A stretch of 64,000 nt of DNA from Christensenellaceae bacterium OttesenSCG-928-K19 (GTDB lineage: Bacteria; Bacillota; Clostridia; Christensenellales; Christensenellaceae). Positions 1-64,000 of the stretch are shown here, one piece after another. A program made the position numbers and the translations under genes. The notes under the pieces are model-generated. The model searched no databases. It worked only from the letters and a program-made list of their open reading frames with translations, and was not told the DNA's origin. The first letter of the stretch is position 1, and each line of letters opens with the position of its first letter. The stretch is taken from contig JAJDHD010000001.1 of assembly GCA_030266015.1 (NCBI GenBank), positions 62,001-126,000 of the forward strand, read 5' to 3'.

Positions 1-90
1 TAGCTCGGCAAATGCCTGCGCAAAAAGCAACCCAACTACTGCAAGCAGCATAAGCGTAAACGGTTTTAAGTATTTTGCTATTTTCCACAT
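1..90 (-). CDS. ABC exporter permease/ATPase, N-terminal fragment
   Basis: Only the first 30 codons lie in the window; the gene runs off the left edge. The peptide begins MWKIAKYLKPF and continues into a hydrophobic helix, the usual opening of a half-size ABC exporter with the membrane domain first. Its ATG at 88-90 lies upstream of the marR stop (78-80), so the two genes overlap by 13 bases and are probably translationally coupled. A MarR regulator followed by an exporter pair is a common drug or metabolite efflux arrangement. The ABC assignment rests on this short stretch and the context; another membrane protein is possible. Confidence 0.6.
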   Translation of the reverse strand, partial: MWKIAKYLKPFTLMLLAVVGLLFAQAFAEL

Positions 91-566
91 ATGTCGTTTT
101 CTCCTATACCATCCAATAATCCTGCCTGATTAATTTCCTCCATAATCTCATAAAGCCGCCCTAAAAGCTCGATCAGCTTTTCCGAATCCTTCTGTCCGAG
201 CTTGGTTAAAATAAGCTCCAAAAGGCGATCGAATTGCTTTTGGGCGCAGGAAAGCGCTTCTCTTCCCTGTTGCGTGATATCCACATAGACCTTGCGGCGG
301 TCTGTCTCGTCCGGTCTGCGTTTTATCATCCCTTTTTTTTCCAGGTTGCCCAGCATCTGCGAGATGGCAGATGTGGTGGTGTGGTGCAGGGTTGATAAAT
401 CGGCTACCCTGGCTGGCCGGCCGGTGTCCTCCTCCAAATGGCTGATGCACATCAGCATGGAGAATTCCCCACGCTTCAGCCCGCTGACGTCAATGCGGTA
501 ATGCCCCATTTTCTTCAGCTTGTTCATGGTTTCCATCAGTTCCCTGATTTGGTCATCCTGTGGCAT
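78..566 (-). CDS. MarR-family transcriptional regulator
   Basis: A 162-residue winged-helix regulator of MarR length. The recognition region is seen around HHTTTSAISQMLGNLEKKG, followed by the wing signature DETDRRKVYV, and C-terminal helices for dimerisation. It probably represses its own operon, including the overlapping exporter gene, until a ligand binds. A consensus promoter lies at 708-735, leaving a leader of about 130 bases that contains a small hairpin. The ligand cannot be predicted. Confidence 0.9.
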   Translation of the reverse strand: MPQDDQIRELMETMNKLKKMGHYRIDVSGLKRGEFSMLMCISHLEEDTGRPARVADLSTLHHTTTSAISQMLGNLEKKGMIKRRPDETDRRKVYVDITQQGREALSCAQKQFDRLLELILTKLGQKDSEKLIELLGRLYEIMEEINQAGLLDGIGENDICGK

Positions 567-638
567 TTGCTCTGTCCTTTTCCAAATACTTTAGTTTTTA
601 AGCGAAAATAACTGATCGCTTCCGCTTAGCGCGGGTTC

Positions 639-661
639 CTAACGCTTTTTGGTGTTAGGTG
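639..661 (-). other. hairpin in marR leader
   Basis: CCTAAC and GTTAGG form a 6-bp stem around a 10-base loop, inside the untranslated leader between the marR promoter and its start codon. There is no U-tract, so it is not an obvious terminator. Confidence 0.35.
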
Positions 662-707
662 GGGCCGGATAATTAATTAAGAGTATAAATAATTAACCTG
701 CTTAACT

Positions 708-735
708 ATTATATAACCTGTATGTGAGATGTCAA
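708..735 (-). promoter_or_regulatory. sigma-A promoter for marR-ABC operon
   Basis: On the minus strand, TTGACA (735-730) and TATAAT (713-708) are separated by 16 bases. Both boxes match the consensus exactly. TTAA-rich imperfect repeats just downstream (about 678-705) are a plausible MarR operator, but no clean palindrome could be fixed. Confidence 0.8.
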
Positions 736-832
736 CAAAAATTTTGTTGATAATCATATTTTTTTGTTTGCGCTTAATGCAAATAAATCTATACAGGTTA
801 ATCTTTGTGCTGATGATATACGCCGGATTGGG

Positions 833-1280
833 CTCCTGCGGCATCCATGCTGCCCGCAATACTGGGGCATCTTGCCCGTCGCATCCAATCGCCAGCGTCC
901 TGCGGACTTGGCTCTTGGGAAACCCTTGCATGCCTTCTGCCAGCGGCTCGTTCCTCGCCGGGCAGAACGCAGCAGTAGGTTTCGTTGCTCCTGCGTCATC
1001 CATGCTGCCCGCAATACTGGGGCATCCTGCCCATCGCATCCAATCGCCAGCGTCCTGCGGACTTGGCTCTTGGGAAACCCTTGCATGCCTTCTGCCAGCG
1101 GCTCGTTCCTCGCCGGGCAGAACGCAGCAGTAGGTTTCGTTGCTCCTGCGGCATCCATGCGTCCGCAGTACTGGGGCATCCTGCCCATCGCATCCAATCG
1201 CCAGCGTCCTGCGGACTTGGCTCTTGGGAAACCCTTGCATGCCTTCTGCCAGCGGCTCGTTCCTCGCCGGGCAGAACGCA
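833..1280. repeat. three tandem copies of a ~155-bp repeat
   Basis: The block ACTGGGGCAT recurs at 861, 1016 and 1170, giving periods of 155 and 154 bases, and the copies are nearly identical over their full length. Each copy carries a strong hairpin with arms TTCTGCC and GGCAGAA (935-967, 1090-1122, 1244-1276) and an inner CGGC/GCCG stem. The array fills the gap between the 3' end of the oxidoreductase gene and the marR promoter. Open frames on both strands cross it, but they have no ribosome sites and merely follow the repeat, so no protein is called. Confidence 0.9.
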
Positions 1281-1338
1281 AACGCCGCAACCCGGGTGAT
1301 GGGCTGCGGCGCTTACAGTTCGCTTCAGAAAATTGCGA

Positions 1339-4860
<3,522 letters not shown>

Positions 4861-4897
4861 TTAAAAGATTTTTTGAATAAAAAACTCGAACATTCTT

Positions 4898-4926
4898 ATT
4901 ATATCGACAGAAGGGTTAAAAAGCAA
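4898..4926 (-). promoter_or_regulatory. promoter for nifJ
   Basis: On the minus strand, TTGCTT (4926-4921), a 17-base spacer and TATAAT (4903-4898). The leader of about 60 bases contains the palindrome AATCTTTTAAAGATT before the GGAGG site. Confidence 0.65.
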
Positions 4927-5068
4927 GGAAAACAGGCGGTTTTTTCCAACCTGCGCCAGACTGCGTACAGATGCCGCCTATTATAAGGAAAGAAAAGAAT
5001 GCAACCGCACCTGTTTTTGTGCAGGAATTTGCTATGATAAAGGGGTGAGGCGGTAATGTGCGCTAAAA

Positions 5069-5097
5069 TTGACTTTTTCGCAGGTTTGCGGTATAAT
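5069..5097 (+). promoter_or_regulatory. promoter for the YabE-like gene pair
   Basis: TTGACT (5069-5074), a 17-base spacer and TATAAT (5092-5097). The in-frame TTG at 5069 is therefore the -35 box and not a start codon. Transcription should begin near 5104, about 35 bases before the ATG at 5138. Confidence 0.85.
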
Positions 5098-5137
5098 TAA
5101 CACCCTTGCGAAAACGAAACGCCCAGGGAGGAAGCAC

Positions 5138-6481
5138 ATGCCTGGAAAACGCATGGATGACAGGGATCTTGAACTGCATCCGGAAACAAAATACAAAGGT
5201 ATATTGTACGGCATCCGGCAGGGTGGCGCCTCTGATGAGGATATTGACCTGCCCCGCCCGTCGCGCCCCAGGAAAGAGAAGCCTGCGGGCAGTATTCGCT
5301 TTGGCAGAAAATCTGCATCCGGCCAGCCGCGCGCAAAAGTGACAGTGGATGAGGCAGAGGGCAGGGTGCGACGCACCAGCTATACAAAGCCATCGGGCAA
5401 GGGGCTTTCGGGCAACCTGCGCAAGCTTGTGGCGGCAAACAGTAAAAAAGGCAAAAAGAAGCGGAAGTTTAATGATTATCAAGGCGTTGTAGCAGACAGG
5501 GTGATTAAAATGACCATGGTTGCGTGCGCGGCTATTGTTGTTATTTCGGCGATTGCCATCCCCACAGGGTTTGCCAAGCCCACCACAGATATTACGTTAA
5601 ACGACGGCGGTAGGGTGATGGAAGCGCCCACATCCGCCACGACGGTAGGGGAATTTTTGGCAGATAACATGGTGGAGATTGGCGAGGAAGACGTGTTGGA
5701 GACTGATCCGGAGGCACCTATTACCGAGGGAATGGAAATAGTAATTCGACGCGCCATGCCTGTTACAATCCATACGGCGGAGGGCACGCAAACGATTCCG
5801 ATGGTTGCGGGCACGGTGGAGGACGCGCTTCGAAGCGCGGAAATTGAAGTGGCGGAGGCTGATGAGGTATATCCCTCGCTGGATACCTATGTGCGCGATG
5901 GCATGACAATCGAGCATATTACTGTGGAAGTGGGACATAAAACGGAAGTGGAAAAAATTCCGTTTGAGACAGAACAACAAAATGACAGCACTATTTTAGA
6001 GGGCGAGGTGGAAATTGCCCGCTATGGCGAAGAAGGCGAGCTGGAAATCGTCTCGGAGCAGATTTACAAAAACGGCCTTTTGACTTCGGACAAAGTGATT
6101 GAAGAAAACGTGATAAAGGAGCCGGTAAGCCAGCTGGAGCTGGTGGGGACATGGGTGCCCATCCGCACACCCAATGGCGATATCTGCAAATTTGTGATGA
6201 CCATGCGCACCACGGCATATTGTGCTGCGTGCAACACGGGCAACAAGACAGCGGTGGGGACGTATCCCCGGTATACCGACAGCTTTGGCACAATCGCGGC
6301 AAAGGACAGCAAGCTGCCGTATGGTACATGGGTCTATATTCCCGGCTATGGCTATGGCAAGGTGGAGGACACAGGCGGTTTCCCACAGGGGACGATTGAC
6401 CTTTATATTGGAGACTACGACACCTGCGTATGCGGTGAAAAATGGGGCGTACGCTATAAAGATGTATATGTATTGTATTAG
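5138..6481 (+). CDS. YabE-like G5 and 3D-domain cell-wall protein (copy 1)
   Basis: A 447-residue protein. A long basic cytoplasmic N-terminus (1-120) precedes one membrane helix (about 123-143). Then come DUF348/G5-type beta repeats starting at PTTDITLNDGGRVMEAPTS, and a C-terminal 3D domain (about 350-447) with PYGTWVYIPGYGYG and VEDTGG, the acidic site of the lytic transglycosylase-like fold. Such proteins act on peptidoglycan outside the membrane. The start is set by GGGAGG eight bases before ATG 5138. The gene lies 49 bases upstream of a paralogue. The yabE-rsmA order is conserved in Firmicutes, but here the intervening rnmV gene is missing. Confidence 0.88.
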   Translation: MPGKRMDDRDLELHPETKYKGILYGIRQGGASDEDIDLPRPSRPRKEKPAGSIRFGRKSASGQPRAKVTVDEAEGRVRRTSYTKPSGKGLSGNLRKLVAANSKKGKKKRKFNDYQGVVADRVIKMTMVACAAIVVISAIAIPTGFAKPTTDITLNDGGRVMEAPTSATTVGEFLADNMVEIGEEDVLETDPEAPITEGMEIVIRRAMPVTIHTAEGTQTIPMVAGTVEDALRSAEIEVAEADEVYPSLDTYVRDGMTIEHITVEVGHKTEVEKIPFETEQQNDSTILEGEVEIARYGEEGELEIVSEQIYKNGLLTSDKVIEENVIKEPVSQLELVGTWVPIRTPNGDICKFVMTMRTTAYCAACNTGNKTAVGTYPRYTDSFGTIAAKDSKLPYGTWVYIPGYGYGKVEDTGGFPQGTIDLYIGDYDTCVCGEKWGVRYKDVYVLY

Positions 6482-6530
6482 GGTAGGGTAACGTTAGGGT
6501 TTTCGGAAGTAACATTACCTGGAGGATTTA

Positions 6531-7910
6531 ATGTCGGAAGAAAAAAAACCAAAAGTGCGGGTATCCCGCGCGGCCAGAAAAGATTTATCGGAAAAAACAG
6601 CTTGGAACGCTGCAAGCCCGCCAAAGGGGAGGCTGCCGCAGGAGCGTGAGGAAAGAGTGGCGAAGGCATCCCGTTTGCGCAGCCACAGGACCGCATTGCG
6701 AAGGCGGGAAAATAATGTAGGGCTGGGCCGAAAGGACCGTGCGACATTCACACCCGGGTCGGGCGGGGAAGGGTTTGGCGCTTTTTTTAGGGATCGATTG
6801 CTGAAAACCACGGTGGTGACATGCGTGGTGATTGCGATTGTTTCTGCAATTGCCATTCCTACGGCATTTGCCAAGCCGACAACCAATATTATATTGAATG
6901 ACGGCGGCAGGGTGATGGAAGCGCCTACGTCGGCTGCGACAGTGGGGGAATTCCTGGAGGATAATAAAGTATTGGTAGGGGCGGATGACCTGCTGGAAGC
7001 GTCTAAAGATACGCCCATTACCGAAGGAATGGAGATTATCATCCGGCGTTCCATGCCTGTTACCATACACACGGCGGAAGCCTCGCATACCATTAACATG
7101 GTGGCGGGGACGGTGCGGGACGCGCTGGACCGCGCGGGCGTTGTTCCTGCGGAGCACGACGAGGTGTATCCCTCGCCGGATACTTATGTGCGATCCGGCA
7201 TGGTGATAGACCACATCACAGTGCAAACAGAAACGATTGTGGAGGAATATTCCATTCCTTATAAATCGATAGAGCGGGAAGACAATACGCTGGAAAAAGG
7301 CGAAACGGAGATTGCGCAATGGGGCGAGGAAGGCACGCTGCAGATTATCCGGGAGCAAATATGGAAAAACGGCGTGATGACGGCGGAATACACCATATCT
7401 GAAGAAGTGACAAAAGAGGCGGTAAGCGAGATTACAAATGTGGGAACCTATGTGGAGCCGGAGCCGGAGCCAGAGGAAAAGACGGTGAAAACATCCGATA
7501 TCCACAGTGGCTCTAAGAACACATCCTCCGGCGGCGGTTCATCCTCCGGGGGCAGCTCGTCGGGCGGGTCGTCCGGTGGCGGCTCGTGGAGTGGCGGGGC
7601 TACAACGCTTGATGATGGGACGCCGGTTAAGTATACGGTGGATCTACGTGTGACGGCATATTGCTCGGCGTGTAACTCCGGCAATAAAACTTCTACGGGA
7701 ACCTATCCCTCTGTGGGAACGGTTGCCGCGAGAACAAGCCGGTTTGCGTATGGCACAAAGCTGTTTATCCCCGGCTATGGCTATGGCAGGGTGGAGGATA
7801 CCGGCGGGTTTGCCGACACTACCATTGATGTATATCTGGGCGACCGTGAAACTTGTACCTGCGGCAGCAGCTGGAGCACGGGGACATACACGGTATATGT
7901 GATAGAATAA
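6531..7910 (+). CDS. YabE-like G5 and 3D-domain cell-wall protein (copy 2)
   Basis: A 459-residue paralogue of the preceding gene with the same order: basic N-terminus, one membrane helix (about 92-112), DUF348/G5 repeats, then a 3D domain with LFIPGYGYGRVEDTGG. It differs by a Gly/Ser-rich flexible linker (about residues 324-360) between the G5 part and the 3D domain, probably to let the catalytic part reach into the wall. ATG 6531 follows GGAGG. It is cotranscribed with copy 1. Both copies keep the AYC.AC.TGNKT cysteine motif at the start of the 3D domain. Confidence 0.88.
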   Translation: MSEEKKPKVRVSRAARKDLSEKTAWNAASPPKGRLPQEREERVAKASRLRSHRTALRRRENNVGLGRKDRATFTPGSGGEGFGAFFRDRLLKTTVVTCVVIAIVSAIAIPTAFAKPTTNIILNDGGRVMEAPTSAATVGEFLEDNKVLVGADDLLEASKDTPITEGMEIIIRRSMPVTIHTAEASHTINMVAGTVRDALDRAGVVPAEHDEVYPSPDTYVRSGMVIDHITVQTETIVEEYSIPYKSIEREDNTLEKGETEIAQWGEEGTLQIIREQIWKNGVMTAEYTISEEVTKEAVSEITNVGTYVEPEPEPEEKTVKTSDIHSGSKNTSSGGGSSSGGSSSGGSSGGGSWSGGATTLDDGTPVKYTVDLRVTAYCSACNSGNKTSTGTYPSVGTVAARTSRFAYGTKLFIPGYGYGRVEDTGGFADTTIDVYLGDRETCTCGSSWSTGTYTVYVIE

Positions 7911-7998
7911 CGGCGTGTTTTCTGGCAAGGCTGGATAGAGGGAAGCTGCGTTGTGCTATTGGAGTGCTTTAACAGGATTTGGATTTTTGAGGACAAAC

Positions 7999-8041
7999 CA
8001 GGCTCCCGGCCATGTCCCCTTGCGGGTGCGGCGGGAGCCTG
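7999..8041 (+). terminator. hairpin between the YabE-like pair and rsmA
   Basis: CAGGCTCCCG (7999-8008) pairs perfectly with CGGGAGCCTG (8032-8041). Only a short, interrupted T stretch follows (TTGTTAT). It may terminate the upstream operon or be an RNA-stabilising element in the rsmA leader. Confidence 0.5.
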
Positions 8042-8118
8042 TTGTTATACTATATGGAACGGACGCTGTGTTGCGTAACGGCTGCCGGATATAAGCGGAA
8101 AGGGAACGGGAGAACAGG

Positions 8119-8958
8119 TTGAACCTTACGTCGCCAAAAGAAGTCAGGGAGTTTCTGCGCGAAAACGGGCTTTCCCCATTGAAAAAATTTGGGCAGAATT
8201 TCCTTGTGGACGGGAATATCATAACAAAAATTGCGGGAAGTGTACCACTTGTGGATGGCAATGTGCTGGAGATTGGCACGGGGCTGGGCGCGCTCACAGA
8301 GGCGCTTGCAAAGCGGGCGGAGCGCGTTGTGTCTGTAGAGGTGGATAAAGGGCTGATTAAGGCGCATGGGCAAACGCTTGCCGGGCATGAGAATATTACG
8401 GTGCTGGAAAGCGATATCTTAAAAACGGATTTGAAGAAGATGAGGGCCGAATATTTTGACGGACAGCCATTTGACGTGTGCGGAAACCTTCCCTATTACA
8501 TTACATCAAAAATATTGCTGCATGTGCTGGAGAGCGGTGCGGGCGTGACAAGCCTCACCGCAATGGTGCAAAAGGAAGTGGCGGCGCGCCTTGCTGCAAA
8601 TGCAGGGGACGCTGATTATGGAGCGCTCACTGCCTCCTGTCGTTATTACGCGGACGCCGAGGTGCTGTTTACCGTTTCCAAGAATTGTTTTTATCCCGCG
8701 CCGGATGTGGATTCGGCAATCCTTTTTATGGATCTTACACGCGGTGCTTTTGATGTGGACAGGCAAAGCTATGTAAAGACAGTGCGCACGGCGTTTGCCA
8801 TGCGCAGGAAAACACTGCTGAATAACCTGAGGCAAGTGGCCCCGCCAGCCCGGGTGGAGCAGGCTTTGGCCATGCTTTCCATAGAACCGGCTGCCCGTGC
8901 GCAGGATCTTTCCCCGCGGCAATTTGCCGAGTTGGCAAAGGCGTTGTTTGGCGAATAA
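8119..8958 (+). CDS. rsmA: 16S rRNA (adenine1518/1519-N6)-dimethyltransferase
   Basis: 279 residues. It uses S-adenosylmethionine to dimethylate the two adjacent adenines in the 3' terminal hairpin of 16S rRNA during 30S maturation. Visible signatures are KKFGQNFL at the N-terminus, the SAM-binding EIGTGLGALT, acidic motif II at VEVDK, and the catalytic NLPYYI. The family's small C-terminal helical domain is present. The start is TTG 8119, with GGGAG six bases upstream; no ATG fits the conserved N-terminus. Position after yabE-type genes supports the call. Confidence 0.96.
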   Translation: MNLTSPKEVREFLRENGLSPLKKFGQNFLVDGNIITKIAGSVPLVDGNVLEIGTGLGALTEALAKRAERVVSVEVDKGLIKAHGQTLAGHENITVLESDILKTDLKKMRAEYFDGQPFDVCGNLPYYITSKILLHVLESGAGVTSLTAMVQKEVAARLAANAGDADYGALTASCRYYADAEVLFTVSKNCFYPAPDVDSAILFMDLTRGAFDVDRQSYVKTVRTAFAMRRKTLLNNLRQVAPPARVEQALAMLSIEPAARAQDLSPRQFAELAKALFGE

Positions 8959-9049
8959 AAAAGCGGCAATGTAATTTTGTTGATATTCCAGCCGGAAAAC
9001 AGTTGATAAATAAGTGTTAGGGATTATTAATCAAAAGGAGTACTGGGAT

Positions 9050-9739
9050 ATGGGTAAAAAAAGGATTTATATTACACCGGATGGGCCGTACGAGGTGCAA
9101 GGTGGAATTCCCTTGCGAGTGCAAAAGACGACGGTAGATGAGCAGGGCGCGTCGGTGGACTGGGTGCCGGGCAGGAAATATGAGGTGGAAGAAACCTATC
9201 ACCTGTGCCGTTGTGGGCATTCCGGCGAGAAGCCGTTTTGCGATGGGTCACATGAGAGGGTGGATTTTGCCGGTGCAGAGACAGCGGCTTACGGAGAGGA
9301 TATTGCGGACGGAACACTGGAATACAGCGGGCCGGAACTGACACTTATAGATAATGAAGCGCTTTGCGCATCTGCGCGTTTTTGTGATCGCGGGATCAAC
9401 GCCTGGTATGCGGTGGAGGATTCCGGCAAGGAAGAAAATAAAGCGCTTGCCATAGAGGAGGTGGGCAAATGCCCCTCTGGCCGGCTGACGCTCAAAGACA
9501 AGGCGGGAGATGTGATTGAGCCCAGCCTGCCGCAGGCAATTTCCCTCATGGAATCTACGGTGCACGATTGCCGGGGGCCTCTTGTGGTGACAGGAGAGAT
9601 CTCTGTGCGCAGCGCGGATGACCATGAGTTTTTGCCGAGAAACCGCATGACGCTTTGTCGTTGTGGCGAGTCAAAGAACAAGCCGTTTTGTGATTCTACC
9701 CATGTGGAGTGTCCGCATATGAAAGGGTTTGATGAATAA
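9050..9739 (+). CDS. double CDGSH-type iron-sulfur protein
   Basis: 229 residues with two CDGSH-type 2Fe-2S sites. The first, CRCGHSGEKPFCDGSH (Cys53, Cys55, Cys64, His68), is canonical. The second, near the C-terminus, CRCGESKNKPFCDSTH, has Gly replaced by Ser but keeps all four ligands. Between them a segment with ALCASARFC and GKCPSGRL resembles the divergent ferredoxin-like domain often fused to CDGSH proteins. A cytosolic electron-transfer or redox-sensing role is likely; partners are unknown. ATG 9050 follows AAGGAG by nine bases; an upstream in-frame GTG has no ribosome site. Confidence 0.88.
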   Translation: MGKKRIYITPDGPYEVQGGIPLRVQKTTVDEQGASVDWVPGRKYEVEETYHLCRCGHSGEKPFCDGSHERVDFAGAETAAYGEDIADGTLEYSGPELTLIDNEALCASARFCDRGINAWYAVEDSGKEENKALAIEEVGKCPSGRLTLKDKAGDVIEPSLPQAISLMESTVHDCRGPLVVTGEISVRSADDHEFLPRNRMTLCRCGESKNKPFCDSTHVECPHMKGFDE

Positions 9740-10134
9740 AATGCAATTTATGTAGCATAACGCTTGCAGGCAGGCTGTGTTTGCCGATGGAATCCCGGGA
9801 TGTGTGAAAGGGCGCGAATGCCAGCGTGTGTATGCATGGCGCCATCGCGGGGGAGCGCCGCAGGCTTTGTGGGGCAAGTGGAATGTGACAGCGTTGCGGG
9901 ATAGAGTTTGCAATTCCCTGATATTTTTTCTGCGCAGAAAAAGGGATACAGGATTTAATATAGAATATGTTAAATTAGGGAAAGAGTTCGATTTACGTTT
10001 TTTGTGGATGAGGTGAATGGTCTTATAAATGTTCATCCAGAACAGAGAATTGTGATGACGACATTTGCACATGTAATGTGTGTTTTATTTTATATCGATC
10101 ATTCGATAAAACAAAGGAAGGCGAGGTTTTTAAA
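9740..10134. other. 395-base gap before pckA
   Basis: No gene is seen. It holds a perfect 18-base palindrome (TTTTTCTGC/GCAGAAAAA, 9925-9942) and a small inverted repeat TATCGA-TCAT-TCGATA (10093-10108) close to the pckA ribosome site. Several AT-rich segments could be -10 boxes, but no promoter is convincing. The palindrome may be an operator for pckA control. Confidence 0.4.
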
Positions 10135-11739
10135 ATGGCAAATATCGATTTGGGGCAATATGGCATCACAGGGGTTAAGGAGATTGTACACAATCCTTCT
10201 TACGAGATGTTATTTGAGGAAGAAACAAAAACCGGTCTCACAGGTTACGAAAAAGGACAGGTGAGCGAGCTTGGCGCGGTAAATGTTATGACCGGTATTT
10301 ATACGGGGCGTTCGCCCAAGGACAAGTTCATTGTTATGGACGAGACATCAAAGGACACGGTTTGGTGGACCTCTGATGAACAGGCGAATGACAACCGTCC
10401 TTTGAGCGAAGAATCATGGAATACGTGCAAAAAGATGGCTGTTGACGAGCTTTCAAACAAAAGGCTGTTTGTGGTAGACGCATTCTGCGGCGCTAATAAA
10501 GATTCCCGCATGGCGATTCGTTTTATTATGGAAGTTGCATGGCAGGCACATTTCGTTAAGAATATGTTTATTGCACCGACGGCAGAGGAGCTGGAAAGCT
10601 TTAAGCCGGATTTTGTGGTTTATAACGCCTCCAAGGCAAAGGTGGACAATTACAAAGAGCTGGGCCTGAACTCTGAGACGGGTATCCTGTTTAATCTCAC
10701 CAGTCGTGAGCAGGTTATTTTGAACTCGTGGTATGGCGGCGAAATGAAAAAGGGTATGTTCTCCATGATGAACTACTACCTGCCGTTGAAGGGCATTGCT
10801 TCTATGCATTGCTCGGCAAATACTGATATGGACGGCAAGAACACCGCCATATTCTTTGGGCTTTCCGGCACGGGAAAAACCACCCTTTCTACCGATCCCA
10901 AGCGCCTTCTTATCGGCGACGACGAGCATGGCTGGGACGACGAGGGTGTGTTTAACTTTGAGGGCGGATGCTATGCAAAGGTAATCGACCTTGACAAGGA
11001 TTCGGAGCCGGATATCTACAATGCAATCAAACGCAACGCGCTGCTGGAGAATGTAACGCTTGATGCGAACGGTAAGATTGATTTTACGGACAAGAGCGTG
11101 ACGGAGAATACCCGTCTTTCTTATCCGCTTAACCACATCACGAATATTGTGAAGCCTGTTTCGGCGGCTCCTGCTGCGAAGGATGTTATCTTCCTGTCGG
11201 CAGACGCGTTCGGTGTGCTTCCCCCGGTGTCTATCTTAACACCAGAGCAGATGCAGTATTACTTCCTGTCTGGGTTCACAGCCAAGCTTGCGGGCACAGA
11301 GCGTGGAATTACAGAGCCTACACCGACGTTTTCCGCTTGCTTTGGCAAAGCGTTCCTGGAGCTGCACCCAACCAAGTATGCGGAAGAGCTTGTGAAGAGG
11401 ACGGTAGCCAACAATTCTAATGCTTACCTTGTGAACACAGGCTGGAACGGCTCCGGAAAACGTATCTCCATAAAAGATACGCGTGGTATTATCGATGCGA
11501 TACTGGATGGCTCCATTGAAAATGCACCTACCAAAAAGCTGCCATACTTTAATGTTGCAATCCCGACAGAGCTGCCGGGTGTGGATACGAATATCCTTGA
11601 TCCACGTGACACGTATGCGAATGCTGCTGAGTGGGAAGAGAAAGCAAAAGACCTGGCGCAGCGCTTCATAAAGAACTTTGCGAAATACACGGGAAATGAT
11701 GCGGGTAAAGCATTGGTTTCCGCGGGTCCCCAATTGTAA
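10135..11739 (+). CDS. pckA: phosphoenolpyruvate carboxykinase (ATP)
   Basis: 534 residues, normal for the ATP-dependent class. It interconverts oxaloacetate + ATP and PEP + CO2 + ADP; in fermenters it often runs toward oxaloacetate. Visible motifs are GRSPKDKF (58-65), the P-loop [11 protein letters not shown] (from 242), and the metal-binding [11 protein letters not shown] (from about 260). ATG 10135 is preceded by AAGGAAGGCGAGG; upstream in-frame codons lack conservation and a ribosome site. It is monocistronic, closed by a strong terminator. Confidence 0.97.
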
Positions 11740-11760
11740 GGGCCTGGTTTCAAGGATTAA

Positions 11761-11796
11761 CAAAAAGCCCCTGAGCTGTAGGCGCGGGGGTTTTTG
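11761..11796 (+). terminator. pckA terminator
   Basis: AAAAAGCCCC (11762-11771) pairs with GGGGGTTTTT (11786-11795), a GC-rich stem ending in a T run. The reverse orientation also ends in a T run. Confidence 0.9.
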
Positions 11797-11813
11797 TATT
11801 GTATAATAAAATC

Positions 11814-12422
11814 ATGATGGGGCTTGCATTGGAAAACAAAGAAAATCTGGCGTTCCAGATTATTGCGCTGGCGCTGCTTGTGTGTGGTATCGTTTATTAT
11901 GTCTATCTGCTCTATACCCGTTGGCAGGTTGTGAAGCATGGTGAGGTATACATGGCGCGAAAGGTTGGGTTTTTGCGCCCACAAGGGAGTTATGTATGGT
12001 TTCGTTTTAACCGGATCCAGCGGACAACGGTAAAACCGCTGTATGAGATTGAAACGGAGGAGAGTATTTATTGCACGAAATCGTTCGATACTTATCGCCC
12101 CAGCCCGCCGCCATATCGCGAGGACGAACAGAAAAACTGGATCTCCCCATATGTGACCCGGCTGTATGATGAGGTGTATTTTTATGAAAAGAAACCTAAA
12201 TGGGTAAGCGTAGCGGGCAAAAAGTTTGTGCGCCGTTATGTTGTGTGGCTGCTGGTGTTCTGTGCGCTGGTTCCTGTTGTTTTTACACTGCCCGGCGTTT
12301 GGCCAAAATCACCCACTCGGCAGTATTATGACGCTTCGCAGCTCCCAACACAGGAGGAGTTGTACAATCTTATTTTGCAGGATCATGAAGAGTGGGAATC
12401 CTTTCCGGTGGTGGATGAATAA
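11814..12422 (+). CDS. two-helix membrane protein of unknown function
   Basis: About 202 residues, not recognised. The first helix is near residues 15-36 (IIALALLVCGIVYYVYLLY). A basic, Tyr/Phe-rich cytosolic or external domain follows, then a second helix (about 140-160) ending in LPGVWPKSP. The tail is acidic. It starts 17 bases after the pckA terminator. No Shine-Dalgarno site precedes either ATG (11814, 11817). A TATAAT at 11802-11807 sits just before the start, which would fit a leaderless message or a misplaced start. Codon use resembles the neighbours, so it is probably real. Confidence 0.55.
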   Translation: MMGLALENKENLAFQIIALALLVCGIVYYVYLLYTRWQVVKHGEVYMARKVGFLRPQGSYVWFRFNRIQRTTVKPLYEIETEESIYCTKSFDTYRPSPPPYREDEQKNWISPYVTRLYDEVYFYEKKPKWVSVAGKKFVRRYVVWLLVFCALVPVVFTLPGVWPKSPTRQYYDASQLPTQEELYNLILQDHEEWESFPVVDE

Positions 12423-12428
12423 AGCCTT

Positions 12429-13364
12429 TTAAAGATATTGCTCCAAAAATTTATCCGCGCTGCCCCAATAAAGGTTGGGCGCGACCTCTGCGGAAACGCC
12501 GTGCCCCGCACCTTCTATGGATAGCTTTTGCTTGGGCGCCGCACAGGCCTTGTAGTTTTCGTCCAGCATAAAATAAGGCACGAACTCATCCGCCGTTCCG
12601 TGTATAAACAGTGTGGGTGTTTTAGATTTTTTCAGTTGGTCCGGGCTGGAGGCCTCGCAGAAGGAATAGCCCGCGTGCTTTTGTGCCATGCCGTCCGCGA
12701 TATGCATAAACGGAAACTGTGGCAAGCCGAATACTTTCTTTAGCTGTATGGTGAACTCATCCCACACAGAGGTATAGCCGCAGTCTGCTATTGCTGCGAC
12801 CACATTTGCGGGCAGGTCGTAACCGGTTGTCATCATAACGGTGGCGCCGCCCATAGAGCCGCCCGTTAAAACAATTTTCGCTTCTTTATCCATATCCAGT
12901 ATGTGGCTGATCCAAACGAGCATGTCCTTTGCGTCCAGCCAGCCCATTCCCATGTAGTCCCCTTCGCTTTTGCCGCACGCCCGCAGGTCGGGCAGGAACA
13001 CGTTATACCCTTTCTCGTGAAAATGGCGGGCATAGGTGCCCATGTTAAGCCCGTTGCCGGAAAAGCCGTGGCAGACAACCACCCAAACCCTGGAGGGCTT
13101 TACTGAAAACAAGACGCGTCCAAACAGCTTTAGGCCGTCAAACGATTTTACGGTGTGCTCCAGCAACGGCTGCGAGGCAAGCCACTCTTTATCTTTGTGT
13201 GCTTGCGTACGGTCTGTCCCTGCGCGGTCATATTCATTTGTTTTGAACACTTGTTCTTTGGGGGCTTTTGCCTTTACCGCCACTTCAAATACTTTTTTGG
13301 ACAACAGCCAGACCACAAGAAGAAGGGCTAATAAAACAGCAACAATGATAATGGCAATGAGCAT
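12429..13364 (-). CDS. membrane-anchored alpha/beta hydrolase
   Basis: 311 residues. An N-terminal helix (LIAIIIVAVLLALLLVVWLL) anchors it. The hydrolase domain shows the oxyanion-side HGFSGNG, the nucleophile elbow GGSMGG, an acid loop HGTADEFVPY and a terminal GAGHG histidine, so the Ser-Asp-His triad is complete. It is similar in layout to the Bacillus YqkD/FrsA-like group; the substrate, perhaps an ester or peptide, cannot be told. ATG 13364 follows AAAGGAGTG at good spacing, so the longer upstream frame is rejected. It is convergent with the membrane protein gene and has a TATAAT-like box at 13433-13438. Confidence 0.85.
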   Translation of the reverse strand: MLIAIIIVAVLLALLLVVWLLSKKVFEVAVKAKAPKEQVFKTNEYDRAGTDRTQAHKDKEWLASQPLLEHTVKSFDGLKLFGRVLFSVKPSRVWVVVCHGFSGNGLNMGTYARHFHEKGYNVFLPDLRACGKSEGDYMGMGWLDAKDMLVWISHILDMDKEAKIVLTGGSMGGATVMMTTGYDLPANVVAAIADCGYTSVWDEFTIQLKKVFGLPQFPFMHIADGMAQKHAGYSFCEASSPDQLKKSKTPTLFIHGTADEFVPYFMLDENYKACAAPKQKLSIEGAGHGVSAEVAPNLYWGSADKFLEQYL

Positions 13365-13549
13365 GGACGTTACACTCCTTTTTAGAGATGAAAATAATGT
13401 CGAAAGTTGCAAGGGTTTTTCATCCATCTATTATTATATCAGAAAAAATATGCGGGAGAAGGCTTTTTTGCAACAAATAAAAAGACGACGACAGATGGCG
13501 GGAGCGGCGCTCGAAAGCACAAATTCTGTTTTTACAGATAGAAAAGGTA

Positions 13550-13577
13550 TTGACAAAATGACGGGCAGTGCTATAAT
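13550..13577 (+). promoter_or_regulatory. promoter of the epimerase-lyxose isomerase operon
   Basis: TTGACA (13550-13555), 16-base spacer, TATAAT (13572-13577). Both boxes are perfect. A LacI-type operator begins ten bases downstream and would cover the transcription start. Confidence 0.9.
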
Positions 13578-13586
13578 AGAATCATA

Positions 13587-13600
13587 GTTAAACGATTAAC
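13587..13600. promoter_or_regulatory. LacI-type operator 1
   Basis: GTTAAACGATTAAC, a near-perfect 14-bp palindrome with the AAACG centre typical of LacI-family sites. It overlaps the start site of the promoter at 13550. It matches operators at 15385 and 16813. Confidence 0.8.
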
Positions 13601-13731
13601 CAAGTCGAAACAGTTTTCTCGCAGACAAAATTATTCAATCGCAAACAGGCAAGTTAACACAGTCTATCACCACTGGTTTTTTATCCAATCCGCACAAAAA
13701 GCGGAAATATCAAAAAAGGTTGGCAAAGGAA

Positions 13732-14787
13732 ATGAAAACTTACAAAGAACTGAGAAAGTACATTGGGCAGGATTTTCAGGTGTTTGGCGTGCGGGAATCC
13801 AGGCTGGTGGGCGGCAAGCAGGATAATGTCCGCATTGTGGACGCGAAAAGCGGCGGCGGCCTGGAGTTTACAGTGGTTCCCAGCAAGGGTATGGATATAG
13901 CTGATTTCAGCTATAAGGGCATCAATATGAGTTACCTTGCGAAAATCGGGTATGTAAACCCTTATTTTCATGTGGAAGACGGGCGTGACGGGTTTGACCG
14001 TACCTTTATGGGCGGGATACTCACCACATGCGGATTTACGCATATGGGCGCACCCTGTGTGGATGACGGAAGAAAGCTTGGCCTGCATGGCCCGCTGCCA
14101 AATACGCCGGCGGATGATGTGGTTGCCAGAGTGGAATATGACCAGGGCGACGAGCCGGTGATTGTGTGCAAGGGCAGGATGAAGCAGGGGCAGCTCACGG
14201 CGGAATATATCGTATCTGAGCGGGAGATTCGATGCAAATATGGCGAGAACAAGATCACCATAACGGACAGGGTGATGAACCGCGGCTATACAAAGGAGCC
14301 GCTAATGATGCTGTATCATTTTAATTTTGGATACCCGCTGTTGTCGGAGGATACACAGCTTGTGCTGGCGGAAAAAGAATATGAGCCGCGCGATGAGGAC
14401 ACGGCAAAGGGCAAAGACAGGAGATTCCTGTTTGAAGCGCCGGGCGATGGCCGGCCGGAGGAATGCCACTTTTATAAACTGCGCAGCGAAGCGGATGGAA
14501 AGACGGCGGTGCTGGTGAAAAACGAGAAGCTGGGCTTGGCTGTGGTTGTGCGCATGAACACGGAGCAGGTGGGTTATATGACAGAATGGAAGTGCATGTA
14601 TGCAGGCGATTATGCGCTGGGGGTGAATCCGGGCACCTACACACCTATGGGCAGGGTGCATGCGAAAGAGCACGGGCTGCTGCAATACATTGAGCCGGAA
14701 GAGGTAAGGCCTTTTGACTTTGAGCTGGAAGTGCTGGATAGCAAAGAGAAGATTGCTGAAATGGAAAAATATATTACAAGCCTGTAG
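13732..14787 (+). CDS. aldose 1-epimerase-like protein (DUF4432 family)
   Basis: About 351 residues of the galactose-mutarotase-like beta fold, DUF4432 group. The stretch GGGLEFTVVPSKGMDIADFSYKG, LGLHGPLPN and the late GVNPGTYTPMGR are characteristic. It probably equilibrates anomers of, or otherwise binds, the sugar handled by this regulon; no family member has a firmly general substrate. First gene behind operator 1, 18 bases before the lyxose isomerase gene. Start choice is uncertain: TTG 13720 and ATG 13732 are both possible, because AAAAAGG lies far from the ATG and AAAGGA very near it. Confidence 0.8.
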   Translation: MKTYKELRKYIGQDFQVFGVRESRLVGGKQDNVRIVDAKSGGGLEFTVVPSKGMDIADFSYKGINMSYLAKIGYVNPYFHVEDGRDGFDRTFMGGILTTCGFTHMGAPCVDDGRKLGLHGPLPNTPADDVVARVEYDQGDEPVIVCKGRMKQGQLTAEYIVSEREIRCKYGENKITITDRVMNRGYTKEPLMMLYHFNFGYPLLSEDTQLVLAEKEYEPRDEDTAKGKDRRFLFEAPGDGRPEECHFYKLRSEADGKTAVLVKNEKLGLAVVVRMNTEQVGYMTEWKCMYAGDYALGVNPGTYTPMGRVHAKEHGLLQYIEPEEVRPFDFELEVLDSKEKIAEMEKYITSL

Positions 14788-14805
14788 AAAATGGGGGACA
14801 AAAGA

Positions 14806-15363
14806 ATGACAAGGGAAGAAGCAAAAAAACTGACATTGGAATATTTTGATAAGGCATGCATTTACCTGACAGATGAGGAAAAGGAAAATGTGGAAATTGC
14901 CGATATGGGCCTCGACAGGATTGGCGAGATTGGCATACAGATTCATAATTACCTGACGACAAAGCGGTGCAGCGCAAAGGAGATGGTGTTATTTCCGTTC
15001 CAGATTTGCCCAGAGCAATGCCACCCGCCGTTTGGAGATGACCCGGGCAAGGAAGAAACATTCCGTGTGCGCTGGGGTGAGTTGTATGTTTACACGGAGG
15101 GGGCGCCTACAGAGAATATAAAAGCAAAAATACCCGAAGACAAAAAGGATACGTTCCACGTGTTCCATGAAACAATATTGCAGAGGGGTGAACAGTATAC
15201 GGTGGATCCCAATGTGGTTCATTGGATCTGCGGTGGGCCGGAGGGCTGCGTGGTAAGTGAGTTTGCATCGGCCACAAGGGACGATCTGGATATTTATTCT
15301 GATCCGGAAGTGGCCAGGATGCATGGTGTGGAAAACATCTTTGAAAAAGCCTTCCAGGATTGA
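14806..15363 (+). CDS. D-lyxose ketol-isomerase family protein
   Basis: 185 residues of the cupin-type D-lyxose isomerase family, which converts D-lyxose to D-xylulose and often also acts on D-mannose or L-ribose. Metal-binding cupin residues are visible in CPEQCHPP, the nearby GKEETFRV, and the later VDPNVVHWICGG. It supplies a ketose that the FGGY kinase of the same regulon could phosphorylate. The start at ATG 14806 is preferred because GGGGGA lies seven bases upstream; ATG 14791 precedes that site. Exact substrate is not settled by sequence. Confidence 0.85.
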   Translation: MTREEAKKLTLEYFDKACIYLTDEEKENVEIADMGLDRIGEIGIQIHNYLTTKRCSAKEMVLFPFQICPEQCHPPFGDDPGKEETFRVRWGELYVYTEGAPTENIKAKIPEDKKDTFHVFHETILQRGEQYTVDPNVVHWICGGPEGCVVSEFASATRDDLDIYSDPEVARMHGVENIFEKAFQD

Positions 15364-15384
15364 TTGTTCTGGAGAGTGAAAAAA

Positions 15385-15398
15385 GTTAAACGTTTTAC
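15385..15398. promoter_or_regulatory. LacI-type operator 2
   Basis: GTTAAACGTTTTAC, with a perfect AAACGTTT core (15388-15395). It lies after the lyxose isomerase gene and upstream of the lacI-like gene. A weak promoter (TTTACT 15393, TGTAAT 15415) overlaps it, so it may give autoregulation or a roadblock. Confidence 0.7.
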
Positions 15399-15483
15399 TG
15401 TGCTGGGTGGATGGTGTAATGGTATTGTATCCCGGCGGTGTAATTTCCTCCCGTATTACCTATAGGATCATTTGGATGCGTGT

Positions 15484-15510
15484 GCCGGCAGACTGTGATA
15501 CTGCCGGACG
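15484..15510 (+). other. inverted repeat upstream of the lacI-like gene
   Basis: CCGGCAG and CTGCCGG form a perfect 7-bp stem around a 9-base loop. No T run follows. It sits in the 310-base gap between the isomerase gene and the regulator; role unknown. Confidence 0.35.
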
Positions 15511-15614
15511 CGCTCCGAATGGATGGTGCGGCAGGCAAACAACGAAAAGCGCCAAATGCGTCTTTCTATATGAGAAATAGCAAGCTGCTATCGTGTAGCT
15601 GGTTTTTACCGGTG

Positions 15615-15643
15615 TTGGCGGCGGCAAAAAGCAGTGATAAAAT
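15615..15643 (+). promoter_or_regulatory. promoter for the lacI-like gene
   Basis: TTGGCG (15615-15620), 17-base spacer, TAAAAT (15638-15643), ending about 30 bases before the start codon. Moderate match. Confidence 0.5.
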
Positions 15644-15675
15644 AGGACGGTATAGGAAAGCAGGGGTGCGTGTTT

Positions 15676-16683
15676 ATGGCGACAATAAAAGAAGTGGCAA
15701 AGCTGGCGCAGGTTTCTACCGCGACGGTGTCCAATGTTATCACCGGAAAGAAGTATGTAAGCCCAGAGCTTGCAATCAGGATCAATAATGCGATTAAAGA
15801 GCTCAATTACTCTCCCAGCAAAATTGCGCAAAGCCTGAAGGTGCGCAGCACAAATTACATTGGGCTCGTTGTGCCGGACATCACAAACCCTTATTTTGCG
15901 GAGGTTGTGCGCGGCGTGGAAAGCGTTGCGATAGACCAGGATTACCAGATTTTCCTGGTGAACACAGACGGCTCGCGTAAGCGGGAAGAGGATGCGGTCT
16001 CTTCGCTTTTGGAATATCATGTCGCTGGGCTGATCACGGTGGTGCCCCGCTTGCGGGAAGACAGGTTCCGCGAGATACTGTCCATCCCCACGGTGATTAT
16101 CGATAACTTGATGGAAATGAGTGAGCCGAATTTTGGATTTGTGTATACAAACAGCAGAAAGGTATCGGCAGAGGTTGCGCGGCACCTGATGGGCGGGGGT
16201 TACAAAAGATTTGCCTGTATTGCAGGGCCTTCCGATAATGTTTATGCGATCGAATCACGTGTGAGTGGGTTTGTGGAAGAGATTTTGGAAGCGGGCTTTG
16301 ACGAAAAGGATGTGCAGGTGGTTTATGGTAAGAAATATTCCATGGCGGCTGGGTACGAAAAAATGAAAGAGATATTGGACGGAAGCGAAAAGCCGGTCGC
16401 GGTGTTTTGCTGCAGTGATATTATGGCGCTGGGTGCTATGGAGGCGTGTAAGGAAGCGCGATGTAAGATACCGGAGGAAGTGGCGATTGTGGGATATGAC
16501 AATGTGTACTTCGCGTCGCTGTTAGACCCGCCACTGTCCACAGTAAACCAGAAGAAATATGACGTGGGGCAGATTGCCATAACCATGCTGCTGGAACAGA
16601 TAGGCCAAAAGACGGGAAAAAAAGAGAAGCCGCCCAAAAAGATTGCGCTGGATGCTGAACTTATTGTCAGGAAAAGTTCTTGA
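15676..16683 (+). CDS. LacI-family transcriptional regulator
   Basis: 335 residues. The N-terminal helix-turn-helix TIKEVAKLAQVSTATVSNVI is a textbook LacI/PurR DNA-binding head, with the hinge helix near PSKIAQSLKVR. The rest is a periplasmic-binding-protein-like sugar sensor (IGLVVPDITNPYFAEVV; late AIVGYDNV). It presumably binds the three matching operators at 13587, 15385 and 16813 and is released by a sugar or sugar phosphate. ATG 15676 follows AGGGG by nine bases; the in-frame GTG at 15670 is too close to that site. Confidence 0.93.
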   Translation: MATIKEVAKLAQVSTATVSNVITGKKYVSPELAIRINNAIKELNYSPSKIAQSLKVRSTNYIGLVVPDITNPYFAEVVRGVESVAIDQDYQIFLVNTDGSRKREEDAVSSLLEYHVAGLITVVPRLREDRFREILSIPTVIIDNLMEMSEPNFGFVYTNSRKVSAEVARHLMGGGYKRFACIAGPSDNVYAIESRVSGFVEEILEAGFDEKDVQVVYGKKYSMAAGYEKMKEILDGSEKPVAVFCCSDIMALGAMEACKEARCKIPEEVAIVGYDNVYFASLLDPPLSTVNQKKYDVGQIAITMLLEQIGQKTGKKEKPPKKIALDAELIVRKSS

Positions 16684-16760
16684 ATATCAAATATGATGGT
16701 AATGTCGGTGGGAAGGACGTTTTATTCACTCCCATTGCAGAAAAAAGATGAAACGGAAAC

Positions 16761-16789
16761 TTGACAAACATATTATGACGGAATATAAT
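16761..16789 (+). promoter_or_regulatory. promoter of the kinase-glycyl radical operon
   Basis: TTGACA (16761-16766), exactly 17 bases, TATAAT (16784-16789): a perfect consensus promoter. Strong expression is expected when the operator at 16813 is free. The leader to the kinase start is about 275 bases. Confidence 0.93.
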
Positions 16790-16812
16790 TATATTACATT
16801 TTATAGCATTCA

Positions 16813-16826
16813 GTTAAACGTTTAAT
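16813..16826. promoter_or_regulatory. LacI-type operator 3
   Basis: GTTAAACGTTTAAT, palindromic around ACGT, beginning 24 bases after the -10 box. It matches operators 1 and 2 and places the glycyl radical operon in the same regulon. Confidence 0.8.
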
Positions 16827-17072
16827 CGAGATCGAGATTTAGACTATATCCCAAAAGGAAACAGAAAGTAATCTATAAGGAAACAACAGAAATGACGCGA
16901 GCGGGCTTCGTAGACAGCAGGCATCAGATTTTCCGCTACAGGCAGAAACCATGGGAGATTGCGAACAGAGAATTTTGTGCAGAAGGAGAATGGGCTCTTG
17001 CTGGGACAAAATGATTGCCGAGAACACAAAAAGGCATTTAACAAACGAAAAACCAGAGAAGGATTAAAAGAT

Positions 17073-18629
17073 ATGGCTGAAAAGAAATATTTGATTGGAA
17101 TAGATGTGGGCACCACGGGCACCAAGGCAATGATTTTTGATGCGGACGCGGCGGTGTTGGGCGTTGGCTACAGGGAATACCTCGCAAAGAACCCAAAGCC
17201 GGACTGGTTTGAGTTTGATGCGGAGGAAGTGATAAGTCTGACATTTGACGCCTGTCAGGATGCCGTGGCGGAGTCCGGCCTTGATCCCCGAGACATTGTG
17301 GCGGTTAGTTTTTCCACACAACGCTCCACGGTGGGGTTTGTGGACGAAGACAACAGGGTGGTTGATAACATACTATATAGCTGGCAGGACAACAGGGCTG
17401 TGGAAGAAGTGGAATTCCAAAAAAGCATTATGCCAGAGGATGAACTGACCAAAATAACAGGAATGCCTGTGACGACTACATATTGCATCAGCAACATATT
17501 GTGGTTTAAGAAAAACAAACCGGAAGAATATAAACGAACAAAGAAGATTGTGCTTTTGTCTGACCTTTTGATGCGGCGGTTTGGCGCGGACGATTACTAC
17601 TGCGACTGGGGCAATGCATCCTGCTCCGGGATATTTGATATGTGGGGGCAGGACTGGCACAGGGGATTAATTGAAAAATTTGGCTTGGAGTACGAGATGT
17701 TCTCTATTCCTGTGCCCGGTGGAAAAAACCTGGGCAATGTGTCAAAGGAAGCGGCTGAGAAAAGCGGTCTTTCCACCGATACAATACTGATTGCGGGCTC
17801 TGGCGACCAAAGTTGTGGTGCGCTGGGGGCGGGCGTGATAAAGCCTGGCCTTGCGGAGATGACAATTGGCACGGCGGGTCATTTGATTTCTTTTCTGGAA
17901 GAGCCGATAGTGAACGAGCAAGTTTTTAAAATGATGTCGGTGAACGGAGCCATACCGGGTAAATATGAGATTAACGGCATACAGCTTTCCGCAGCCTCCA
18001 TTTACAGGTGGTTCCGGGATACTGTCGCGGTGATTGAGAAGCATACGGCAAAGGAGCTTGGTGTTGACCCGTATGTGCTGATGGATAACTTGGTAAAACA
18101 GTCGCCTCCGGGCGCAAATGGGCTGGTGTTGTTGCCATACTTCGCATCGGCAGGCTGTCCCGTTTGGGATGTGCAGGCAACGGGCGCGCTTATTGGCCTC
18201 ACCTTTATGCATACAAAAGGTGACATGGCACGGGCCTTCATGGAGGGCTGCATGTATGAAATGCGCGAGATTGTGGAAACGATGGAGCAGGCCGGCATTG
18301 ATATAAAGGAGCTCAACATCACGGGCGGCGCTTCCAAATCCGCTACATGGCGGCAGATTATGGCGGATATTCTTAATATACCGCTGAAGATGCTGGTGGT
18401 GAGCGACGCGACTGTACTGGGGGCGGCAATTTTGGCGGGCTATGGCTGCGGGATGTTTAAAACACCGCAGGAAGGCGCGGAGCGCATGGTGAAATTTAGC
18501 GAAAAAGTGACGCCCATAAAAGAAAATGTGGAAAAATATAACCGGTATTATCAAGTGTTCAAGTCCATCTACAAGGGCTTGAAACAAGAAAATGTTTTTG
18601 AAGCCATGGCAATGGCAAGGGAAAGTTAA
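17073..18629 (+). CDS. FGGY-family carbohydrate kinase (xylulokinase-like)
   Basis: 518 residues. Two actin-like ATPase domains: the phosphate-1 loop IGIDVGTTGTKAM at the N-terminus, a sugar-site region with FSTQRSTVGFVDED and YSWQDNRA, and the C-terminal adenosine-loop motif NITGGASKSATWRQIMAD. It is most like xylulokinase or a related ketose kinase and would phosphorylate the ketose made by the isomerase of this regulon. ATG 17073 lies ten bases after AGAAGGA. First gene of the operon that continues into the glycyl radical enzyme 62 bases downstream. Substrate identity is inferred from context only. Confidence 0.85.
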   Translation: MAEKKYLIGIDVGTTGTKAMIFDADAAVLGVGYREYLAKNPKPDWFEFDAEEVISLTFDACQDAVAESGLDPRDIVAVSFSTQRSTVGFVDEDNRVVDNILYSWQDNRAVEEVEFQKSIMPEDELTKITGMPVTTTYCISNILWFKKNKPEEYKRTKKIVLLSDLLMRRFGADDYYCDWGNASCSGIFDMWGQDWHRGLIEKFGLEYEMFSIPVPGGKNLGNVSKEAAEKSGLSTDTILIAGSGDQSCGALGAGVIKPGLAEMTIGTAGHLISFLEEPIVNEQVFKMMSVNGAIPGKYEINGIQLSAASIYRWFRDTVAVIEKHTAKELGVDPYVLMDNLVKQSPPGANGLVLLPYFASAGCPVWDVQATGALIGLTFMHTKGDMARAFMEGCMYEMREIVETMEQAGIDIKELNITGGASKSATWRQIMADILNIPLKMLVVSDATVLGAAILAGYGCGMFKTPQEGAERMVKFSEKVTPIKENVEKYNRYYQVFKSIYKGLKQENVFEAMAMARES

Positions 18630-18691
18630 AGAATTTTCAAAGTTTTGCCCACGGCAAACTTAAAGAAATTATAGAAAAGGAGATATAGAAA

Positions 18692-21139
18692 ATGGAACAG
18701 AATGCTGCGATGCAAATGAACTCTGAAGTTGCAATCCAGATCGAAGACGTGATGCCCAAGGGCTCTCCGGAATACGATCGTTGCCAGAGACTGCGCGCTC
18801 AAATGGTAAACTCAACACCCTATTTCGAAACAGAGAGGGGACTGCTTTACACAGAATCCTACAAGCAGACGGAAGGCGAGCACGCCATGATCCGCAGGGC
18901 AAAGGCACTTGCCCATTGTCTTAGGAATATGTCCGTTTATATTCTGCCGGATGAGATTATTGTGGGGCACAACAACCCACACCAGAGAAGCGGTGGTATT
19001 TTCCCGGAGTATGCGGTTGATTGGATTAAGGATGAAATCGACACATTCCCCACGAGGGCGGCGGATAAATTCCAGGTGGATCCAGAGCAAAAGCGGATTT
19101 TCTTGGAGGAAATCTATCCCTATTGGCATGGTAAAACATTGTATGACAGGATACAGTCCATGATTCCCGAGGATGTAAGGCTTCAGCGGTATGAAGCGCA
19201 GGTGTTTAGCCTGGGCCTGCATGAAGACGGCGGCCTTGCGCACGTTGCTTTGAATCACCAAAAGATCCTTACCAGGGGATTCAGGGATATCCGTCGTGAG
19301 ATTGAGGAGCTGATGGAAGCTACTCCCGCTTGGGGCAAGGATGCACTTGAAAAGAGAAGGTTCTGGCAGGCCTGCCTCATTGAGATTGACGCAGTGATTG
19401 ATTTTGCCAATCGCTATGCTGATTGCGCCGCGAAAATGGCGGCGGAAGAATCTGATCCGCAGAGGAAGGAAGAGCTGGAAGAAATTGCAAGGGTTTGCAG
19501 GCGCGTGCCTGAATACCCGGCAGAGACATTCCAGGAAGCGTGCCAGTGTGTATGGTTTATGCAGTTGATCCCGCAGATTCAGGATAACGGCACATCCTAC
19601 ACCCCCGGCCGTTTCGACCAATATGGCTATCCTTATTATAAGAAAGACCTCGACACCGGAAAGCTTTCCAAGATCAAGGCGCAGGAAATCCTGGAAGCGT
19701 TCTGGATCAAGTTCTCCGAGGCAATTAAAATCTATAAAGACGCGGATGCTACCATTCACGCAGGCCACCCCACAGGCCAGAACATGCAGTGCGGCGGTAT
19801 TGACAGGAATGGCGACGACGCTACAAATGATCTTTCCTACCGTATGCTGGAAAGCCACAGCCACCAGCTTTTGTTCCAGCCCAACTTCACCGTTCGCCTG
19901 CACAGGAGGACGCCGGATGATTTCCTCATTCGCTCGGTGGAGGCGGTGCGCCTGGGAAGTGGCCTGCCACAGATGACGGTGGACGAAACATTTGTGCAGT
20001 CGCTCACAAACATTGGCGTGAAGCTGGAAGACGCAAGGGATTATGTTCCCGTTGGCTGCGTAGAGGTTTCTCCCTTGAACACATGGGGCAGGGGTAACGG
20101 CGGTTATTACAACATGACAAAGGTTGTGGAGCTTGCGCTTAATAGCGGCAAAAACAGGCTTACAGGCACACAGGTTGGCCCCAAGACGCAGGATCCCAAA
20201 ACATTCCAGTCGATTGACGACTTTAAAGAAGCGTTTAAAGAGCAGGTGAACTACACAACGAAGATGAACGTTACGCTCAACAACATCATCGACATGGTTC
20301 ATGAAGAGATGTGCCCGGTGCCGCTCGTTTCCATGATGGTAGATGATTGCGTGCAGAGGGGCAAGGATGTTACCGCGGGCGGCGCGCGCTACAACTGGAC
20401 GGCTCCGCTCACCATTGGTATCGCAAATGCCGGCGATTCTATGGAAGGTATTTTGAGGGGCGTGTTCATTGATAAGAAATGCACGATGGAAGAGCTGGTT
20501 GAAAACCTGGACAACGACTGGAAGGACAACGAAGCGCTTCGCCTGTATTTTGAAAACAAGATTCCCAAGTATGGCAATGACAACGCGGAAGCGGACGCAT
20601 GTCTTCGGTGGATTATGGATACTTACTTTGATTCGCTCGAAGGGCACGAGACGATCCGTGGTGGCCCGTTCGTTGGCTCCTGCATCTCCATTGCGGCCAA
20701 TGTGCCGTTTGGCAAGCTGACAGGCGCAACACCGGACGGCAGGCACAGCGGCCAGCTTCTTGCAGACAGTATCTCGCCGGCAAACGGCCTTGACAGGAAT
20801 GGCCCCACGGCCACGATGAAGTCGGCGGTTGCCGCTATCGATGGAGCAAGGGTGCCCAACGGCGTTATCTTCAACATGAAGCTGAACCCCGGTCCGCTGC
20901 AAACGCCGGAAGGTGTGCGCAAGCTTGCCGACATGATCCGCAGCTATGTGCTGATGGGCGGCATCCAGTGCCAGTTCAACGTTATTTCCGACAAGACGAT
21001 GAAAGACGCACAGGACAACCCAGATAAATACAAGGGCCTCACCGTACGTGTTGCTGGGTACAGCGCGTTCTTCAACGAGCTTGCAAGGGATGTTCAGGAC
21101 GCGATTATCACAAGGACAGAGCACGAGCTGATGTCATAA
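18692..21139 (+). CDS. glycyl radical enzyme of unknown substrate (dehydratase/lyase type)
   Basis: 815 residues, pyruvate formate-lyase superfamily. The active-site loop has a single cysteine followed by glutamate (GCVEV, Cys456 and Glu458), as in glycyl radical dehydratases and decarboxylases. Pyruvate formate-lyase has two adjacent cysteines, so it is excluded. The radical glycine is Gly789 in VRVAGYSAFF. The loop continuation SPLNTWGRGNGGYYN is not one I can place in a named subfamily (choline, glycerol, propanediol, hydroxyproline, isethionate). Start ATG 18692 has AAAGGAGATAT upstream. The activase follows; no microcompartment shell genes are near. It probably acts on a polyol, sugar or sugar-derived intermediate of this regulon. 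Confidence 0.93.
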   Translation: MEQNAAMQMNSEVAIQIEDVMPKGSPEYDRCQRLRAQMVNSTPYFETERGLLYTESYKQTEGEHAMIRRAKALAHCLRNMSVYILPDEIIVGHNNPHQRSGGIFPEYAVDWIKDEIDTFPTRAADKFQVDPEQKRIFLEEIYPYWHGKTLYDRIQSMIPEDVRLQRYEAQVFSLGLHEDGGLAHVALNHQKILTRGFRDIRREIEELMEATPAWGKDALEKRRFWQACLIEIDAVIDFANRYADCAAKMAAEESDPQRKEELEEIARVCRRVPEYPAETFQEACQCVWFMQLIPQIQDNGTSYTPGRFDQYGYPYYKKDLDTGKLSKIKAQEILEAFWIKFSEAIKIYKDADATIHAGHPTGQNMQCGGIDRNGDDATNDLSYRMLESHSHQLLFQPNFTVRLHRRTPDDFLIRSVEAVRLGSGLPQMTVDETFVQSLTNIGVKLEDARDYVPVGCVEVSPLNTWGRGNGGYYNMTKVVELALNSGKNRLTGTQVGPKTQDPKTFQSIDDFKEAFKEQVNYTTKMNVTLNNIIDMVHEEMCPVPLVSMMVDDCVQRGKDVTAGGARYNWTAPLTIGIANAGDSMEGILRGVFIDKKCTMEELVENLDNDWKDNEALRLYFENKIPKYGNDNAEADACLRWIMDTYFDSLEGHETIRGGPFVGSCISIAANVPFGKLTGATPDGRHSGQLLADSISPANGLDRNGPTATMKSAVAAIDGARVPNGVIFNMKLNPGPLQTPEGVRKLADMIRSYVLMGGIQCQFNVISDKTMKDAQDNPDKYKGLTVRVAGYSAFFNELARDVQDAIITRTEHELMS

Positions 21140-21171
21140 GTAGAGCGACATAAAAATTGATAGTTTAAAAT

Positions 21172-21204
21172 CAGTAATGCGGGAGTTGTTATCCCGCATT
21201 ACTG
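21172..21204 (+). other. intercistronic hairpin between enzyme and activase
   Basis: CAGTAATGCGGG (21172-21183) and CCCGCATTACTG (21193-21204) are perfectly complementary, with a 9-base loop. No T run follows on the plus strand. It probably stabilises the upstream message or lowers read-through, so that much more enzyme than activase is made. Confidence 0.7.
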
Positions 21205-21233
21205 GTTAAAAAGGGAAAAGGAATAACTTGATA

Positions 21234-22121
21234 ATGGATGGTAACGTATTTAGTATACAAAAATATAGCGTAAACGATGGCGATGGAATAAGAACGTTGG
21301 TTTTTTTGCAGGGATGTCCCTTAAAATGTCAATGGTGTGCCAACCCGGAATCACAGGCGATTAAGCCGCCTATTCTGTTTACGGGGGATAAATGTATTGC
21401 GTGCAAGCTGTGCCTTGCGGCCTGCCCCACGGGCGCGCTGCGGAATATTGGCGACATAGACAGGAGCAAATGTATATCATGTGGAAAGTGCGCAGAAGAA
21501 TGCCCGGCGGAGGCGCTGGAGCTGAAGTGTAAGCCGCGTAGCATCAAAGAGCTGGTGGATGAGATCGAAAAAGACAGGATGTTCTATTTTATGTCGGATG
21601 GGGGCGTCACCTTCTCTGGTGGGGAACCATATGTGCAGTGGGAGTTTTTGAAGGAGTTGGGCGACGCGTTGAAGAAAAAGGGCCACCATTTGGCAATTGA
21701 GACGACCGGCTTCGCGAAATGGGAGCATATAGAGCATTCGGTGGATAATATCGATTTGTTTTTGTACGATATTAAATCGATGGATGACGAGGTGCATAAG
21801 AAATATACGGGAGTCTCCAACAAGCTGATTTTGGAAAATGTGCGGAAGCTGGGAGAGCTGGGCAAAAGGATCATTGTTCGGGTGCCCTTGATGGGCGGCA
21901 TTAACGATGACGAGGAGAATATCCGGAAAACTGCGGAGCTGGCGCTGGAAGTGGGCGCGGATGCGCTTCACCTTTTGCCGTATCACGAATTTGGCACGGT
22001 GAAATATGGCAAAATTGGCAAGGAGTATGAATGCGACGCGACAACGCCTACGGAAGAGCAGACAGCGGAGCTGAAAGAAATGATAGAGAAAATGGGTATT
22101 CCATGTGTGATCCGCGGCTGA
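21234..22121 (+). CDS. glycyl radical enzyme activating protein (radical SAM)
   Basis: About 295 residues. It reductively cleaves S-adenosylmethionine and abstracts hydrogen from Gly789 of the neighbouring enzyme. The radical SAM cluster motif is GCPLKCQWC (CxxxCxxC). Two extra 4Fe-4S motifs follow, [12 protein letters not shown] and [12 protein letters not shown], the ferredoxin-like insert found in activases of dehydratase-type enzymes but absent from the pyruvate formate-lyase activase itself. FSGGEP is the SAM-binding GGE motif. ATG 21234 is chosen; TTG 21228, nearer to AAAAGGA, is an alternative. Confidence 0.94.
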
Positions 22122-22176
22122 CAGGCGTATAGATGATGCCTGCGCACAGCATGTGCTGAACAGAAAGGACAATGGT

Positions 22177-22818
22177 ATGTACGAGATCGAAAAAATTGAA
22201 ATGATAGAGACAGCCTTAAAGATGAAAGAATACAGGCTGATTGCAATGGCGGGCGGTAATGTGAGCCTTCGCCTGGGCAATGGCCATTTTCTAGTCACTC
22301 CTTCCGGTATGGAGTATGACAAAATGAGGCCGGATGATATATTGGAGGTGGACGCGGAAGGCGCTGTGGTAAATGGCCATTGGCGGCCGTCGGTCGATCT
22401 TGTGGCGCTTTTGTATATTTACAAAAACCTGCCGGATGTGAACGCAATTATTCATACGCACCAGGTGTACGCCACTGCGGCGGGGCTTATTGGCGATGTG
22501 CTGCCCGCAGCGGTTACAACGCTTGCAAACTGTACGCTGGGGCCGGTGAACGTGGCGGATTATAGCTCGGCGGCAAGCCTGGAGATGGGTGTGCAAGCGG
22601 TAAAATTCCTGGATGGAAAACGCGCGGTGATCTTGAAAAACCATGGCGTGATAACAGTGGGCGGCAACTTGGACGAAGCGCTGCACGCTGCTGTTTATAT
22701 GGAAGACGCCGCAAAAACATACCTGTTGGCGAAAGCAGCGGGCACGCCCGTTATTTTGACGGACGAACAGGTGGAAGAAGCGGTGGACGCATACAAAAAA
22801 TGCGGTCAGGATAAATAA
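22177..22818 (+). CDS. class II aldolase / ribulose-phosphate 4-epimerase family protein
   Basis: 213 residues with the adducin-type fold. Visible are GGNVSLR and TPSGMEYD (phosphate-binding loops), HTHQVYAT (zinc histidines) and LKNHGVIT (third zinc histidine). The catalytic acid position reads PSVDLVALLY. An Asp here resembles L-ribulose-5-phosphate 4-epimerase more than fuculose-phosphate aldolase, which has Glu. It may cleave or epimerise the phosphorylated ketose made by the FGGY kinase. ATG 22177 is seven bases after AGAAAGGA. The next gene starts 5 bases after its stop. Confidence 0.85.
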   Translation: MYEIEKIEMIETALKMKEYRLIAMAGGNVSLRLGNGHFLVTPSGMEYDKMRPDDILEVDAEGAVVNGHWRPSVDLVALLYIYKNLPDVNAIIHTHQVYATAAGLIGDVLPAAVTTLANCTLGPVNVADYSSAASLEMGVQAVKFLDGKRAVILKNHGVITVGGNLDEALHAAVYMEDAAKTYLLAKAAGTPVILTDEQVEEAVDAYKKCGQDK

Positions 22819-22823
22819 CGGCT

Positions 22824-23522
22824 ATGAGTGAAGAGACAACCAGAATTGCTTTTTATGAAGAACTGGATAAGCTTTATGCAACGGGCGATATAGGCGCGGT
22901 AGAAGAATACCTGCAAAAGGAGTTGAACGCCCATGTGCGTACCTGCGCCCGCTGTTATGATTCGCTGGAGATCTCAGCGCTAAACGAATTGGGCACACTC
23001 TACCGCAATACGGGCCGTATTGGCGAGGCGATTTCATCATTCGAGTCGGCACGAAAGATTATTGAGATCTATCTTGGGACAGACTCGCTGGAATACGCGA
23101 TGATATTAAATAACCTTGCGGGGGCATATAGGCTCTGCGGAGAGGCGGAAAACGCGCTAAAGCTGTATCTGGCATGTCTTGTGGCCTATGAAGGAGCGAT
23201 GGGCAGGGAAAACAGGTATTATTGCGGCGCACTCAATGACATTGCCCTTATTTGCCAGCAGCTGGGACGGTTTTCGGATGCGGAGGAGTATTTACTGCTC
23301 GCGGTTGAACTGTTGCAACAGTTGCCGGACGGAAAACAGGAATATGCCGCCGTGTGCGAGAATCTTGGATATGTTTATGAAAGCGTGGATAACAGTGGTA
23401 AGGCGCTGGAGTGGTTGTCACTTGCCAAAAAGGCGCGTGAAGAACTGGGGGAAACCGGCACGCAGGAATATGAAAACCTGACAGGCCGTATATCCCGGCT
23501 TTTGGGGAATGCGCCGTCTTGA
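22824..23522 (+). CDS. tetratricopeptide-repeat protein
   Basis: 232 residues made of helical TPR-like repeats, for example AEYALLN-style segments at EYAMILNNLAGAYRLCGEAE, RYYCGALNDIALICQQLGRF and EYAAVCENLGYVYESVDN. There is no signal peptide or membrane helix, so it is cytosolic. TPR proteins mediate protein-protein contacts. It starts 5 bases after the aldolase stop, so it belongs to the sugar operon, but a TPR protein is not a usual member of glycyl radical or pentose loci. It may scaffold or protect one of the enzymes; this is inference. Confidence 0.8.
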   Translation: MSEETTRIAFYEELDKLYATGDIGAVEEYLQKELNAHVRTCARCYDSLEISALNELGTLYRNTGRIGEAISSFESARKIIEIYLGTDSLEYAMILNNLAGAYRLCGEAENALKLYLACLVAYEGAMGRENRYYCGALNDIALICQQLGRFSDAEEYLLLAVELLQQLPDGKQEYAAVCENLGYVYESVDNSGKALEWLSLAKKAREELGETGTQEYENLTGRISRLLGNAPS

Positions 23523-23621
23523 AAGCGGACTGTGGCAAAATGCAGGCAATGATGTGTTGACAGCATTGTTGCACTGTATATAGAATGAAGTAAATACTAA
23601 GCGCCAAACGGGAGAATAAAA

Positions 23622-24098
23622 ATGAAAAAAATTGTAATCGGAGCGGATATTAGCGGGTTTGAGCTGAAAGGGTTTGTAGAAAGCTACCTGCAGGGGATTG
23701 GCTATGAGGTGCTGGATGTAGGCACAAAAAAGGCGGAAGCACCGGTGGATTATTGGACTGTTGGCTTTAACGTGGGCAAGGCGGTATGGAGCGGGGAATT
23801 TGACCGCGGTATTGTGATCTGCGGAACAGGACAGGGAGTGGCACTGGCAGCCAACAAGTTTCCCGGGGTGTATTGCGGGCTGTGCGAGTCGGTTTATGCG
23901 GTGGACCGCGGCCGCACGTTTAACAACATCAATGTTCTTGCGTTGGGCGGCTTTTTGCAGGGGAAGGGTCTGGCGCAGGAGATGATTGACACTTTTTTGA
24001 ACACGGAATGGAAGCAGGGTGTGGACGCAGACACGGCAGTGCTGCTGGAGGATGCCTACGAGGCTATGAAAGAGCATGAAAAAGCCATGTTTAAGTGA
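23622..24098 (+). CDS. RpiB/LacAB-family sugar isomerase homologue, atypical active site
   Basis: 158 residues with the RpiB fold: N-terminal VIGADISGFELK, the active-site loop ICGTGQGVALAANK with Cys67, and NINVLALGG. Key positions differ from ribose-5-phosphate isomerase B. The DHAG histidine is Ile (ADISG), the second histidine after LC is Glu (LCESV), and the C-terminal GGRHxRR phosphate-binding arginines are absent (EWKQGVDAD). A related isomerase with a different, perhaps unphosphorylated, substrate is more likely than ribose-5-phosphate isomerase. GGAGAATAAAA precedes ATG 23622. Last gene of the operon. Confidence 0.85.
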   Translation: MKKIVIGADISGFELKGFVESYLQGIGYEVLDVGTKKAEAPVDYWTVGFNVGKAVWSGEFDRGIVICGTGQGVALAANKFPGVYCGLCESVYAVDRGRTFNNINVLALGGFLQGKGLAQEMIDTFLNTEWKQGVDADTAVLLEDAYEAMKEHEKAMFK

Positions 24099-24121
24099 GG
24101 ACAATCCTTGGGAATAAGTAT

Positions 24122-24159
24122 AAAATACCTGGAAGAAGTTTTTCATCCAGGTATTTTTG
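24122..24159 (+). terminator. terminator of the glycyl radical operon
   Basis: AAAATACCTGGA (24122-24133) pairs with TCCAGGTATTTT (24146-24157), followed by more T. A strong intrinsic terminator. Confidence 0.92.
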
Positions 24160-24202
24160 TATGATGCAAGTTTTTTTATCTAAGGAAAATAGGCGCGCGT
24201 TG

Positions 24203-25216
24203 TTACCGACCGTAGCGTATGCCCTTGTAAAGTGTGGTGCCAATATCGAGGAGATAGGCAAATAATATAATAGCCGCAAACATGATGTAAAACACGCTCC
24301 AAAAGGGTTGCATCCCAGCCGCAAATTCCGCGGTAAACCATGGCGCGGCGCCAAGGTCTGTCAACAGCGTGGGGTTCCAGATGGATGGGTTGAAATACAC
24401 CGGCAGCACAAGAGCCATGGCAACAAGGTCGAACAGAGTGGTGGTGATGGAGAGCTTCAATGTATGCCTGCCGGAAACAACGCGCAGTATTTCGCGCACA
24501 ATGCCCAGTAAAAAGGCGATGTTGATGAGCGGCAGTACAGCGTAAAAATATTCTAGGTTAAAGAGCGGCACCGCCTCCACCGCTTCTGTTGTGATATAAA
24601 TGGCGATGTATTGCGGGGCAAGGTTAAACAGCAGCATTACAATGACGGTAAACACAATGCCGCCAATGGGATCGCTTTTTTTAATTAGCGCTTTGTCTTC
24701 CGGTACGGGTGGCAGATCGGCAACGCTCCACTCACGGGAGTCTATTCTTATGTTGTACCGCTCAATTAAGAAGAAAGCGATGGTAACATAGGCAAAAGCT
24801 TGTGCCAGCCCGGAAATCAGGGAACCGAAGAATTCGGCAATGCTGAGGGATACGGTGGAAACAAGGCTGTTTGTGGCAGCGTCTAGCGGCTCGGCGATTG
24901 CCCCTACAATAAAGGCAATGACCATGCCCACGGCAACAGCAATCAGCACAATCTTTAAAACAAAGCAATATTGGTCGTAATAGGCGCCGCTGATTAGGCT
25001 GCGTCGCTCATCCTTATATTCAGCCGCCAGCTTGGCGGGGTTTCCCAGCGTTTGTAATACATTTTCCACATCCTGCGCCGTATAATCATCAGGCAGCATG
25101 TCATATATATTGCCCCTAAGCTCTTCTTCCAAGTCTGAACGGCTTTTTTGAGGCAACCGCCTTGTTACGTCATAAATATAACGCTTTATCATCTCATCTT
25201 TATTTAGCTTATTCAT
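24203..25216 (-). CDS. HAAS/DUF1700-type membrane protein
   Basis: 337 residues. The N-terminal cytosolic helical domain (MIKRYIYDVTRRLPQKSRSDLEEEL with GNPAKLAAEY) is the HAAS/DUF1700 signaling domain; about six to eight membrane helices follow. Such proteins usually sit with a PadR regulator and modulate its activity or respond to envelope state. ATG 25216 follows GGAGG by seven bases and overlaps the last codons of padR (stop at 25209-25211), so the pair is coupled. Confidence 0.85.
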   Translation of the reverse strand: MNKLNKDEMIKRYIYDVTRRLPQKSRSDLEEELRGNIYDMLPDDYTAQDVENVLQTLGNPAKLAAEYKDERRSLISGAYYDQYCFVLKIVLIAVAVGMVIAFIVGAIAEPLDAATNSLVSTVSLSIAEFFGSLISGLAQAFAYVTIAFFLIERYNIRIDSREWSVADLPPVPEDKALIKKSDPIGGIVFTVIVMLLFNLAPQYIAIYITTEAVEAVPLFNLEYFYAVLPLINIAFLLGIVREILRVVSGRHTLKLSITTTLFDLVAMALVLPVYFNPSIWNPTLLTDLGAAPWFTAEFAAGMQPFWSVFYIMFAAIILFAYLLDIGTTLYKGIRYGR

Positions 25217-25568
25217 CTTGCGCACCTCCATCCATCAGATGTTTCATACCGTCGACAAGCTTGTTCCATTGCGTACAAAGCTCCCCGTAAACATCGCTGC
25301 CCAGCGTCGTCAGCGAATAATATTTGCGTGGCTTATTGCTATCTGTCTGCCACTCGCTCTTTAAAAGCCCCTGTTTCTCCAGCCTGCGCAGGAGCGGGTA
25401 CAATGTTCCGGCCTCTATGCTCATGCCTTTTTGCTCCAAAACCTGGACGAGCGAATAGCCATATTTTGGCTGTTTCATCTGGCTCAGCACGCTCAATATG
25501 ATGGTGCCGCGCCTAAGCTCCAGGCTAAGCGACTCTACCAATTCTTTTACAGTAGCGTCCATGTCCAT
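25209..25568 (-). CDS. PadR-family transcriptional regulator
   Basis: 119 residues. The winged helix is visible at QPKYGYSLVQVLEQKGMSIE and TLYPLLRRLEKQGLL, with the wing RKYYSLTTLG and a C-terminal dimer helix. It probably represses its own operon with the HAAS membrane protein. ATG 25568 follows GGAGGG. A consensus promoter lies at 25632-25661. Confidence 0.92.
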   Translation of the reverse strand: MDMDATVKELVESLSLELRRGTIILSVLSQMKQPKYGYSLVQVLEQKGMSIEAGTLYPLLRRLEKQGLLKSEWQTDSNKPRKYYSLTTLGSDVYGELCTQWNKLVDGMKHLMDGGAQDE

Positions 25569-25631
25569 CCGTTACCCTCCTGTTGCCCACATACTGGGGA
25601 GACTTTGTCTTTTCTGTATGGTGTTGTCTGC

Positions 25632-25661
25632 ATTATACTGTACGGCACACACTATTGTCAA
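25632..25661 (-). promoter_or_regulatory. promoter for the padR operon
   Basis: Minus strand: TTGACA (25661-25656), 18-base spacer, TATAAT (25637-25632). Both boxes are perfect matches. Confidence 0.85.
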
Positions 25662-25763
25662 TAAAATAATATTAATGTGTTTAAAGCGTGCATAAATAAT
25701 CTCTCCTCTGTAGTTTGAAATCTGCTTGTGGGGCGGTAAAAAGGTGAAAGCAATGAAGCATAT

Positions 25764-25941
25764 TTATGCACGAAAATGAATATTTACAGTTGAAATGTAC
25801 ACTTTTGCGTGTTAGATTATTTTCGTTACAAGTGCCATTATTCATATTTTAGACACAAATATGCATCGAGTTATCCACGTTATCCACATAGTAATACACA
25901 AAAGGCGCGATTTTGGGGTCGGAGCAATCGAGTTATCCACA
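25764..25941. other. cluster of DnaA-box-like sites
   Basis: Two perfect TTATCCACA 9-mers (25880-25888 and 25933-25941), one TTATCCACG directly abutting the first (25871-25879), and TTATGCACG (25764-25772), all on the same strand in an AT-rich 650-base gap. The 14-mer ATCGAGTTATCCAC occurs twice (25865 and 25927). TTATCCACA is the high-affinity DnaA box. No dnaA, dnaN or rpmH is nearby, so this may be a DnaA-titrating or regulatory site and not the origin. The rest of the gap (25662-26222) shows no gene. Confidence 0.55.
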
Positions 25942-26222
25942 TTTTCATACACCCCATCCACTTTTATGCATTTTGAAGCATCCTCTCAAATAGTGAATAA
26001 AAATGCATTGTTATTCCGGCGTTTTCATGCAGCTTTTATTGTTCAAATGTTGCTTGGGGTTATTGGTAGCATCCGGCCTTCGGAATGACTATGGACGCGT
26101 TTTTGTATAGAGATTGTATGGTTTATGATGAGGTTGTGGCTCACTTAGTTTTGCAAAAAGAAGATGTTGTTGTAAAAGGGGCTGCCTTATATTAGAATGA
26201 GTCTTATACTAAGGGGAATACG

Positions 26223-27614
26223 ATGACGGCGATGAAGCAACGGCAAAAAAAGCAAGGAATACCGAATCCGCATAAGGGGCCAAGCCCCGCGCAGATTCTT
26301 GTGGTTGGATTTGCGGCGATGATACTGATCGGCGCGGTTTTGTTGACGCTGCCCGTGGCGTCGGCAAGCGGAAAATCCATTGGTTTTTTGGATGCGCTTT
26401 TTACAGCGACTTCCGGCGTATGTGTCACCGGTCTTTCTGTGTTCGACCCGGGCTCTACTCTTTCGCTGTTTGGGCAGGTTACATTGATTGCGTTGATTCA
26501 GCTTGGTGGCATCGGGTTTATGACAATGGCCTCCATGATGTATATGATGTTGGGCAGGCGCATTTCACTTAAAGACAGGGTGGTAATCCGCGAGGCGCTG
26601 AATGAAACGCGGCTGCAGGGCGTTGTACGAATGACCCGTAATGTGGTTATTGTTACGCTTTGTGTGGAAGCGGTGGGTGTGCTGCTGCTTGCCATACGGT
26701 TTGTGCCGGAGTTTGGCGTGGGGCGTGGGCTTTTCCTTAGCGTGTTTCAGGCGGTTTCTTCTTTTTGTAATGCTGGTTTTGATGTGTTTGGCTGGGGTGA
26801 TAATCTGGCATCGTTTGTGGGAGACCCATTGGTGAATATTGTAACTATGGCGCTTATTGTGGTGGGCGGCCTTGGTTTTTTTGTGGTGGTGGAGCTGTGG
26901 GGGAAAGCAACGCGTAAAAACAAAAAAAAGCTAACGCTGCACACGCGGTTGGTGCTTTGGATCACCGGCATCCTTATTTTGGCAGGATTTGTTCTTTTCC
27001 TTGCAGTGGAAAGTGGAAACCCGGATACATTAAAGGATGCGCCGCCCCATGAAAAGGTGCTCGCGGCGTTATTCCAATCTGTCACAACCCGCACGGCAGG
27101 GTTCTCTACAATAGATCAGGGTGCGATGATGCCTATTTCCAAAGTGGCGACGGGTGTGCTGATGTTTATAGGTGCGTCGCCTGCCAGCGCGGCGGGCGGC
27201 ATCAAAACAACAACGTCGGCGATTGTTGTGCTGTTTATTATCTCCATTATCCGCGGCCGGGCGGATGTGGAAGTGGCAAAGCGAAGGATAAATAGGGATA
27301 CGGTGCTGCGGGCGCTCGCAATCTTTACACTTGGAGTTGTTATTGTAATGGTGTTTACAGCCGTTATTTCTATACTGGAGCACGAAATATTATCTATGCG
27401 TGATGTAGCGTTTGAGGTCACATCCGCGTTTGGCACAGTGGGTCTTTCCACAGGGATTACAGCGCTTTTGTCACCCTTTAGCCGCGTGATGATCATTGTC
27501 ATGATGTTGATTGGCAGGGTGGGGATATTAACCTTTACAATGGCGATTGCCAGAAGGCTTGCGAAGCCGGATAACCATATCCGGTATCCGGAGGAAAGGG
27601 TTATGATTGGATAG
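26223..27614 (+). CDS. ktrB: Ktr/Trk potassium uptake membrane subunit
   Basis: 463 residues, the ion-conducting subunit of a Ktr system. Repeated membrane-pore-membrane units are seen, with pore segments such as FTATSGVCVTGLSVFD, SSFCNAGFDVFG, TTRTAGFSTID and TSAFGTVGLSTG, each holding the selectivity-filter glycine. It imports K+ driven by ion or membrane gradients. ATG 26223 lies after AAGGGGA. The gating subunit gene follows nine bases downstream. Confidence 0.94.
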   Translation: MTAMKQRQKKQGIPNPHKGPSPAQILVVGFAAMILIGAVLLTLPVASASGKSIGFLDALFTATSGVCVTGLSVFDPGSTLSLFGQVTLIALIQLGGIGFMTMASMMYMMLGRRISLKDRVVIREALNETRLQGVVRMTRNVVIVTLCVEAVGVLLLAIRFVPEFGVGRGLFLSVFQAVSSFCNAGFDVFGWGDNLASFVGDPLVNIVTMALIVVGGLGFFVVVELWGKATRKNKKKLTLHTRLVLWITGILILAGFVLFLAVESGNPDTLKDAPPHEKVLAALFQSVTTRTAGFSTIDQGAMMPISKVATGVLMFIGASPASAAGGIKTTTSAIVVLFIISIIRGRADVEVAKRRINRDTVLRALAIFTLGVVIVMVFTAVISILEHEILSMRDVAFEVTSAFGTVGLSTGITALLSPFSRVMIIVMMLIGRVGILTFTMAIARRLAKPDNHIRYPEERVMIG

Positions 27615-27623
27615 GAGAAGCAA

Positions 27624-28286
27624 ATGAAAAACCAATATGTAGTAATTGGGCTGGGCAGGTTTGGCTCCAGCCTGGCGCAAACGCTGATGGAGCAGGAGCA
27701 GGAAGTGCTGGTGATAGACAAGGATATTGATATCATCAACCATGCCGCGTCCTATGCGACGCAAGCCGTGCAGATGGATGCCACAGATGAGCAAGCGCTG
27801 GAAGCGGCCGGTATTGGAAATTTTGATACCGCGTGTGTATGCACGGGAGATGTGCAATCCAGCATTATGATTACGTTGCTTTGCAAGGAGCTGGGAGCAC
27901 AAAATGTGCTGGCAAAAGCAGGGTCTGACCTGCACGAAAAAATGCTGTTAAAAATGGGGGCAGACAGGGTGGTGTTCCCTGAGCGTGATTCAGGTGTGCG
28001 GCAGGCAATGAACCTGGTGTCCTCCAACATACTGGATTTTATACAGGTTTCGGATGATTTTGGCATTGCGGAATTTGAGACGGGCCGGGAGTGGGCAGGA
28101 AAAAGCCTTGCAGAAATGAGATTCCGGCAAAATTATGGTGTGAATGTGGTTGCGGTTAAGCCAAAGGCTGGCAAAATAAATATTAATCCAAAGGCGCAGG
28201 ATATTCTGACAGAACATGATGTAATCGTTGTGCTGGGTAGGGAGGAAGCCCTGCAAAAGCTGGAGAAGATTGCAGAAAAGCGCTAA
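27624..28286 (+). CDS. ktrA: Ktr/Trk potassium uptake regulatory (RCK) subunit
   Basis: 220 residues. The N-terminal Rossmann RCK domain has the nucleotide motif VIGLGRFGSSLA and an acidic end of strand 2 (VIDKD), and a C-terminal TrkA-C domain begins near FGIAEFETGREWAGKSL. It binds ATP/ADP or NAD(H) and opens the KtrB channel. GGAGAAGCAA precedes the ATG. Together with ktrB it forms a two-gene operon ended by the hairpin at 28396. Confidence 0.94.
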   Translation: MKNQYVVIGLGRFGSSLAQTLMEQEQEVLVIDKDIDIINHAASYATQAVQMDATDEQALEAAGIGNFDTACVCTGDVQSSIMITLLCKELGAQNVLAKAGSDLHEKMLLKMGADRVVFPERDSGVRQAMNLVSSNILDFIQVSDDFGIAEFETGREWAGKSLAEMRFRQNYGVNVVAVKPKAGKININPKAQDILTEHDVIVVLGREEALQKLEKIAEKR

Positions 28287-28395
28287 GTGTACGAAGCCAG
28301 ACAGGCTCACTATAGTTTAGTTAATGTAGAAGAAGCATTGGCAAAAAAGCGGGGATGGAAGCCAAGTGAGTCAAAGGAAAAGAATTTACATATAA

Positions 28396-28430
28396 AAAGG
28401 CGGGCATAGATGCAAAGCCCGCCTTTATAC
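28396..28430. terminator. bidirectional terminator ktrA / satP
   Basis: AAAGGCGGGC (28396-28405) and GCCCGCCTTT (28417-28426), with an A-rich left flank and T-rich right flank. It can end both convergent transcripts. Confidence 0.9.
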
Positions 28431-28444
28431 ATACAAGACCAGTT

Positions 28445-29011
28445 TTATCCGAGTGGCATAACCGTTCTGCCAAATTCGCCGTTCACAACCTGTCCGGTTG
28501 CCGAGTAAATGGCGCTGGCACCGCAGAAAATGCCTACAATACCGGCGATTGTTTTGACAACGTGAACGCCGGAGAAGTCTGCGATGGCAAGCAGCAAGAA
28601 CAACGCTGTCAGTGAGAGAAATACAATTTGCGTGATGCGGTTGTGCTTCAGCGTCCCGATGAACATAAACAGCGAGAAAACACCCCACAAGAGCAGGTAG
28701 AAGCCCATGGAAAGCTCATCTGCCGCGAGGATGGAGTCTGCCACTGGGTTTGTCCAGATGAAGATCAGCGACCACCAGAAGAAGCCATAGGCGATAAATG
28801 CTGTGCCGCCAAATGTGTTGCCCTGTTTCATTTCAAAAATACCCGCGATAATCTGCGCGGCACCGCCCACAGCAAAGCCCATGGCGACAATGACCACGGA
28901 AAGCTCTGTAATACCAGCGTTGTGCAGGTTCAGCAGTATGGTTGTCATACCAAATCCCAACAGCCCAAGCGGCCCCGGATTTGCTTTTGGTTTTTTTACT
29001 TTTTCACTCAT
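28445..29011 (-). CDS. satP: acetate/succinate uptake transporter (GPR1/FUN34/YaaH family)
   Basis: 188 residues with six membrane helices. The family signature NPGPLGLLGFGMTT is present at the N-terminus, with FGGTAFIAYGFFWWSL in the middle. Members move acetate or succinate across the membrane; in this fermentative setting it may import or export acetate. GGGGG lies upstream of the ATG. Single gene with its own promoter containing a palindrome. Confidence 0.93.
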   Translation of the reverse strand: MSEKVKKPKANPGPLGLLGFGMTTILLNLHNAGITELSVVIVAMGFAVGGAAQIIAGIFEMKQGNTFGGTAFIAYGFFWWSLIFIWTNPVADSILAADELSMGFYLLLWGVFSLFMFIGTLKHNRITQIVFLSLTALFLLLAIADFSGVHVVKTIAGIVGIFCGASAIYSATGQVVNGEFGRTVMPLG

Positions 29012-29045
29012 GTAGAAATATACCCCCTATAAAGATCACTACAGT

Positions 29046-29074
29046 ATTATACCCACACCGGGTGTAAACAGCAA
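29046..29074 (-). promoter_or_regulatory. satP promoter with internal palindrome
   Basis: Minus strand: TTGCTG (29074-29069), 17 bases, TATAAT (29051-29046). The spacer holds ACACCGGGTGT (29055-29065), an 11-bp palindrome with a central base, placed where a repressor would block polymerase. Confidence 0.65.
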
Positions 29075-29098
29075 GCATTATATTGCCCGGAGTTAATA

Positions 29099-29935
29099 TT
29101 ATTCATTCACCAGCACTGCCTGCACAAGGTAGCGCCGCTGCTTTTCGTTTTCTACGCAGGTAGACAGGGTCAGGATAGTGTCGTTTGTTGAAAGGGTAGT
29201 GCCCGTGCCGTTTCCGCCGGATTTGCCCCGCGCAATGCTTTGCAGGAATTCCTCGTAGTATTTGTCATCTGTAAAATCTGCCTCGTAATGCAGGTTGCGG
29301 TCGTCTGTTTCATAGGCCGCCACAATTTCAAATGTCAGTAATGCGTCTGGGGTATATAGATAAACAAATCGGTTGTTGTCAAAAAATGTTTTGTCTTCAA
29401 ACTCATGTAATGACGCAAACATGCTACCGTCCTGCATGTTGTGCCCGTAGATCACAATGTGCCGCTCGGTAAACGACGGGTTATTTTCCGGTGCGAGGTA
29501 AATCGTTCCAGATTTGCTCGGTTGTTTGTCAAAGCCACGGTTTAAGTAATAATGCTCGGCACTTTGCGTGTCGCTGTTGTAGACGGCAGGGTAATCAACC
29601 GATGTGCCCGGCACCTCCAGCCACGCGATGGTATCTTCATTTTCTGCCAGAAGGGAGGCGAAATCGATTTCTCGTTGCAGTTCTTCCGCTGTTTCGGGTG
29701 ATTCCGGAGCGGTAGATGCTTGCGACGCGGGTGTGGACGATGCTTGCGACTGTGGCGCAGCGCTTGTTTGTGCGGTTGCCTGCAAAGCATCATAGGAGTT
29801 TTGCATACTTTGCCCAATCATGGCGGCAAGGATGCTGGCAACAATAAGCAGCAGTATGATCCATGCGATCACCGCTTCTTCAGAAACACCGCCATTTGTT
29901 TTTTTCTGTCTTGGGTTGTACTTTTTGTTTGTCAA
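29099..29935 (-). CDS. srtB: class B sortase
   Basis: 278 residues. One N-terminal helix (AVIAWIILLLIVASILAAMIG), an Ala/Ser/Pro/Gln-rich linker, then the sortase barrel with catalytic His in YGHNM, Cys in LSTC and Arg in RRYLVQ. It cleaves a C-terminal sorting signal and attaches proteins to the wall or builds pili; no sorted substrate is encoded nearby. The start is probably TTG 29935, with GGAGG about twelve bases upstream; no ATG fits between the promoter region and the helix, so the start is uncertain. Confidence 0.9.
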   Translation of the reverse strand: MTNKKYNPRQKKTNGGVSEEAVIAWIILLLIVASILAAMIGQSMQNSYDALQATAQTSAAPQSQASSTPASQASTAPESPETAEELQREIDFASLLAENEDTIAWLEVPGTSVDYPAVYNSDTQSAEHYYLNRGFDKQPSKSGTIYLAPENNPSFTERHIVIYGHNMQDGSMFASLHEFEDKTFFDNNRFVYLYTPDALLTFEIVAAYETDDRNLHYEADFTDDKYYEEFLQSIARGKSGGNGTGTTLSTNDTILTLSTCVENEKQRRYLVQAVLVNE

Positions 29936-30026
29936 GATGCCGCCCCGCCTCCTCCAAGTCCGTCCATTTATTCTATCAGCCTGCCTGTTTGCCGTCAAGC
30001 TGTGAAGGGGAGTGCACAAATTATGG

Positions 30027-30055
30027 TTGCATTTTATAAGATACCGATGTAAAAT
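30027..30055 (+). promoter_or_regulatory. promoter of the cobalamin riboswitch RNA
   Basis: TTGCAT (30027-30032), 17 bases, TAAAAT (30050-30055). Transcription would start about 15 bases before the conserved riboswitch core. Confidence 0.65.
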
Positions 30056-30074
30056 GAAAACAGTTGAATACAGC

Positions 30075-30240
30075 TTTTTTGGTTCCAGTAATGGAGAATA
30101 GGGAAGTCGGTGAGAGTCCGGCACAACCCCCGTTGCCGTATTGGGAGATGGAGAAGAGAGGATACACGTCACTGACGCGCCAGCGTTGGGAAGGCAGTTC
30201 TTTTTCAGATGATCCCTGAGTCGGAAGACCTGCCAGAGAA
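30075..30240 (+). ncRNA. cobalamin (B12) riboswitch
   Basis: The conserved cobalamin aptamer elements occur in order: AATAGGGAA, CGGTGAGAGTCCGG, ACAACCCCCGTTGCCGTA, the receptor part GTCACTG, GGGAAGG, and the closing GAGTCGGAAGACCTGCC (about 30219-30234). It should fold around adenosyl- or another cobalamin and turn transcription off through the terminator at 30296. No plus-strand gene of B12 synthesis or uptake follows; the next sense gene, at 31040, has its own promoter. The RNA instead reads toward a small minus-strand gene. Confidence 0.93.
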
Positions 30241-30267
30241 GCGCAAAGTCTGTCTTTCGGTGGGAAA

Positions 30268-30297
30268 GGCGCAGCTTATAGATTATGCTGGAGCGCC
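30268..30297 (+). promoter_or_regulatory. candidate antiterminator of the riboswitch
   Basis: GGCGCAGC (30268-30275) can pair with GCT...GCGCC (30287-30297). Its right arm shares bases 30296-30297 with the terminator stem, so the two folds exclude each other. Confidence 0.5.
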
Positions 30298-30316
30298 GCC
30301 CATAGGGCGGTTTTTT
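30296..30316 (+). terminator. riboswitch-controlled terminator
   Basis: CCGCCC (30296-30301), ATA loop region, GGGCGG (30305-30310), then six T. A classic intrinsic terminator about 55 bases after the aptamer. Confidence 0.88.
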
Positions 30317-30442
30317 GCACCCGGGGCAATCGCTCGGCTGCCGGGTAGCGCAGCAGGCTGTGTGCAGGGCCGGACTTACCCTCCCCGCCCCAAAACGCCG
30401 CGTTGCTGCCGCAAGAAGCTCGATACAGACTGTATTTCAATC

Positions 30443-30473
30443 ACAGGCATGGTGGAAAACCCACTGTGCCTGT
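30443..30473 (+). other. long hairpin downstream of the riboswitch
   Basis: ACAGGCA (30443-30449) pairs with TGCCTGT (30467-30473) with an inner GTGG/CCAC stem. TTCTAT follows. It could end a short read-through RNA of about 150 bases. No convincing open frame lies between 30317 and 30443. Confidence 0.45.
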
Positions 30474-30548
30474 TTCTATATTATGCGAAATCACAAATGA
30501 CAACCATATTGTGTGCGGCAAAGCTGGCGTCAAATAGTATATTGAAAC

Positions 30549-30579
30549 AAAAAAGCCTTCCATCCTTTGGCGGAAAGCT
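30549..30579 (-). terminator. terminator of the small peptide gene
   Basis: On the minus strand AGCTTTCC pairs with GGAAGGCT (one G-U pair) and six T follow (30554-30549). It lies 40 bases after the stop codon of the peptide gene. Confidence 0.7.
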
Positions 30580-30618
30580 TTCTTATAAGTATGGTTTCAT
30601 TTTCAACTCCCTATCAGG

Positions 30619-30729
30619 TTACCATTTTTTGTTTGGTATGATTGCAAGTGCCTCCTGCTCCTTTACACCGGCATTTACCAAAAAGAATGCGCTTAGCACA
30701 ACCATGATGGCATAGAACATTTTTTTCAT
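30619..30729 (-). CDS. 36-residue secreted or membrane peptide
   Basis: A short gene with an excellent ribosome site (AAAGGAG, nine bases before the ATG) and its own terminator. The peptide opens MKKMFYAIMVVLSAFFLVNA, a typical signal sequence with a possible cleavage after VNA. That would leave a mature peptide of 16 residues, GVKEQEALAIIPNKKW. No cysteine is present, so it is not an AgrD-type cyclic lactone. It could be a signaling peptide, a toxin-like peptide or a small membrane protein. Its strand is opposite to the cobalamin riboswitch RNA. Confidence 0.7.
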   Translation of the reverse strand: MKKMFYAIMVVLSAFFLVNAGVKEQEALAIIPNKKW

Positions 30730-30761
30730 TTTGTGATCTCCTTTCTGTTTTATTGTAATTT

Positions 30762-30829
30762 AACTATAAAACATAGTTCTTAATATAAACATCGATGAAT
30801 CTTACAGTTTTCTTACAATCATTTAACCA
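30762..30829. promoter_or_regulatory. upstream region of the peptide gene with repeats
   Basis: An inverted repeat AACTAT-AAAAC-ATAGTT (about 30762-30778) lies in the leader. Further up, TTACAG, TTACAA and TAACCA begin at 30802, 30813 and 30824: three hexamers with an 11-base period, the layout of PhoP/OmpR-type response-regulator boxes. A -10-like TATATT lies nearby on the minus strand. Confidence 0.45.
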
Positions 30830-30915
30830 TAAGCATTTGAAGGGGTTATGAAAAAATTGTAAATAAATACTTACAATGCTTGCGAAATGGAGCGAAAGTT
30901 GTGATATAAACAGAA

Positions 30916-30944
30916 TTGTGCTTGCTGGCATTCTCTGTTATACT
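30916..30944 (+). promoter_or_regulatory. promoter for the HPP-hydrolase pair
   Basis: TTGTGC (30916-30921), 17 bases, TATACT (30939-30944). It lies well after the riboswitch, so these genes need not depend on B12. Confidence 0.65.
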
Positions 30945-31039
30945 TCCTGTAGGGCAGGATACGGCCTGCCGGGGAAACCCTTTCACAGACAGTATGTGGG
31001 GGGACGGGTGTGTATTTTTAGATTTTTCGGAGTGGAAAT

Positions 31040-31651
31040 ATGAAGGAGAAAAAGCGGGAAAAACGCCGCTATCATTGGCCACAGCGCCAAAATCACTTGT
31101 TTTTTATAAAGGGAAAGACAAAACGCGCATTTTTCCAGGCGGCGATGGTTTCCATCTGTATGCTGGTGTGCCTATTGGTGGCATGTATCACATTGAAGGG
31201 TTTCCTTATTACCTCGCTGGCGGCAAGCGCGTTTATCGCATTTGCGTTTCCACGGGCAGAGTCGTCACGTCCCAAATACCTGATCGGTGGCTATATTTGC
31301 GGCTTTGCGGCGGGGCTTGTGGGCAATTTGGTCTATACTCTGGATGTGCCGTTTACGCTTCACCCATATTCGCTTCTGGTGATCAGTTGTGCGGTGGGGG
31401 CATTTGTCGCCACGCTGCTTATGGTATTGTTTGGCGTGCAGCATCCGCCCGCGGCAGCGTTGGCGGTTTCGCTTGTGTTTGATGCAAACCCGCTATTTGT
31501 GGGAGTCATTGCCATGGGATGCATTTTGCTGTTGTGCCTGATCAAATATATTGTGATGCATCTGATGATGAAAAACAATTTGGAGTATCCTGCGGAGGAA
31601 GTGAAAGAAAAAGCCACCGCGCAGGATGAAGCAAAGGAAACAAAAAACTGA
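31040..31651 (+). CDS. HPP-family membrane protein
   Basis: 203 residues with about four to five helices. The family signature GVQHPPAAALAVSL is present, after AASAFIAFAFP. HPP proteins are integral membrane proteins; some plant and cyanobacterial members transport nitrite, but no general role is known. ATG 31040 follows CGGAGTGG. The N-terminus and C-terminus are highly charged. The hydrolase gene begins 5 bases after the stop, so they are cotranscribed. Confidence 0.88.
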   Translation: MKEKKREKRRYHWPQRQNHLFFIKGKTKRAFFQAAMVSICMLVCLLVACITLKGFLITSLAASAFIAFAFPRAESSRPKYLIGGYICGFAAGLVGNLVYTLDVPFTLHPYSLLVISCAVGAFVATLLMVLFGVQHPPAAALAVSLVFDANPLFVGVIAMGCILLLCLIKYIVMHLMMKNNLEYPAEEVKEKATAQDEAKETKN

Positions 31652-31656
31652 AAGCT

Positions 31657-32652
31657 GTGAAAGACAAAAAGAAAAGGGGCATGATCACAATTTGTGTCGT
31701 GCTTGCCATTTTTGTGGGGCTTGTAAGCTGGAACCTGGCCGCGCTTGCCGCGGTGGAGCGGGAATACCCGCCCGAAGGCGTGCGGGTGGGCGTGTTTGAT
31801 ACAAAGGTCTCCGTTTTTACGGCGGGGCAACGGCAAAAGGATAGGCCTGCCATTGTGTTTTTGTCCGGCCTTGCCACGCCATCGCCTGTGGCGGATTTTT
31901 ACCCGCTGTGGTCGCGGCTTTGCGGGGACTATTTTGTAGTGGTGCTGGAGCGCCCGGGTTATGGGTGGAGCCGGCAGACAGAGCGTGAACGCACGTTGGA
32001 AAACATTGTGGAGGAAGACCGCCTTGCGCTGGACAAGCTGGGCATTGCTCCTCCATACGTATTTGCCGCTCATTCCATGGGCGGCATAGAAGCACATTAT
32101 TACGCGGAGAGGTATTCCGAAGAAGTGGAGGGACTGGTTTTTATAGATAGCATGTCGCCCGCGCTTATGCTGCATTATGGAGATACCCCGGTGTCTCTTT
32201 TGGATAAAGCAGTCCATCCGCTGCGATTGTTTGGCCTGTTGCGGCTCATTTACACGGCAGCCCCCAAAACAGTACTCGACAGGCTGGAGCAGGGGCGCAA
32301 TGGGCGGGAATATATGAGCGAGTATTATAAGCAGGTGGAAGAAATCGCGCTGCTGAAGACATATCAAAGCCCTGCTATGCTTGAAGAAAAAGAGCTGCGG
32401 CTGCAAAACGCGGCGGCCGCGAATGAAGTTGTATTGCCCACGGGGATTCCCGCCACGCTGATTGTGTCCGTGACGGACGATGTGGACAGGGACAGCACGC
32501 AATTTGCAGAGTATATGGACTTTCAGCAGCTATGGATGGCGCAATCATTGGATGGCGAAATTGTTTTTGTTGATGGAGGGCATTATGTGCACCAATACAG
32601 CCCGGATGAGGTATGCGGCACAATAAGGGATATGATGGAAAAAGCGGGGTAA
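31657..32652 (+). CDS. membrane-anchored alpha/beta hydrolase
   Basis: 331 residues. A short basic start (KDKKKRG) precedes one membrane helix (ITICVVLAIFVGLVSWNLAAL). The catalytic domain has LSGLATPSP (oxyanion side), ERPGYGWS, the nucleophile elbow AHSMGG and the late DGGHYVHQYSP histidine, like haloalkane-dehalogenase or prolyl-peptidase-like hydrolases. The substrate is unknown. The start is taken as GTG 31657 because it keeps the positive charges before the helix; ATG 31681 is possible but has AAGGGG too close. Confidence 0.82.
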   Translation: MKDKKKRGMITICVVLAIFVGLVSWNLAALAAVEREYPPEGVRVGVFDTKVSVFTAGQRQKDRPAIVFLSGLATPSPVADFYPLWSRLCGDYFVVVLERPGYGWSRQTERERTLENIVEEDRLALDKLGIAPPYVFAAHSMGGIEAHYYAERYSEEVEGLVFIDSMSPALMLHYGDTPVSLLDKAVHPLRLFGLLRLIYTAAPKTVLDRLEQGRNGREYMSEYYKQVEEIALLKTYQSPAMLEEKELRLQNAAAANEVVLPTGIPATLIVSVTDDVDRDSTQFAEYMDFQQLWMAQSLDGEIVFVDGGHYVHQYSPDEVCGTIRDMMEKAG

Positions 32653-32757
32653 GAAAAGATCCGCTCCTTTTGTTAGGCCGTTTTTGCCCTGTCGGCTACC
32701 GTCCGGCAAACGGAAAATAAACTGCCGGAGGGTTGGCGGCGAGCCTGCCCAAGCAAA

Positions 32758-32790
32758 AGAAAACCGGATTCCCGCAGTGGAAACCCGGCT
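32758..32790 (-). terminator. probable terminator of the merR-type gene
   Basis: CCGGGTTTCC and GGGAATCCGG on the minus strand form an imperfect stem followed by TTTTCTTTT. Moderate quality. Confidence 0.5.
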
Positions 32791-32805
32791 GTATCAGTTT
32801 TTCTG

Positions 32806-33594
32806 TTATTTTGCCACGGGAAAGTAGATTTCTGTGATCAAATCATTTTCCGCCGTGTTATCCGGGTCGCTCACATAAACCTCGTAGGGAGGGTTGGTGA
32901 TGCGATACCCGTTTTTGTCAATCCATTGCGCAATCGCGGTATAAGTTTCATGCAGCTTGCCGTAAGGGCCCTTGTGCACTGCCGTGGCGCACGTGCCGCC
33001 CGCAAGCGTCCGCGTTACCGCGGCGTCTGTCCTTGTGGGGTAGCCAAGCTCCACCTCTGTTTTTTCCGGGTCAAACTCCATGCTGTGGTAGATGGCAATG
33101 GGTGCGCCTGAGCACTCCGCGCCTGTTTCCTCCATCTTCTTCTCGACCTTCTCAAACAAGATGCAAAAGTCTTTAATTGCAATGGTCTCATATACGCTGA
33201 TCAATGCCACCGGTTCACGTTTCACTATTGTTACATCCAACTTGTTTTCCATAATTTTTTTACCTTTCTCCAGTTGTTTTATATCCTGTTCCATCTGCTT
33301 TAGGAGAATGCCTTGCTCGTCGTAGGCTGCCTGTGCTTCTTCCAGCTTTCCCGCCATTGCCATTGCTTGCACCTTTGGCCCGGCGTGCAGGATATCACGG
33401 ATTTCCTCCAGCGAAAACCCATATTGCTTCAATCGCTGAATGGTAAGCATATCCGTGAGCTGTTGGGCGTGGTAGTACCGGTATCCCGTCTGCTCGTTCA
33501 GGTAGGCAGGCGTTAAAAGCCCCACCGCGTCATAGTGCCGGAGTGTTTTTGCCGTCACCATACAAAGCCTGGAAAACTCACCTATGCTAAACAA
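32806..33594 (-). CDS. MerR-family regulator with GyrI-like ligand domain
   Basis: 262 residues. The MerR helix-turn-helix is FSIGEFSRLCMVTAKTLRHYDAVGLL, then the dimerising coiled coil (about 75-115), then a GyrI/SOUL-like drug-binding domain (VAIY-type strands; GGTCATAVHKGPYGKLHETY). This is the BltR/BmrR layout of multidrug-responsive activators. The start is TTG 33594 with AAGGAGG eight bases upstream; the nearby ATG opens a frame that stops at once. Its promoter has the 19-base spacer expected for MerR control. Confidence 0.9.
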   Translation of the reverse strand: MFSIGEFSRLCMVTAKTLRHYDAVGLLTPAYLNEQTGYRYYHAQQLTDMLTIQRLKQYGFSLEEIRDILHAGPKVQAMAMAGKLEEAQAAYDEQGILLKQMEQDIKQLEKGKKIMENKLDVTIVKREPVALISVYETIAIKDFCILFEKVEKKMEETGAECSGAPIAIYHSMEFDPEKTEVELGYPTRTDAAVTRTLAGGTCATAVHKGPYGKLHETYTAIAQWIDKNGYRITNPPYEVYVSDPDNTAENDLITEIYFPVAK

Positions 33595-33619
33595 CTTTCA
33601 TCCTCCTTGTTTTTCACTT

Positions 33620-33631
33620 AGAACCGGTTCT
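33620..33631. promoter_or_regulatory. palindrome in the merR-type leader
   Basis: AGAACCGGTTCT, a perfect 12-bp palindrome between the -10 box and the ribosome site. It may be a second operator. Confidence 0.45.
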
Positions 33632-33639
33632 GTTTCTTT

Positions 33640-33670
33640 AGTATAGGCCCTTCCCTTAGGGTAAAGTCAA
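33640..33670 (-). promoter_or_regulatory. MerR-type promoter with 19-base spacer
   Basis: Minus strand: TTGACT (33670-33665), 19 bases, TATACT (33645-33640). The spacer contains ACCCTAAGGGAAGGG, the dyad type recognised by MerR regulators with drug-binding domains. Autoregulation is likely. Confidence 0.8.
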
Positions 33671-33980
33671 TACCGCTACGAAAAAAAGTTGTTTCCCTTT
33701 GTTGCGTTGTGTTGAGGGCGGTTTATAAGGACGGGCGAGCATCATTTTAAACATATGATATAGAAATATCTCACCTTCTGTTTTAAAGGCCACTGGAGTT
33801 GGTTATATCTATGTAAGCGGGTTTACCAGTACCGCGTTCGCGGATTCTTTATCCGCAGCTATCACGGCTGCCACATTCTTTCGGCGGCTTCCGTTGCCAA
33901 AAACAGCTTGCAGGCGCTGCGTGCATTGTTTTTGTAATACCTGCGGCACTCATTCAGGCTTGCGAAAGGATTGGGGCTGT
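33671..33980. other. 310-base gap before the GGDEF gene
   Basis: No gene or clear promoter is seen. The GGDEF frame stays open upstream to 33894 but without a ribosome site. Confidence 0.4.
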
Positions 33981-35225
33981 TTGAAGAAAAACAAATGCAA
34001 CGGATACCAGAGAAAAGTATTTAACCGCATACAGCGAAGCGTTATACTTGTGATTGTGCTTACCACAATCGCAACGGCTTTTTCTGTTTTTGTGATTGAG
34101 TTTGTGCAGGGCAACGACCGGTTGATGAAAAAATACCAAGAGCACACCGATACCATTGCGGAGTTTGTGCAGCGTGTAATTAGCCGTGTGGATTTTCAAG
34201 CTTTGCAATCCCCAGGGGATATGGAATCGGAGGATTATACCTATATCCAGAATCAGCTTGATATTATACGGCAGGTTTCCGACCTGCAATTCCTTTATAC
34301 GGTGCGAAAAACAGGCACAGGGGAATTCATATATATGATTGATGGACAGCAGCCGGGCTCCGCGGATTTTGCCAATTTGGGCGATGCGGTACACAGTGTT
34401 TTGCTGCCCCCCATCGAGCGCGTCTATGAAACGGGCGGGGCTGTTCACGACAGGCGCATATTACAAACGGAATACGGGCTGGTATACAGCTCTTACTGGC
34501 CCCTGCGCAGCGCCGACGGGGAACTTATGGGCGTAATTGGGATGACATTTAATGCGGACAGTATGAACTATTTTGATGGGGAAGAGCTTTTGCGTGGTAT
34601 TATGATAGCCGTTCTAATTGCGGCAACCATCAGCGCCATTGCCGTATTGGTTTTTCGGAAAGTGTTTGAGCCGTTTTATCGTAAGCTGGCGTATACAGAT
34701 GTGCTTACCGGGCTGGATAACCGCACGGCGTTTGAGCTGGAGATGAAGCGCCTCCAGTGGGATACGGACAGCAGTACTCCGGTTGCTGTGGTTGTCTTTG
34801 ACCTCAATAACCTGAAGCATGTCAATGACCACTATGGTCATGCGGCGGGCGATGAATACATTCGTACAGCCGCGCACATTATCTCAAACCGTTTTCATAC
34901 AGCCGGGGGGTGCTACCGGATTGGCGGGGACGAATTTAGTGCGCTGTGCGTGGGGGTAACAGAGGACACCCTGCGCCATTTGCTTTATGATAAGTTTAAC
35001 CAGGACATTCAAAAATTCCAACAGCAGCTTTCCAATAGCAAGCTTCCATTCTTTTCCATGGCGTATGGTATGCAAATGTTTGACCGGCAAACGCACCAGC
35101 ACATTCATGATGCGTTTGAGGTGGCTGACAATGAAATGTATGCCATGAAAAAACAAATGAAACGCGAGGAAAACTTGTGTGAAAGCGCCATCCTTATGCG
35201 GGATTCAAAGCCGCAGAACCCTTGA
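33981..35225 (+). CDS. membrane diguanylate cyclase (GGDEF)
   Basis: About 414 residues. Helix 1 (about 19-41), an extracytoplasmic sensor-like domain (about 42-200), helix 2 (about 205-225), then GGDEF (315-319 in YRIGGDEFSAL), so the active-site motif is intact. It should make cyclic di-GMP from two GTP. The product-inhibition RxxD motif is not visible before GGDEF. No EAL domain is present. The start is TTG 33981, ten bases after AAAGGA; the open frame upstream (to 33894) has no ribosome site. Confidence 0.88.
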   Translation: MKKNKCNGYQRKVFNRIQRSVILVIVLTTIATAFSVFVIEFVQGNDRLMKKYQEHTDTIAEFVQRVISRVDFQALQSPGDMESEDYTYIQNQLDIIRQVSDLQFLYTVRKTGTGEFIYMIDGQQPGSADFANLGDAVHSVLLPPIERVYETGGAVHDRRILQTEYGLVYSSYWPLRSADGELMGVIGMTFNADSMNYFDGEELLRGIMIAVLIAATISAIAVLVFRKVFEPFYRKLAYTDVLTGLDNRTAFELEMKRLQWDTDSSTPVAVVVFDLNNLKHVNDHYGHAAGDEYIRTAAHIISNRFHTAGGCYRIGGDEFSALCVGVTEDTLRHLLYDKFNQDIQKFQQQLSNSKLPFFSMAYGMQMFDRQTHQHIHDAFEVADNEMYAMKKQMKREENLCESAILMRDSKPQNP

Positions 35226-35364
35226 TTTGATGCTGTATTGTGGTATACTGAAACTGGCTTTGTGAAAAACACGCTATGTTTTTTTGCTGTGCAAAAGCGA
35301 GGGTCGTGTAACCTTGGCTGATAGTATGCGGAGGGCAATAGCTGCAAAGAAAGGGATGGATGTT

Positions 35365-35907
35365 ATGAAACTGATGATTGCTTCCGACCTGCATGGGTCG
35401 CTTCTTTATGCGGAAAAAATGGCAAGCCTGTATAAGCGGGAGGGGGCAGGGCGGTTGATCCTTCTTGGCGACCTGCTTTACCACGGCCCACGCAATGACC
35501 TGCCGGAAGGGTATGACCCTAAGGGTGTATTTACTCTTTTAAACAGTATGAAGGATTGCCTGCTGTGCGTGCGTGGCAACTGTGACGCGGATGTAGACCA
35601 GATGGTATTGGAATTTCCCATTACGGCGGAGTCCATGATCTTATATTTGGACGGGCGCATGGTTTTCGCCACGCATGGTGATAAATTCAACAACGATACG
35701 CCTCTGCTTATTGGTAAAAATGATATCCTGCTGCATGGGCATACACATGTTTCCGCCATTCAGGATACCGGGAGTTATGTGTACCTAAACCCCGGCTCCA
35801 TTGCGCTGCCAAAGGATGGTCATCACAGCTATATGGTTTATGAGGACGGCACGTTTACTATTAAGGACATTTCCGGCGAAGCTTTGAAGGAATGGGATTT
35901 ATCATGA
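35365..35907 (+). CDS. YfcE-type metallophosphodiesterase
   Basis: 180 residues with all metallophosphoesterase blocks: SDLHGS, LGDLLYHGPRNDLPEGYDP, GNCD, THGDKF and LHGHTH. This is the YfcE/MJ0936 group, which hydrolyses phosphodiesters in vitro; the natural substrate is unknown. ATG 35365 lies nine bases after AAAGGG; ATG 35356 abuts that site and is rejected. The stop overlaps the next gene's start by four bases (ATGA). Confidence 0.9.
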   Translation: MKLMIASDLHGSLLYAEKMASLYKREGAGRLILLGDLLYHGPRNDLPEGYDPKGVFTLLNSMKDCLLCVRGNCDADVDQMVLEFPITAESMILYLDGRMVFATHGDKFNNDTPLLIGKNDILLHGHTHVSAIQDTGSYVYLNPGSIALPKDGHHSYMVYEDGTFTIKDISGEALKEWDLS

Positions 35908-36623
35908 GGCAAAAGTTTGAAAGCAAAGAAGAGGTTTTTGACTACCTGAAAAATGAAGAATTTGATCATGACCATTTTTTTGATGCGCCGCTTATAAACA
36001 AAACAGGAAAGCTGCATGGGCTTTATTACACCGATATCGTTGCCGGCTATCTTGCGCACCATGTGGAGATTTGCGATGATCTGGGGCATGTCATACACCG
36101 AGAGCGCCCATATAACCAACGTAAAAAACATTGGGAATTGCCAGCAGGTGCAAATCCAAGCCGTATAGAGGAAACGATGCTCAAAGATATGAGGGATGTG
36201 TCCTACATGGAATCCATCGGCGTGATGACGGATTTTCATATCCCGCTAAAGGGAAGCATGAAGGAAAAAGCAGGGAAGATCGACATGATCTCCCGCAAGG
36301 GCGACTGGCTGTACCTGATTGAGCTGCGCCCGCCGGGCAGCCGCAAGACGGCCCTTGGCGCAGTGCTGGAATCATATACGAACTTCAATACCGTGGATAT
36401 GGAAAAGCTTTACCGGGAATATGATATTCCGGAAAGTATTTTCTGCATTCCGGCCATACTCGTTCCAAAGAATGGCACGGAGCACAAGGAGCTTGCGCGC
36501 GAGGACTCTAAAACGATGGAGCTCGTGAATCGGCTGGGCATGTATGTATTTCTTTATACGATAAAAAAAGAGCGCGTACCCGGGACAGATGAAAAAGCGG
36601 AATTTGATATTGTCATTTTGTAG
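35904..36623 (+). CDS. unknown protein with PD-(D/E)XK nuclease-like core
   Basis: 239 residues, no family recognised. The central stretch GKIDMISRKGDWLYLIELRPP places Asp127, Glu140 and Arg142 as in a D-x12-E-x-K core with Arg for Lys, between predicted beta strands, and an earlier Glu pair (RIEET) could complete a metal site. The N-terminus is acidic. It is coupled to the phosphodiesterase by a four-base overlap, so a joint nucleotide or nucleic-acid function is plausible. The nuclease reading is inference from this motif alone. Confidence 0.6.
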   Translation: MRQKFESKEEVFDYLKNEEFDHDHFFDAPLINKTGKLHGLYYTDIVAGYLAHHVEICDDLGHVIHRERPYNQRKKHWELPAGANPSRIEETMLKDMRDVSYMESIGVMTDFHIPLKGSMKEKAGKIDMISRKGDWLYLIELRPPGSRKTALGAVLESYTNFNTVDMEKLYREYDIPESIFCIPAILVPKNGTEHKELAREDSKTMELVNRLGMYVFLYTIKKERVPGTDEKAEFDIVIL

Positions 36624-36746
36624 TGTAGGCGCAGGGGGACAGGTGTAAAAAGTTTGGTGTTTTACTTATGCACTGCTTGCGGCACATGACAGCATCACAC
36701 TAAAGTAAAAAAGAGTTTGCGCTTGGGTCTATTCGCTGGCACTGTA

Positions 36747-37466
36747 TTATTCGACCGAAAACTTTGAAAACTCAATTGTGCAATATGGCTCTGCGTTCCG
36801 GGTGCACAGCTTTACATAGGCCACGTTGTCGCCATTGTATATAAAAGGGGTAATCTCATCCTGCTGCGTGGCTGTTTTGCGGTATTCTATACGCAGCCGG
36901 TTATACTCCCGATAGCTGGGCAGGCACTCACAGGCCATTTGCACATACCTTGCGTTATTCACGTGCTGGTTAAAATCGATGTCGAAGGGTGTGGGCTTTA
37001 TGGATGGAAGCTGTGTAAAAGCTGCTTCCGGCAGCCGTATTTTTTTAGGCAGATAGTCCATGTCTGCCTTTTCGTCGTAGGTGATGGCATTTGCCACTGC
37101 TGCGGGCAGCTTTGCCGGACGCCCCTCCGAAAGACTTAGGAAAGCACCTTGTCCCCAGCTCTTGGCATAAGCCGTTCCGTCGCTGCCGTAGATTGTGGTG
37201 TTGCGGTATCCAAAATAACTGTTACACTCGTAGATGCTGGTTTTCACCGTCAACCGCTCCCCGTATTCTGCCAGGCGGAAAATATCGAGCTGGCGAAATG
37301 CCAATATCATAATGGTGTTGTTTTGCTTTAAGAACGACATAAACTCTGGTTCGGATTCCATCCAGAAATGAGAGCAGTCTTGCATCATGTCAATGGCGGA
37401 CACCACTGTTTGTAAACCGTTTGTATCTGTTTGGCTGATCCCTAGCCGCGTTTCGTATGTATACAT
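36747..37466 (-). CDS. acyl-ACP thioesterase
   Basis: 239 residues of the FatA/FatB-like double hot-dog family. The first half has AIDMMQDCSHFW and GYRNTTIYG; the second has the catalytic-region FDIDFNQHVNNARYVQM, with the Asp-x-N-x-H-V-N-N motif. It releases free fatty acids from acyl carrier protein. ATG 37466 is favoured; TTG 37502 has no ribosome site. It lies 32 bases after the preceding minus-strand gene and is probably cotranscribed with it. Confidence 0.9.
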   Translation of the reverse strand: MYTYETRLGISQTDTNGLQTVVSAIDMMQDCSHFWMESEPEFMSFLKQNNTIMILAFRQLDIFRLAEYGERLTVKTSIYECNSYFGYRNTTIYGSDGTAYAKSWGQGAFLSLSEGRPAKLPAAVANAITYDEKADMDYLPKKIRLPEAAFTQLPSIKPTPFDIDFNQHVNNARYVQMACECLPSYREYNRLRIEYRKTATQQDEITPFIYNGDNVAYVKLCTRNAEPYCTIEFSKFSVE

Positions 37467-37498
37467 AAGTTCTCTGGCTTCCTGTCGAAAGATATAGG

Positions 37499-38560
37499 TC
37501 AATCCCGGAAATGCTCCAGGCTTTCTTCATAGCGCCTAGCAAGGTCAATGATCTGCTCCATCCACCCGGTAGCGTATTTTTTGCCGGCAAGTGATTCAAT
37601 AAGCGGAATAATCTGTTCTCCATATTCCACAAAAGGCATAACGATGCCGGTGGCTTCCGCTACGTGATAGGCCTTTGTAAAATGCTTCTCGGCTTGCGCC
37701 TTTTTTCCCGCGCGAAACTGGTATACGGCATGGAATATATCCACATACAAAAGCCGGGCCGTATAGATTTCCTTATAATTCAGGGCGGCATATTCCACAA
37801 AGGGTTCTTCTGTCGGCCCCAGCCGGGAAATTCCTTTTAATATTTCCGCCGCCCGGTCTTCCAGCACCGGCAATACATATCCATCCGGCGTGTGGTGATA
37901 CCGGGGTGTGTCCCCACTCCATCCTGTTGTCAGGTTGGACCAGGATCGAATGGTTTTATATACTTTTTTACAGGTTGGGTGGTCGGGGTTTTCTTTTACC
38001 AGCCTTATGATCCGCAGCAGCGTTTCCTTCGCGTCTTCAGATTTATCCATGGCAAGGTAACACCGATACAGAATATATCCGGCAATGAGCATACTAACGC
38101 AATCTTCGGTACGTAGATATTGCTCCTTTGCCAGCAGGACAGCCTCTTCAAAATTACCCGTGAAATATAATATCTCACTCCGAATCTGGCAGGCCATGCC
38201 ATATCCCGGCTCGCCGTACCATTGACGCAATAAAGCGGCGGAATCCGGCAGAACATTCAGGAATCGCTTCAGGGAACCGGGGTCCTTATTAAACACTACA
38301 AAAGTGTTTGGATCTTGCGGCAGCCAACCCAGGCACAAGCAGGGAAACCTCGCCTTGCCGCCGATTTCTTCCGCTTGCTTTAGATCGTCATATATTGTTT
38401 CATCCGCTGTGAATAATTTCAACTGAGCCTGGAGCAGGTATGCGTCCAGCAGGTTTTGTGCTTCCTGGCCGGCTGTGTACTCGCCAAAAAGAGTGTGAAA
38501 TTCCGATAATCGGTATTCCAGCGCATATTGATGCAAAAGCCTTGCTTTGTCATTATCCAT
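37499..38560 (-). CDS. helical-repeat protein resembling a LuxR/MalT-type sensor region without HTH
   Basis: 353 residues, all alpha-helical, with TPR-like pairs (YFTGNFEEAVLLAKEQYLR; QFRAGKKAQAEKHFTKAYHVAEATG). The C-terminal half (VEYGEQIIPLIESLAGK) resembles the region just before the LuxR-type helix-turn-helix in large MalT-like regulators, but the protein stops there and no DNA-binding domain follows. It could be a regulator remnant, a binding partner, or an independent TPR protein. ATG 38560 follows AGAGG; an upstream in-frame ATG at 38647 overlaps the promoter and is rejected. Confidence 0.65.
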   Translation of the reverse strand: MDNDKARLLHQYALEYRLSEFHTLFGEYTAGQEAQNLLDAYLLQAQLKLFTADETIYDDLKQAEEIGGKARFPCLCLGWLPQDPNTFVVFNKDPGSLKRFLNVLPDSAALLRQWYGEPGYGMACQIRSEILYFTGNFEEAVLLAKEQYLRTEDCVSMLIAGYILYRCYLAMDKSEDAKETLLRIIRLVKENPDHPTCKKVYKTIRSWSNLTTGWSGDTPRYHHTPDGYVLPVLEDRAAEILKGISRLGPTEEPFVEYAALNYKEIYTARLLYVDIFHAVYQFRAGKKAQAEKHFTKAYHVAEATGIVMPFVEYGEQIIPLIESLAGKKYATGWMEQIIDLARRYEESLEHFRD

Positions 38561-38637
38561 AATAAAAACCTCTGAGTTGCTCGATGCCCGGCGTGATGCC
38601 GGACGGCCAGACGGCTTAAAAGCTACCCCCCAAGTAA

Positions 38638-38666
38638 ATTTTAGCACTACGCTTTTGAGATTGCAA
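38638..38666 (-). promoter_or_regulatory. promoter for the TPR-like gene and thioesterase
   Basis: Minus strand: TTGCAA (38666-38661), 17 bases, TAAAAT (38643-38638). The leader is about 70 bases. Confidence 0.7.
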
Positions 38667-39056
38667 GCAGGGGTAGTTTATCTGCATCATCCCGCTAAAG
38701 TTCATGTATGGGAATATTCTACTTGAGCTAATCATGAGCCATTTTTCGCAGAGGTAAATGAAGAACTTTCCATATATCTGTTTACCCACGCAAGGAGGAG
38801 ATAAACAGAAAACATTCCGTTGAAAGCGGTAGGAATATTGACATCGGCGGACTGTGAATGATAACATAAAAAACGCGTGCAGATGGTTAGTGGTGGCTAA
38901 CGGGTTTTTTGCTGGCATAAGGCATAGCGCATCGGGCTATGTTTAAGTTGCGGCAGTGCTGGTGAAAACAGGCAAAGCTATCGGTAGCTATTGCTTTTTC
39001 GATTGTCGCGTTGGTAGTATTTTTCCTTTATATTCTCCAATGCTCTTCGTTTTTTC
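38667..39056. other. 390-base gap with several hairpins
   Basis: No protein gene is clear. On the plus strand hairpins follow one another: GTTAG/CTAAC followed by GGGTTTTTT (about 38885-38912), CATAGC/GCTATG (about 38927-38945), and GCAA-AGCTA/TAGCTATTGC followed by TTTTT (about 38972-39000). The last one looks like a terminator although no plus-strand gene precedes it, so a small RNA is possible. Confidence 0.35.
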
Positions 39057-39422
39057 TTATACGCTCCCGGCAGGACAATATTGCAGGTTGGGCATGTCTG
39101 CCTCTTGGGTGTAATCAAGCTCTGTCCGGTTTAGTCCGGCCAGTGACATATTGTAGCTGGTTTCGTCACAGTAGATGCTGATGATCGCATCCAGTGGTGC
39201 TGTTGATTCTGTAAGGTAGGTTCCCATCAAATACATCTTGGTGTAACCGGAGCGGTAAACGGTGTGTTCAATAAGCTGGGCGGGCTGCCCGCCAGATTCG
39301 CATGGCTTTAGCTGGAAGGTTTGGATATCCACATCGGTTGTTTTCTCCGCAAGCTCAAACAGATAATCTTCCAAGCTGTCCGGCAATATTTTTTTCGCAG
39401 AATTTGTAACAAATCTCTTCAT
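39057..39422 (-). CDS. small protein, possibly DUF960-like
   Basis: 121 residues, cytosolic. The opening MKRFVTNSAKKILPDSLEDYLFEL and then VDIQTFQLKP recall DUF960 proteins (a threonine-rich start, I-P, hydrophobic helix, then Q-x-F-x-L), a Firmicutes family of unknown role. The second half, with HTVYRSGYTKMYLMG and two cysteines, could not be matched. ATG is preceded by AAGGAGG. A long hairpin abuts that ribosome site. The family assignment is tentative; that it is a gene is fairly sure. Confidence 0.65.
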   Translation of the reverse strand: MKRFVTNSAKKILPDSLEDYLFELAEKTTDVDIQTFQLKPCESGGQPAQLIEHTVYRSGYTKMYLMGTYLTESTAPLDAIISIYCDETSYNMSLAGLNRTELDYTQEADMPNLQYCPAGSV

Positions 39423-39438
39423 GGCATTGTTCCTCCTT

Positions 39439-39472
39439 AGGTTGTTATTTTATACGCCAATCATAACAACCT
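39439..39472 (-). promoter_or_regulatory. leader hairpin next to ribosome site
   Basis: AGGTTGTTAT (39439-39448) and ATAACAACCT (39463-39472) are perfectly complementary around 14 bases and end one to two bases before AAGGAGG. It could control translation or RNA stability of the small gene. A TTGACA lies further upstream (39490-39485) with a poor -10. Confidence 0.6.
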
Positions 39473-39558
39473 TTCTTAAACACAGTGTCAACTATTTATG
39501 AACAAACCATAAACAAACAATAGTTCACAGATATGCCGGGCTGGAAAAAACCGGAACA

Positions 39559-39894
39559 TTACGGAATATGCAAGGAGCGCACGTCAACGTTTACTTCCGA
39601 AACAGTGAGCCCGGTCATATCCTGCACCGCGCTTTTTATAGCACCCTGTATTTGCCTTGCCGTCTCCACCACAGACGGACCGTATTCCAGCGTGGTAAAA
39701 ACACTCATCTTCACACGTTCTCCCGTGGTTTCAATGCCGGATATTTTCAGGCTGGCGACGCCGCTTACCTGCGCTGCGGCAATCTCGGAAATCCTGGCAA
39801 GTACCTTCTCCGAGAACGCAACCGTCCCGTGGCTTTTTTTCTCTACCGCCACTTGCTCTATTTCATTTTGATCCGTTGCCAACACCATATTCAT
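39559..39894 (-). CDS. Asp23/Gls24-family envelope stress protein
   Basis: 111 residues. Typical pattern: VAFSEKVLARISEIAAAQVSGVASL, then KMSVFTTLEYGPSVVETARQIQGAIKSAVQDMTGL and VSEVNVDV. Members are membrane-associated through partners and respond to alkaline or envelope stress. GGAGGG lies eight bases before ATG 39894. It begins 44 bases after the Hsp70 gene and is probably in that operon. Confidence 0.92.
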   Translation of the reverse strand: MNMVLATDQNEIEQVAVEKKSHGTVAFSEKVLARISEIAAAQVSGVASLKISGIETTGERVKMSVFTTLEYGPSVVETARQIQGAIKSAVQDMTGLTVSEVNVDVRSLHIP

Positions 39895-39938
39895 TGTAGT
39901 TCCCTCCTTATAACATCATTGCCCTTATGTCCTCTTTG

Positions 39939-41666
39939 TTACATAGCATCCTTATGCTCATTGTCTGTGTTGGAAGTGCCGCACAGCTTTTCCAGCGCTG
40001 CGCACGCTGCCAGCATTTCGCTTGCGTCTTTGCTTTTGAGTGCTTTGTTTGCTGCTTTCAATGTTTGCGAAAGCTCCGTCTTTTGTTCCTTAGACATCTG
40101 CTTTTTGCTTGCATTTGCCTGGTAAATTGCTGCTTCCAGCTTATTGCGTGCTTCTGTTTCGCTGCGGAATTGTTCATCCTCCGCGGCAAACTGCGCGGCC
40201 TCCTGCTTTGCCCGCTCAATATCAGCCTCGTTCATGTTGGAGGAGCTTTCAATGACAATCTGCTGCTGCTTGCCGGTGGAAAGATCCTTTGCGCCCACAC
40301 TGACAATGCCGTTTGCGTCGATGGAGAACGTAACCTCAATCTGGGGAACGCCGCGTGGTGCTTTTTGTATGCCCTTCAGGCGGAATTTACCCAGAGTTTT
40401 GTTTTGTCTGGACTGCGGCCTTTCGCCCTGTAGCACATGGATGTCTACTGATGACTGAAAATTACCGGCAGTTGTAAACACCTGGCTTTTGGAGATGGGG
40501 ATTGCTGTGTTGCGGTCAATCAGCGGGGTGCAGATGCCGCCCATCGTTTCAATGCCCAGCGTCAATGGTGTCACGTCCAGCAGCACCATGCTCTTTACCT
40601 CGCCAATCATCACGCCACCTTGTATTGCCGCGCCCATGGCGACACATTCATCCGGGTTGATCCCCTTAAATCCTTCCTTGCCTGTAATCTCCTTTACAGC
40701 GCGTTGCACTGCCGGGATACGCGTGGAGCCGCCCACAAGAAGCACTTTATTCAACTCACTTGCGTTGACGCGCGCATCCGCCAGCGCCTGTTTTACCGGA
40801 CCAACAGTCTGCTTTACCAAATGCTCCGTCAGCGCGTCAAATTTCTGCCGGGTGAGCTCGGCGTCCATGTGCAGCGGCGAGCCCTTTGCTTCCGCGAGAT
40901 AAGGCAGGTTCACCTGTGTACATAGTGTGGAGGATAATTCCATCTTTGCTTTTTCCGCCGCCTCGCGCACCCGCTGCATAGCGTCAGGCTTTTTGCGTAA
41001 ATCCACCTTGTTTGCGCGTTTAAACTCATCCACAAGGTATTCCACAACGCATTGGTCAAAATCATCGCCGCCCAGGCGGTTGTTTCCCGCGGTCGCCATC
41101 ACCTCTATCATCCCTTCGCTTATATCCAGCACAGACACGTCAAACGTGCCACCGCCCAGGTCAAACACCAGTATTTTCTGGGCGTTTTCCTTGTCCAGCC
41201 CATAGGCCACGGCGGCGGCGGTCGGCTCGTTGATGATGCGCATTACCTCCAGCCCGGCAATCTGCCCGGCGTCCTTTGTCGCTTGGCGCTGCGCGTCTGT
41301 GAAGTACGCGGGGACGGTAATCACCGCTTGCGATACCTGCTCGCCCAGATAGTCCTGTGCGTCCTGCTTCAGCTTTTGCAATATCATGGCGGAAATTTCC
41401 TGCGGCGAATACTGCTTTTTATCAATCTTTACTTTGTGATTGGAGCCCATCTCGCGCTTGATGGAGCTAACGGTGCGTGTGCTGTTTGTCACAGCCTGCC
41501 GCACTGCCACGCCGCCCACAAGCCGCTCTCCCGCCTCGGTAAATGCAACCACGGACGGGGTTGTGCGCCCGCCCTCCGCGTTTGGAATGAGCTCGGGCTT
41601 GCCGCCTATTGTTACAGCCACGCACGAGTTTGTCGTTCCAAGGTCAATTCCTATTATTTTTCCCAT
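39939..41666 (-). CDS. dnaK: Hsp70 chaperone (DnaK family)
   Basis: 575 residues, somewhat shorter than housekeeping DnaK (about 610), the shortening being in the C-terminal lid. ATPase motifs are [26 protein letters not shown] and [12 protein letters not shown]; the linker [12 protein letters not shown] leads into the substrate-binding domain. grpE and dnaJ are not adjacent and an Asp23 gene follows, so this may be a specialised second Hsp70. The start [10 protein letters not shown] is standard for the family. Confidence 0.93.
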
Positions 41667-41736
41667 TTTGTTTTCCTAATCCCTTTCCCGATGGGCGGTT
41701 TGCCCGTCATTCATTTATACGATTTGCCAATTTCAG

Positions 41737-42834
41737 TTAGCTATAAGCATTGTGATCGGCGGGTGGTATTGCCTGTAATTTTACTGTGATGCTGGTGCCC
41801 TCGCCGGGGGCACTTTGTACCTCCACTGTGCCGCCGGAAAGCTCCAGTATTTTTTTAACCAGTGACAATCCCAGCCCGTTTCCCTCTGTCGCCCGTGAGG
41901 AATCCGCCTGATAGAATTTATCGAACAGGTAGCGCTGTGCCTCTTCGTTCATGCCCGTTCCGTGGTCGGTAATGGTTACCTCCACAACATCCTCTTTGCT
42001 GTGCGCCTCCACTCGAACGGTGCCCTGCTCTGGACTAAACTTGATTGCGTTGTTCAAAATATTGATCCACACATGCTGCATCAGTTCTTCATCCGCGGCA
42101 ATGCGGGAAGGGTCAATCTCAATCTCCAGCTCCAGGTTTTTTGCGCAAAACTGAGGCTCCAACAACAGAATAGCCCTGCGTAATTGCTCATCCAGCGCGT
42201 ATTCTTTGTGGTTCGATGTAAATTCCATGCATTCCAGCTTGGAAAGCAGCAGCACATTGCTGGAGAGTGAAGTCAGCCTGTCCGATTCGGAAATGATGAT
42301 ATCCAGGTATTCATCACGCTGCTTTTTTGTCAGGGTATCTTTTTTAAGCAGCTTTGCAAAACCGCGGATGGAAACGACAGGCGTTTTAAACTCGTGGGAG
42401 ATATTATTGACAAAATCACTCCTCAAGGTTTCTATGCTGGCAAGCTCTTTTGTCATTTCGTTGAAGCTCAAGGCAAGCCGCTTGAATTCATCCGGCCCGG
42501 TGGCGTCCACCTGCACTTCAAAATTTCCGGCGGCAATCTCCTTGGTAGCGGCTGTCAGTTTTCGCAATGGCCGCATGGCATACCGCCCGCCCACCATCGC
42601 GAGCAGTGTGCCAATTCCCAGGCTGAACAAAAGAATGAAAACAAAAACCAGCGGAAACCTGTTATTTTCAAGCGGCGGCATCACCCCAGCTTCAAACAGG
42701 AAATAGGAGATAATGCCGGAAATTAAAACACTGACAAAAAGGATGCCAAACACAAAAAACACTAAAAATACCAGCATGGTAATTTTTCTCCGCTTGGAGA
42801 GCAGGTTGATGGCCTGCAGCTTAGTCCTAAACAT
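41737..42834 (-). CDS. sensor histidine kinase 1
   Basis: 365 residues. Two membrane helices (about 19-45 and 62-84) flank a very short outer loop, then HAMP (about 85-135), HisKA with His147 in SHEFKTP, and the ATPase lid motifs NILNNAIKFS, DHGTGM and GLGLSLVKK. The tiny outer loop suggests intramembrane sensing, as in cell-envelope or antimicrobial-peptide sensors. Its partner regulator is upstream, separated by a 318-base gap filled by a duplicated segment. Confidence 0.93.
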   Translation of the reverse strand: MFRTKLQAINLLSKRRKITMLVFLVFFVFGILFVSVLISGIISYFLFEAGVMPPLENNRFPLVFVFILLFSLGIGTLLAMVGGRYAMRPLRKLTAATKEIAAGNFEVQVDATGPDEFKRLALSFNEMTKELASIETLRSDFVNNISHEFKTPVVSIRGFAKLLKKDTLTKKQRDEYLDIIISESDRLTSLSSNVLLLSKLECMEFTSNHKEYALDEQLRRAILLLEPQFCAKNLELEIEIDPSRIAADEELMQHVWINILNNAIKFSPEQGTVRVEAHSKEDVVEVTITDHGTGMNEEAQRYLFDKFYQADSSRATEGNGLGLSLVKKILELSGGTVEVQSAPGEGTSITVKLQAIPPADHNAYS

Positions 42835-42868
42835 TGTTTACCGCCTCTAAATAAATTCTGCGAGATAC

Positions 42869-43182
42869 TTCTTCGTAGCGCGTTTCAGCGAACGAAAGCG
42901 AGCTGTAACAAGTTCTTCTTTGCCCTTCTTCGCAGCGTGTTTCAAGGCGGTAGATCTTGCCAAAAGTTGAATTTATGCTCATAAGCTTAGATTGTGCCAT
43001 TTCTTACCGCCTTATAACAAGCACTTCTTTGCCTTTCTTCGCAGCGCGTTTCAGCGAACGAAAGCGAGCTATAACAAGTTCTTCTTTGCCCTTCTTCGCA
43101 GCGCGTTTCAAGGCGGTAGATCTTGCCAAAAGTTGAATTTATGCTCATAAGTTTAGATTGTGCCATTTCTTACCGCCTTATA
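42869..43182. repeat. 166-bp-period tandem duplication including a gene end
   Basis: Copy 1 (42869-43016) and copy 2 (43035-43182) are nearly identical, offset by 166 bases. The last 30 bases of copy 2 are the final nine codons and stop of the response-regulator gene; the same bases in copy 1 (42987-43016) are a non-functional copy. Each unit also has an inverted repeat AAGGCGGTA/TACCGCCTT, and a shorter motif (TTCTTCGCAGCG.GTTTCA) occurs four times. It fills the gap between regulator and kinase genes. Confidence 0.9.
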
Positions 43183-43833
43183 CCCCAGCCCGCGCACCGT
43201 CACAATGTCAAACTCCGGCCATCCGGCAAAGCGCTCGCGCAGCCTGCCCACATGCACGCTTACAGTGTGGTCGTCCGTTTGCGAATCATATCCCCAAATC
43301 TCGTCCATAAGCTGCAGACGGGTGAAGATTACATCAGGATAGCTGAGCAGCTTGTACAAGAGCAAAAACTCTTTCTGGGGCAGGGTTATCCGCTCAGATT
43401 CCCGGCTGACCATCATTGCGTCATAGTGCAGCGTAATACTGCCAATGGAGAGTTTGCGTTCATTCACAATCTGCGCACGGCGCAAAAGCGCTTTTACACG
43501 CAATATCATCTCTTCCTCATCCACCGGCTTCACCATATAATCATCTGTGCCCACGATAAAGCCCCTGCGCTTGTCGCGTATGGTTTCTTTTGCCGTCACC
43601 ATGAGTATGGGAAATGTATAGTTTGCCTTCCGCAGTTCTTCTGTCAGGGTGTAGCCGTCCATCCCAGGCATCATGATATCTGTAATCATCAGGTCAATAT
43701 GCTGGCGGGCGATGATATCCAGCGCCTGCTGCGCGTTTTCCGCCAAAAGCGGCGTGTATTGTTCTGCACGCAGCACCGCCTCCATCAGCTTGCGCGTGCT
43801 CGCGTCGTCTTCTACAACCAGAATATGAAACAT
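43153..43833 (-). CDS. OmpR/PhoB-type response regulator 1
   Basis: 226 residues. The receiver domain has VVEDD, phosphorylated Asp52 in TDIMMPGMDG, and Lys in YMVKPVD. The winged helix at the C-terminus shows LPQKEFLLLYKLLSY, DEIWGYDSQTDDHTVSVHVGRLRERF and TVRGLGYKAV. Clearly a paralogue of regulator 2 at 45055. Upstream it has three tandem 11-base repeats that are likely binding sites. Cognate of histidine kinase 1. Confidence 0.95.
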   Translation of the reverse strand: MFHILVVEDDASTRKLMEAVLRAEQYTPLLAENAQQALDIIARQHIDLMITDIMMPGMDGYTLTEELRKANYTFPILMVTAKETIRDKRRGFIVGTDDYMVKPVDEEEMILRVKALLRRAQIVNERKLSIGSITLHYDAMMVSRESERITLPQKEFLLLYKLLSYPDVIFTRLQLMDEIWGYDSQTDDHTVSVHVGRLRERFAGWPEFDIVTVRGLGYKAVRNGTI

Positions 43834-43884
43834 TGTTTTCTCCTGTCCTGTGTAGCCTGTTTTTTATGACTTGAATTGTCAAGT

Positions 43885-43917
43885 AAAGTTCAACTGAAGT
43901 TCAACTAAGTTTAAATA
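43885..43917. promoter_or_regulatory. three 11-base direct repeats before regulator 1
   Basis: AAAGTTCAACT (43885-43895), GAAGTTCAACT (43896-43906) and a weaker AAGTTTAAATA (43907-43917). An exact 11-base period is the classic layout of OmpR/PhoB-family sites. A -35-like TTGACA lies beside them on the minus strand, but its -10 is poor. Confidence 0.65.
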
Positions 43918-43945
43918 TTCATTGAACTAACAGCCCAAAAGAGCG

Positions 43946-44989
43946 CTAGCCATTAAACGGCAGCTTGACCAAAAACGACGCGCCCTCGCCCGGGCGGCTT
44001 GTTACCTCTATTTCCCCGTTGTGCAGTTCCACAATCCTCTTCACAATAGAAAGTCCCAGCCCGCTGCCCTCTGCCGACCGCGATGATTCCACTTGGAAAA
44101 ACTGATCAAAAATACGTCCCTGGGCTTCTTCGCCAATCCCCGCGCCATAATCGGTGATTTTTACCTGCACATTTTTGGCGTCACTTCCCATATTGATTTT
44201 TACCATGCCGCCGTCATCTGAATATTTTACCGCGTTATCCAAAAGGTTCTGCCATACCTGCAAAAGCAGCTCTTCATCCCCTGTGTATTCAATTTCCAGC
44301 AGATTGATATCGAGTGTTATGCCGCGCGCGCTCCATTTAGGCTCTAGCAGCAGCACAGCCTGCCGTATTTGCTCGTCCAGGTAAAAGGTGTTGCGCGCTG
44401 TCTGGATATTTTGGCTGCTGAGCTTGGAGATGCGCAGCATATTTGACGTCATGCCAATGAGCCGTTCCGTTTCCTTTTTTATGATGGCCGCATATTGCAT
44501 CCGTTCTTCCTCTGGGAGGGCTTCTTTTGCAAGCACGTCGGCATAGCCCTCTATAATGGAAAGCGGTGTTTTCAGGTCGTGGGATACATTGGCGACAAAA
44601 TCCTTGCGCATATACTCAATGCTTTTCAGCTCCTTTACCATAACGGCAAAGTTTCGCTCCAGCTCGGCAACCTCGTCATGTCGGGAAGAAATCTCTATTT
44701 CTGTGTCAAAATCGCCCTTGGCAATCCGTTTTGTCTCCTCGGACAGCTTTTCTACAGGCCGCACGATCCTTTTGGCGTTCAGACTGATAAACAGGGCGGC
44801 AAACGCCACAATCAGCACAATCGTCAAAAGCTCTTTTAATGCTATACCCACAAACATAGTTTGCAGCACATCGCCGCTGCTGCCTGCCAGCAAATGGCTG
44901 ATAAGGCTGGAGAGGAAAACAGCAAGCACTGTGGCAAGAAGCACGATTCCGAATAATACCAATACCAGCCTGAGCCTTATTTTTTTCAT
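43946..44989 (-). CDS. sensor histidine kinase 2
   Basis: About 347 residues, a paralogue of kinase 1: helices near 5-35 and 48-72, HAMP (about 74-125), His137 in SHDLKTP, then NLLDNAVKYS, DYGAGI and GLGLSIVKR. Only a dozen residues lie outside the membrane, so it probably senses within or at the membrane. Start uncertain between ATG 44989 and ATG 44998; AAAGGA is nine to ten bases before the former. It lies 65 bases after regulator 2. Confidence 0.93.
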   Translation of the reverse strand: MKKIRLRLVLVLFGIVLLATVLAVFLSSLISHLLAGSSGDVLQTMFVGIALKELLTIVLIVAFAALFISLNAKRIVRPVEKLSEETKRIAKGDFDTEIEISSRHDEVAELERNFAVMVKELKSIEYMRKDFVANVSHDLKTPLSIIEGYADVLAKEALPEEERMQYAAIIKKETERLIGMTSNMLRISKLSSQNIQTARNTFYLDEQIRQAVLLLEPKWSARGITLDINLLEIEYTGDEELLLQVWQNLLDNAVKYSDDGGMVKINMGSDAKNVQVKITDYGAGIGEEAQGRIFDQFFQVESSRSAEGSGLGLSIVKRIVELHNGEIEVTSRPGEGASFLVKLPFNG

Positions 44990-45054
44990 GACTTCCATAT
45001 CCTTTATTTTGCTATGCGCTCCTGGATAAACGCGTGCGGCAATAATGTATTATG

Positions 45055-45750
45055 CTATTTCGAAGCGCGTTTTTGGGGTGTGTTTATTACGGCCTTATAC
45101 CCAAGTCCGCGTATGGTTTCTATGGAGAAGGTTGCATTATCCATAAACTTTTCCCGTAGCCGCTTGATGTGCACATCCACTGTGCGTGGGTCTGTTTCGC
45201 TGCCATAGCCCCAAATTTCGTCCATAATCATCTGACGGGTAAAAATTTTGCCGGGATACGAAAGCAGCATATGTAAAAGTAGGAATTCCTTTTGTGGCAA
45301 CACATCAATGTGGTCACCCTTTGAGACAGTGAGAGAGTCCGAGTCCAGCTTAGTGTCGCCTATTTTTAATATATTCTTGCCCGAGATTTTTGCCCGGCGC
45401 AAAAGCGCCTCCACCCGCAGCAGCAGTTCTTCCATATCCACCGGCTTCACCATATAATCATCCGCGCCTGTTTTGAACCCGGTGCGCTTGTCCTCCAGAG
45501 ATTCCCTGGCTGTTACCATCAATACGGGAATGGTCATTTTGGCGCTTCGCAGTTCGCCCGTCAGCTCAAAACCATCCATCTTGGGCATCATAATATCTAC
45601 AACCATAAGATGGATATGTGTTTGCTCCATTACCTCCAGCGCGTCTACGCCGTTCTCTGCTTCAAATATGGAATAACCCGCATTCTCCAGATGAATTCGC
45701 ATAAGCTTGCGCAGGTTTTGGTTGTCTTCAACAATTAAAATATTAGCCAT
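45055..45750 (-). CDS. OmpR/PhoB-type response regulator 2
   Basis: 231 residues. Receiver with IVEDN, Asp52 in VDIMMPKMDGF and YMVKPVD; winged helix with DEIWGYGSETDPRTVDVHIKRLREKF, close to regulator 1. AAGGAGG precedes the ATG. Promoter and inverted repeat lie at 45802-45863. First gene of the kinase 2 operon, and divergent from yajC-ABC, which it may control. Confidence 0.95.
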   Translation of the reverse strand: MANILIVEDNQNLRKLMRIHLENAGYSIFEAENGVDALEVMEQTHIHLMVVDIMMPKMDGFELTGELRSAKMTIPVLMVTARESLEDKRTGFKTGADDYMVKPVDMEELLLRVEALLRRAKISGKNILKIGDTKLDSDSLTVSKGDHIDVLPQKEFLLLHMLLSYPGKIFTRQMIMDEIWGYGSETDPRTVDVHIKRLREKFMDNATFSIETIRGLGYKAVINTPQKRASK

Positions 45751-45801
45751 CTCATGGCCTCCTTAACTATATAATTGCAACATGGTTTCCTTATTATAAC
45801 T

Positions 45802-45863
45802 ATTATCCTACGCCTGCATTGTGAATTCAATATGAACTGAAAAATTAACTGATGGTTCACAAT
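45802..45863 (-). promoter_or_regulatory. promoter and inverted repeat before regulator 2
   Basis: Minus strand: TTGAAT (45830-45825), 17 bases, GATAAT (45807-45802). An inverted repeat ATTGTGAA (45818-45825) / TTCACAAT (45856-45863) overlaps the -35 box, and GTTCA-type half sites lie between the arms. Confidence 0.55.
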
Positions 45864-46075
45864 ACTTGGGTACTCTTACCTCAGAAAAAACTTAGAGAGA
45901 TATCGTGAAAGTGGAAAACAGCCAAAAAGCAAAGAAAACAGTGGGAGTCGATGTGACTATCGGTTATGGATTAGGTGGGCAAAGATGAAGCCGGTAGAGT
46001 AGCTGTGGTAAAAGCTAAAAGCGGCAAGAAAAGCCGGATACAGCTTGGAATATAGGAACAGGAGGGGCGAATAGC
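45864..46075 (+). other. leader region of yajC
   Basis: About 210 bases with no gene seen. A GGAGGGG ribosome site ends it. No consensus promoter for yajC is convincing. Confidence 0.35.
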
Positions 46076-46360
46076 ATGGATACTGCATCAATCATTTTTA
46101 TAATCGCCGTATTGGTATTGGTCGGCATTTTGGCTATATGGGCTGTGTGCGCGCGCCAGAAGCAGGTGAGAAAAATGCAGGAAGACATCAGCCTGGGGGA
46201 CAGCGTGGAAACAGTGGGTGGCATTCGTGGTATTGTGGTGTCCTTTACAGAAGCGGAGCTCACAATAGAAAGCGGGGGCAAGGGGAGCGAAATCATTGTA
46301 GCGAGAAGCTCGGTTACCGCTGTTGCCAGGGAGCCGCGCCCCACACAACTGGAAAAATAG
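46076..46360 (+). CDS. yajC: YajC-like membrane protein
   Basis: 94 residues: one N-terminal helix (IIFIIAVLVLVGILAIWAV), a basic stretch (RQKQVRKMQ), then the YajC domain with GDSVETVGGIRGIVVSF. YajC associates with SecDF and the translocon. Here secD/secF are not adjacent; instead an ABC exporter pair follows 55 bases downstream. GGAGGGG precedes ATG 46076. It may be a YajC-like accessory of that exporter, or simply an isolated yajC. Confidence 0.82.
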   Translation: MDTASIIFIIAVLVLVGILAIWAVCARQKQVRKMQEDISLGDSVETVGGIRGIVVSFTEAELTIESGGKGSEIIVARSSVTAVAREPRPTQLEK

Positions 46361-46415
46361 ACGGGCCATAACCCGGATATCAAATAGATTTTTATCACAA
46401 GGAAGGGAGAACGAA

Positions 46416-48182
46416 ATGTTAAAATTATCAAGATATTTTAACAAACAGGAATGGCTGATGATATTGGCAATTGTGGGATGCGTTTTTGTGCAGGTTTATT
46501 TTGACTTAAAGCTTCCCGAGTTTATGTCCAATATCACAACCCTGCTCCAGACAGAAGGCAGCACGTCGGCGGAAATATGGTCGGCGGGCGGCTCTATGAT
46601 TTTATGCGCGCTGGGGAGCCTGGCTGCGGCAATCGCCACATGCTATTTTGCCTCGCGCGTGAGCGCCGGGCTGTCCATGACGCTTAGAAGCAAGCTTTAC
46701 GACAAGGTGGATTCCTTTTCCATGCAGGAGATCAACCAGTTTTCCACTGCAAGCCTGATTACGCGGTCTACCAACGACATCACGCAGATACAGCAGTTTA
46801 ACGTGATGGCACTGCAAATGCTGATTAAGGCGCCAATAACCGCCGTGTGGGCCATTACCAAGATCGCCGACAAAAGCTGGCAGTGGTCCGTCGCGACGGG
46901 TGGATTTGTCATTGCGCTTGTGGCAGTGTTGGTCATCATCTTTTTGATGGTATATCCAAAGTTTAAAAAGACGCAAAAGATGACGGACAAGCTGAACAAT
47001 GTAACGCGCGAAAACCTGACCGGCATTAGGGTTGTCCGCGCCTATAACGCAGAGGAATACCAGCAGGAGAAATTTGAAGCCGCGAATGACGACCTGACAC
47101 AGGTCAACCTTTACACCTACAAAAAGATGTCATTCATGATGCCGTTTATTACATTTGTTATGAGCGCGCTGTCTCTCGCTGTCTACTGGATTGGTGCCTA
47201 CCTGATCAATGGCGCGGGGCTGTCTGCACAGCTTACGCTGTTTAGTGACATGGTGGTGTTCTCTTCTTATGCAATACAGGTTGTAATGGCGTTTATGATG
47301 CTCGTTATGGTGCTTATCATGATGCCGCGCGCGGCAGTCTCTGCCGGGCGTGTAAACGAAGTGCTGGATACACGGGAAAGCATGAAGGACGGCACCCTTA
47401 TAGAATCGCCAAGTGGCGTGCGGGGCAAGCTGGAGTTCAAGAATGTCAGCTTTAAATACCCGGGTGCGCAGGAACCGGTGCTGGAGAACATCAGCTTTAC
47501 GGCAAACCCGGGTGAAACAGTCGCATTCATCGGGCCGACGGGCAGCGGCAAAAGTACGCTTATCAACCTGATTCCGCGGTTTTATGAAACGACAGAGGGC
47601 AATGTTTACGTAGATGATGTGGATGTGCGCGATTATAACCGGGAGGCGCTCAATAATAAGCTTGGGTATGTTTCACAAAAAGCCGTGCTGTTCTCTGGCA
47701 CTGTCGCGTCCAACGTTACCTATGGCGAAAACGGTAAAAAGTATGCAACACCGGACGATGAATTGCGTAAATCTGTCAAGATTGCGCAGGGTAAGGAATT
47801 TGTGGAAAAAATGGACGGCAAATACGACGCGCATATCGCGCAGGGTGGCAGCAATGTTTCGGGCGGACAAAAGCAGCGACTCTCCATTGCGCGGGCAGTG
47901 TACCGGGATCCGGAGATATACATCTTTGACGATTCGTTTTCCGCGCTGGATAACACAACGGACAGGAAGCTGCGCGCCAGCCTGGGCAAAGAAACAAAGG
48001 GCGCTACCACGCTTATTGTGGGGCAGCGCATCGGCACCATAATGGACGCGGACCAGATTATTGTGCTGGAAGAAGGAAAAATGGTGGGGAAGGGCACGCA
48101 CAGGGAATTGCTAAAAAGCTGTACGGTGTATCAGGAAATCGCCTATTCCCAGCTTTCAAAGGAGGAATTAGTCAATGCCTAA
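46416..48182 (+). CDS. heterodimeric ABC exporter subunit with degenerate ATP site
   Basis: 588 residues: six-helix membrane domain then nucleotide-binding domain. Walker A is GPTGSGKST and the signature VSGGQKQRLS is intact. The Walker B end is IFDDSFSALD, with Asp for the catalytic Glu, and the switch His is Gln (IVGQRIGTI). This is the degenerate-site subunit pattern of heterodimeric exporters such as TM287/288 or BmrCD. ATG 46416 follows GGAAGGGAG. Its stop overlaps the partner's start by eight bases. Confidence 0.92.
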   Translation: MLKLSRYFNKQEWLMILAIVGCVFVQVYFDLKLPEFMSNITTLLQTEGSTSAEIWSAGGSMILCALGSLAAAIATCYFASRVSAGLSMTLRSKLYDKVDSFSMQEINQFSTASLITRSTNDITQIQQFNVMALQMLIKAPITAVWAITKIADKSWQWSVATGGFVIALVAVLVIIFLMVYPKFKKTQKMTDKLNNVTRENLTGIRVVRAYNAEEYQQEKFEAANDDLTQVNLYTYKKMSFMMPFITFVMSALSLAVYWIGAYLINGAGLSAQLTLFSDMVVFSSYAIQVVMAFMMLVMVLIMMPRAAVSAGRVNEVLDTRESMKDGTLIESPSGVRGKLEFKNVSFKYPGAQEPVLENISFTANPGETVAFIGPTGSGKSTLINLIPRFYETTEGNVYVDDVDVRDYNREALNNKLGYVSQKAVLFSGTVASNVTYGENGKKYATPDDELRKSVKIAQGKEFVEKMDGKYDAHIAQGGSNVSGGQKQRLSIARAVYRDPEIYIFDDSFSALDNTTDRKLRASLGKETKGATTLIVGQRIGTIMDADQIIVLEEGKMVGKGTHRELLKSCTVYQEIAYSQLSKEELVNA

Positions 48183-50007
48183 AACAACAAAAAGCGCCAC
48201 GCCGGCAGGGCCGGGTGGCAGGCCAGGCGGCAACATGGCCGTCGCTGAAAAAATGGAAAAGGGGGAGACTACAAAAGCTTGGGGCAAGCTGCTCTCCTAC
48301 TGCAAGCCTTACCTGCCCGTTATCATAGTGGCCCTTGCGTTTGCCGTTATCGGTACAATATTCACGCTCACCGGGCCGGGTTATCTCAGCCAAATCACAG
48401 ACATCATCACGGTGGGGCTTGGTTCGTCTATCGACCTTGGCGCTATATTGGAGCTGGCAGTGACGTTGATTATCTTGTATACGGCGGGTATGCTGCTCTC
48501 TTGGATGCAGGGGCGCATTATGGCAACCACAACACAAAAAATCACCCAAAAGATGAGGAACGATATCTCTGTAAAAATAAACAAGCTGCCTTTAAAATAT
48601 TTTGACAACAGCAGCTATGGCGATGTGCTGAGCCGCGTGACAAACGACGTGGACACCATTGGCACAACATTAAACCAGAGCATTGGATCGCTGGTGTCCG
48701 CCATTACGCTTTTTGTGGGCGCGCTCATCATGATGCTGCTTACCAACACCACGCTGGCGCTGGTTGCCATTGCCGCGGTTGCCATTGGCTTTGTGCTGAT
48801 GATGCTGATTATACGGAAATCACAAAAGCATTTCTCCGCGCAACAGGAACAACTGGGCGCAATGAATGGACATGTGGAGGAGGTTTATTCCGGCCACAAC
48901 ATCGTCAAGGCGTATAATGGCAGCAGGCAGGAAAAAGAGAAATTTACCGCTATCAACAAAAAGCTGCACAGCAGCGCGTGGAAGTCACAGTTCTTATCCG
49001 GCATCATGATGCCCATTATGCAGTTTATCGGCAATTTTGGTTATGCCGCAGTGTGTGTGGTGGGCGCAATCCTGGCTTTCAACGGCAGCATTACCTTCGG
49101 CGTTATCGTGGCGTTTATGATTTATGTACGGTTGTTTTCACAGCCGTTGTCGCAGCTTGCACAGGCGGCAACCAGCCTGCAGTCCACAGCCGCCGCGTCA
49201 AACCGCGTGTTTGAATTCCTTGGCGAAGAAGAGCTGGAGAACGAGGACGGCAAGCGGATAGAGCTGTCGCACGTAAAGGGCGATGTGGAATTTAAGCATG
49301 TGAAGTTTGGCTACTCCGAGGACAAGACGATTATAAACGATTTCTCCGCACACGCCCGCCCGGGTGAGAAGGTGGCTATTGTCGGCCCCACGGGTGCGGG
49401 AAAGACGACGATGGTTAACCTGCTCATGCGGTTTTATGAGGTGGATAATGGTGAAATTTTAATTGATGGCATTCCCGTTAACCACCTGACGCGCGAAAAT
49501 GTGCATGAACAATTTTGCATGGTGCTGCAAGACACCTGGCTGTTTGAAGGGACAATAAAGGAAAACATTATCTACAGCAAGGAAGGCGTGACGGATGAGC
49601 AGGTGGTGCAGGCGTGCAAAGCGGTGGGTGTACATCACCTGATCCAAACCCTGCCCAATGGATATGACACCGTTCTGGATGATAAAACAACTCTTTCCGC
49701 AGGCGAAAAACAATTGATTACCATTGCGCGCGCCATGGTAGAGGACGCGCCCATGCTGATATTGGACGAGGCGACCAGTTCCGTGGATACACGCACAGAG
49801 ATATTGATTCAGCAGGCGATGGATAAGCTGATGGCGGGACGCACCTCCTTTGTGATTGCGCACCGATTGTCTACTATCAAAAACGCCAACCTGATACTGG
49901 TGATGAAGGATGGCGACATTATAGAGAAAGGCACTCATGAGGAGCTGCTTGGTGAAAACGGTTTCTATGCCGAGCTATACAACAGCCAGTTCCAAAAGGC
50001 CTCCTGA
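48175..50007 (+). CDS. heterodimeric ABC exporter subunit with catalytic ATP site
   Basis: 610 residues. A Pro/Gly-rich N-terminal tail (PAGPGGRPGG) precedes the six-helix domain. The nucleotide domain has GPTGAGKTT, complete Walker B with catalytic Glu (LILDEATSSVD) and the switch His (IAHRLSTI). The signature is altered to LSAGEKQ, which pairs with the degenerate partner's Walker A. Together the two subunits form one exporter, probably of drugs, peptides or lipids. AAAGGAGG lies upstream of ATG 48175, inside the partner gene. Confidence 0.94.
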   Translation: MPKTTKSATPAGPGGRPGGNMAVAEKMEKGETTKAWGKLLSYCKPYLPVIIVALAFAVIGTIFTLTGPGYLSQITDIITVGLGSSIDLGAILELAVTLIILYTAGMLLSWMQGRIMATTTQKITQKMRNDISVKINKLPLKYFDNSSYGDVLSRVTNDVDTIGTTLNQSIGSLVSAITLFVGALIMMLLTNTTLALVAIAAVAIGFVLMMLIIRKSQKHFSAQQEQLGAMNGHVEEVYSGHNIVKAYNGSRQEKEKFTAINKKLHSSAWKSQFLSGIMMPIMQFIGNFGYAAVCVVGAILAFNGSITFGVIVAFMIYVRLFSQPLSQLAQAATSLQSTAAASNRVFEFLGEEELENEDGKRIELSHVKGDVEFKHVKFGYSEDKTIINDFSAHARPGEKVAIVGPTGAGKTTMVNLLMRFYEVDNGEILIDGIPVNHLTRENVHEQFCMVLQDTWLFEGTIKENIIYSKEGVTDEQVVQACKAVGVHHLIQTLPNGYDTVLDDKTTLSAGEKQLITIARAMVEDAPMLILDEATSSVDTRTEILIQQAMDKLMAGRTSFVIAHRLSTIKNANLILVMKDGDIIEKGTHEELLGENGFYAELYNSQFQKAS

Positions 50008-50035
50008 CCAAAACCGAAGAAAGCCGGAATACAGG

Positions 50036-50069
50036 AAACCCCGTACACCGATTGGTGTGCGGGGTTTTG
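50036..50069. terminator. bidirectional terminator exporter / fucI operon
   Basis: AAACCCCGTACACC (50036-50049) pairs with GGTGTGCGGGGTTTT (50054-50068). It closes the exporter operon on plus and the ten-gene sugar operon on minus. Confidence 0.93.
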
Positions 50070-50082
50070 TGGAAATCGGTAT

Positions 50083-51843
50083 TTATTTATACAATGGGCC
50101 ATAGGTTGTGCATGCCCGGTAATCTGCCCCTTCGCGGTCGGTTGTGCCAAACGCGTTCCACGCTGCCGGGCGGAAGATGTTCTCCTCCGGCACGTTGTGC
50201 ATGTTTACAGGAATGCGCAGCATGGAGGCCAGCGTAATAAACTCCGCGCCCACGTGTCCGTATACGCTTGCGCCGTGGTTTGCTCCCCAGTGCGCCATCA
50301 CAGAGTATACATCCTTAAATGCGCCCTCGCCTGTCAGTCTTGGGGCAAACCATGTGGATGGCCATCCCTCGTCTGTCCGCTTTTCTATAATCGCCGCCGC
50401 GTCGTTGCCAAGGTCGCAGGTATAGCCCTCAGCAATTTGCAGCACAGGCCCCAGCCCGTCAACCATGTTTAGCCGTACCATGGTGATGGGCATGCCGCCC
50501 ATCGTGCGGAATTTGCTGGAGAACCCGCCGCCGCGGAAATACCCAAGGTTGCCGGGCACCCATTGCGTCGCGTCCAGGCAGGCCTTTTCTTCCTCTTCGC
50601 TAATCTCCCAATATGGCTTCATCGCAGGCTTGCCGTCCTTTTGCTGCTGCCCGGAGAAGTCCAGCGCCGTCGCCCCGCTGTTGATCAGGTGAATAATGCC
50701 GTTCTCCGCGTATCCCGTGGGTTTTTTGCCGGTCACGCGTTCCAGCGATTCCGGGCTCCAATAGGTGCGCACATCGCTGAATGCCGCTGCAGAATTTGTC
50801 AGCAGGTGACCCATCAGCATAGAGAGGCCGTTCAGGCAGTCGTTTTCCGTCGCCACCACATAGGGCCGGCGTATGCCGTTCCAGTCAAAAGACGAACAAA
50901 GTATGCTTTCCAAAAAATCGGCATTGGGCATGAAGTCTGTCCACTGCCGTTGCCCCTGGAACCCTGCGGCTATGGCGTTGTTGCCGTTGCCTTCCTCGTT
51001 CCAGCCAATGTCCTTCAAATGCTGGGAGCCGTCCATCATGTCCTTGACGATAAGCGCCATTTTTACGCTATATTCCCAGTCCGCGTCAAATCCCGCCTGG
51101 TCTTTGCCGTTTTCGCCGTTGTAATAATCCGGTCCTTGCTTGCAGTTCTCCTTTGTCCACGCAAGCGCTTTTTTAAATTCATCCTTGTTGTAGATTTCTT
51201 TTTCCACACGCCGGATAATCTCACTCATGTCCTTATATTCGCAACGCATACCAAAATATTTCTCAAACAACTCCGGATTCACAATGCTGCCCGCAATCCC
51301 CATGGACACGTTGCCGAGTGACAGGTATGCTTTGCCCTTCATCTCGCCCACGGCCACGGCGCTTCTGGCAAACCGCAGAATCTTCTCTTGCACGTCCGCC
51401 GGGATAGACCTGTCGTCTGCCTCCTGCACCTCGTGCCCATAGATGGAAAATGCAGGGATGCCCTTTTGCGCGTGTGCTGCCAGCACAGCCGCAAGGTATA
51501 CCGCCCCCGGGCGTTCCGTTCCATTAAAGCCCCAAATTGCCTTGGGCGTCGATTTGTCCATGTCCATTGTTTCACTGCCATAGCACCAGCATGGTGTTAC
51601 GGTGAGCGTGCCACACACACCTGCGCGGTCAAATTTTTCCTGGCAGGCTGCGGCCTCCGCTACTCCCGCAATTGTGCTGTCCGCAATTACGCATTCCACC
51701 ACATTGCCGTCGCGGTCTTTGATATTCGCCTCTATGAGAGCTTTTGCTGCCTGTGCCATTCCCATCGTTTGCTCTTCCAGGCTTTGGCGGACGCTCTGGC
51801 TGCCCTCCCGTCCGTCTATCGTTGGGCGTATCCCTAATTTCAT
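50083..51843 (-). CDS. fucI: L-fucose isomerase
   Basis: 586 residues, normal for FucI, a Mn-dependent isomerase of L-fucose to L-fuculose (also D-arabinose to D-ribulose). Metal and base residues are in place: Glu333 in [11 protein letters not shown], Asp357 in FSDVRTYW and a late His in [11 protein letters not shown], matching the E. coli triad with a small offset. The N-terminal GIRPTIDGR is conserved. Last gene of the operon. No fuculokinase or fuculose aldolase is in this operon, so the rest of the pathway lies elsewhere. Confidence 0.95.
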
Positions 51844-51904
51844 CTATGCTTCCTCCTTTAAGAAATATAATAAAAAATATTGCTCCTCGGTTTCAGTGTC
51901 ATAC

Positions 51905-52228
51905 TCAGTCCAGGCGAAACACTTCCTCCATGTCTGCCCACCATTCTCCCTCGACAATTGTGTCAAGTGGCTGCTGGCAGGGCTTGCATTCGTCCCACCA
52001 TTTTTGCGTTGTGGGGTCTGCCGCCATTTTTGCCATGTCCGCTTCATAGTTATCGCCGGTATATTCATAATAAGAAAACAAATACCCATCCCGTAGAAAA
52101 ATGGTATAATTTTTGATATTGCATTCTTTGATCATATCCAGCACTTCAGGCCATGCGTTCGCGTGTAAATCCCTATAATACGCTTCCTTTTCCGGCCTGA
52201 CCTTTATTACCTGTCCATACCGTTTCAT
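51905..52228 (-). CDS. RhaM-family sugar mutarotase
   Basis: 107 residues, L-rhamnose mutarotase family. The catalytic His is in LHANAWPEV (His21), and KWWDECKP and EVFRLD match the family's Trp pair and C-terminal end. It interconverts alpha and beta anomers of a 6-deoxy-hexose. Beside fucI, L-fucose or a related deoxy sugar is a reasonable substrate. Its ATG overlaps the stop of the preceding UroD-fold gene by four bases. Confidence 0.88.
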   Translation of the reverse strand: MKRYGQVIKVRPEKEAYYRDLHANAWPEVLDMIKECNIKNYTIFLRDGYLFSYYEYTGDNYEADMAKMAADPTTQKWWDECKPCQQPLDTIVEGEWWADMEEVFRLD

Positions 52229-53382
52229 TGCAGCTCCTCCAGTTCTTTTTTAATCCGTTCCATGTCCAGCGGAAAAGTGCCATATTCGCGCGCCAGCTCT
52301 ACCATGTAGGCATAGCTCTCCGCCGCCACATCGCTGGAGACGGAATGGTCGCTCTGGCAGATATACCCGCCGCCCTGCGCGGCCTGCAATTTATACAACA
52401 CTTCGCGCTTAATCCTGCGCTTGTCGCCGCTCTCCAGCTCGCGTACATCAATGTTGCCCACAAACGCCAGCCTGCCGCCATACGTTTTTTTCAGTTCCAC
52501 CACGTCAAGGTGTGCCTTCACCTCCACGGGGTTATATCCCTTTAGCCCGATTTCTATGAAGTCTTCATAAACAGGTGTGGCGTTGCCGCACCCGTGATAA
52601 ATCATCATTAACCCGGCTTTGTTGCATTCTGCGATAATGCGCTGTGTGATGGGCTTGAATATCTCCCGCCATTTTTCCGGGGAAAACAACATGCCGTTTA
52701 CATAGGCGATATCGCCCCAGATATACATGCCGGATAGCTTTCCTTTTGCTTTTTCGATCTGCGCTTTGGTAAGGCCCACGAGAAAATCACCCACACGCTG
52801 CATAAAATCCCCAAAAAGCTCCGGCTCCAGCATCATCCAGTACAGCGCGTTTTCCGTTCCCATGCACCGCCAAACATATTCATAGCCCTCGCAAACGGAA
52901 CCAAACACCGGGAAATCTTCGCAATACGCGTCTACCCTGCTGATCCAGCTGGGGATTTCAAATGTGATCGCGTCGCCCAGACCGTTGATCTGGTCGCCGC
53001 CGCTGCGCTCCAGCCTGCGCGGGTCGTTTGCCGGCTCTATCACAAACCCTGCCATTTCCTCCGGTTCCTTAATGGAAAACTCTTCAAAGTGCGGCATGGG
53101 CAGGTCGCCCCGACGCAGCACTGTCGCGCCAAAGCCCGTCTTCACAAGGATATCGTCTCCCTCTTGCCGCAGGATTTCAAAATCCTGTATCACAGGATCC
53201 ATGTTTGGATTCACAACAATATAATCCAGATCAAACTTCCGGTAGATGTCTACATCCTCTCCCCATGCCTTGCGCGCATTCTTCAAAAAACCCGTCCAGA
53301 AAAAATCGCTGACGGGCACCCGGTCCCCCTCTTTGTGGTCAAGCGCCGCTTGTAGGCGCAAAAGCTTTTGCTGTTTGCTCAT
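52225..53382 (-). CDS. UroD-fold protein 1 with methyltransferase-type zinc motif
   Basis: 385 residues, uroporphyrinogen decarboxylase superfamily. The N-terminal RQAGR signature of true UroD is absent. It has His263-x-Cys265 in IYHGCGN and Cys342 in YICQSDHS; the 76-residue gap fits the His-x-Cys...Cys zinc site of MtaA/MtbA-type corrinoid methyltransferases. It may therefore bind zinc and a thiol or move a methyl group. No corrinoid protein is encoded nearby. ATG 53382 follows GGAGG; fourth UroD-fold gene in operon order. Confidence 0.85.
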   Translation of the reverse strand: MSKQQKLLRLQAALDHKEGDRVPVSDFFWTGFLKNARKAWGEDVDIYRKFDLDYIVVNPNMDPVIQDFEILRQEGDDILVKTGFGATVLRRGDLPMPHFEEFSIKEPEEMAGFVIEPANDPRRLERSGGDQINGLGDAITFEIPSWISRVDAYCEDFPVFGSVCEGYEYVWRCMGTENALYWMMLEPELFGDFMQRVGDFLVGLTKAQIEKAKGKLSGMYIWGDIAYVNGMLFSPEKWREIFKPITQRIIAECNKAGLMMIYHGCGNATPVYEDFIEIGLKGYNPVEVKAHLDVVELKKTYGGRLAFVGNIDVRELESGDKRRIKREVLYKLQAAQGGGYICQSDHSVSSDVAAESYAYMVELAREYGTFPLDMERIKKELEELQ

Positions 53383-53416
53383 TTTTGCCTCCATTTGCCT
53401 ATATGGGAGATAGTGC

Positions 53417-54454
53417 TCAGTCTTGCTCCTTTGCCGCCTCGAACATTGCTTCTATATTTGCAGGGCTTACATCCGGCATGATGGCCTCGTGGCTGGGGGA
53501 AATAATAAGCCCGGAGGGGAAAAGCCGCCGCAAAAAGCGCACCTTGTTTTTAACATCCCCGGCACTGCCGTTTACCAGCAGGTCTTGCGTATCCACGCCA
53601 CCGCAAAAAGCGCCCATTCCGCTAAATTCTTCTTTCAGTCGCTCCGGTTCCATGCCAGCCGCCAGCGCTTGTATGGGGTGCACCACGTCCACACCGATGT
53701 CAAACAAATCCGGAATAATTTCAGAGATTGCGCCGCACGAATGATAGAGTACCTTTAGCCCATATTCTTTGGCCTGTTCCACCAGCCTCTTTGCGCCGGG
53801 CAGCACAAATTGCCGTATCATGTCTGGCGAAAGCATAAGCCCGCGCTGGCTGCCCATATCGTTGCCAATGAGCACGGCGTGCAACCGTCCCCGCGCGCAC
53901 TCGTAAAAAATCTTGTTTGCCCGTAGGTAAAAATCAACAATCTTATCATCCACTGCCCGGTATAGTTCGGGGTTGGCAATCATGTTCATCAGCGCGTTTT
54001 CCATGCCAAACGCGGCACAGGTATCTTGGAAGTGTGCCGACCATGCCATGCCAAGGATTGCCTTGTCCTTGGGAACCGATTGAAATAAATCCTCACACGC
54101 ATCCGCAGAGATATACCGCTCTGGCTCTGGCCAGTGAAACTCATCCACCGATGCCACATCTTCTTTGTCCGCAAACCAGCCTTCCTCAGTCAGGGTGCGG
54201 TCGTGCGAATCCACATCGCCGCTTTGCTGAAAATCAAACGCAGCGTAGATTGCGTCACTTGTAGGGGATTTATAAGGAATCTCTACCGGATACAGGTCGT
54301 CGTCTATCTTTTGCTTCAGTTCTTTTAGATCGCTTACGCCAAAATATTCATATAATCCAGGAAGGGAAAGCGCGTCTGGCATACCCAGCCAGCTTGCGGG
54401 GTGATCCACCTCTTCCCTTGCCACTGTTTTCATAAAACGTTCGATGCTGTTCAT
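53417..54454 (-). CDS. UroD-fold protein 2
   Basis: 345 residues. Family features are GNDMGSQRGLMLSPDM and VLYHSCGAISEIIPDL (His238, Cys240). The third cysteine is missing; the aligned segment reads IISPSHEAIMPDV. It is close to UroD-fold protein 4 in these blocks. Without the third ligand it may use a different metal site or bind without metal. GGAGGATGAAA precedes ATG 54454. It sits 34 bases upstream of protein 1. Confidence 0.85.
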   Translation of the reverse strand: MNSIERFMKTVAREEVDHPASWLGMPDALSLPGLYEYFGVSDLKELKQKIDDDLYPVEIPYKSPTSDAIYAAFDFQQSGDVDSHDRTLTEEGWFADKEDVASVDEFHWPEPERYISADACEDLFQSVPKDKAILGMAWSAHFQDTCAAFGMENALMNMIANPELYRAVDDKIVDFYLRANKIFYECARGRLHAVLIGNDMGSQRGLMLSPDMIRQFVLPGAKRLVEQAKEYGLKVLYHSCGAISEIIPDLFDIGVDVVHPIQALAAGMEPERLKEEFSGMGAFCGGVDTQDLLVNGSAGDVKNKVRFLRRLFPSGLIISPSHEAIMPDVSPANIEAMFEAAKEQD

Positions 54455-54494
54455 TTTCATCCTCCAGATTGTATTCTTACCCTCTGTCAAACGC

Positions 54495-55796
54495 TTAAGT
54501 TGCGTATTCCTCGGCCAGCCGCATCGCCAGTTTTTCCCATTGCCAAAGGTTTTGCGGTGCATAGCTCACAGTGGAAATGTCCTTCATAATCAGCTCTACA
54601 TGCCCGCCCTTTGCTGCATCCAAAAACTCACGCAGCTGTTTTTCCGCCTCGGCAAGGTCAAGGTTCTTGGCTGTGAAAATTGCAGGATTGGGCTTGCGGC
54701 TCATCACATAGCTTGCGCCCAGATTGGATACCGCGCGCGCTGTGTCGCACCACGGGGAAACGGATACCTTGCGCAGGTTGGGGATGCGTCGCAGCACCTC
54801 TGCCTTGCTATCGAGCGGCTCGCAGCAGCCATAATAGGTGAGCCCAAACCGCTTGAGCCAGCGCATATCGTGCTCCACGGCAAATTCCCAATGCATATTC
54901 GGCGAAACGCTGGAGAAGATCTGTGCGTTGGAGCAGCCCCACATATTATGCGGGTGCACATGCGTGGAGTCATAATCCGCCCCCGGCAAATCGGACACAT
55001 ACCCATAGCCGCCCGACCCGATGCGTGTGTTGTTATTGTCCAGCGAAAGCAGGTTTTGTTCGTCGAGCTGGTCCAGCTCGGTCATCCATGCGTCCACCAT
55101 GCGTTCGTATGCCTCGTGCACCATTTCCGGACGCATCACAAGATCCATCATCGCTTCCTGCACGCCCCACCAGCGTACCAGGAAATCCCACGGCGTGTAC
55201 CAGATATGTGTCTGCCCGGTAAGCTTTACCTCCGCTATCCCGTCAAACAGATCACACATTGCCGCATAACGGTATTGCGTGGCTTTTTCCAGATAGGTTA
55301 TTTTGGGCATTTTTATTTTCAAAATGTCCTCCGGCTCTTTGATCTGTATTTCAAAATGCCGGGAGTAAATTTCATTCTCGTCGTCCGTATGCGCGGTCTC
55401 CACCTTTTCCAGTATGCCAAAATCCGTGCTGTGGAATACCTTCTGGCAGGAAAAGAAATCATCGACGACCATATCGCCTGGCATATGCCGCGCCTGGTAA
55501 ATTGTGCGCCGCAACTCGGTTTCCAGCTCGCGCGCCCACGGGTGCACGCATGTAAGTGTTAGCTCGTCGTCCACATTCATTTCGTGCCAGGGAATTTCGT
55601 TAATCCACACCATGGGGCGTTTGGATTTCAGGTCGTTCAGGCTGCGCCACAGCTTTGCTTTAGCTGTTTGCGCGTCTTTTTTGCCAATTTCAATATAGGC
55701 CTCGCCCAGCTTGCGCAAAATATCTTTATCCGCCTGTGGCAGGGTTATTTCTTCCTCCACCGGGAGAGGGGTAACATGGCTTGGATCGTGCAGCAT
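54495..55796 (-). CDS. UroD-fold protein 3, divergent
   Basis: 433 residues, longer and more divergent than its neighbours. The C-terminal barrel part is recognisable (LTYYGCCEPLDSKAEVLRRIPNL, KVSVSPWCDT), where the His of HxCG is replaced by Tyr. The N-terminal extension contains WINEIPWHEMN and many Trp/Tyr residues, which could form a carbohydrate site. ATG 55796 follows AAAGGATAC. Function unknown. Confidence 0.78.
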   Translation of the reverse strand: MLHDPSHVTPLPVEEEITLPQADKDILRKLGEAYIEIGKKDAQTAKAKLWRSLNDLKSKRPMVWINEIPWHEMNVDDELTLTCVHPWARELETELRRTIYQARHMPGDMVVDDFFSCQKVFHSTDFGILEKVETAHTDDENEIYSRHFEIQIKEPEDILKIKMPKITYLEKATQYRYAAMCDLFDGIAEVKLTGQTHIWYTPWDFLVRWWGVQEAMMDLVMRPEMVHEAYERMVDAWMTELDQLDEQNLLSLDNNNTRIGSGGYGYVSDLPGADYDSTHVHPHNMWGCSNAQIFSSVSPNMHWEFAVEHDMRWLKRFGLTYYGCCEPLDSKAEVLRRIPNLRKVSVSPWCDTARAVSNLGASYVMSRKPNPAIFTAKNLDLAEAEKQLREFLDAAKGGHVELIMKDISTVSYAPQNLWQWEKLAMRLAEEYAT

Positions 55797-55886
55797 GTCA
55801 GTATCCTTTCTGTACAAAGAACGCTAAATTTTTATGATGCATCAGATGTAGCTATACTATGTCCATGGATTCAGTAGAGATAGTGT

Positions 55887-56939
55887 TTACTTGCCTGTGC
55901 CATATTTTTTTGCTTCGTCAAACATCGCAATAATATTTTCCGCCGGGATTTCCGGCAATATGTAATCGTGGCTTGCCGCCACTATATATCTGCCGTATTT
56001 GCCGAGTATATCTATAATGCGGCGTGTTTCATCCCGAACCTGCTGCGGCGTGCCATAAGAAAGCAGCTCGTTTTCGTCGATACCGCCAAAGAAGATACAC
56101 TCGTCTTTAAATTCATTCACCAGCTTTTCCGGCTCCATGTGCTCGGCATTCACCTGTATGGGGTTAATCGCGTCCACACCAATCTCAATCAGGTCGCCTA
56201 TAATCTCGCTAATGTCGCCGCAGGAATGCAATGCCGTTACGCATCCGTTCCGCTTTGCCTGCTCAAACAGTTTGGCAAGGTATGGCTTGTAAAATTTGCG
56301 CCACATATCCGGCGCCATTAAAAGCGCCCGCTGGCTGCCCATGTCGTTGCCAATAAAATACATGTCAACAAGGCCTTTGTTTTGCTCAAACGTGCGCCTG
56401 TCCAGTTCATAATAAAAAGAAAAACAGTTCTCTATAATTGCCTCGCAAACAGCGGGGTTTACATACATATTCACAAAAAACTCTTCCATATCCATCAGCT
56501 CGGTGGAATCATGGAAAAACGGCGCCCATGTGCCTCCGATGAGGCAATAGTCCTTTGCCCATGCAATCTGTTCTTTTGTATATCCAACATCATAATGATC
56601 GGGATTTTCAAAATAAGGATAGGCCTCTACCTCTGCAACAGTTTCCACGCCCGCAAGCGGATGAGTCAACGCCTGTCCATAATGCGCGCCGCCGCGCACG
56701 ATGCCCCACTCAGCCAATTGCCTGCCGTCCGCTGCCTTTTCGCGTTCCGGGCCGGTATATTTTGGTCGGATCGTCTTAAAATCAAGTTCAAGTTTTTCAT
56801 AAAGCGCATCGTCCTCATCCTTTGCGTTCAGGGCAAAAACGATGTTTTGTGTTGTTTCCGGCGCACCGCCATACCACATGGGATACTGGTCCATATTCGT
56901 TCTTTTAAATGGTGCCAACGCCCGTTCCTTATGGTTCAT
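55887..56939 (-). CDS. UroD-fold protein 4
   Basis: 350 residues. Same blocks as protein 2: IGNDMGSQRALLMAPDM, ALHSCGDISEIIGDL (His238, Cys240) and FFGGIDENELLSYG. The third zinc cysteine is missing (IVAASHDYILPEI). GGAGG precedes ATG 56939. First of the four UroD-fold genes, directly after the sugar-binding protein, which links the group to the imported compound. Confidence 0.86.
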   Translation of the reverse strand: MNHKERALAPFKRTNMDQYPMWYGGAPETTQNIVFALNAKDEDDALYEKLELDFKTIRPKYTGPEREKAADGRQLAEWGIVRGGAHYGQALTHPLAGVETVAEVEAYPYFENPDHYDVGYTKEQIAWAKDYCLIGGTWAPFFHDSTELMDMEEFFVNMYVNPAVCEAIIENCFSFYYELDRRTFEQNKGLVDMYFIGNDMGSQRALLMAPDMWRKFYKPYLAKLFEQAKRNGCVTALHSCGDISEIIGDLIEIGVDAINPIQVNAEHMEPEKLVNEFKDECIFFGGIDENELLSYGTPQQVRDETRRIIDILGKYGRYIVAASHDYILPEIPAENIIAMFDEAKKYGTGK

Positions 56940-57026
56940 TCGCTATTCCTCCGGCAAGCATTTGCTTGAAAAAACCGTTTGAAAGAGGGGGATGGCTCCC
57001 CCTCTTAAACGGTGTATTGTGAGCCT

Positions 57027-58307
57027 CTACCACTGTGTCGGGTAGAATCCTTCCACGTTGTCTGATGTGATCATATCTGTTGCAAGATAGCCTACGGGAA
57101 GTACTTCCTCGCCCGCAAACCATTCTGCCATGGTGCGTGCGCAAAGTCCCGCGTCGCCTTCTGCGCTCTGGTAGTTGATAATCAGCAGGTCACCTGCTTT
57201 TACAAGGTCCTGACCCGTCTTGGAGTTGCCGGCTGCAACAATCATAATGTCGTCGCGGCCCGCTTCCTTCACGGCATCCACAGCGCCTGTTGCCTGTGCG
57301 GAGTCGTCCGCCAGGAAGATAGCGTTCAAATCATCGCCAAAGCGTGTGATCCAGTCAGAAACAACCTGTTTCACTTCTGCCGCCTCGAATCCGGGAGATT
57401 GGATATCCAGTGTTTTAATGTCAGGATACTTCTCTGCAAACTCTGTGATGGGGCCATAGGTGCGCGCATAGTAGGGGGATCCACCCGGATCATGCGTAAT
57501 ATAAGCGATACCGCCTTCGCCGCCCATTGCTTCGCCCAGCGTGTCGGCAAGCTGCCTCATTTGTGCCCAGTCGTCCGGGCCTGTCCATGCCGCCATGTAA
57601 GGCATTGCGTCAGAAGTTGTCAGCATGTTTGTGCCAAATGCCGCAATCCCGGCCTGTGTGATTTTACGGAACTGCTGTACAGCATTCTCTGCCGAAAGCG
57701 GGATCAACGCAATCGCATCGGGCTGTGCGTTAATCGCCTGGTCAATAAGCTGGTCCTGCAGCGCCTGGTCCCAGTTGGGAGACCAAACTTCTACTTCCAT
57801 GCCAAACGCTTCGCACGCCTGCTTCATGCCTTTTTCATAAGCGGTTGTCCATGCGTGGTCGCCATGAACAATGGAAATCACTTTTTTGCCTTGCGGGCCG
57901 TCTCCGGGTGATGCAGGGATGCCTGCGTCCTTCTCACCTGCGTCCCAGCCGACATATTCCATGTCATAGTAGCGTCCTGCGTCGTCTTCGGGCAATGATG
58001 ACGGATCTTCCGGGCGATCGGGGAATGCTTTTTCAATCGGATCGGGCATCAATTGCTGGTTGTCTGTTGTTTTTTCTGATGCAATAACAGCAGCAATGTC
58101 AATCGCGCCGCCCTCTGTGTTTGTGGCGTCCTCTTCAGCCGGTGTGTCGGCTGCGGGCTCTTCTGCAGCAGCGGTTTCTTCCGCGGCGGGTTCTTCTGCG
58201 GCAGCAGTTTCTTCCGCGGCGGGCTCCTCTGTCCCTGTGCTTGTGCATGCAACAACTGCAAACATCAGCACCAGCACCAAAGCCACAATGGTCAATACTT
58301 TTTTCAT
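57027..58307 (-). CDS. sugar ABC importer, substrate-binding lipoprotein
   Basis: 426 residues. A signal peptide ends in a lipobox (FAVVAC), so it is lipid-anchored outside the membrane. A low-complexity linker with repeated EEPAAEETAAA units follows, then a type I periplasmic-binding domain (VISIVHGDHAWTTAYEKGMKQ...; IFLADDSAQATGAVDAV) like ribose or galactose binders. ATG 58307 follows GGAGG. It is located between permease genes and the UroD-fold genes. Confidence 0.93.
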   Translation of the reverse strand: MKKVLTIVALVLVLMFAVVACTSTGTEEPAAEETAAAEEPAAEETAAAEEPAADTPAEEDATNTEGGAIDIAAVIASEKTTDNQQLMPDPIEKAFPDRPEDPSSLPEDDAGRYYDMEYVGWDAGEKDAGIPASPGDGPQGKKVISIVHGDHAWTTAYEKGMKQACEAFGMEVEVWSPNWDQALQDQLIDQAINAQPDAIALIPLSAENAVQQFRKITQAGIAAFGTNMLTTSDAMPYMAAWTGPDDWAQMRQLADTLGEAMGGEGGIAYITHDPGGSPYYARTYGPITEFAEKYPDIKTLDIQSPGFEAAEVKQVVSDWITRFGDDLNAIFLADDSAQATGAVDAVKEAGRDDIMIVAAGNSKTGQDLVKAGDLLIINYQSAEGDAGLCARTMAEWFAGEEVLPVGYLATDMITSDNVEGFYPTQW

Positions 58308-58366
58308 TTTTTTCCTCCTAGTTTTATAGTCTGTTTTTTTCAAGGCATTTTTGCCTGAAATTTGGT

Positions 58367-59407
58367 TCATAGTTTGGTTTTGCCCGATTCCTGCATATAT
58401 TTTTGCACAAGATCGGGCCGAATGCCCAGCGTCTTTTGCTTGGCGTATTTGGTAAATGTTTCATATAGCACGCAGAAGGCCAGCACAATACCGATAAAGA
58501 GTATCTGCACCTCAAACTTACCCACCAGCGTGGTGATTACGCCAAACATGGCGAGAATGGCCACGATGGATACAAATGTGTTGAGTACGCTGCCCTTGCC
58601 ACCCGCAATATCCGTGCCGCCGATGATTGTGGCAGTGAGGCCCACCATCAGTGGGGCAATGCCCTTTTCCCCCAGTGTGGGGGTGGCTGTGCCCGCCGAT
58701 ACGCCATACAGCGCACCGCCAAGGCCGCAAAGGATGCCGGATATCATGAAGATGAGGATTGTGTTTCGGTCGCTCTTAATACCTGCCAGCCAGGCCGTCT
58801 CCAGATTGCCGCCCAGCATATAAACGTTGCGCCCAAACCTTGTTTTGGCAAGCACGACCATTAAGATAATCACCGCCGCCAGCGTAAACAGGAACAGCAC
58901 ACTGAATGGAAGGAAGGGGATGGGGCTGCTGTTCAATATGTCGGTCACCTCAAAATCCCCTTTTACGCTAATCTCAGCGCCGTTGCTGTAAATATTAAGC
59001 AGTCCTTTTATAACAAACTGCATACCCAGCGTTACGATAAAAGAATGTATTTTTGCTTTTGCTACCAGTATACCGTTGGCGAGGCCAAACAATGCGCCAA
59101 CCCCAGCTGCCACCAAGAACGCAACGCCCCAGGGCAAGCCTTCCAGTGTTCTCATGCCCAGCACCATCATGGCGCCCATGGTGGCCATATAGCCTACCGA
59201 AAGATCCATGTGCCCGGCAATCATGCATAGTGTAAACGCCAGGCCGATAAAGGTGTAGAGTGATGAGCCGCTGAAGATTGATGTAAAGTTGTATAGTGTA
59301 TAGAAGTTGTTTGCAAAGATTCCAAATATGAGCACAATCCCCAGAAACACAAACGCCCTGTAATCGTTGATCATACTTGCGTGAAATTTTCTCTTGGTTT
59401 GTTCCAT
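58367..59407 (-). CDS. sugar ABC importer permease 2 (RbsC-like)
   Basis: 346 residues, about eight to ten helices, BPD_transp_2 family. Signatures include IAGHMDLSVGYMATMGAM and GLTATIIGGTDIAGGKGSVLNT. It forms the membrane channel with permease 1. ATG 59407 is eight bases after GGAGGG, and only two bases separate it from the stop of permease 1. Confidence 0.94.
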   Translation of the reverse strand: MEQTKRKFHASMINDYRAFVFLGIVLIFGIFANNFYTLYNFTSIFSGSSLYTFIGLAFTLCMIAGHMDLSVGYMATMGAMMVLGMRTLEGLPWGVAFLVAAGVGALFGLANGILVAKAKIHSFIVTLGMQFVIKGLLNIYSNGAEISVKGDFEVTDILNSSPIPFLPFSVLFLFTLAAVIILMVVLAKTRFGRNVYMLGGNLETAWLAGIKSDRNTILIFMISGILCGLGGALYGVSAGTATPTLGEKGIAPLMVGLTATIIGGTDIAGGKGSVLNTFVSIVAILAMFGVITTLVGKFEVQILFIGIVLAFCVLYETFTKYAKQKTLGIRPDLVQKYMQESGKTKL

Positions 59408-59409
59408 TG

Positions 59410-60459
59410 TCACGCCCTCCCCAGTTTTCTCTCAGAGCTGGTGTTGATCCATACCACGATGAGGAACACAACGCCCGTCACCAGGTATTGGCTGAATGTG
59501 GAGATGCCGATCAATGTCATGATGTTTTTGAGCATTCCCACCACCAGCACACCGCCGAACACACCCACAATGTTACCCTTGCCACCAGCCAGTGTCATGC
59601 CGCCCAGCAGCACGGCTGTGAGGCAGTCAAAGTCATACCCCTCACCGTTGGAATACGCGCCGATCTTGGTCATGGATGTGTAGAATATACCGGCAATCGC
59701 TGCGCACAGCGAGCACAGAACATAAGCGAGAATAACTGTTTTGGCGCAGTTCACGCCCGAGAGCCGCGCAGCTTCGTAATTGGAGCCCACCATTTTTAGC
59801 TTATTGCCAAAACGTGTGCGTGTCATCATGAAGTAGGCGAAGACAAAGAGAACGATCATAACCACAACCATAAGCGGCAGCGCGCCGTCAAAGAAATAGG
59901 TACGCGCAAAGGAGTTGAACTGTACTGCCGCCTGCTGTGCAAATTCGCTGTCGCCCGCTACCGTATCTGGGTAAATCTGCGAGCCACCCCATGCCACGCG
60001 CACAATGCCGGACAGCACCATGTTGAACGCCAGCGTCCAGATAATGGGGTTTGCGCGGAATTTGCCGATCAATATGCCGTTTACCACACCAACCAGTGTG
60101 CCAGCCGCAATACCGCCCACCACACTGACTACAATGCCGAAGGGTATAAGCTGTACCGCCATCATGCCGGACAAAGCCATTGTCATGGGCAGCGACATAT
60201 CATTGAAATTTGCCGAGTACACCACAAACGCCAGCCCTGCACACGCCATGCCGGTAAGCGACACCGCGTTCAGGATGGACCGGATATTGTCGATGGAAAC
60301 AAACCGCCCTTGCGCAATAATCAGTCCAATGACCAGCAGGATCGCAACAATAAAGTATGCGCCCGCACGGTTGATAAAAAGACTTGTCTTGCTAATGTCT
60401 GTTCTTCTGGAATCCTGCTTTATCCCGGGAGCTGTTGCCTGTTGTTCTTTTGTTGTCAT
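59410..60459 (-). CDS. sugar ABC importer permease 1 (RbsC-like)
   Basis: 349 residues, same family: FVVYSANFNDMSLPMTMALSGM, LAFNMVLSGIVRVAWGG and AVLLGGMTLAGGKGNIVG. The usual Asp-Leu-Ser of the ribose permease is replaced by NDMS. Its ATG overlaps the ATPase stop by four bases. Two different permeases imply a heterodimeric channel. Confidence 0.94.
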   Translation of the reverse strand: MTTKEQQATAPGIKQDSRRTDISKTSLFINRAGAYFIVAILLVIGLIIAQGRFVSIDNIRSILNAVSLTGMACAGLAFVVYSANFNDMSLPMTMALSGMMAVQLIPFGIVVSVVGGIAAGTLVGVVNGILIGKFRANPIIWTLAFNMVLSGIVRVAWGGSQIYPDTVAGDSEFAQQAAVQFNSFARTYFFDGALPLMVVVMIVLFVFAYFMMTRTRFGNKLKMVGSNYEAARLSGVNCAKTVILAYVLCSLCAAIAGIFYTSMTKIGAYSNGEGYDFDCLTAVLLGGMTLAGGKGNIVGVFGGVLVVGMLKNIMTLIGISTFSQYLVTGVVFLIVVWINTSSERKLGRA

Positions 60460-61985
60460 GATACGTGCCTCCCTTCCCCGTTTGCTGCCATCAGCAGCGT
60501 ATTTTCATTTATTTCATGTTTTTGTATCTCGCCCACAATATATCCTTCCCGCAATATGATTGCCCTGTCGCAGAGGCCGACTACCTCGGGCAGGTCACTG
60601 GAGAGGAGTATTACACCGTTGCCCCGTGCCGCGTAATCCAGAACAGCCTGGTGGATAATCTGTTTTGCGCCGATATCCACGCCGCGTGTCGGTTCGTCCA
60701 GTACCAGCACGTCCACCGCTGTCGCCAGCCATTTTGCCATCAGCACCTTTTGCTGGTTACCGCCCGAAAGGTTGTTTACAAGACGAGCCGGCTCGGGTGG
60801 GTAGATGGAGAGTTCTTCAATTTTTTTATTTACTACGCCCAAATGTTTTTTGGGGTAATAGGAAGCTCCTTTGGAAAGCTGGTCGATGATTGTAACCAGT
60901 ATGTTATCCGTTACGCTCTGGGTAATGGCCAGCCCCGCCACCTTGCGGTCTTCCGTCAGGTAGCCGATGCCGCCATTTACTGCTTGGGTCATATCTTTGA
61001 AGGAAACTTCCTTTCCATCCAGAACGACCGTTCCCTGGTCCAACGGGTCGGCGCCCACAAGCGAACGGCCGATTTCCGTTCGTCCCGAGCCTGCGAGGCC
61101 CACAATGGCAAGCACTTCGCCCCGGTGTACGGTAAAATCAACATGGTGAAAAAATCCCCAGCGTGTGAAATCCTTTACCGTGAGAAGTTCCTCGCCGATC
61201 TCTGCCGTATGCTCCGCATAAAACTCATTTACGGATTTGCCTACCATTTTCTCTATCAGGTGCTCAGTGGATGTTTCTTCTACAGGATAAGTCCCCACTT
61301 TTTTACCGTCCCGCATAACGGTGATGTTATCCGCAACCTCGAAAATTTCTTGCAAATGGTGGGAAATGTAGATGATGGCAAGGCCCTGCTTTTTTAGCGA
61401 ATCGATAATGGCAAACAGCCGTTTTACCTCCTCGCTGGACAGTGCCGAGGTTGGTTCGTCCATAACGATGATGGACGGGTTGCTGCCCAGCACCTTTGCG
61501 ATCTCTGTCAACTGTGCGTCGCACTGGCTGATCTCGGAAACCTCCTTGGTGGGATCTTGCTTGCCCAGTCCCACGCGTTCCAGTAGTTCGCTTGCCTGTC
61601 GCACGGCTTCTTTTTTGTCGATAAAAAGCGCATTCTTTTTGGGCAATCTTCCCACAAGCAGGTTTTCGTAAATGGAAATGCGCCTTGCCAGGCTCAACTC
61701 CTGGAAGATCATGCCCACGCCGTGTTCCTTTGCCAGGGAAGGGGAGTGTAATTCACACAGCTTTCCGTCGATATAGATTTCCCCGGTGTAGTCGCTGTAC
61801 AGGCCTGCCAGCATTTTCATTAGCGTGGACTTTCCTGCCCCGTTTTCACCGACAAGCGCATGTACCTCTCCGGCACGCACGGCAAAGTCCACTTGATCCA
61901 CCGCCAGTGTGCCCGGAAAACGCTTGGATACGCTTCTCATTTCCAGCGCATAAGCATTTTCGTTTGTGTTCACCGCTTCACTCAT
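60456..61985 (-). CDS. sugar ABC importer ATPase (RbsA/MglA-like, two domains)
   Basis: 509 residues with two nucleotide-binding domains. The first has GENGAGKSTLMKML and IIVMDEPTSALS, but a weak signature (SEISQCDAQ). The second has the degenerate Walker A GLAGSGRTEIG and an intact LSGGNQQKVLMAK with VLDEPTRGVD. This asymmetry is usual for ribose/galactose importers. First gene of the ten-gene minus-strand operon. GAGGTATTGTGAGTT precedes the ATG. Confidence 0.95.
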   Translation of the reverse strand: MSEAVNTNENAYALEMRSVSKRFPGTLAVDQVDFAVRAGEVHALVGENGAGKSTLMKMLAGLYSDYTGEIYIDGKLCELHSPSLAKEHGVGMIFQELSLARRISIYENLLVGRLPKKNALFIDKKEAVRQASELLERVGLGKQDPTKEVSEISQCDAQLTEIAKVLGSNPSIIVMDEPTSALSSEEVKRLFAIIDSLKKQGLAIIYISHHLQEIFEVADNITVMRDGKKVGTYPVEETSTEHLIEKMVGKSVNEFYAEHTAEIGEELLTVKDFTRWGFFHHVDFTVHRGEVLAIVGLAGSGRTEIGRSLVGADPLDQGTVVLDGKEVSFKDMTQAVNGGIGYLTEDRKVAGLAITQSVTDNILVTIIDQLSKGASYYPKKHLGVVNKKIEELSIYPPEPARLVNNLSGGNQQKVLMAKWLATAVDVLVLDEPTRGVDIGAKQIIHQAVLDYAARGNGVILLSSDLPEVVGLCDRAIILREGYIVGEIQKHEINENTLLMAANGEGRHVS

Positions 61986-62356
61986 AACTCACAATACCTC
62001 GCTTTATACTATTCTTCATCAAAAAAGATTATGTTTTTGTCTGCGTATTACGTGTGCGGAGGAGGCCAGATGCACCGTAATAAAAGAACGGCAATTCTAT
62101 ATTTTTTTCTGACTACGCAGAAAAAACCTCTCGCACAGCATATCCTGCTATATACCTTGTGCATTTTCTGTTTTTTATTTATACCTATTTATATGTTTTC
62201 GGCAAAAAGTCATTGCGAAATGAAACTGTTGATCTTGCTTCATTATATCCACAAATTTGCAAAAAACAAATGGATTATTTTTTCAAAAAGGTATAAATTT
62301 TTTACACTTTTGCGAACATAATTCACATAACGCCTCTCCGGGCGCTTTTACAATTG
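61986..62356. other. divergent control region, sugar operon / YesN-type regulator
   Basis: About 440 AT-rich bases separate the two start codons. A TATAAA-like -10 on the minus strand (about 62002-62009) lacks a good -35, which fits activator-dependent transcription of the importer operon. No gene is seen. Confidence 0.45.
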
Positions 62357-62385
62357 TTTACTTTTTTATTCCGTCACGTTATAAT
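62357..62385 (+). promoter_or_regulatory. promoter for the YesN-type regulator
   Basis: TTTACT (62357-62362), 17 bases, TATAAT (62380-62385), about 40 bases before the start codon. Confidence 0.75.
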
Positions 62386-62425
62386 ACCTAATAATAAGGA
62401 CGATCACTTCCCAGAGGGTAATGTA

Positions 62426-64000
62426 ATGTATCGATTATTGATTGTAGATGATGAAGACCATCTGCGTAATTTGATTGCCAACCAGATTGACTGGCAGGGC
62501 ATTGGGTTTGAAATTACATGTGCGCGTGATGGAAAAGAAGCGCTGGAGGTTGCAAAAGAGTTCCGACCAGACGCCCTTTTGACGGATATCCGTATGCCCT
62601 TTATTGACGGATTGGAATTGATTCGGCTTTTGAAGGTTGAGATCCCCGGCCTTTTTACTGTGGTGCTTTCCGGCCATGACGAATTCGACTATGCAAAGAA
62701 TTCGCTGCAAATGGGCGTTACCGACTATCTTCTAAAGCCCATTCGCCCAAGTATGCTTATCTCTACCATGACAGGGCTGAAAGAGAAAATGGATGAAGCC
62801 GCCAGGCAGCAGCAGGATATTGAACACATCCGGCTGCAACTGGAAGAGAGTATGCCTTTTTTGCGGCAGCAATATTTGATGATGCTGCTGCATGAATCCC
62901 AACCGGAAGCGCTCATTCGCCAGCAGTTTGAATACCTTGGGATAGAGCTTGTGGGCAGTGCGTATGCCCTTTGCCTGTTTGACCACAGCAGCCCCGCAAA
63001 TCCCGCAGACAGGTTCTTTACCTATTTCGCCGTGCAGGAGATTCTAAAAAAGCAATTCCCCGAAAACGCCGTCTGCTTTTTTGATAACGCAGGCCTGCAT
63101 TATATTATCTGTGGGTTGAGCGGTGAAAAACACGAGAGGGAAGCCATCAGCGCCTTGCTAGAGAACGCGATTCAAACGGTTTGCTCCCGGCTTTCCCTCA
63201 CGGCTACCGCCGCAGTGGGTTCAGACGTTGTTTCACTTTCCTGCCTGTCCCGTTCCTGCCAGACCGCTTTTGCCGCGCTGGACGGCAGGGTTGTGGGAGG
63301 GAAGGGGAAGGTATATGACGCAAAGGATTATTTATTAAAGGAAGACGCTGTTTTCCGGTTTTCCTTTCAGAACGCAATGGAAATCCTTACCCGGTTGCCC
63401 TTTGAGCAGCCTGATGTATTCTGTCTTAAGCTGGACGCCCTTTTTGCGGAAATACGCTCGCAAAACTGCACGGATATTACTTATTTGCATATTATTTTTG
63501 CTGATCTCATTAGTAATGCGCATAAAATCCTTTCTGAATACAAGGACAGCGCGGGTTCCATTAACGGGAATATTTACCATGAATTATTTTCTTTGAAAAC
63601 GCTGGACGAAATGCAGGAGCTGGCCAGCCAGTATATTATGGCTGTGAAAAACCAGATAGACGCCGAGCGCTCGGAAAAGCAACAAAGCCTGATTGGCCAG
63701 GCGCACGATTATATTGACCAAAACTTTTGCGATTCGAGTCTCTCTTTAAGCAACGTGGCGCAGATGTTTTATGTGTCGCCTTCCTATCTCAGCAATCTTT
63801 TCAAACGGAAATACAATATGAATTTTGTGGAATACGTTACTCGGCTGCGTATGGAAAAAGCAAAGCAACTGCTGGCTTCCTCTGCGCTGAAGACCTACGA
63901 AATCGCGGAGCAGACGGGGTATAATGACCCGCAGTATTTTTCTAACAGTTTTAAAAAATATACCGGACTCACCCCGTCGGAATACAAGGCGGATGTTGCC
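62426..64000 (+). CDS. YesN-type response regulator with AraC output (3' end cut off)
   Basis: At least 525 residues, open to the window end. The receiver domain has LLIVDDE, phosphorylated Asp54 in LTDIRMPFIDG and DYLLKPIRP. A long middle region follows, then a double AraC helix-turn-helix (SLSLSNVAQMFYVSPSYLSNLFK; YEIAEQTGYNDPQYFSNSFK; GLTPSEY), so only a few residues are missing. Such regulators activate adjacent carbohydrate operons with a YesM-type kinase. It is divergent from the importer operon, its likely target. ATG 62426 follows AGAGGG. Confidence 0.93.
   Translation, partial: MYRLLIVDDEDHLRNLIANQIDWQGIGFEITCARDGKEALEVAKEFRPDALLTDIRMPFIDGLELIRLLKVEIPGLFTVVLSGHDEFDYAKNSLQMGVTDYLLKPIRPSMLISTMTGLKEKMDEAARQQQDIEHIRLQLEESMPFLRQQYLMMLLHESQPEALIRQQFEYLGIELVGSAYALCLFDHSSPANPADRFFTYFAVQEILKKQFPENAVCFFDNAGLHYIICGLSGEKHEREAISALLENAIQTVCSRLSLTATAAVGSDVVSLSCLSRSCQTAFAALDGRVVGGKGKVYDAKDYLLKEDAVFRFSFQNAMEILTRLPFEQPDVFCLKLDALFAEIRSQNCTDITYLHIIFADLISNAHKILSEYKDSAGSINGNIYHELFSLKTLDEMQELASQYIMAVKNQIDAERSEKQQSLIGQAHDYIDQNFCDSSLSLSNVAQMFYVSPSYLSNLFKRKYNMNFVEYVTRLRMEKAKQLLASSALKTYEIAEQTGYNDPQYFSNSFKKYTGLTPSEYKADVA

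Follow-up and report, generated by a model that had tools for sequence, protein, structure and literature searches.

The window, a 64,000-nucleotide stretch of the Christensenellaceae bacterium OttesenSCG-928-K19 genome, carries a predicted nine-gene regulon at positions 13720-24098, with all genes on the + strand. The gene families listed for it in a first-pass annotation were all recovered on that strand, while the start of the first open reading frame moved from 13732 to a TTG codon at 13720. The genes and control sites are as follows.

13550-13577, +, promoter TTGACA-16-TATAAT before operator O1, 12/12 match to the consensus
13587-13600, +, operator O1, GTTAAACGATTAAC, 9 nt downstream of the -10 box
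13720-14787, +, DUF4432 aldose 1-epimerase-like protein, probable mutarotase (PF14486, 289 bits; homologous to 3ty1, titled 'hypothetical aldose 1-epimerase')
14791-15363, +, cupin aldose-ketose isomerase homologue of the D-lyxose/D-mannose (YdaE) type, Gln variant
15385-15398, +, operator O2, GTTAAACGTTTTAC, upstream of lacI
15670-16683, +, LacI-family repressor, RbsR/PurR-like
16761-16789, +, promoter TTGACA-17-TATAAT before operator O3, 12/12 match to the consensus
16813-16826, +, operator O3, GTTAAACGTTTAAT, 23 nt downstream of the -10 box
17073-18629, +, FGGY carbohydrate kinase, pentulokinase-like
18692-21139, +, glycyl radical enzyme (GRE) of no characterised subfamily
21234-22121, +, GRE activase, radical SAM with ferredoxin-type cluster motifs
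~22177-22818, +, class II aldolase/pentulose-phosphate 4-epimerase homologue (PF00596)
22824-23522, +, TPR protein of a GRE-adjacent family
23557-23586, +, promoter-like site TTGACA-18-TAGAAT, 11/12, upstream of the rpiB-like gene
23622-24098, +, RpiB/LacAB-family protein with a substituted active site (score 135.2, cut-off 135)

The three operators are near-palindromic (GTTAAACGWTTWAY) and lie at 13587, 15385 and 16813. Sites with at most one mismatch occur three times in the window, against 0.03 expected from shuffled sequences (0/100 shuffles reached three), and in the 2.63 Mb genome these three are the only ones (0.43 expected). The earlier observation of three near-identical operators in the cluster is borne out. 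The predicted operators stand before the transcription units of a putative LacI-controlled regulon, except for the rpiB-like gene, whose own promoter-like site has no operator. From the operators alone, we infer that the two operons are regulated in common.

The GRE scores 711 bits with PF02901, 98 bits with PF01228 and 795 bits with TIGR01774 (cut-off 678). Its radical loop, RVAGYSAFF (RVxGYS type), and the active-site Cys in VGCVE are both intact. Its score is at least 40% under the cut-off of each NCBIfam GRE equivalog: HypD (612 bits, cut-off 1100), CutC (578, 1050), HpsG and HpfG (595 and 598, 1000 each), PFL (149, 994), IAD (441, 1100) and HPAD (340, 1150). A HypD identity was rejected because the score is far below the equivalog cut-off. 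Membership in a characterised subfamily, which the first-pass annotation had named as the outcome contrary to its proposal, was examined with model scores and trees, and none matched. Judged from its sequence, the enzyme is catalytically complete and belongs to no characterised subfamily tested.

Relatives were collected by an alignment-based scan of genome contigs; a single-protein scan found none. The GRE falls in a monophyletic clade of 18 (support 100 by FastTree, 99 by SH-aLRT), which spans Firmicutes, Spirochaetota and Planctomycetota; glycerol dehydratase, YbiW and PflD branch outside it. A plasmid search gave no match at the DNA level, and at the protein level only GREs of less than 60% identity, the best among the matches listed being 37-38%. 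The open-licence literature that was searched does not describe this branch, although a report may exist elsewhere. An AlphaFold model, for which 8 sequences were used, had low quality (pLDDT 59.5) and supports no claim.

The glycerol dehydratase CbGD (1r8w) and propanediol dehydratase (5i2a) are the best PDB matches of the window GRE. By sequence it belongs, as they do, to the PFL-like family (PFL2/glycerol dehydratase type). It shares with them the GCVE motif, His164, Ser282, Glu435 (CbGD numbering is used throughout for GREs) and an adjacent activase gene; its identity to CbGD, which lies outside the clade, is 41%. The clade keeps His164, Cys433 and Glu435, and throughout it His281 is replaced by Thr or Val, Tyr339 by Gly and Asp447 by Asn, giving the signature H-(T/V)-(S/A)-G-E-N. 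At positions 164, 281, 282, 447 and 435, which in CbGD are His, His, Ser, Asp and Glu and which we take to be the diol-binding residues of glycerol/propanediol dehydratase, the window GRE has H, T, S, N and E. Relative to CbGD it also has Gly for Tyr339 and Ile for Tyr640. The replacements of His281, Tyr339 and Asp447 are predicted to remove the glycerol/propanediol contacts, and an identity as either dehydratase was rejected because these pocket residues are replaced. A uronate radical decarboxylase was also considered, and dropped because the Glu/His pair of diol dehydratases is kept.

The activase gene begins 94 bp downstream of the GRE gene. The protein carries a CPLKCQWC motif and scores 345 bits with TIGR02494 (cut-off 174); its best score, 349 bits, is with the HypD activase model. 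HypD, the trans-4-hydroxyproline dehydratase, is among the GRE dehydratases that have no microcompartment link. The window GRE differs from it in having sugar, not proline, neighbours.

Unlike those of CbGD and propanediol dehydratase, the cluster has no microcompartment and no aldehyde dehydrogenase. The first-pass annotation was right about their absence, but its premise that a GRE dehydratase is normally paired with one of them goes too far, since many GRE dehydratases are familiar that have no microcompartment. A search of the whole assembly, which is only 72% complete, turned up no microcompartment shell protein (PF00936), and the window cluster contains no aldehyde dehydrogenase, lactaldehyde reductase or transporter. 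In E. coli, no microcompartment genes adjoin ybiW or pflD, so the absence of a microcompartment here is not in itself surprising. YbiW and PflD act in the breakdown of 1,5-anhydroglucitol and 1,5-anhydromannitol, PflD opening an anhydrohexitol phosphate (PMC12441222). Both are ring-opening GREs of anhydroglycolysis that act on anhydrohexitol-6-phosphates. The window GRE resembles PflD in having Gly339, and both PflD and YbiW in the missing microcompartment and in the sugar-sized substrate expected. It is 37% identical to them, differs at positions 281 and 447 and lies outside both of their clades. The neighbours of E. coli pflD are PTS genes and GldA/FsaB, and that of ybiW is FsaA, whereas those of the window GRE are an isomerase, an FGGY kinase and a class II aldolase. 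Membership with YbiW or PflD was rejected by tree and gene context.

The partner genes resemble D-lyxose/L-ribose catabolic modules, made up of a cupin isomerase, an FGGY pentulokinase and an epimerase. The isomerase is a full-length homologue of 7nzo (E=6e-58) and also matches 2y0o (E=6e-44), and the window shares with these modules a kinase and a class II protein with an AraD-like Asp at FucA position 73. To our knowledge, such modules contain no GRE. They differ from the window further in that a metal-ligand His of the isomerase is Gln here (EQCH replaces EHRH), and in that the residues with which RpiB usually binds its substrate are missing from the homologue. The set His-x-His, Glu and His, presumably the metal ligands of a YdaE-type isomerase, is therefore incomplete, its first His being Gln. 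This variant occurs in 7/7 Christensenellaceae copies, and His in 40/40 copies elsewhere. D-lyxose was considered as the substrate of the pathway, but the loss of this His from the partner isomerase kept us from claiming it. The FGGY kinase scores 326 bits with TIGR01312 (XylB), under the cut-off of 380, and is 67% identical to its orthologue at locus L037. The class II protein keeps three Zn-binding His; FucA Glu73 is Asp, as in AraD (Asp76), AraD Asp120 is Asn, and the Tyr229 equivalent is absent. In E. coli RpiB we take Cys66 and His99 to be catalytic and His10, Arg133 and Arg137 to bind phosphate. Of this set the window homologue keeps only Cys66 (H10 to I, H99 to F, R133 to V, R137 to T). 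The RpiB and isomerase labels given earlier hold as statements of homology; with the active sites altered, they should not be read as functions. Homologues of the TPR protein lie beside GREs at four Christensenellaceae loci (L211, L212, L213, L214).

Neighbour tables made with tblastn link the clade to sugar metabolism. Lyxose-isomerase-type genes, from three sequence-divergent families, adjoin 9/18 clade loci and 0/66 other GRE loci (p=1e-7). FGGY kinases lie near 7/18 compared with 1/66, and ribose-type ABC importers near 8/18 compared with 7/66. The isomerase role is filled by YdaE-type proteins, PF07385, a planctomycete cupin or FucI, the last beside the GREs of L050 and L215; 8/18 clade loci have no aldose isomerase in the available stretch, several of these contigs being short. 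The GRE directly adjoins the isomerase at six loci (L038, L039, L040, L057, L067, L213), and in L039 and L040 a DUF4432 gene is also near both. L054 pairs a PF07385 isomerase with a xylulokinase above the equivalog cut-off, and L061 has homologues of both (79-86%). L213, with a sister-group GRE, has the order ABC-AE-GRE-isomerase-TPR-FGGY and an Rpe-like ORF. In L042, SDRs, DhaK and DhaL-RpiB replace the isomerase, suggesting that substrates vary across the clade. On present sequence evidence, the clade is a sugar-linked subfamily apart from the characterised GREs. The comparison of locus conservation proposed in the first-pass annotation thus showed isomerases, pentulokinases and monosaccharide ABC importers recurring beside clade GREs, and its suggestion that the GRE catalyses an oxygen-sensitive step of a sugar or polyol route not yet described is supported by these sugar-linked relatives and by the enzyme's place outside the subfamilies tested.

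We give a probability of about 0.5 to the reading that the cluster is a catabolic regulon, induced by its substrate, for some uncommon sugar or a derivative of one, with the GRE as a C-O lyase at the pathway entry. The downstream enzymes resemble a set for unmodified pentoses, which is why the GRE is placed at the entry and given a sugar-sized substrate. The intact radical loop and GCVE motif and the kept His164 and Glu435 are in line with such a lyase. The replaced diol contacts, the Gly339 in common with PflD and the recurring isomerase, FGGY kinase and ABC importer genes also speak for this reading. We infer the step order, the chemistry and the entry position as follows. LacI would repress the two operons, and probably itself, until the inducing sugar relieves repression. 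The activase would install the glycyl radical, and the GRE cysteine thiyl radical would take H from a carbinol carbon of an unphosphorylated, monosaccharide-sized substrate. The neighbouring C-O substituent would then be expelled by dehydration, ring-opening or ether elimination, with the Glu435-type residue as general base and the His164-type residue as general acid. The resulting or remaining aldose may be mutarotated by the DUF4432 protein, converted to a ketose by the Gln-type isomerase, phosphorylated by the FGGY kinase and epimerised or cleaved by the class II protein. The product would enter the pentose phosphate or glycolytic pool with no net redox step.

An ordinary dehydration would give a deoxy product. 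In the GRE eliminations known to us, the carbon beside the new carbonyl ends up as CH2 or CH3, and we know of no aldose isomerase or xylulokinase that uses such a product. Unless there is a leaving-group variant, it is therefore difficult to see how what the GRE makes could become what the isomerase uses. The clade loci that lack an aldose isomerase, the different neighbours in L042 and the missing transporter of the window cluster also count against the main reading. In a tentative and rather doubtful form of the entry-lyase reading, the clade represents a new GRE activity. Paired with a specialised Gln-type isomerase and a GRE-dedicated TPR protein, this radical C-O lyase would free an aldopentose bound in a sugar conjugate that resembles an ether or glycoside, or would otherwise form one out of a polyol derivative. 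The isomerase partnered with the GRE would set the type of aldopentose, for example D-lyxose, L-ribose or D-arabinose.

Alternatively, the isomerase-kinase route may run beside a separate branch, an electron sink, in which the GRE acts on whichever sugar, alditol or ketose is imported and does not make the substrate of the isomerase. Obligate fermenters gain from redox-balancing dehydrations, and L211 has an isomerase/xylulokinase/DUF4432/SBP module without an adjacent GRE, so the module can stand alone. The direct adjacency of GRE and isomerase at the six loci above and the lack of a reductase for a deoxy-carbonyl product in the window cluster make this reading unlikely. The GRE might also be a downstream diol dehydratase, like the GRE propanediol dehydratase in fucose/rhamnose degradation: the class II aldolase step would lead to 1,2-propanediol, ethylene glycol or glycerol, which the GRE would then remove. 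The nearest solved relatives are of this kind, the isomerase, FGGY and class II aldolase genes form a deoxyhexose layout, and FucI is encoded in the window (50083-51843) as well as beside the L050 and L215 GREs. With the three pocket residues replaced in all clade members, no microcompartment in the assembly, neither lactaldehyde reductase nor aldehyde dehydrogenase in the cluster, and a xylulokinase-type kinase beside the L054/L061 GREs, where no class II aldolase was found, we consider it quite improbable.

Gly339, common to the clade and PflD, and the sugar-sized substrates in both cases would suit a reaction in which the ring of a 1,5- or 1,4-anhydro-alditol carrying no phosphate is opened to a 1-deoxyketose; YbiW and PflD do this with the phosphates. 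However, a 1-deoxyketose cannot feed an aldose-ketose isomerase, both enzymes lie outside the clade, PflD has Asp447 where the clade has Asn, and the cluster lacks a PTS or FsaA-type aldolase; such an opening is very unlikely. A different kind of doubt concerns the operators, which could be sites of a global CcpA-like regulator, with the GRE operon merely under carbon catabolite control. LacI and CcpA share an AAACG-centred site core, and the operators, centred on AAACG, resemble cre sites. As the only three genome-wide sites with at most one mismatch lie in the cluster and flank its own lacI, this explanation was rejected on site count and keeps only a slight probability.

Some of the hardest anaerobic bond cleavages in the gut are the work of GREs, yet for many abundant members no reaction is known (PMC11574389). 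Our analysis gives one unassigned GRE branch a defined boundary, an active-site signature and recurring partner genes in several phyla, and one of its members a predicted repressor, operators and an inducible-looking promoter. With these in hand, growth screens and in vitro assays should be able to identify the substrate. If it proves to be a sugar conjugate or polyol, the branch would add to anhydroglycolysis a further type of sugar-acting GRE, and would give pentose metabolism a redox-neutral way in.

The GRE encoded at window positions 18692-21139 (forward strand) scores 795 bits, above the cut-off of 678, with the PFL2/glycerol dehydratase subfamily model. Its scores fall short of the equivalog cut-offs for HypD (612 against 1100), HpfG (598 against 1000) and CutC (578 against 1050). 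Its best relatives in the PDB are glycerol dehydratase, the entry 9rco (titled 'glycyl radical protein', with no further name) and propanediol dehydratase; it is 41% identical both to the B12-independent glycerol dehydratase CbGD (1r8w) and to 9rco. When residues were mapped onto CbGD, His164, Ser282, Cys433, Glu435 and the radical glycine were found to be conserved. Four others are substituted: His281 by Thr, Tyr339 by Gly, Asp447 by Asn and Tyr640 by Ile. PflD, an anhydrohexitol-phosphate GRE of E. coli, also has a glycine at position 339.

Relatives with 47-57% identity occur in four Christensenellaceae genomes and in Ruminococcaceae, Lachnospiraceae, Family XIII, Spirochaetota and Planctomycetota. 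The resulting 18-member group is supported at 100% (FastTree) and 99% (IQ-TREE SH-aLRT). CbGD, 9rco, YbiW and PflD, the references in the tree, all lie beyond its borders; the comparison with other characterised GREs was by model score alone. The clade is uncommon: when 391-398 genomes were sampled per rank, scores at the level of the clade (>1,400 bits) were confined to Christensenellaceae. One locus, L038, has a single ABC importer and a single activase with two clade GREs around them (4644-7046 and 12149-14557), an arrangement that suggests a duplication with new specificity. The window's own genome encodes three more GREs, 37-38% identical (G000:C1:38963-41359, G000:C2:22142-24541, G000:C62:59076-61475), and a relative, G006, has an unusually large set of 14 matches in the GRE class.

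Neighbours were counted from ~8 kb upstream of the GRE start to 10 kb downstream, at the 18 clade loci and at 66 other GRE loci from the same scan. A lyxose-isomerase-type gene is present at 9/18 clade loci versus 0/66 others (Fisher p=1.3e-7) and an FGGY kinase at 7/18 versus 1/66 (p=5e-5); both p-values are too strong because loci are non-independent (L039 nearly duplicates L040, as L054 does L061) and because several of the contigs are short. DUF4432 genes (3/18 versus 0/66) and ribose-type ABC importers (8/18 versus 7/66) were also counted. Despite the kinship of loci, the link between GRE and isomerase repeats across sequence-divergent isomerases.

Isomerases at clade GRE loci
YdaE type: window, L037-L040
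PF07385 type: L054, L061
planctomycete cupin type: L057, L067
L-fucose isomerase: L050

The L054 kinase exceeds the xylulokinase equivalog cut-off (470 versus 380), and the L061 kinase is 86% identical to it. The GRE sister group keeps the same company, with ABC-activase-GRE-isomerase-TPR-FGGY and an Rpe-like ORF at L213, and FucI-activase-GRE-ABC at L215. Locus conservation, proposed as a check in the first-pass annotation, was compared, and isomerase, FGGY kinase and ribose-type ABC genes recur at clade loci. The oxygen-sensitive GRE step in an undescribed sugar or polyol route that it had suggested is upheld, since the GRE reaches no equivalog cut-off and sugar-gene neighbours recur; the microcompartment it took as a normal partner is no rule for GREs.

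At L042 (12520-16239), the neighbours of a clade GRE are DhaK, a DhaL-RpiB fusion and two SDRs, one of them D-threitol-dehydrogenase-like; together with the GRE they make up a putative tetritol-type pathway. The window holds a second sugar cluster (50083-61985, reverse strand) with an L-fucose isomerase (1024 bits), four proteins resembling UroD, a substrate-binding protein, two permeases and a ribose-type ABC ATPase. Clade GREs at L042 and L051 also have UroD-like proteins next to them, and FucI adjoins GREs at L050 and L215.

All nine genes of the window cluster (13720-24098) run in the same direction, and their reality is borne out by family models or homology. The DUF4432 and isomerase genes are 3 bp apart, and gaps of 5-94 bp separate the kinase, GRE, activase, class II protein and TPR genes. 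The RpiB gene follows 99 bp after the TPR gene and has its own promoter-like site. The predicted operator GTTAAACGWTTWAY occurs three times, upstream of the DUF4432 gene, of lacI and of the kinase gene. With up to one mismatch, three copies lie in the window (0.03 expected) and none elsewhere in the genome (0.43 expected; assembly of 2.63 Mb, 72% complete). Perfect sigma-70-type promoters lie close upstream of two of the three; the position just 3' of a promoter is a classical repressor site.

Several partner enzymes have altered residues. In the window isomerase and six more Christensenellaceae copies, Gln replaces a metal-binding His that is present in the D-lyxose/D-mannose-type isomerase structures 7nzo and 2y0o and in 40/40 copies from other Bacillota. 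Six of the seven Gln-type isomerases are GRE-linked; the seventh, at L211, belongs to a xylulokinase/DUF4432/SBP module, and a GRE of the sister type lies ~11 kb from it. For the His type, 1.5 kb of flank was covered, and all 40 copies lacked a GRE there. In the class II protein, the histidines that bind zinc are intact, as is an Asp of the AraD type, but other AraD and FucA residues are missing. Of five functional residues checked in the RpiB homologue (23622-24098), only Cys66 is conserved; those equivalent to E. coli His10, His99, Arg133 and Arg137 are lost, and the protein likely acts on a different substrate. Because of these alterations, the substrate is not given by family names alone.

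Homologues of the TPR protein adjoin GREs, or lie one gene away, at four other Christensenellaceae loci.

GRE-adjacent TPR genes
window 22824-23522, forward strand
L211:5402-6367
L212:12428-13378
L213:9267-10235
L214:9868-11022

None was found beside the 80 GRE loci of the named-genome scan, and the literature searched held no account of a TPR partner for GREs. A role as chaperone or in radical protection is a guess.

The conserved Cys/Glu/His set leads us to propose that the GRE would catalyze the usual elimination adjacent to a carbinol carbon. Its substrate may be sugar-sized, because the glycerol contacts are lost and the pocket is open, and would be unphosphorylated, because a PTS is absent and the kinase is downstream. 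The downstream set of mutarotase, aldose isomerase, pentulokinase and 4- or 3-epimerase looks like one that would process an unmodified aldose, for which reason the GRE would be placed at the pathway entry. However, ordinary GRE dehydration yields a deoxy carbonyl, which would not suit the downstream enzymes, an awkward point for this placement. Either the aldose would be the expelled group, or the GRE would be on a side branch. As read from its sequence, and with its reaction a proposed one, the cluster is a new, testable variant within the known GRE superfamily rather than a new kind of system.
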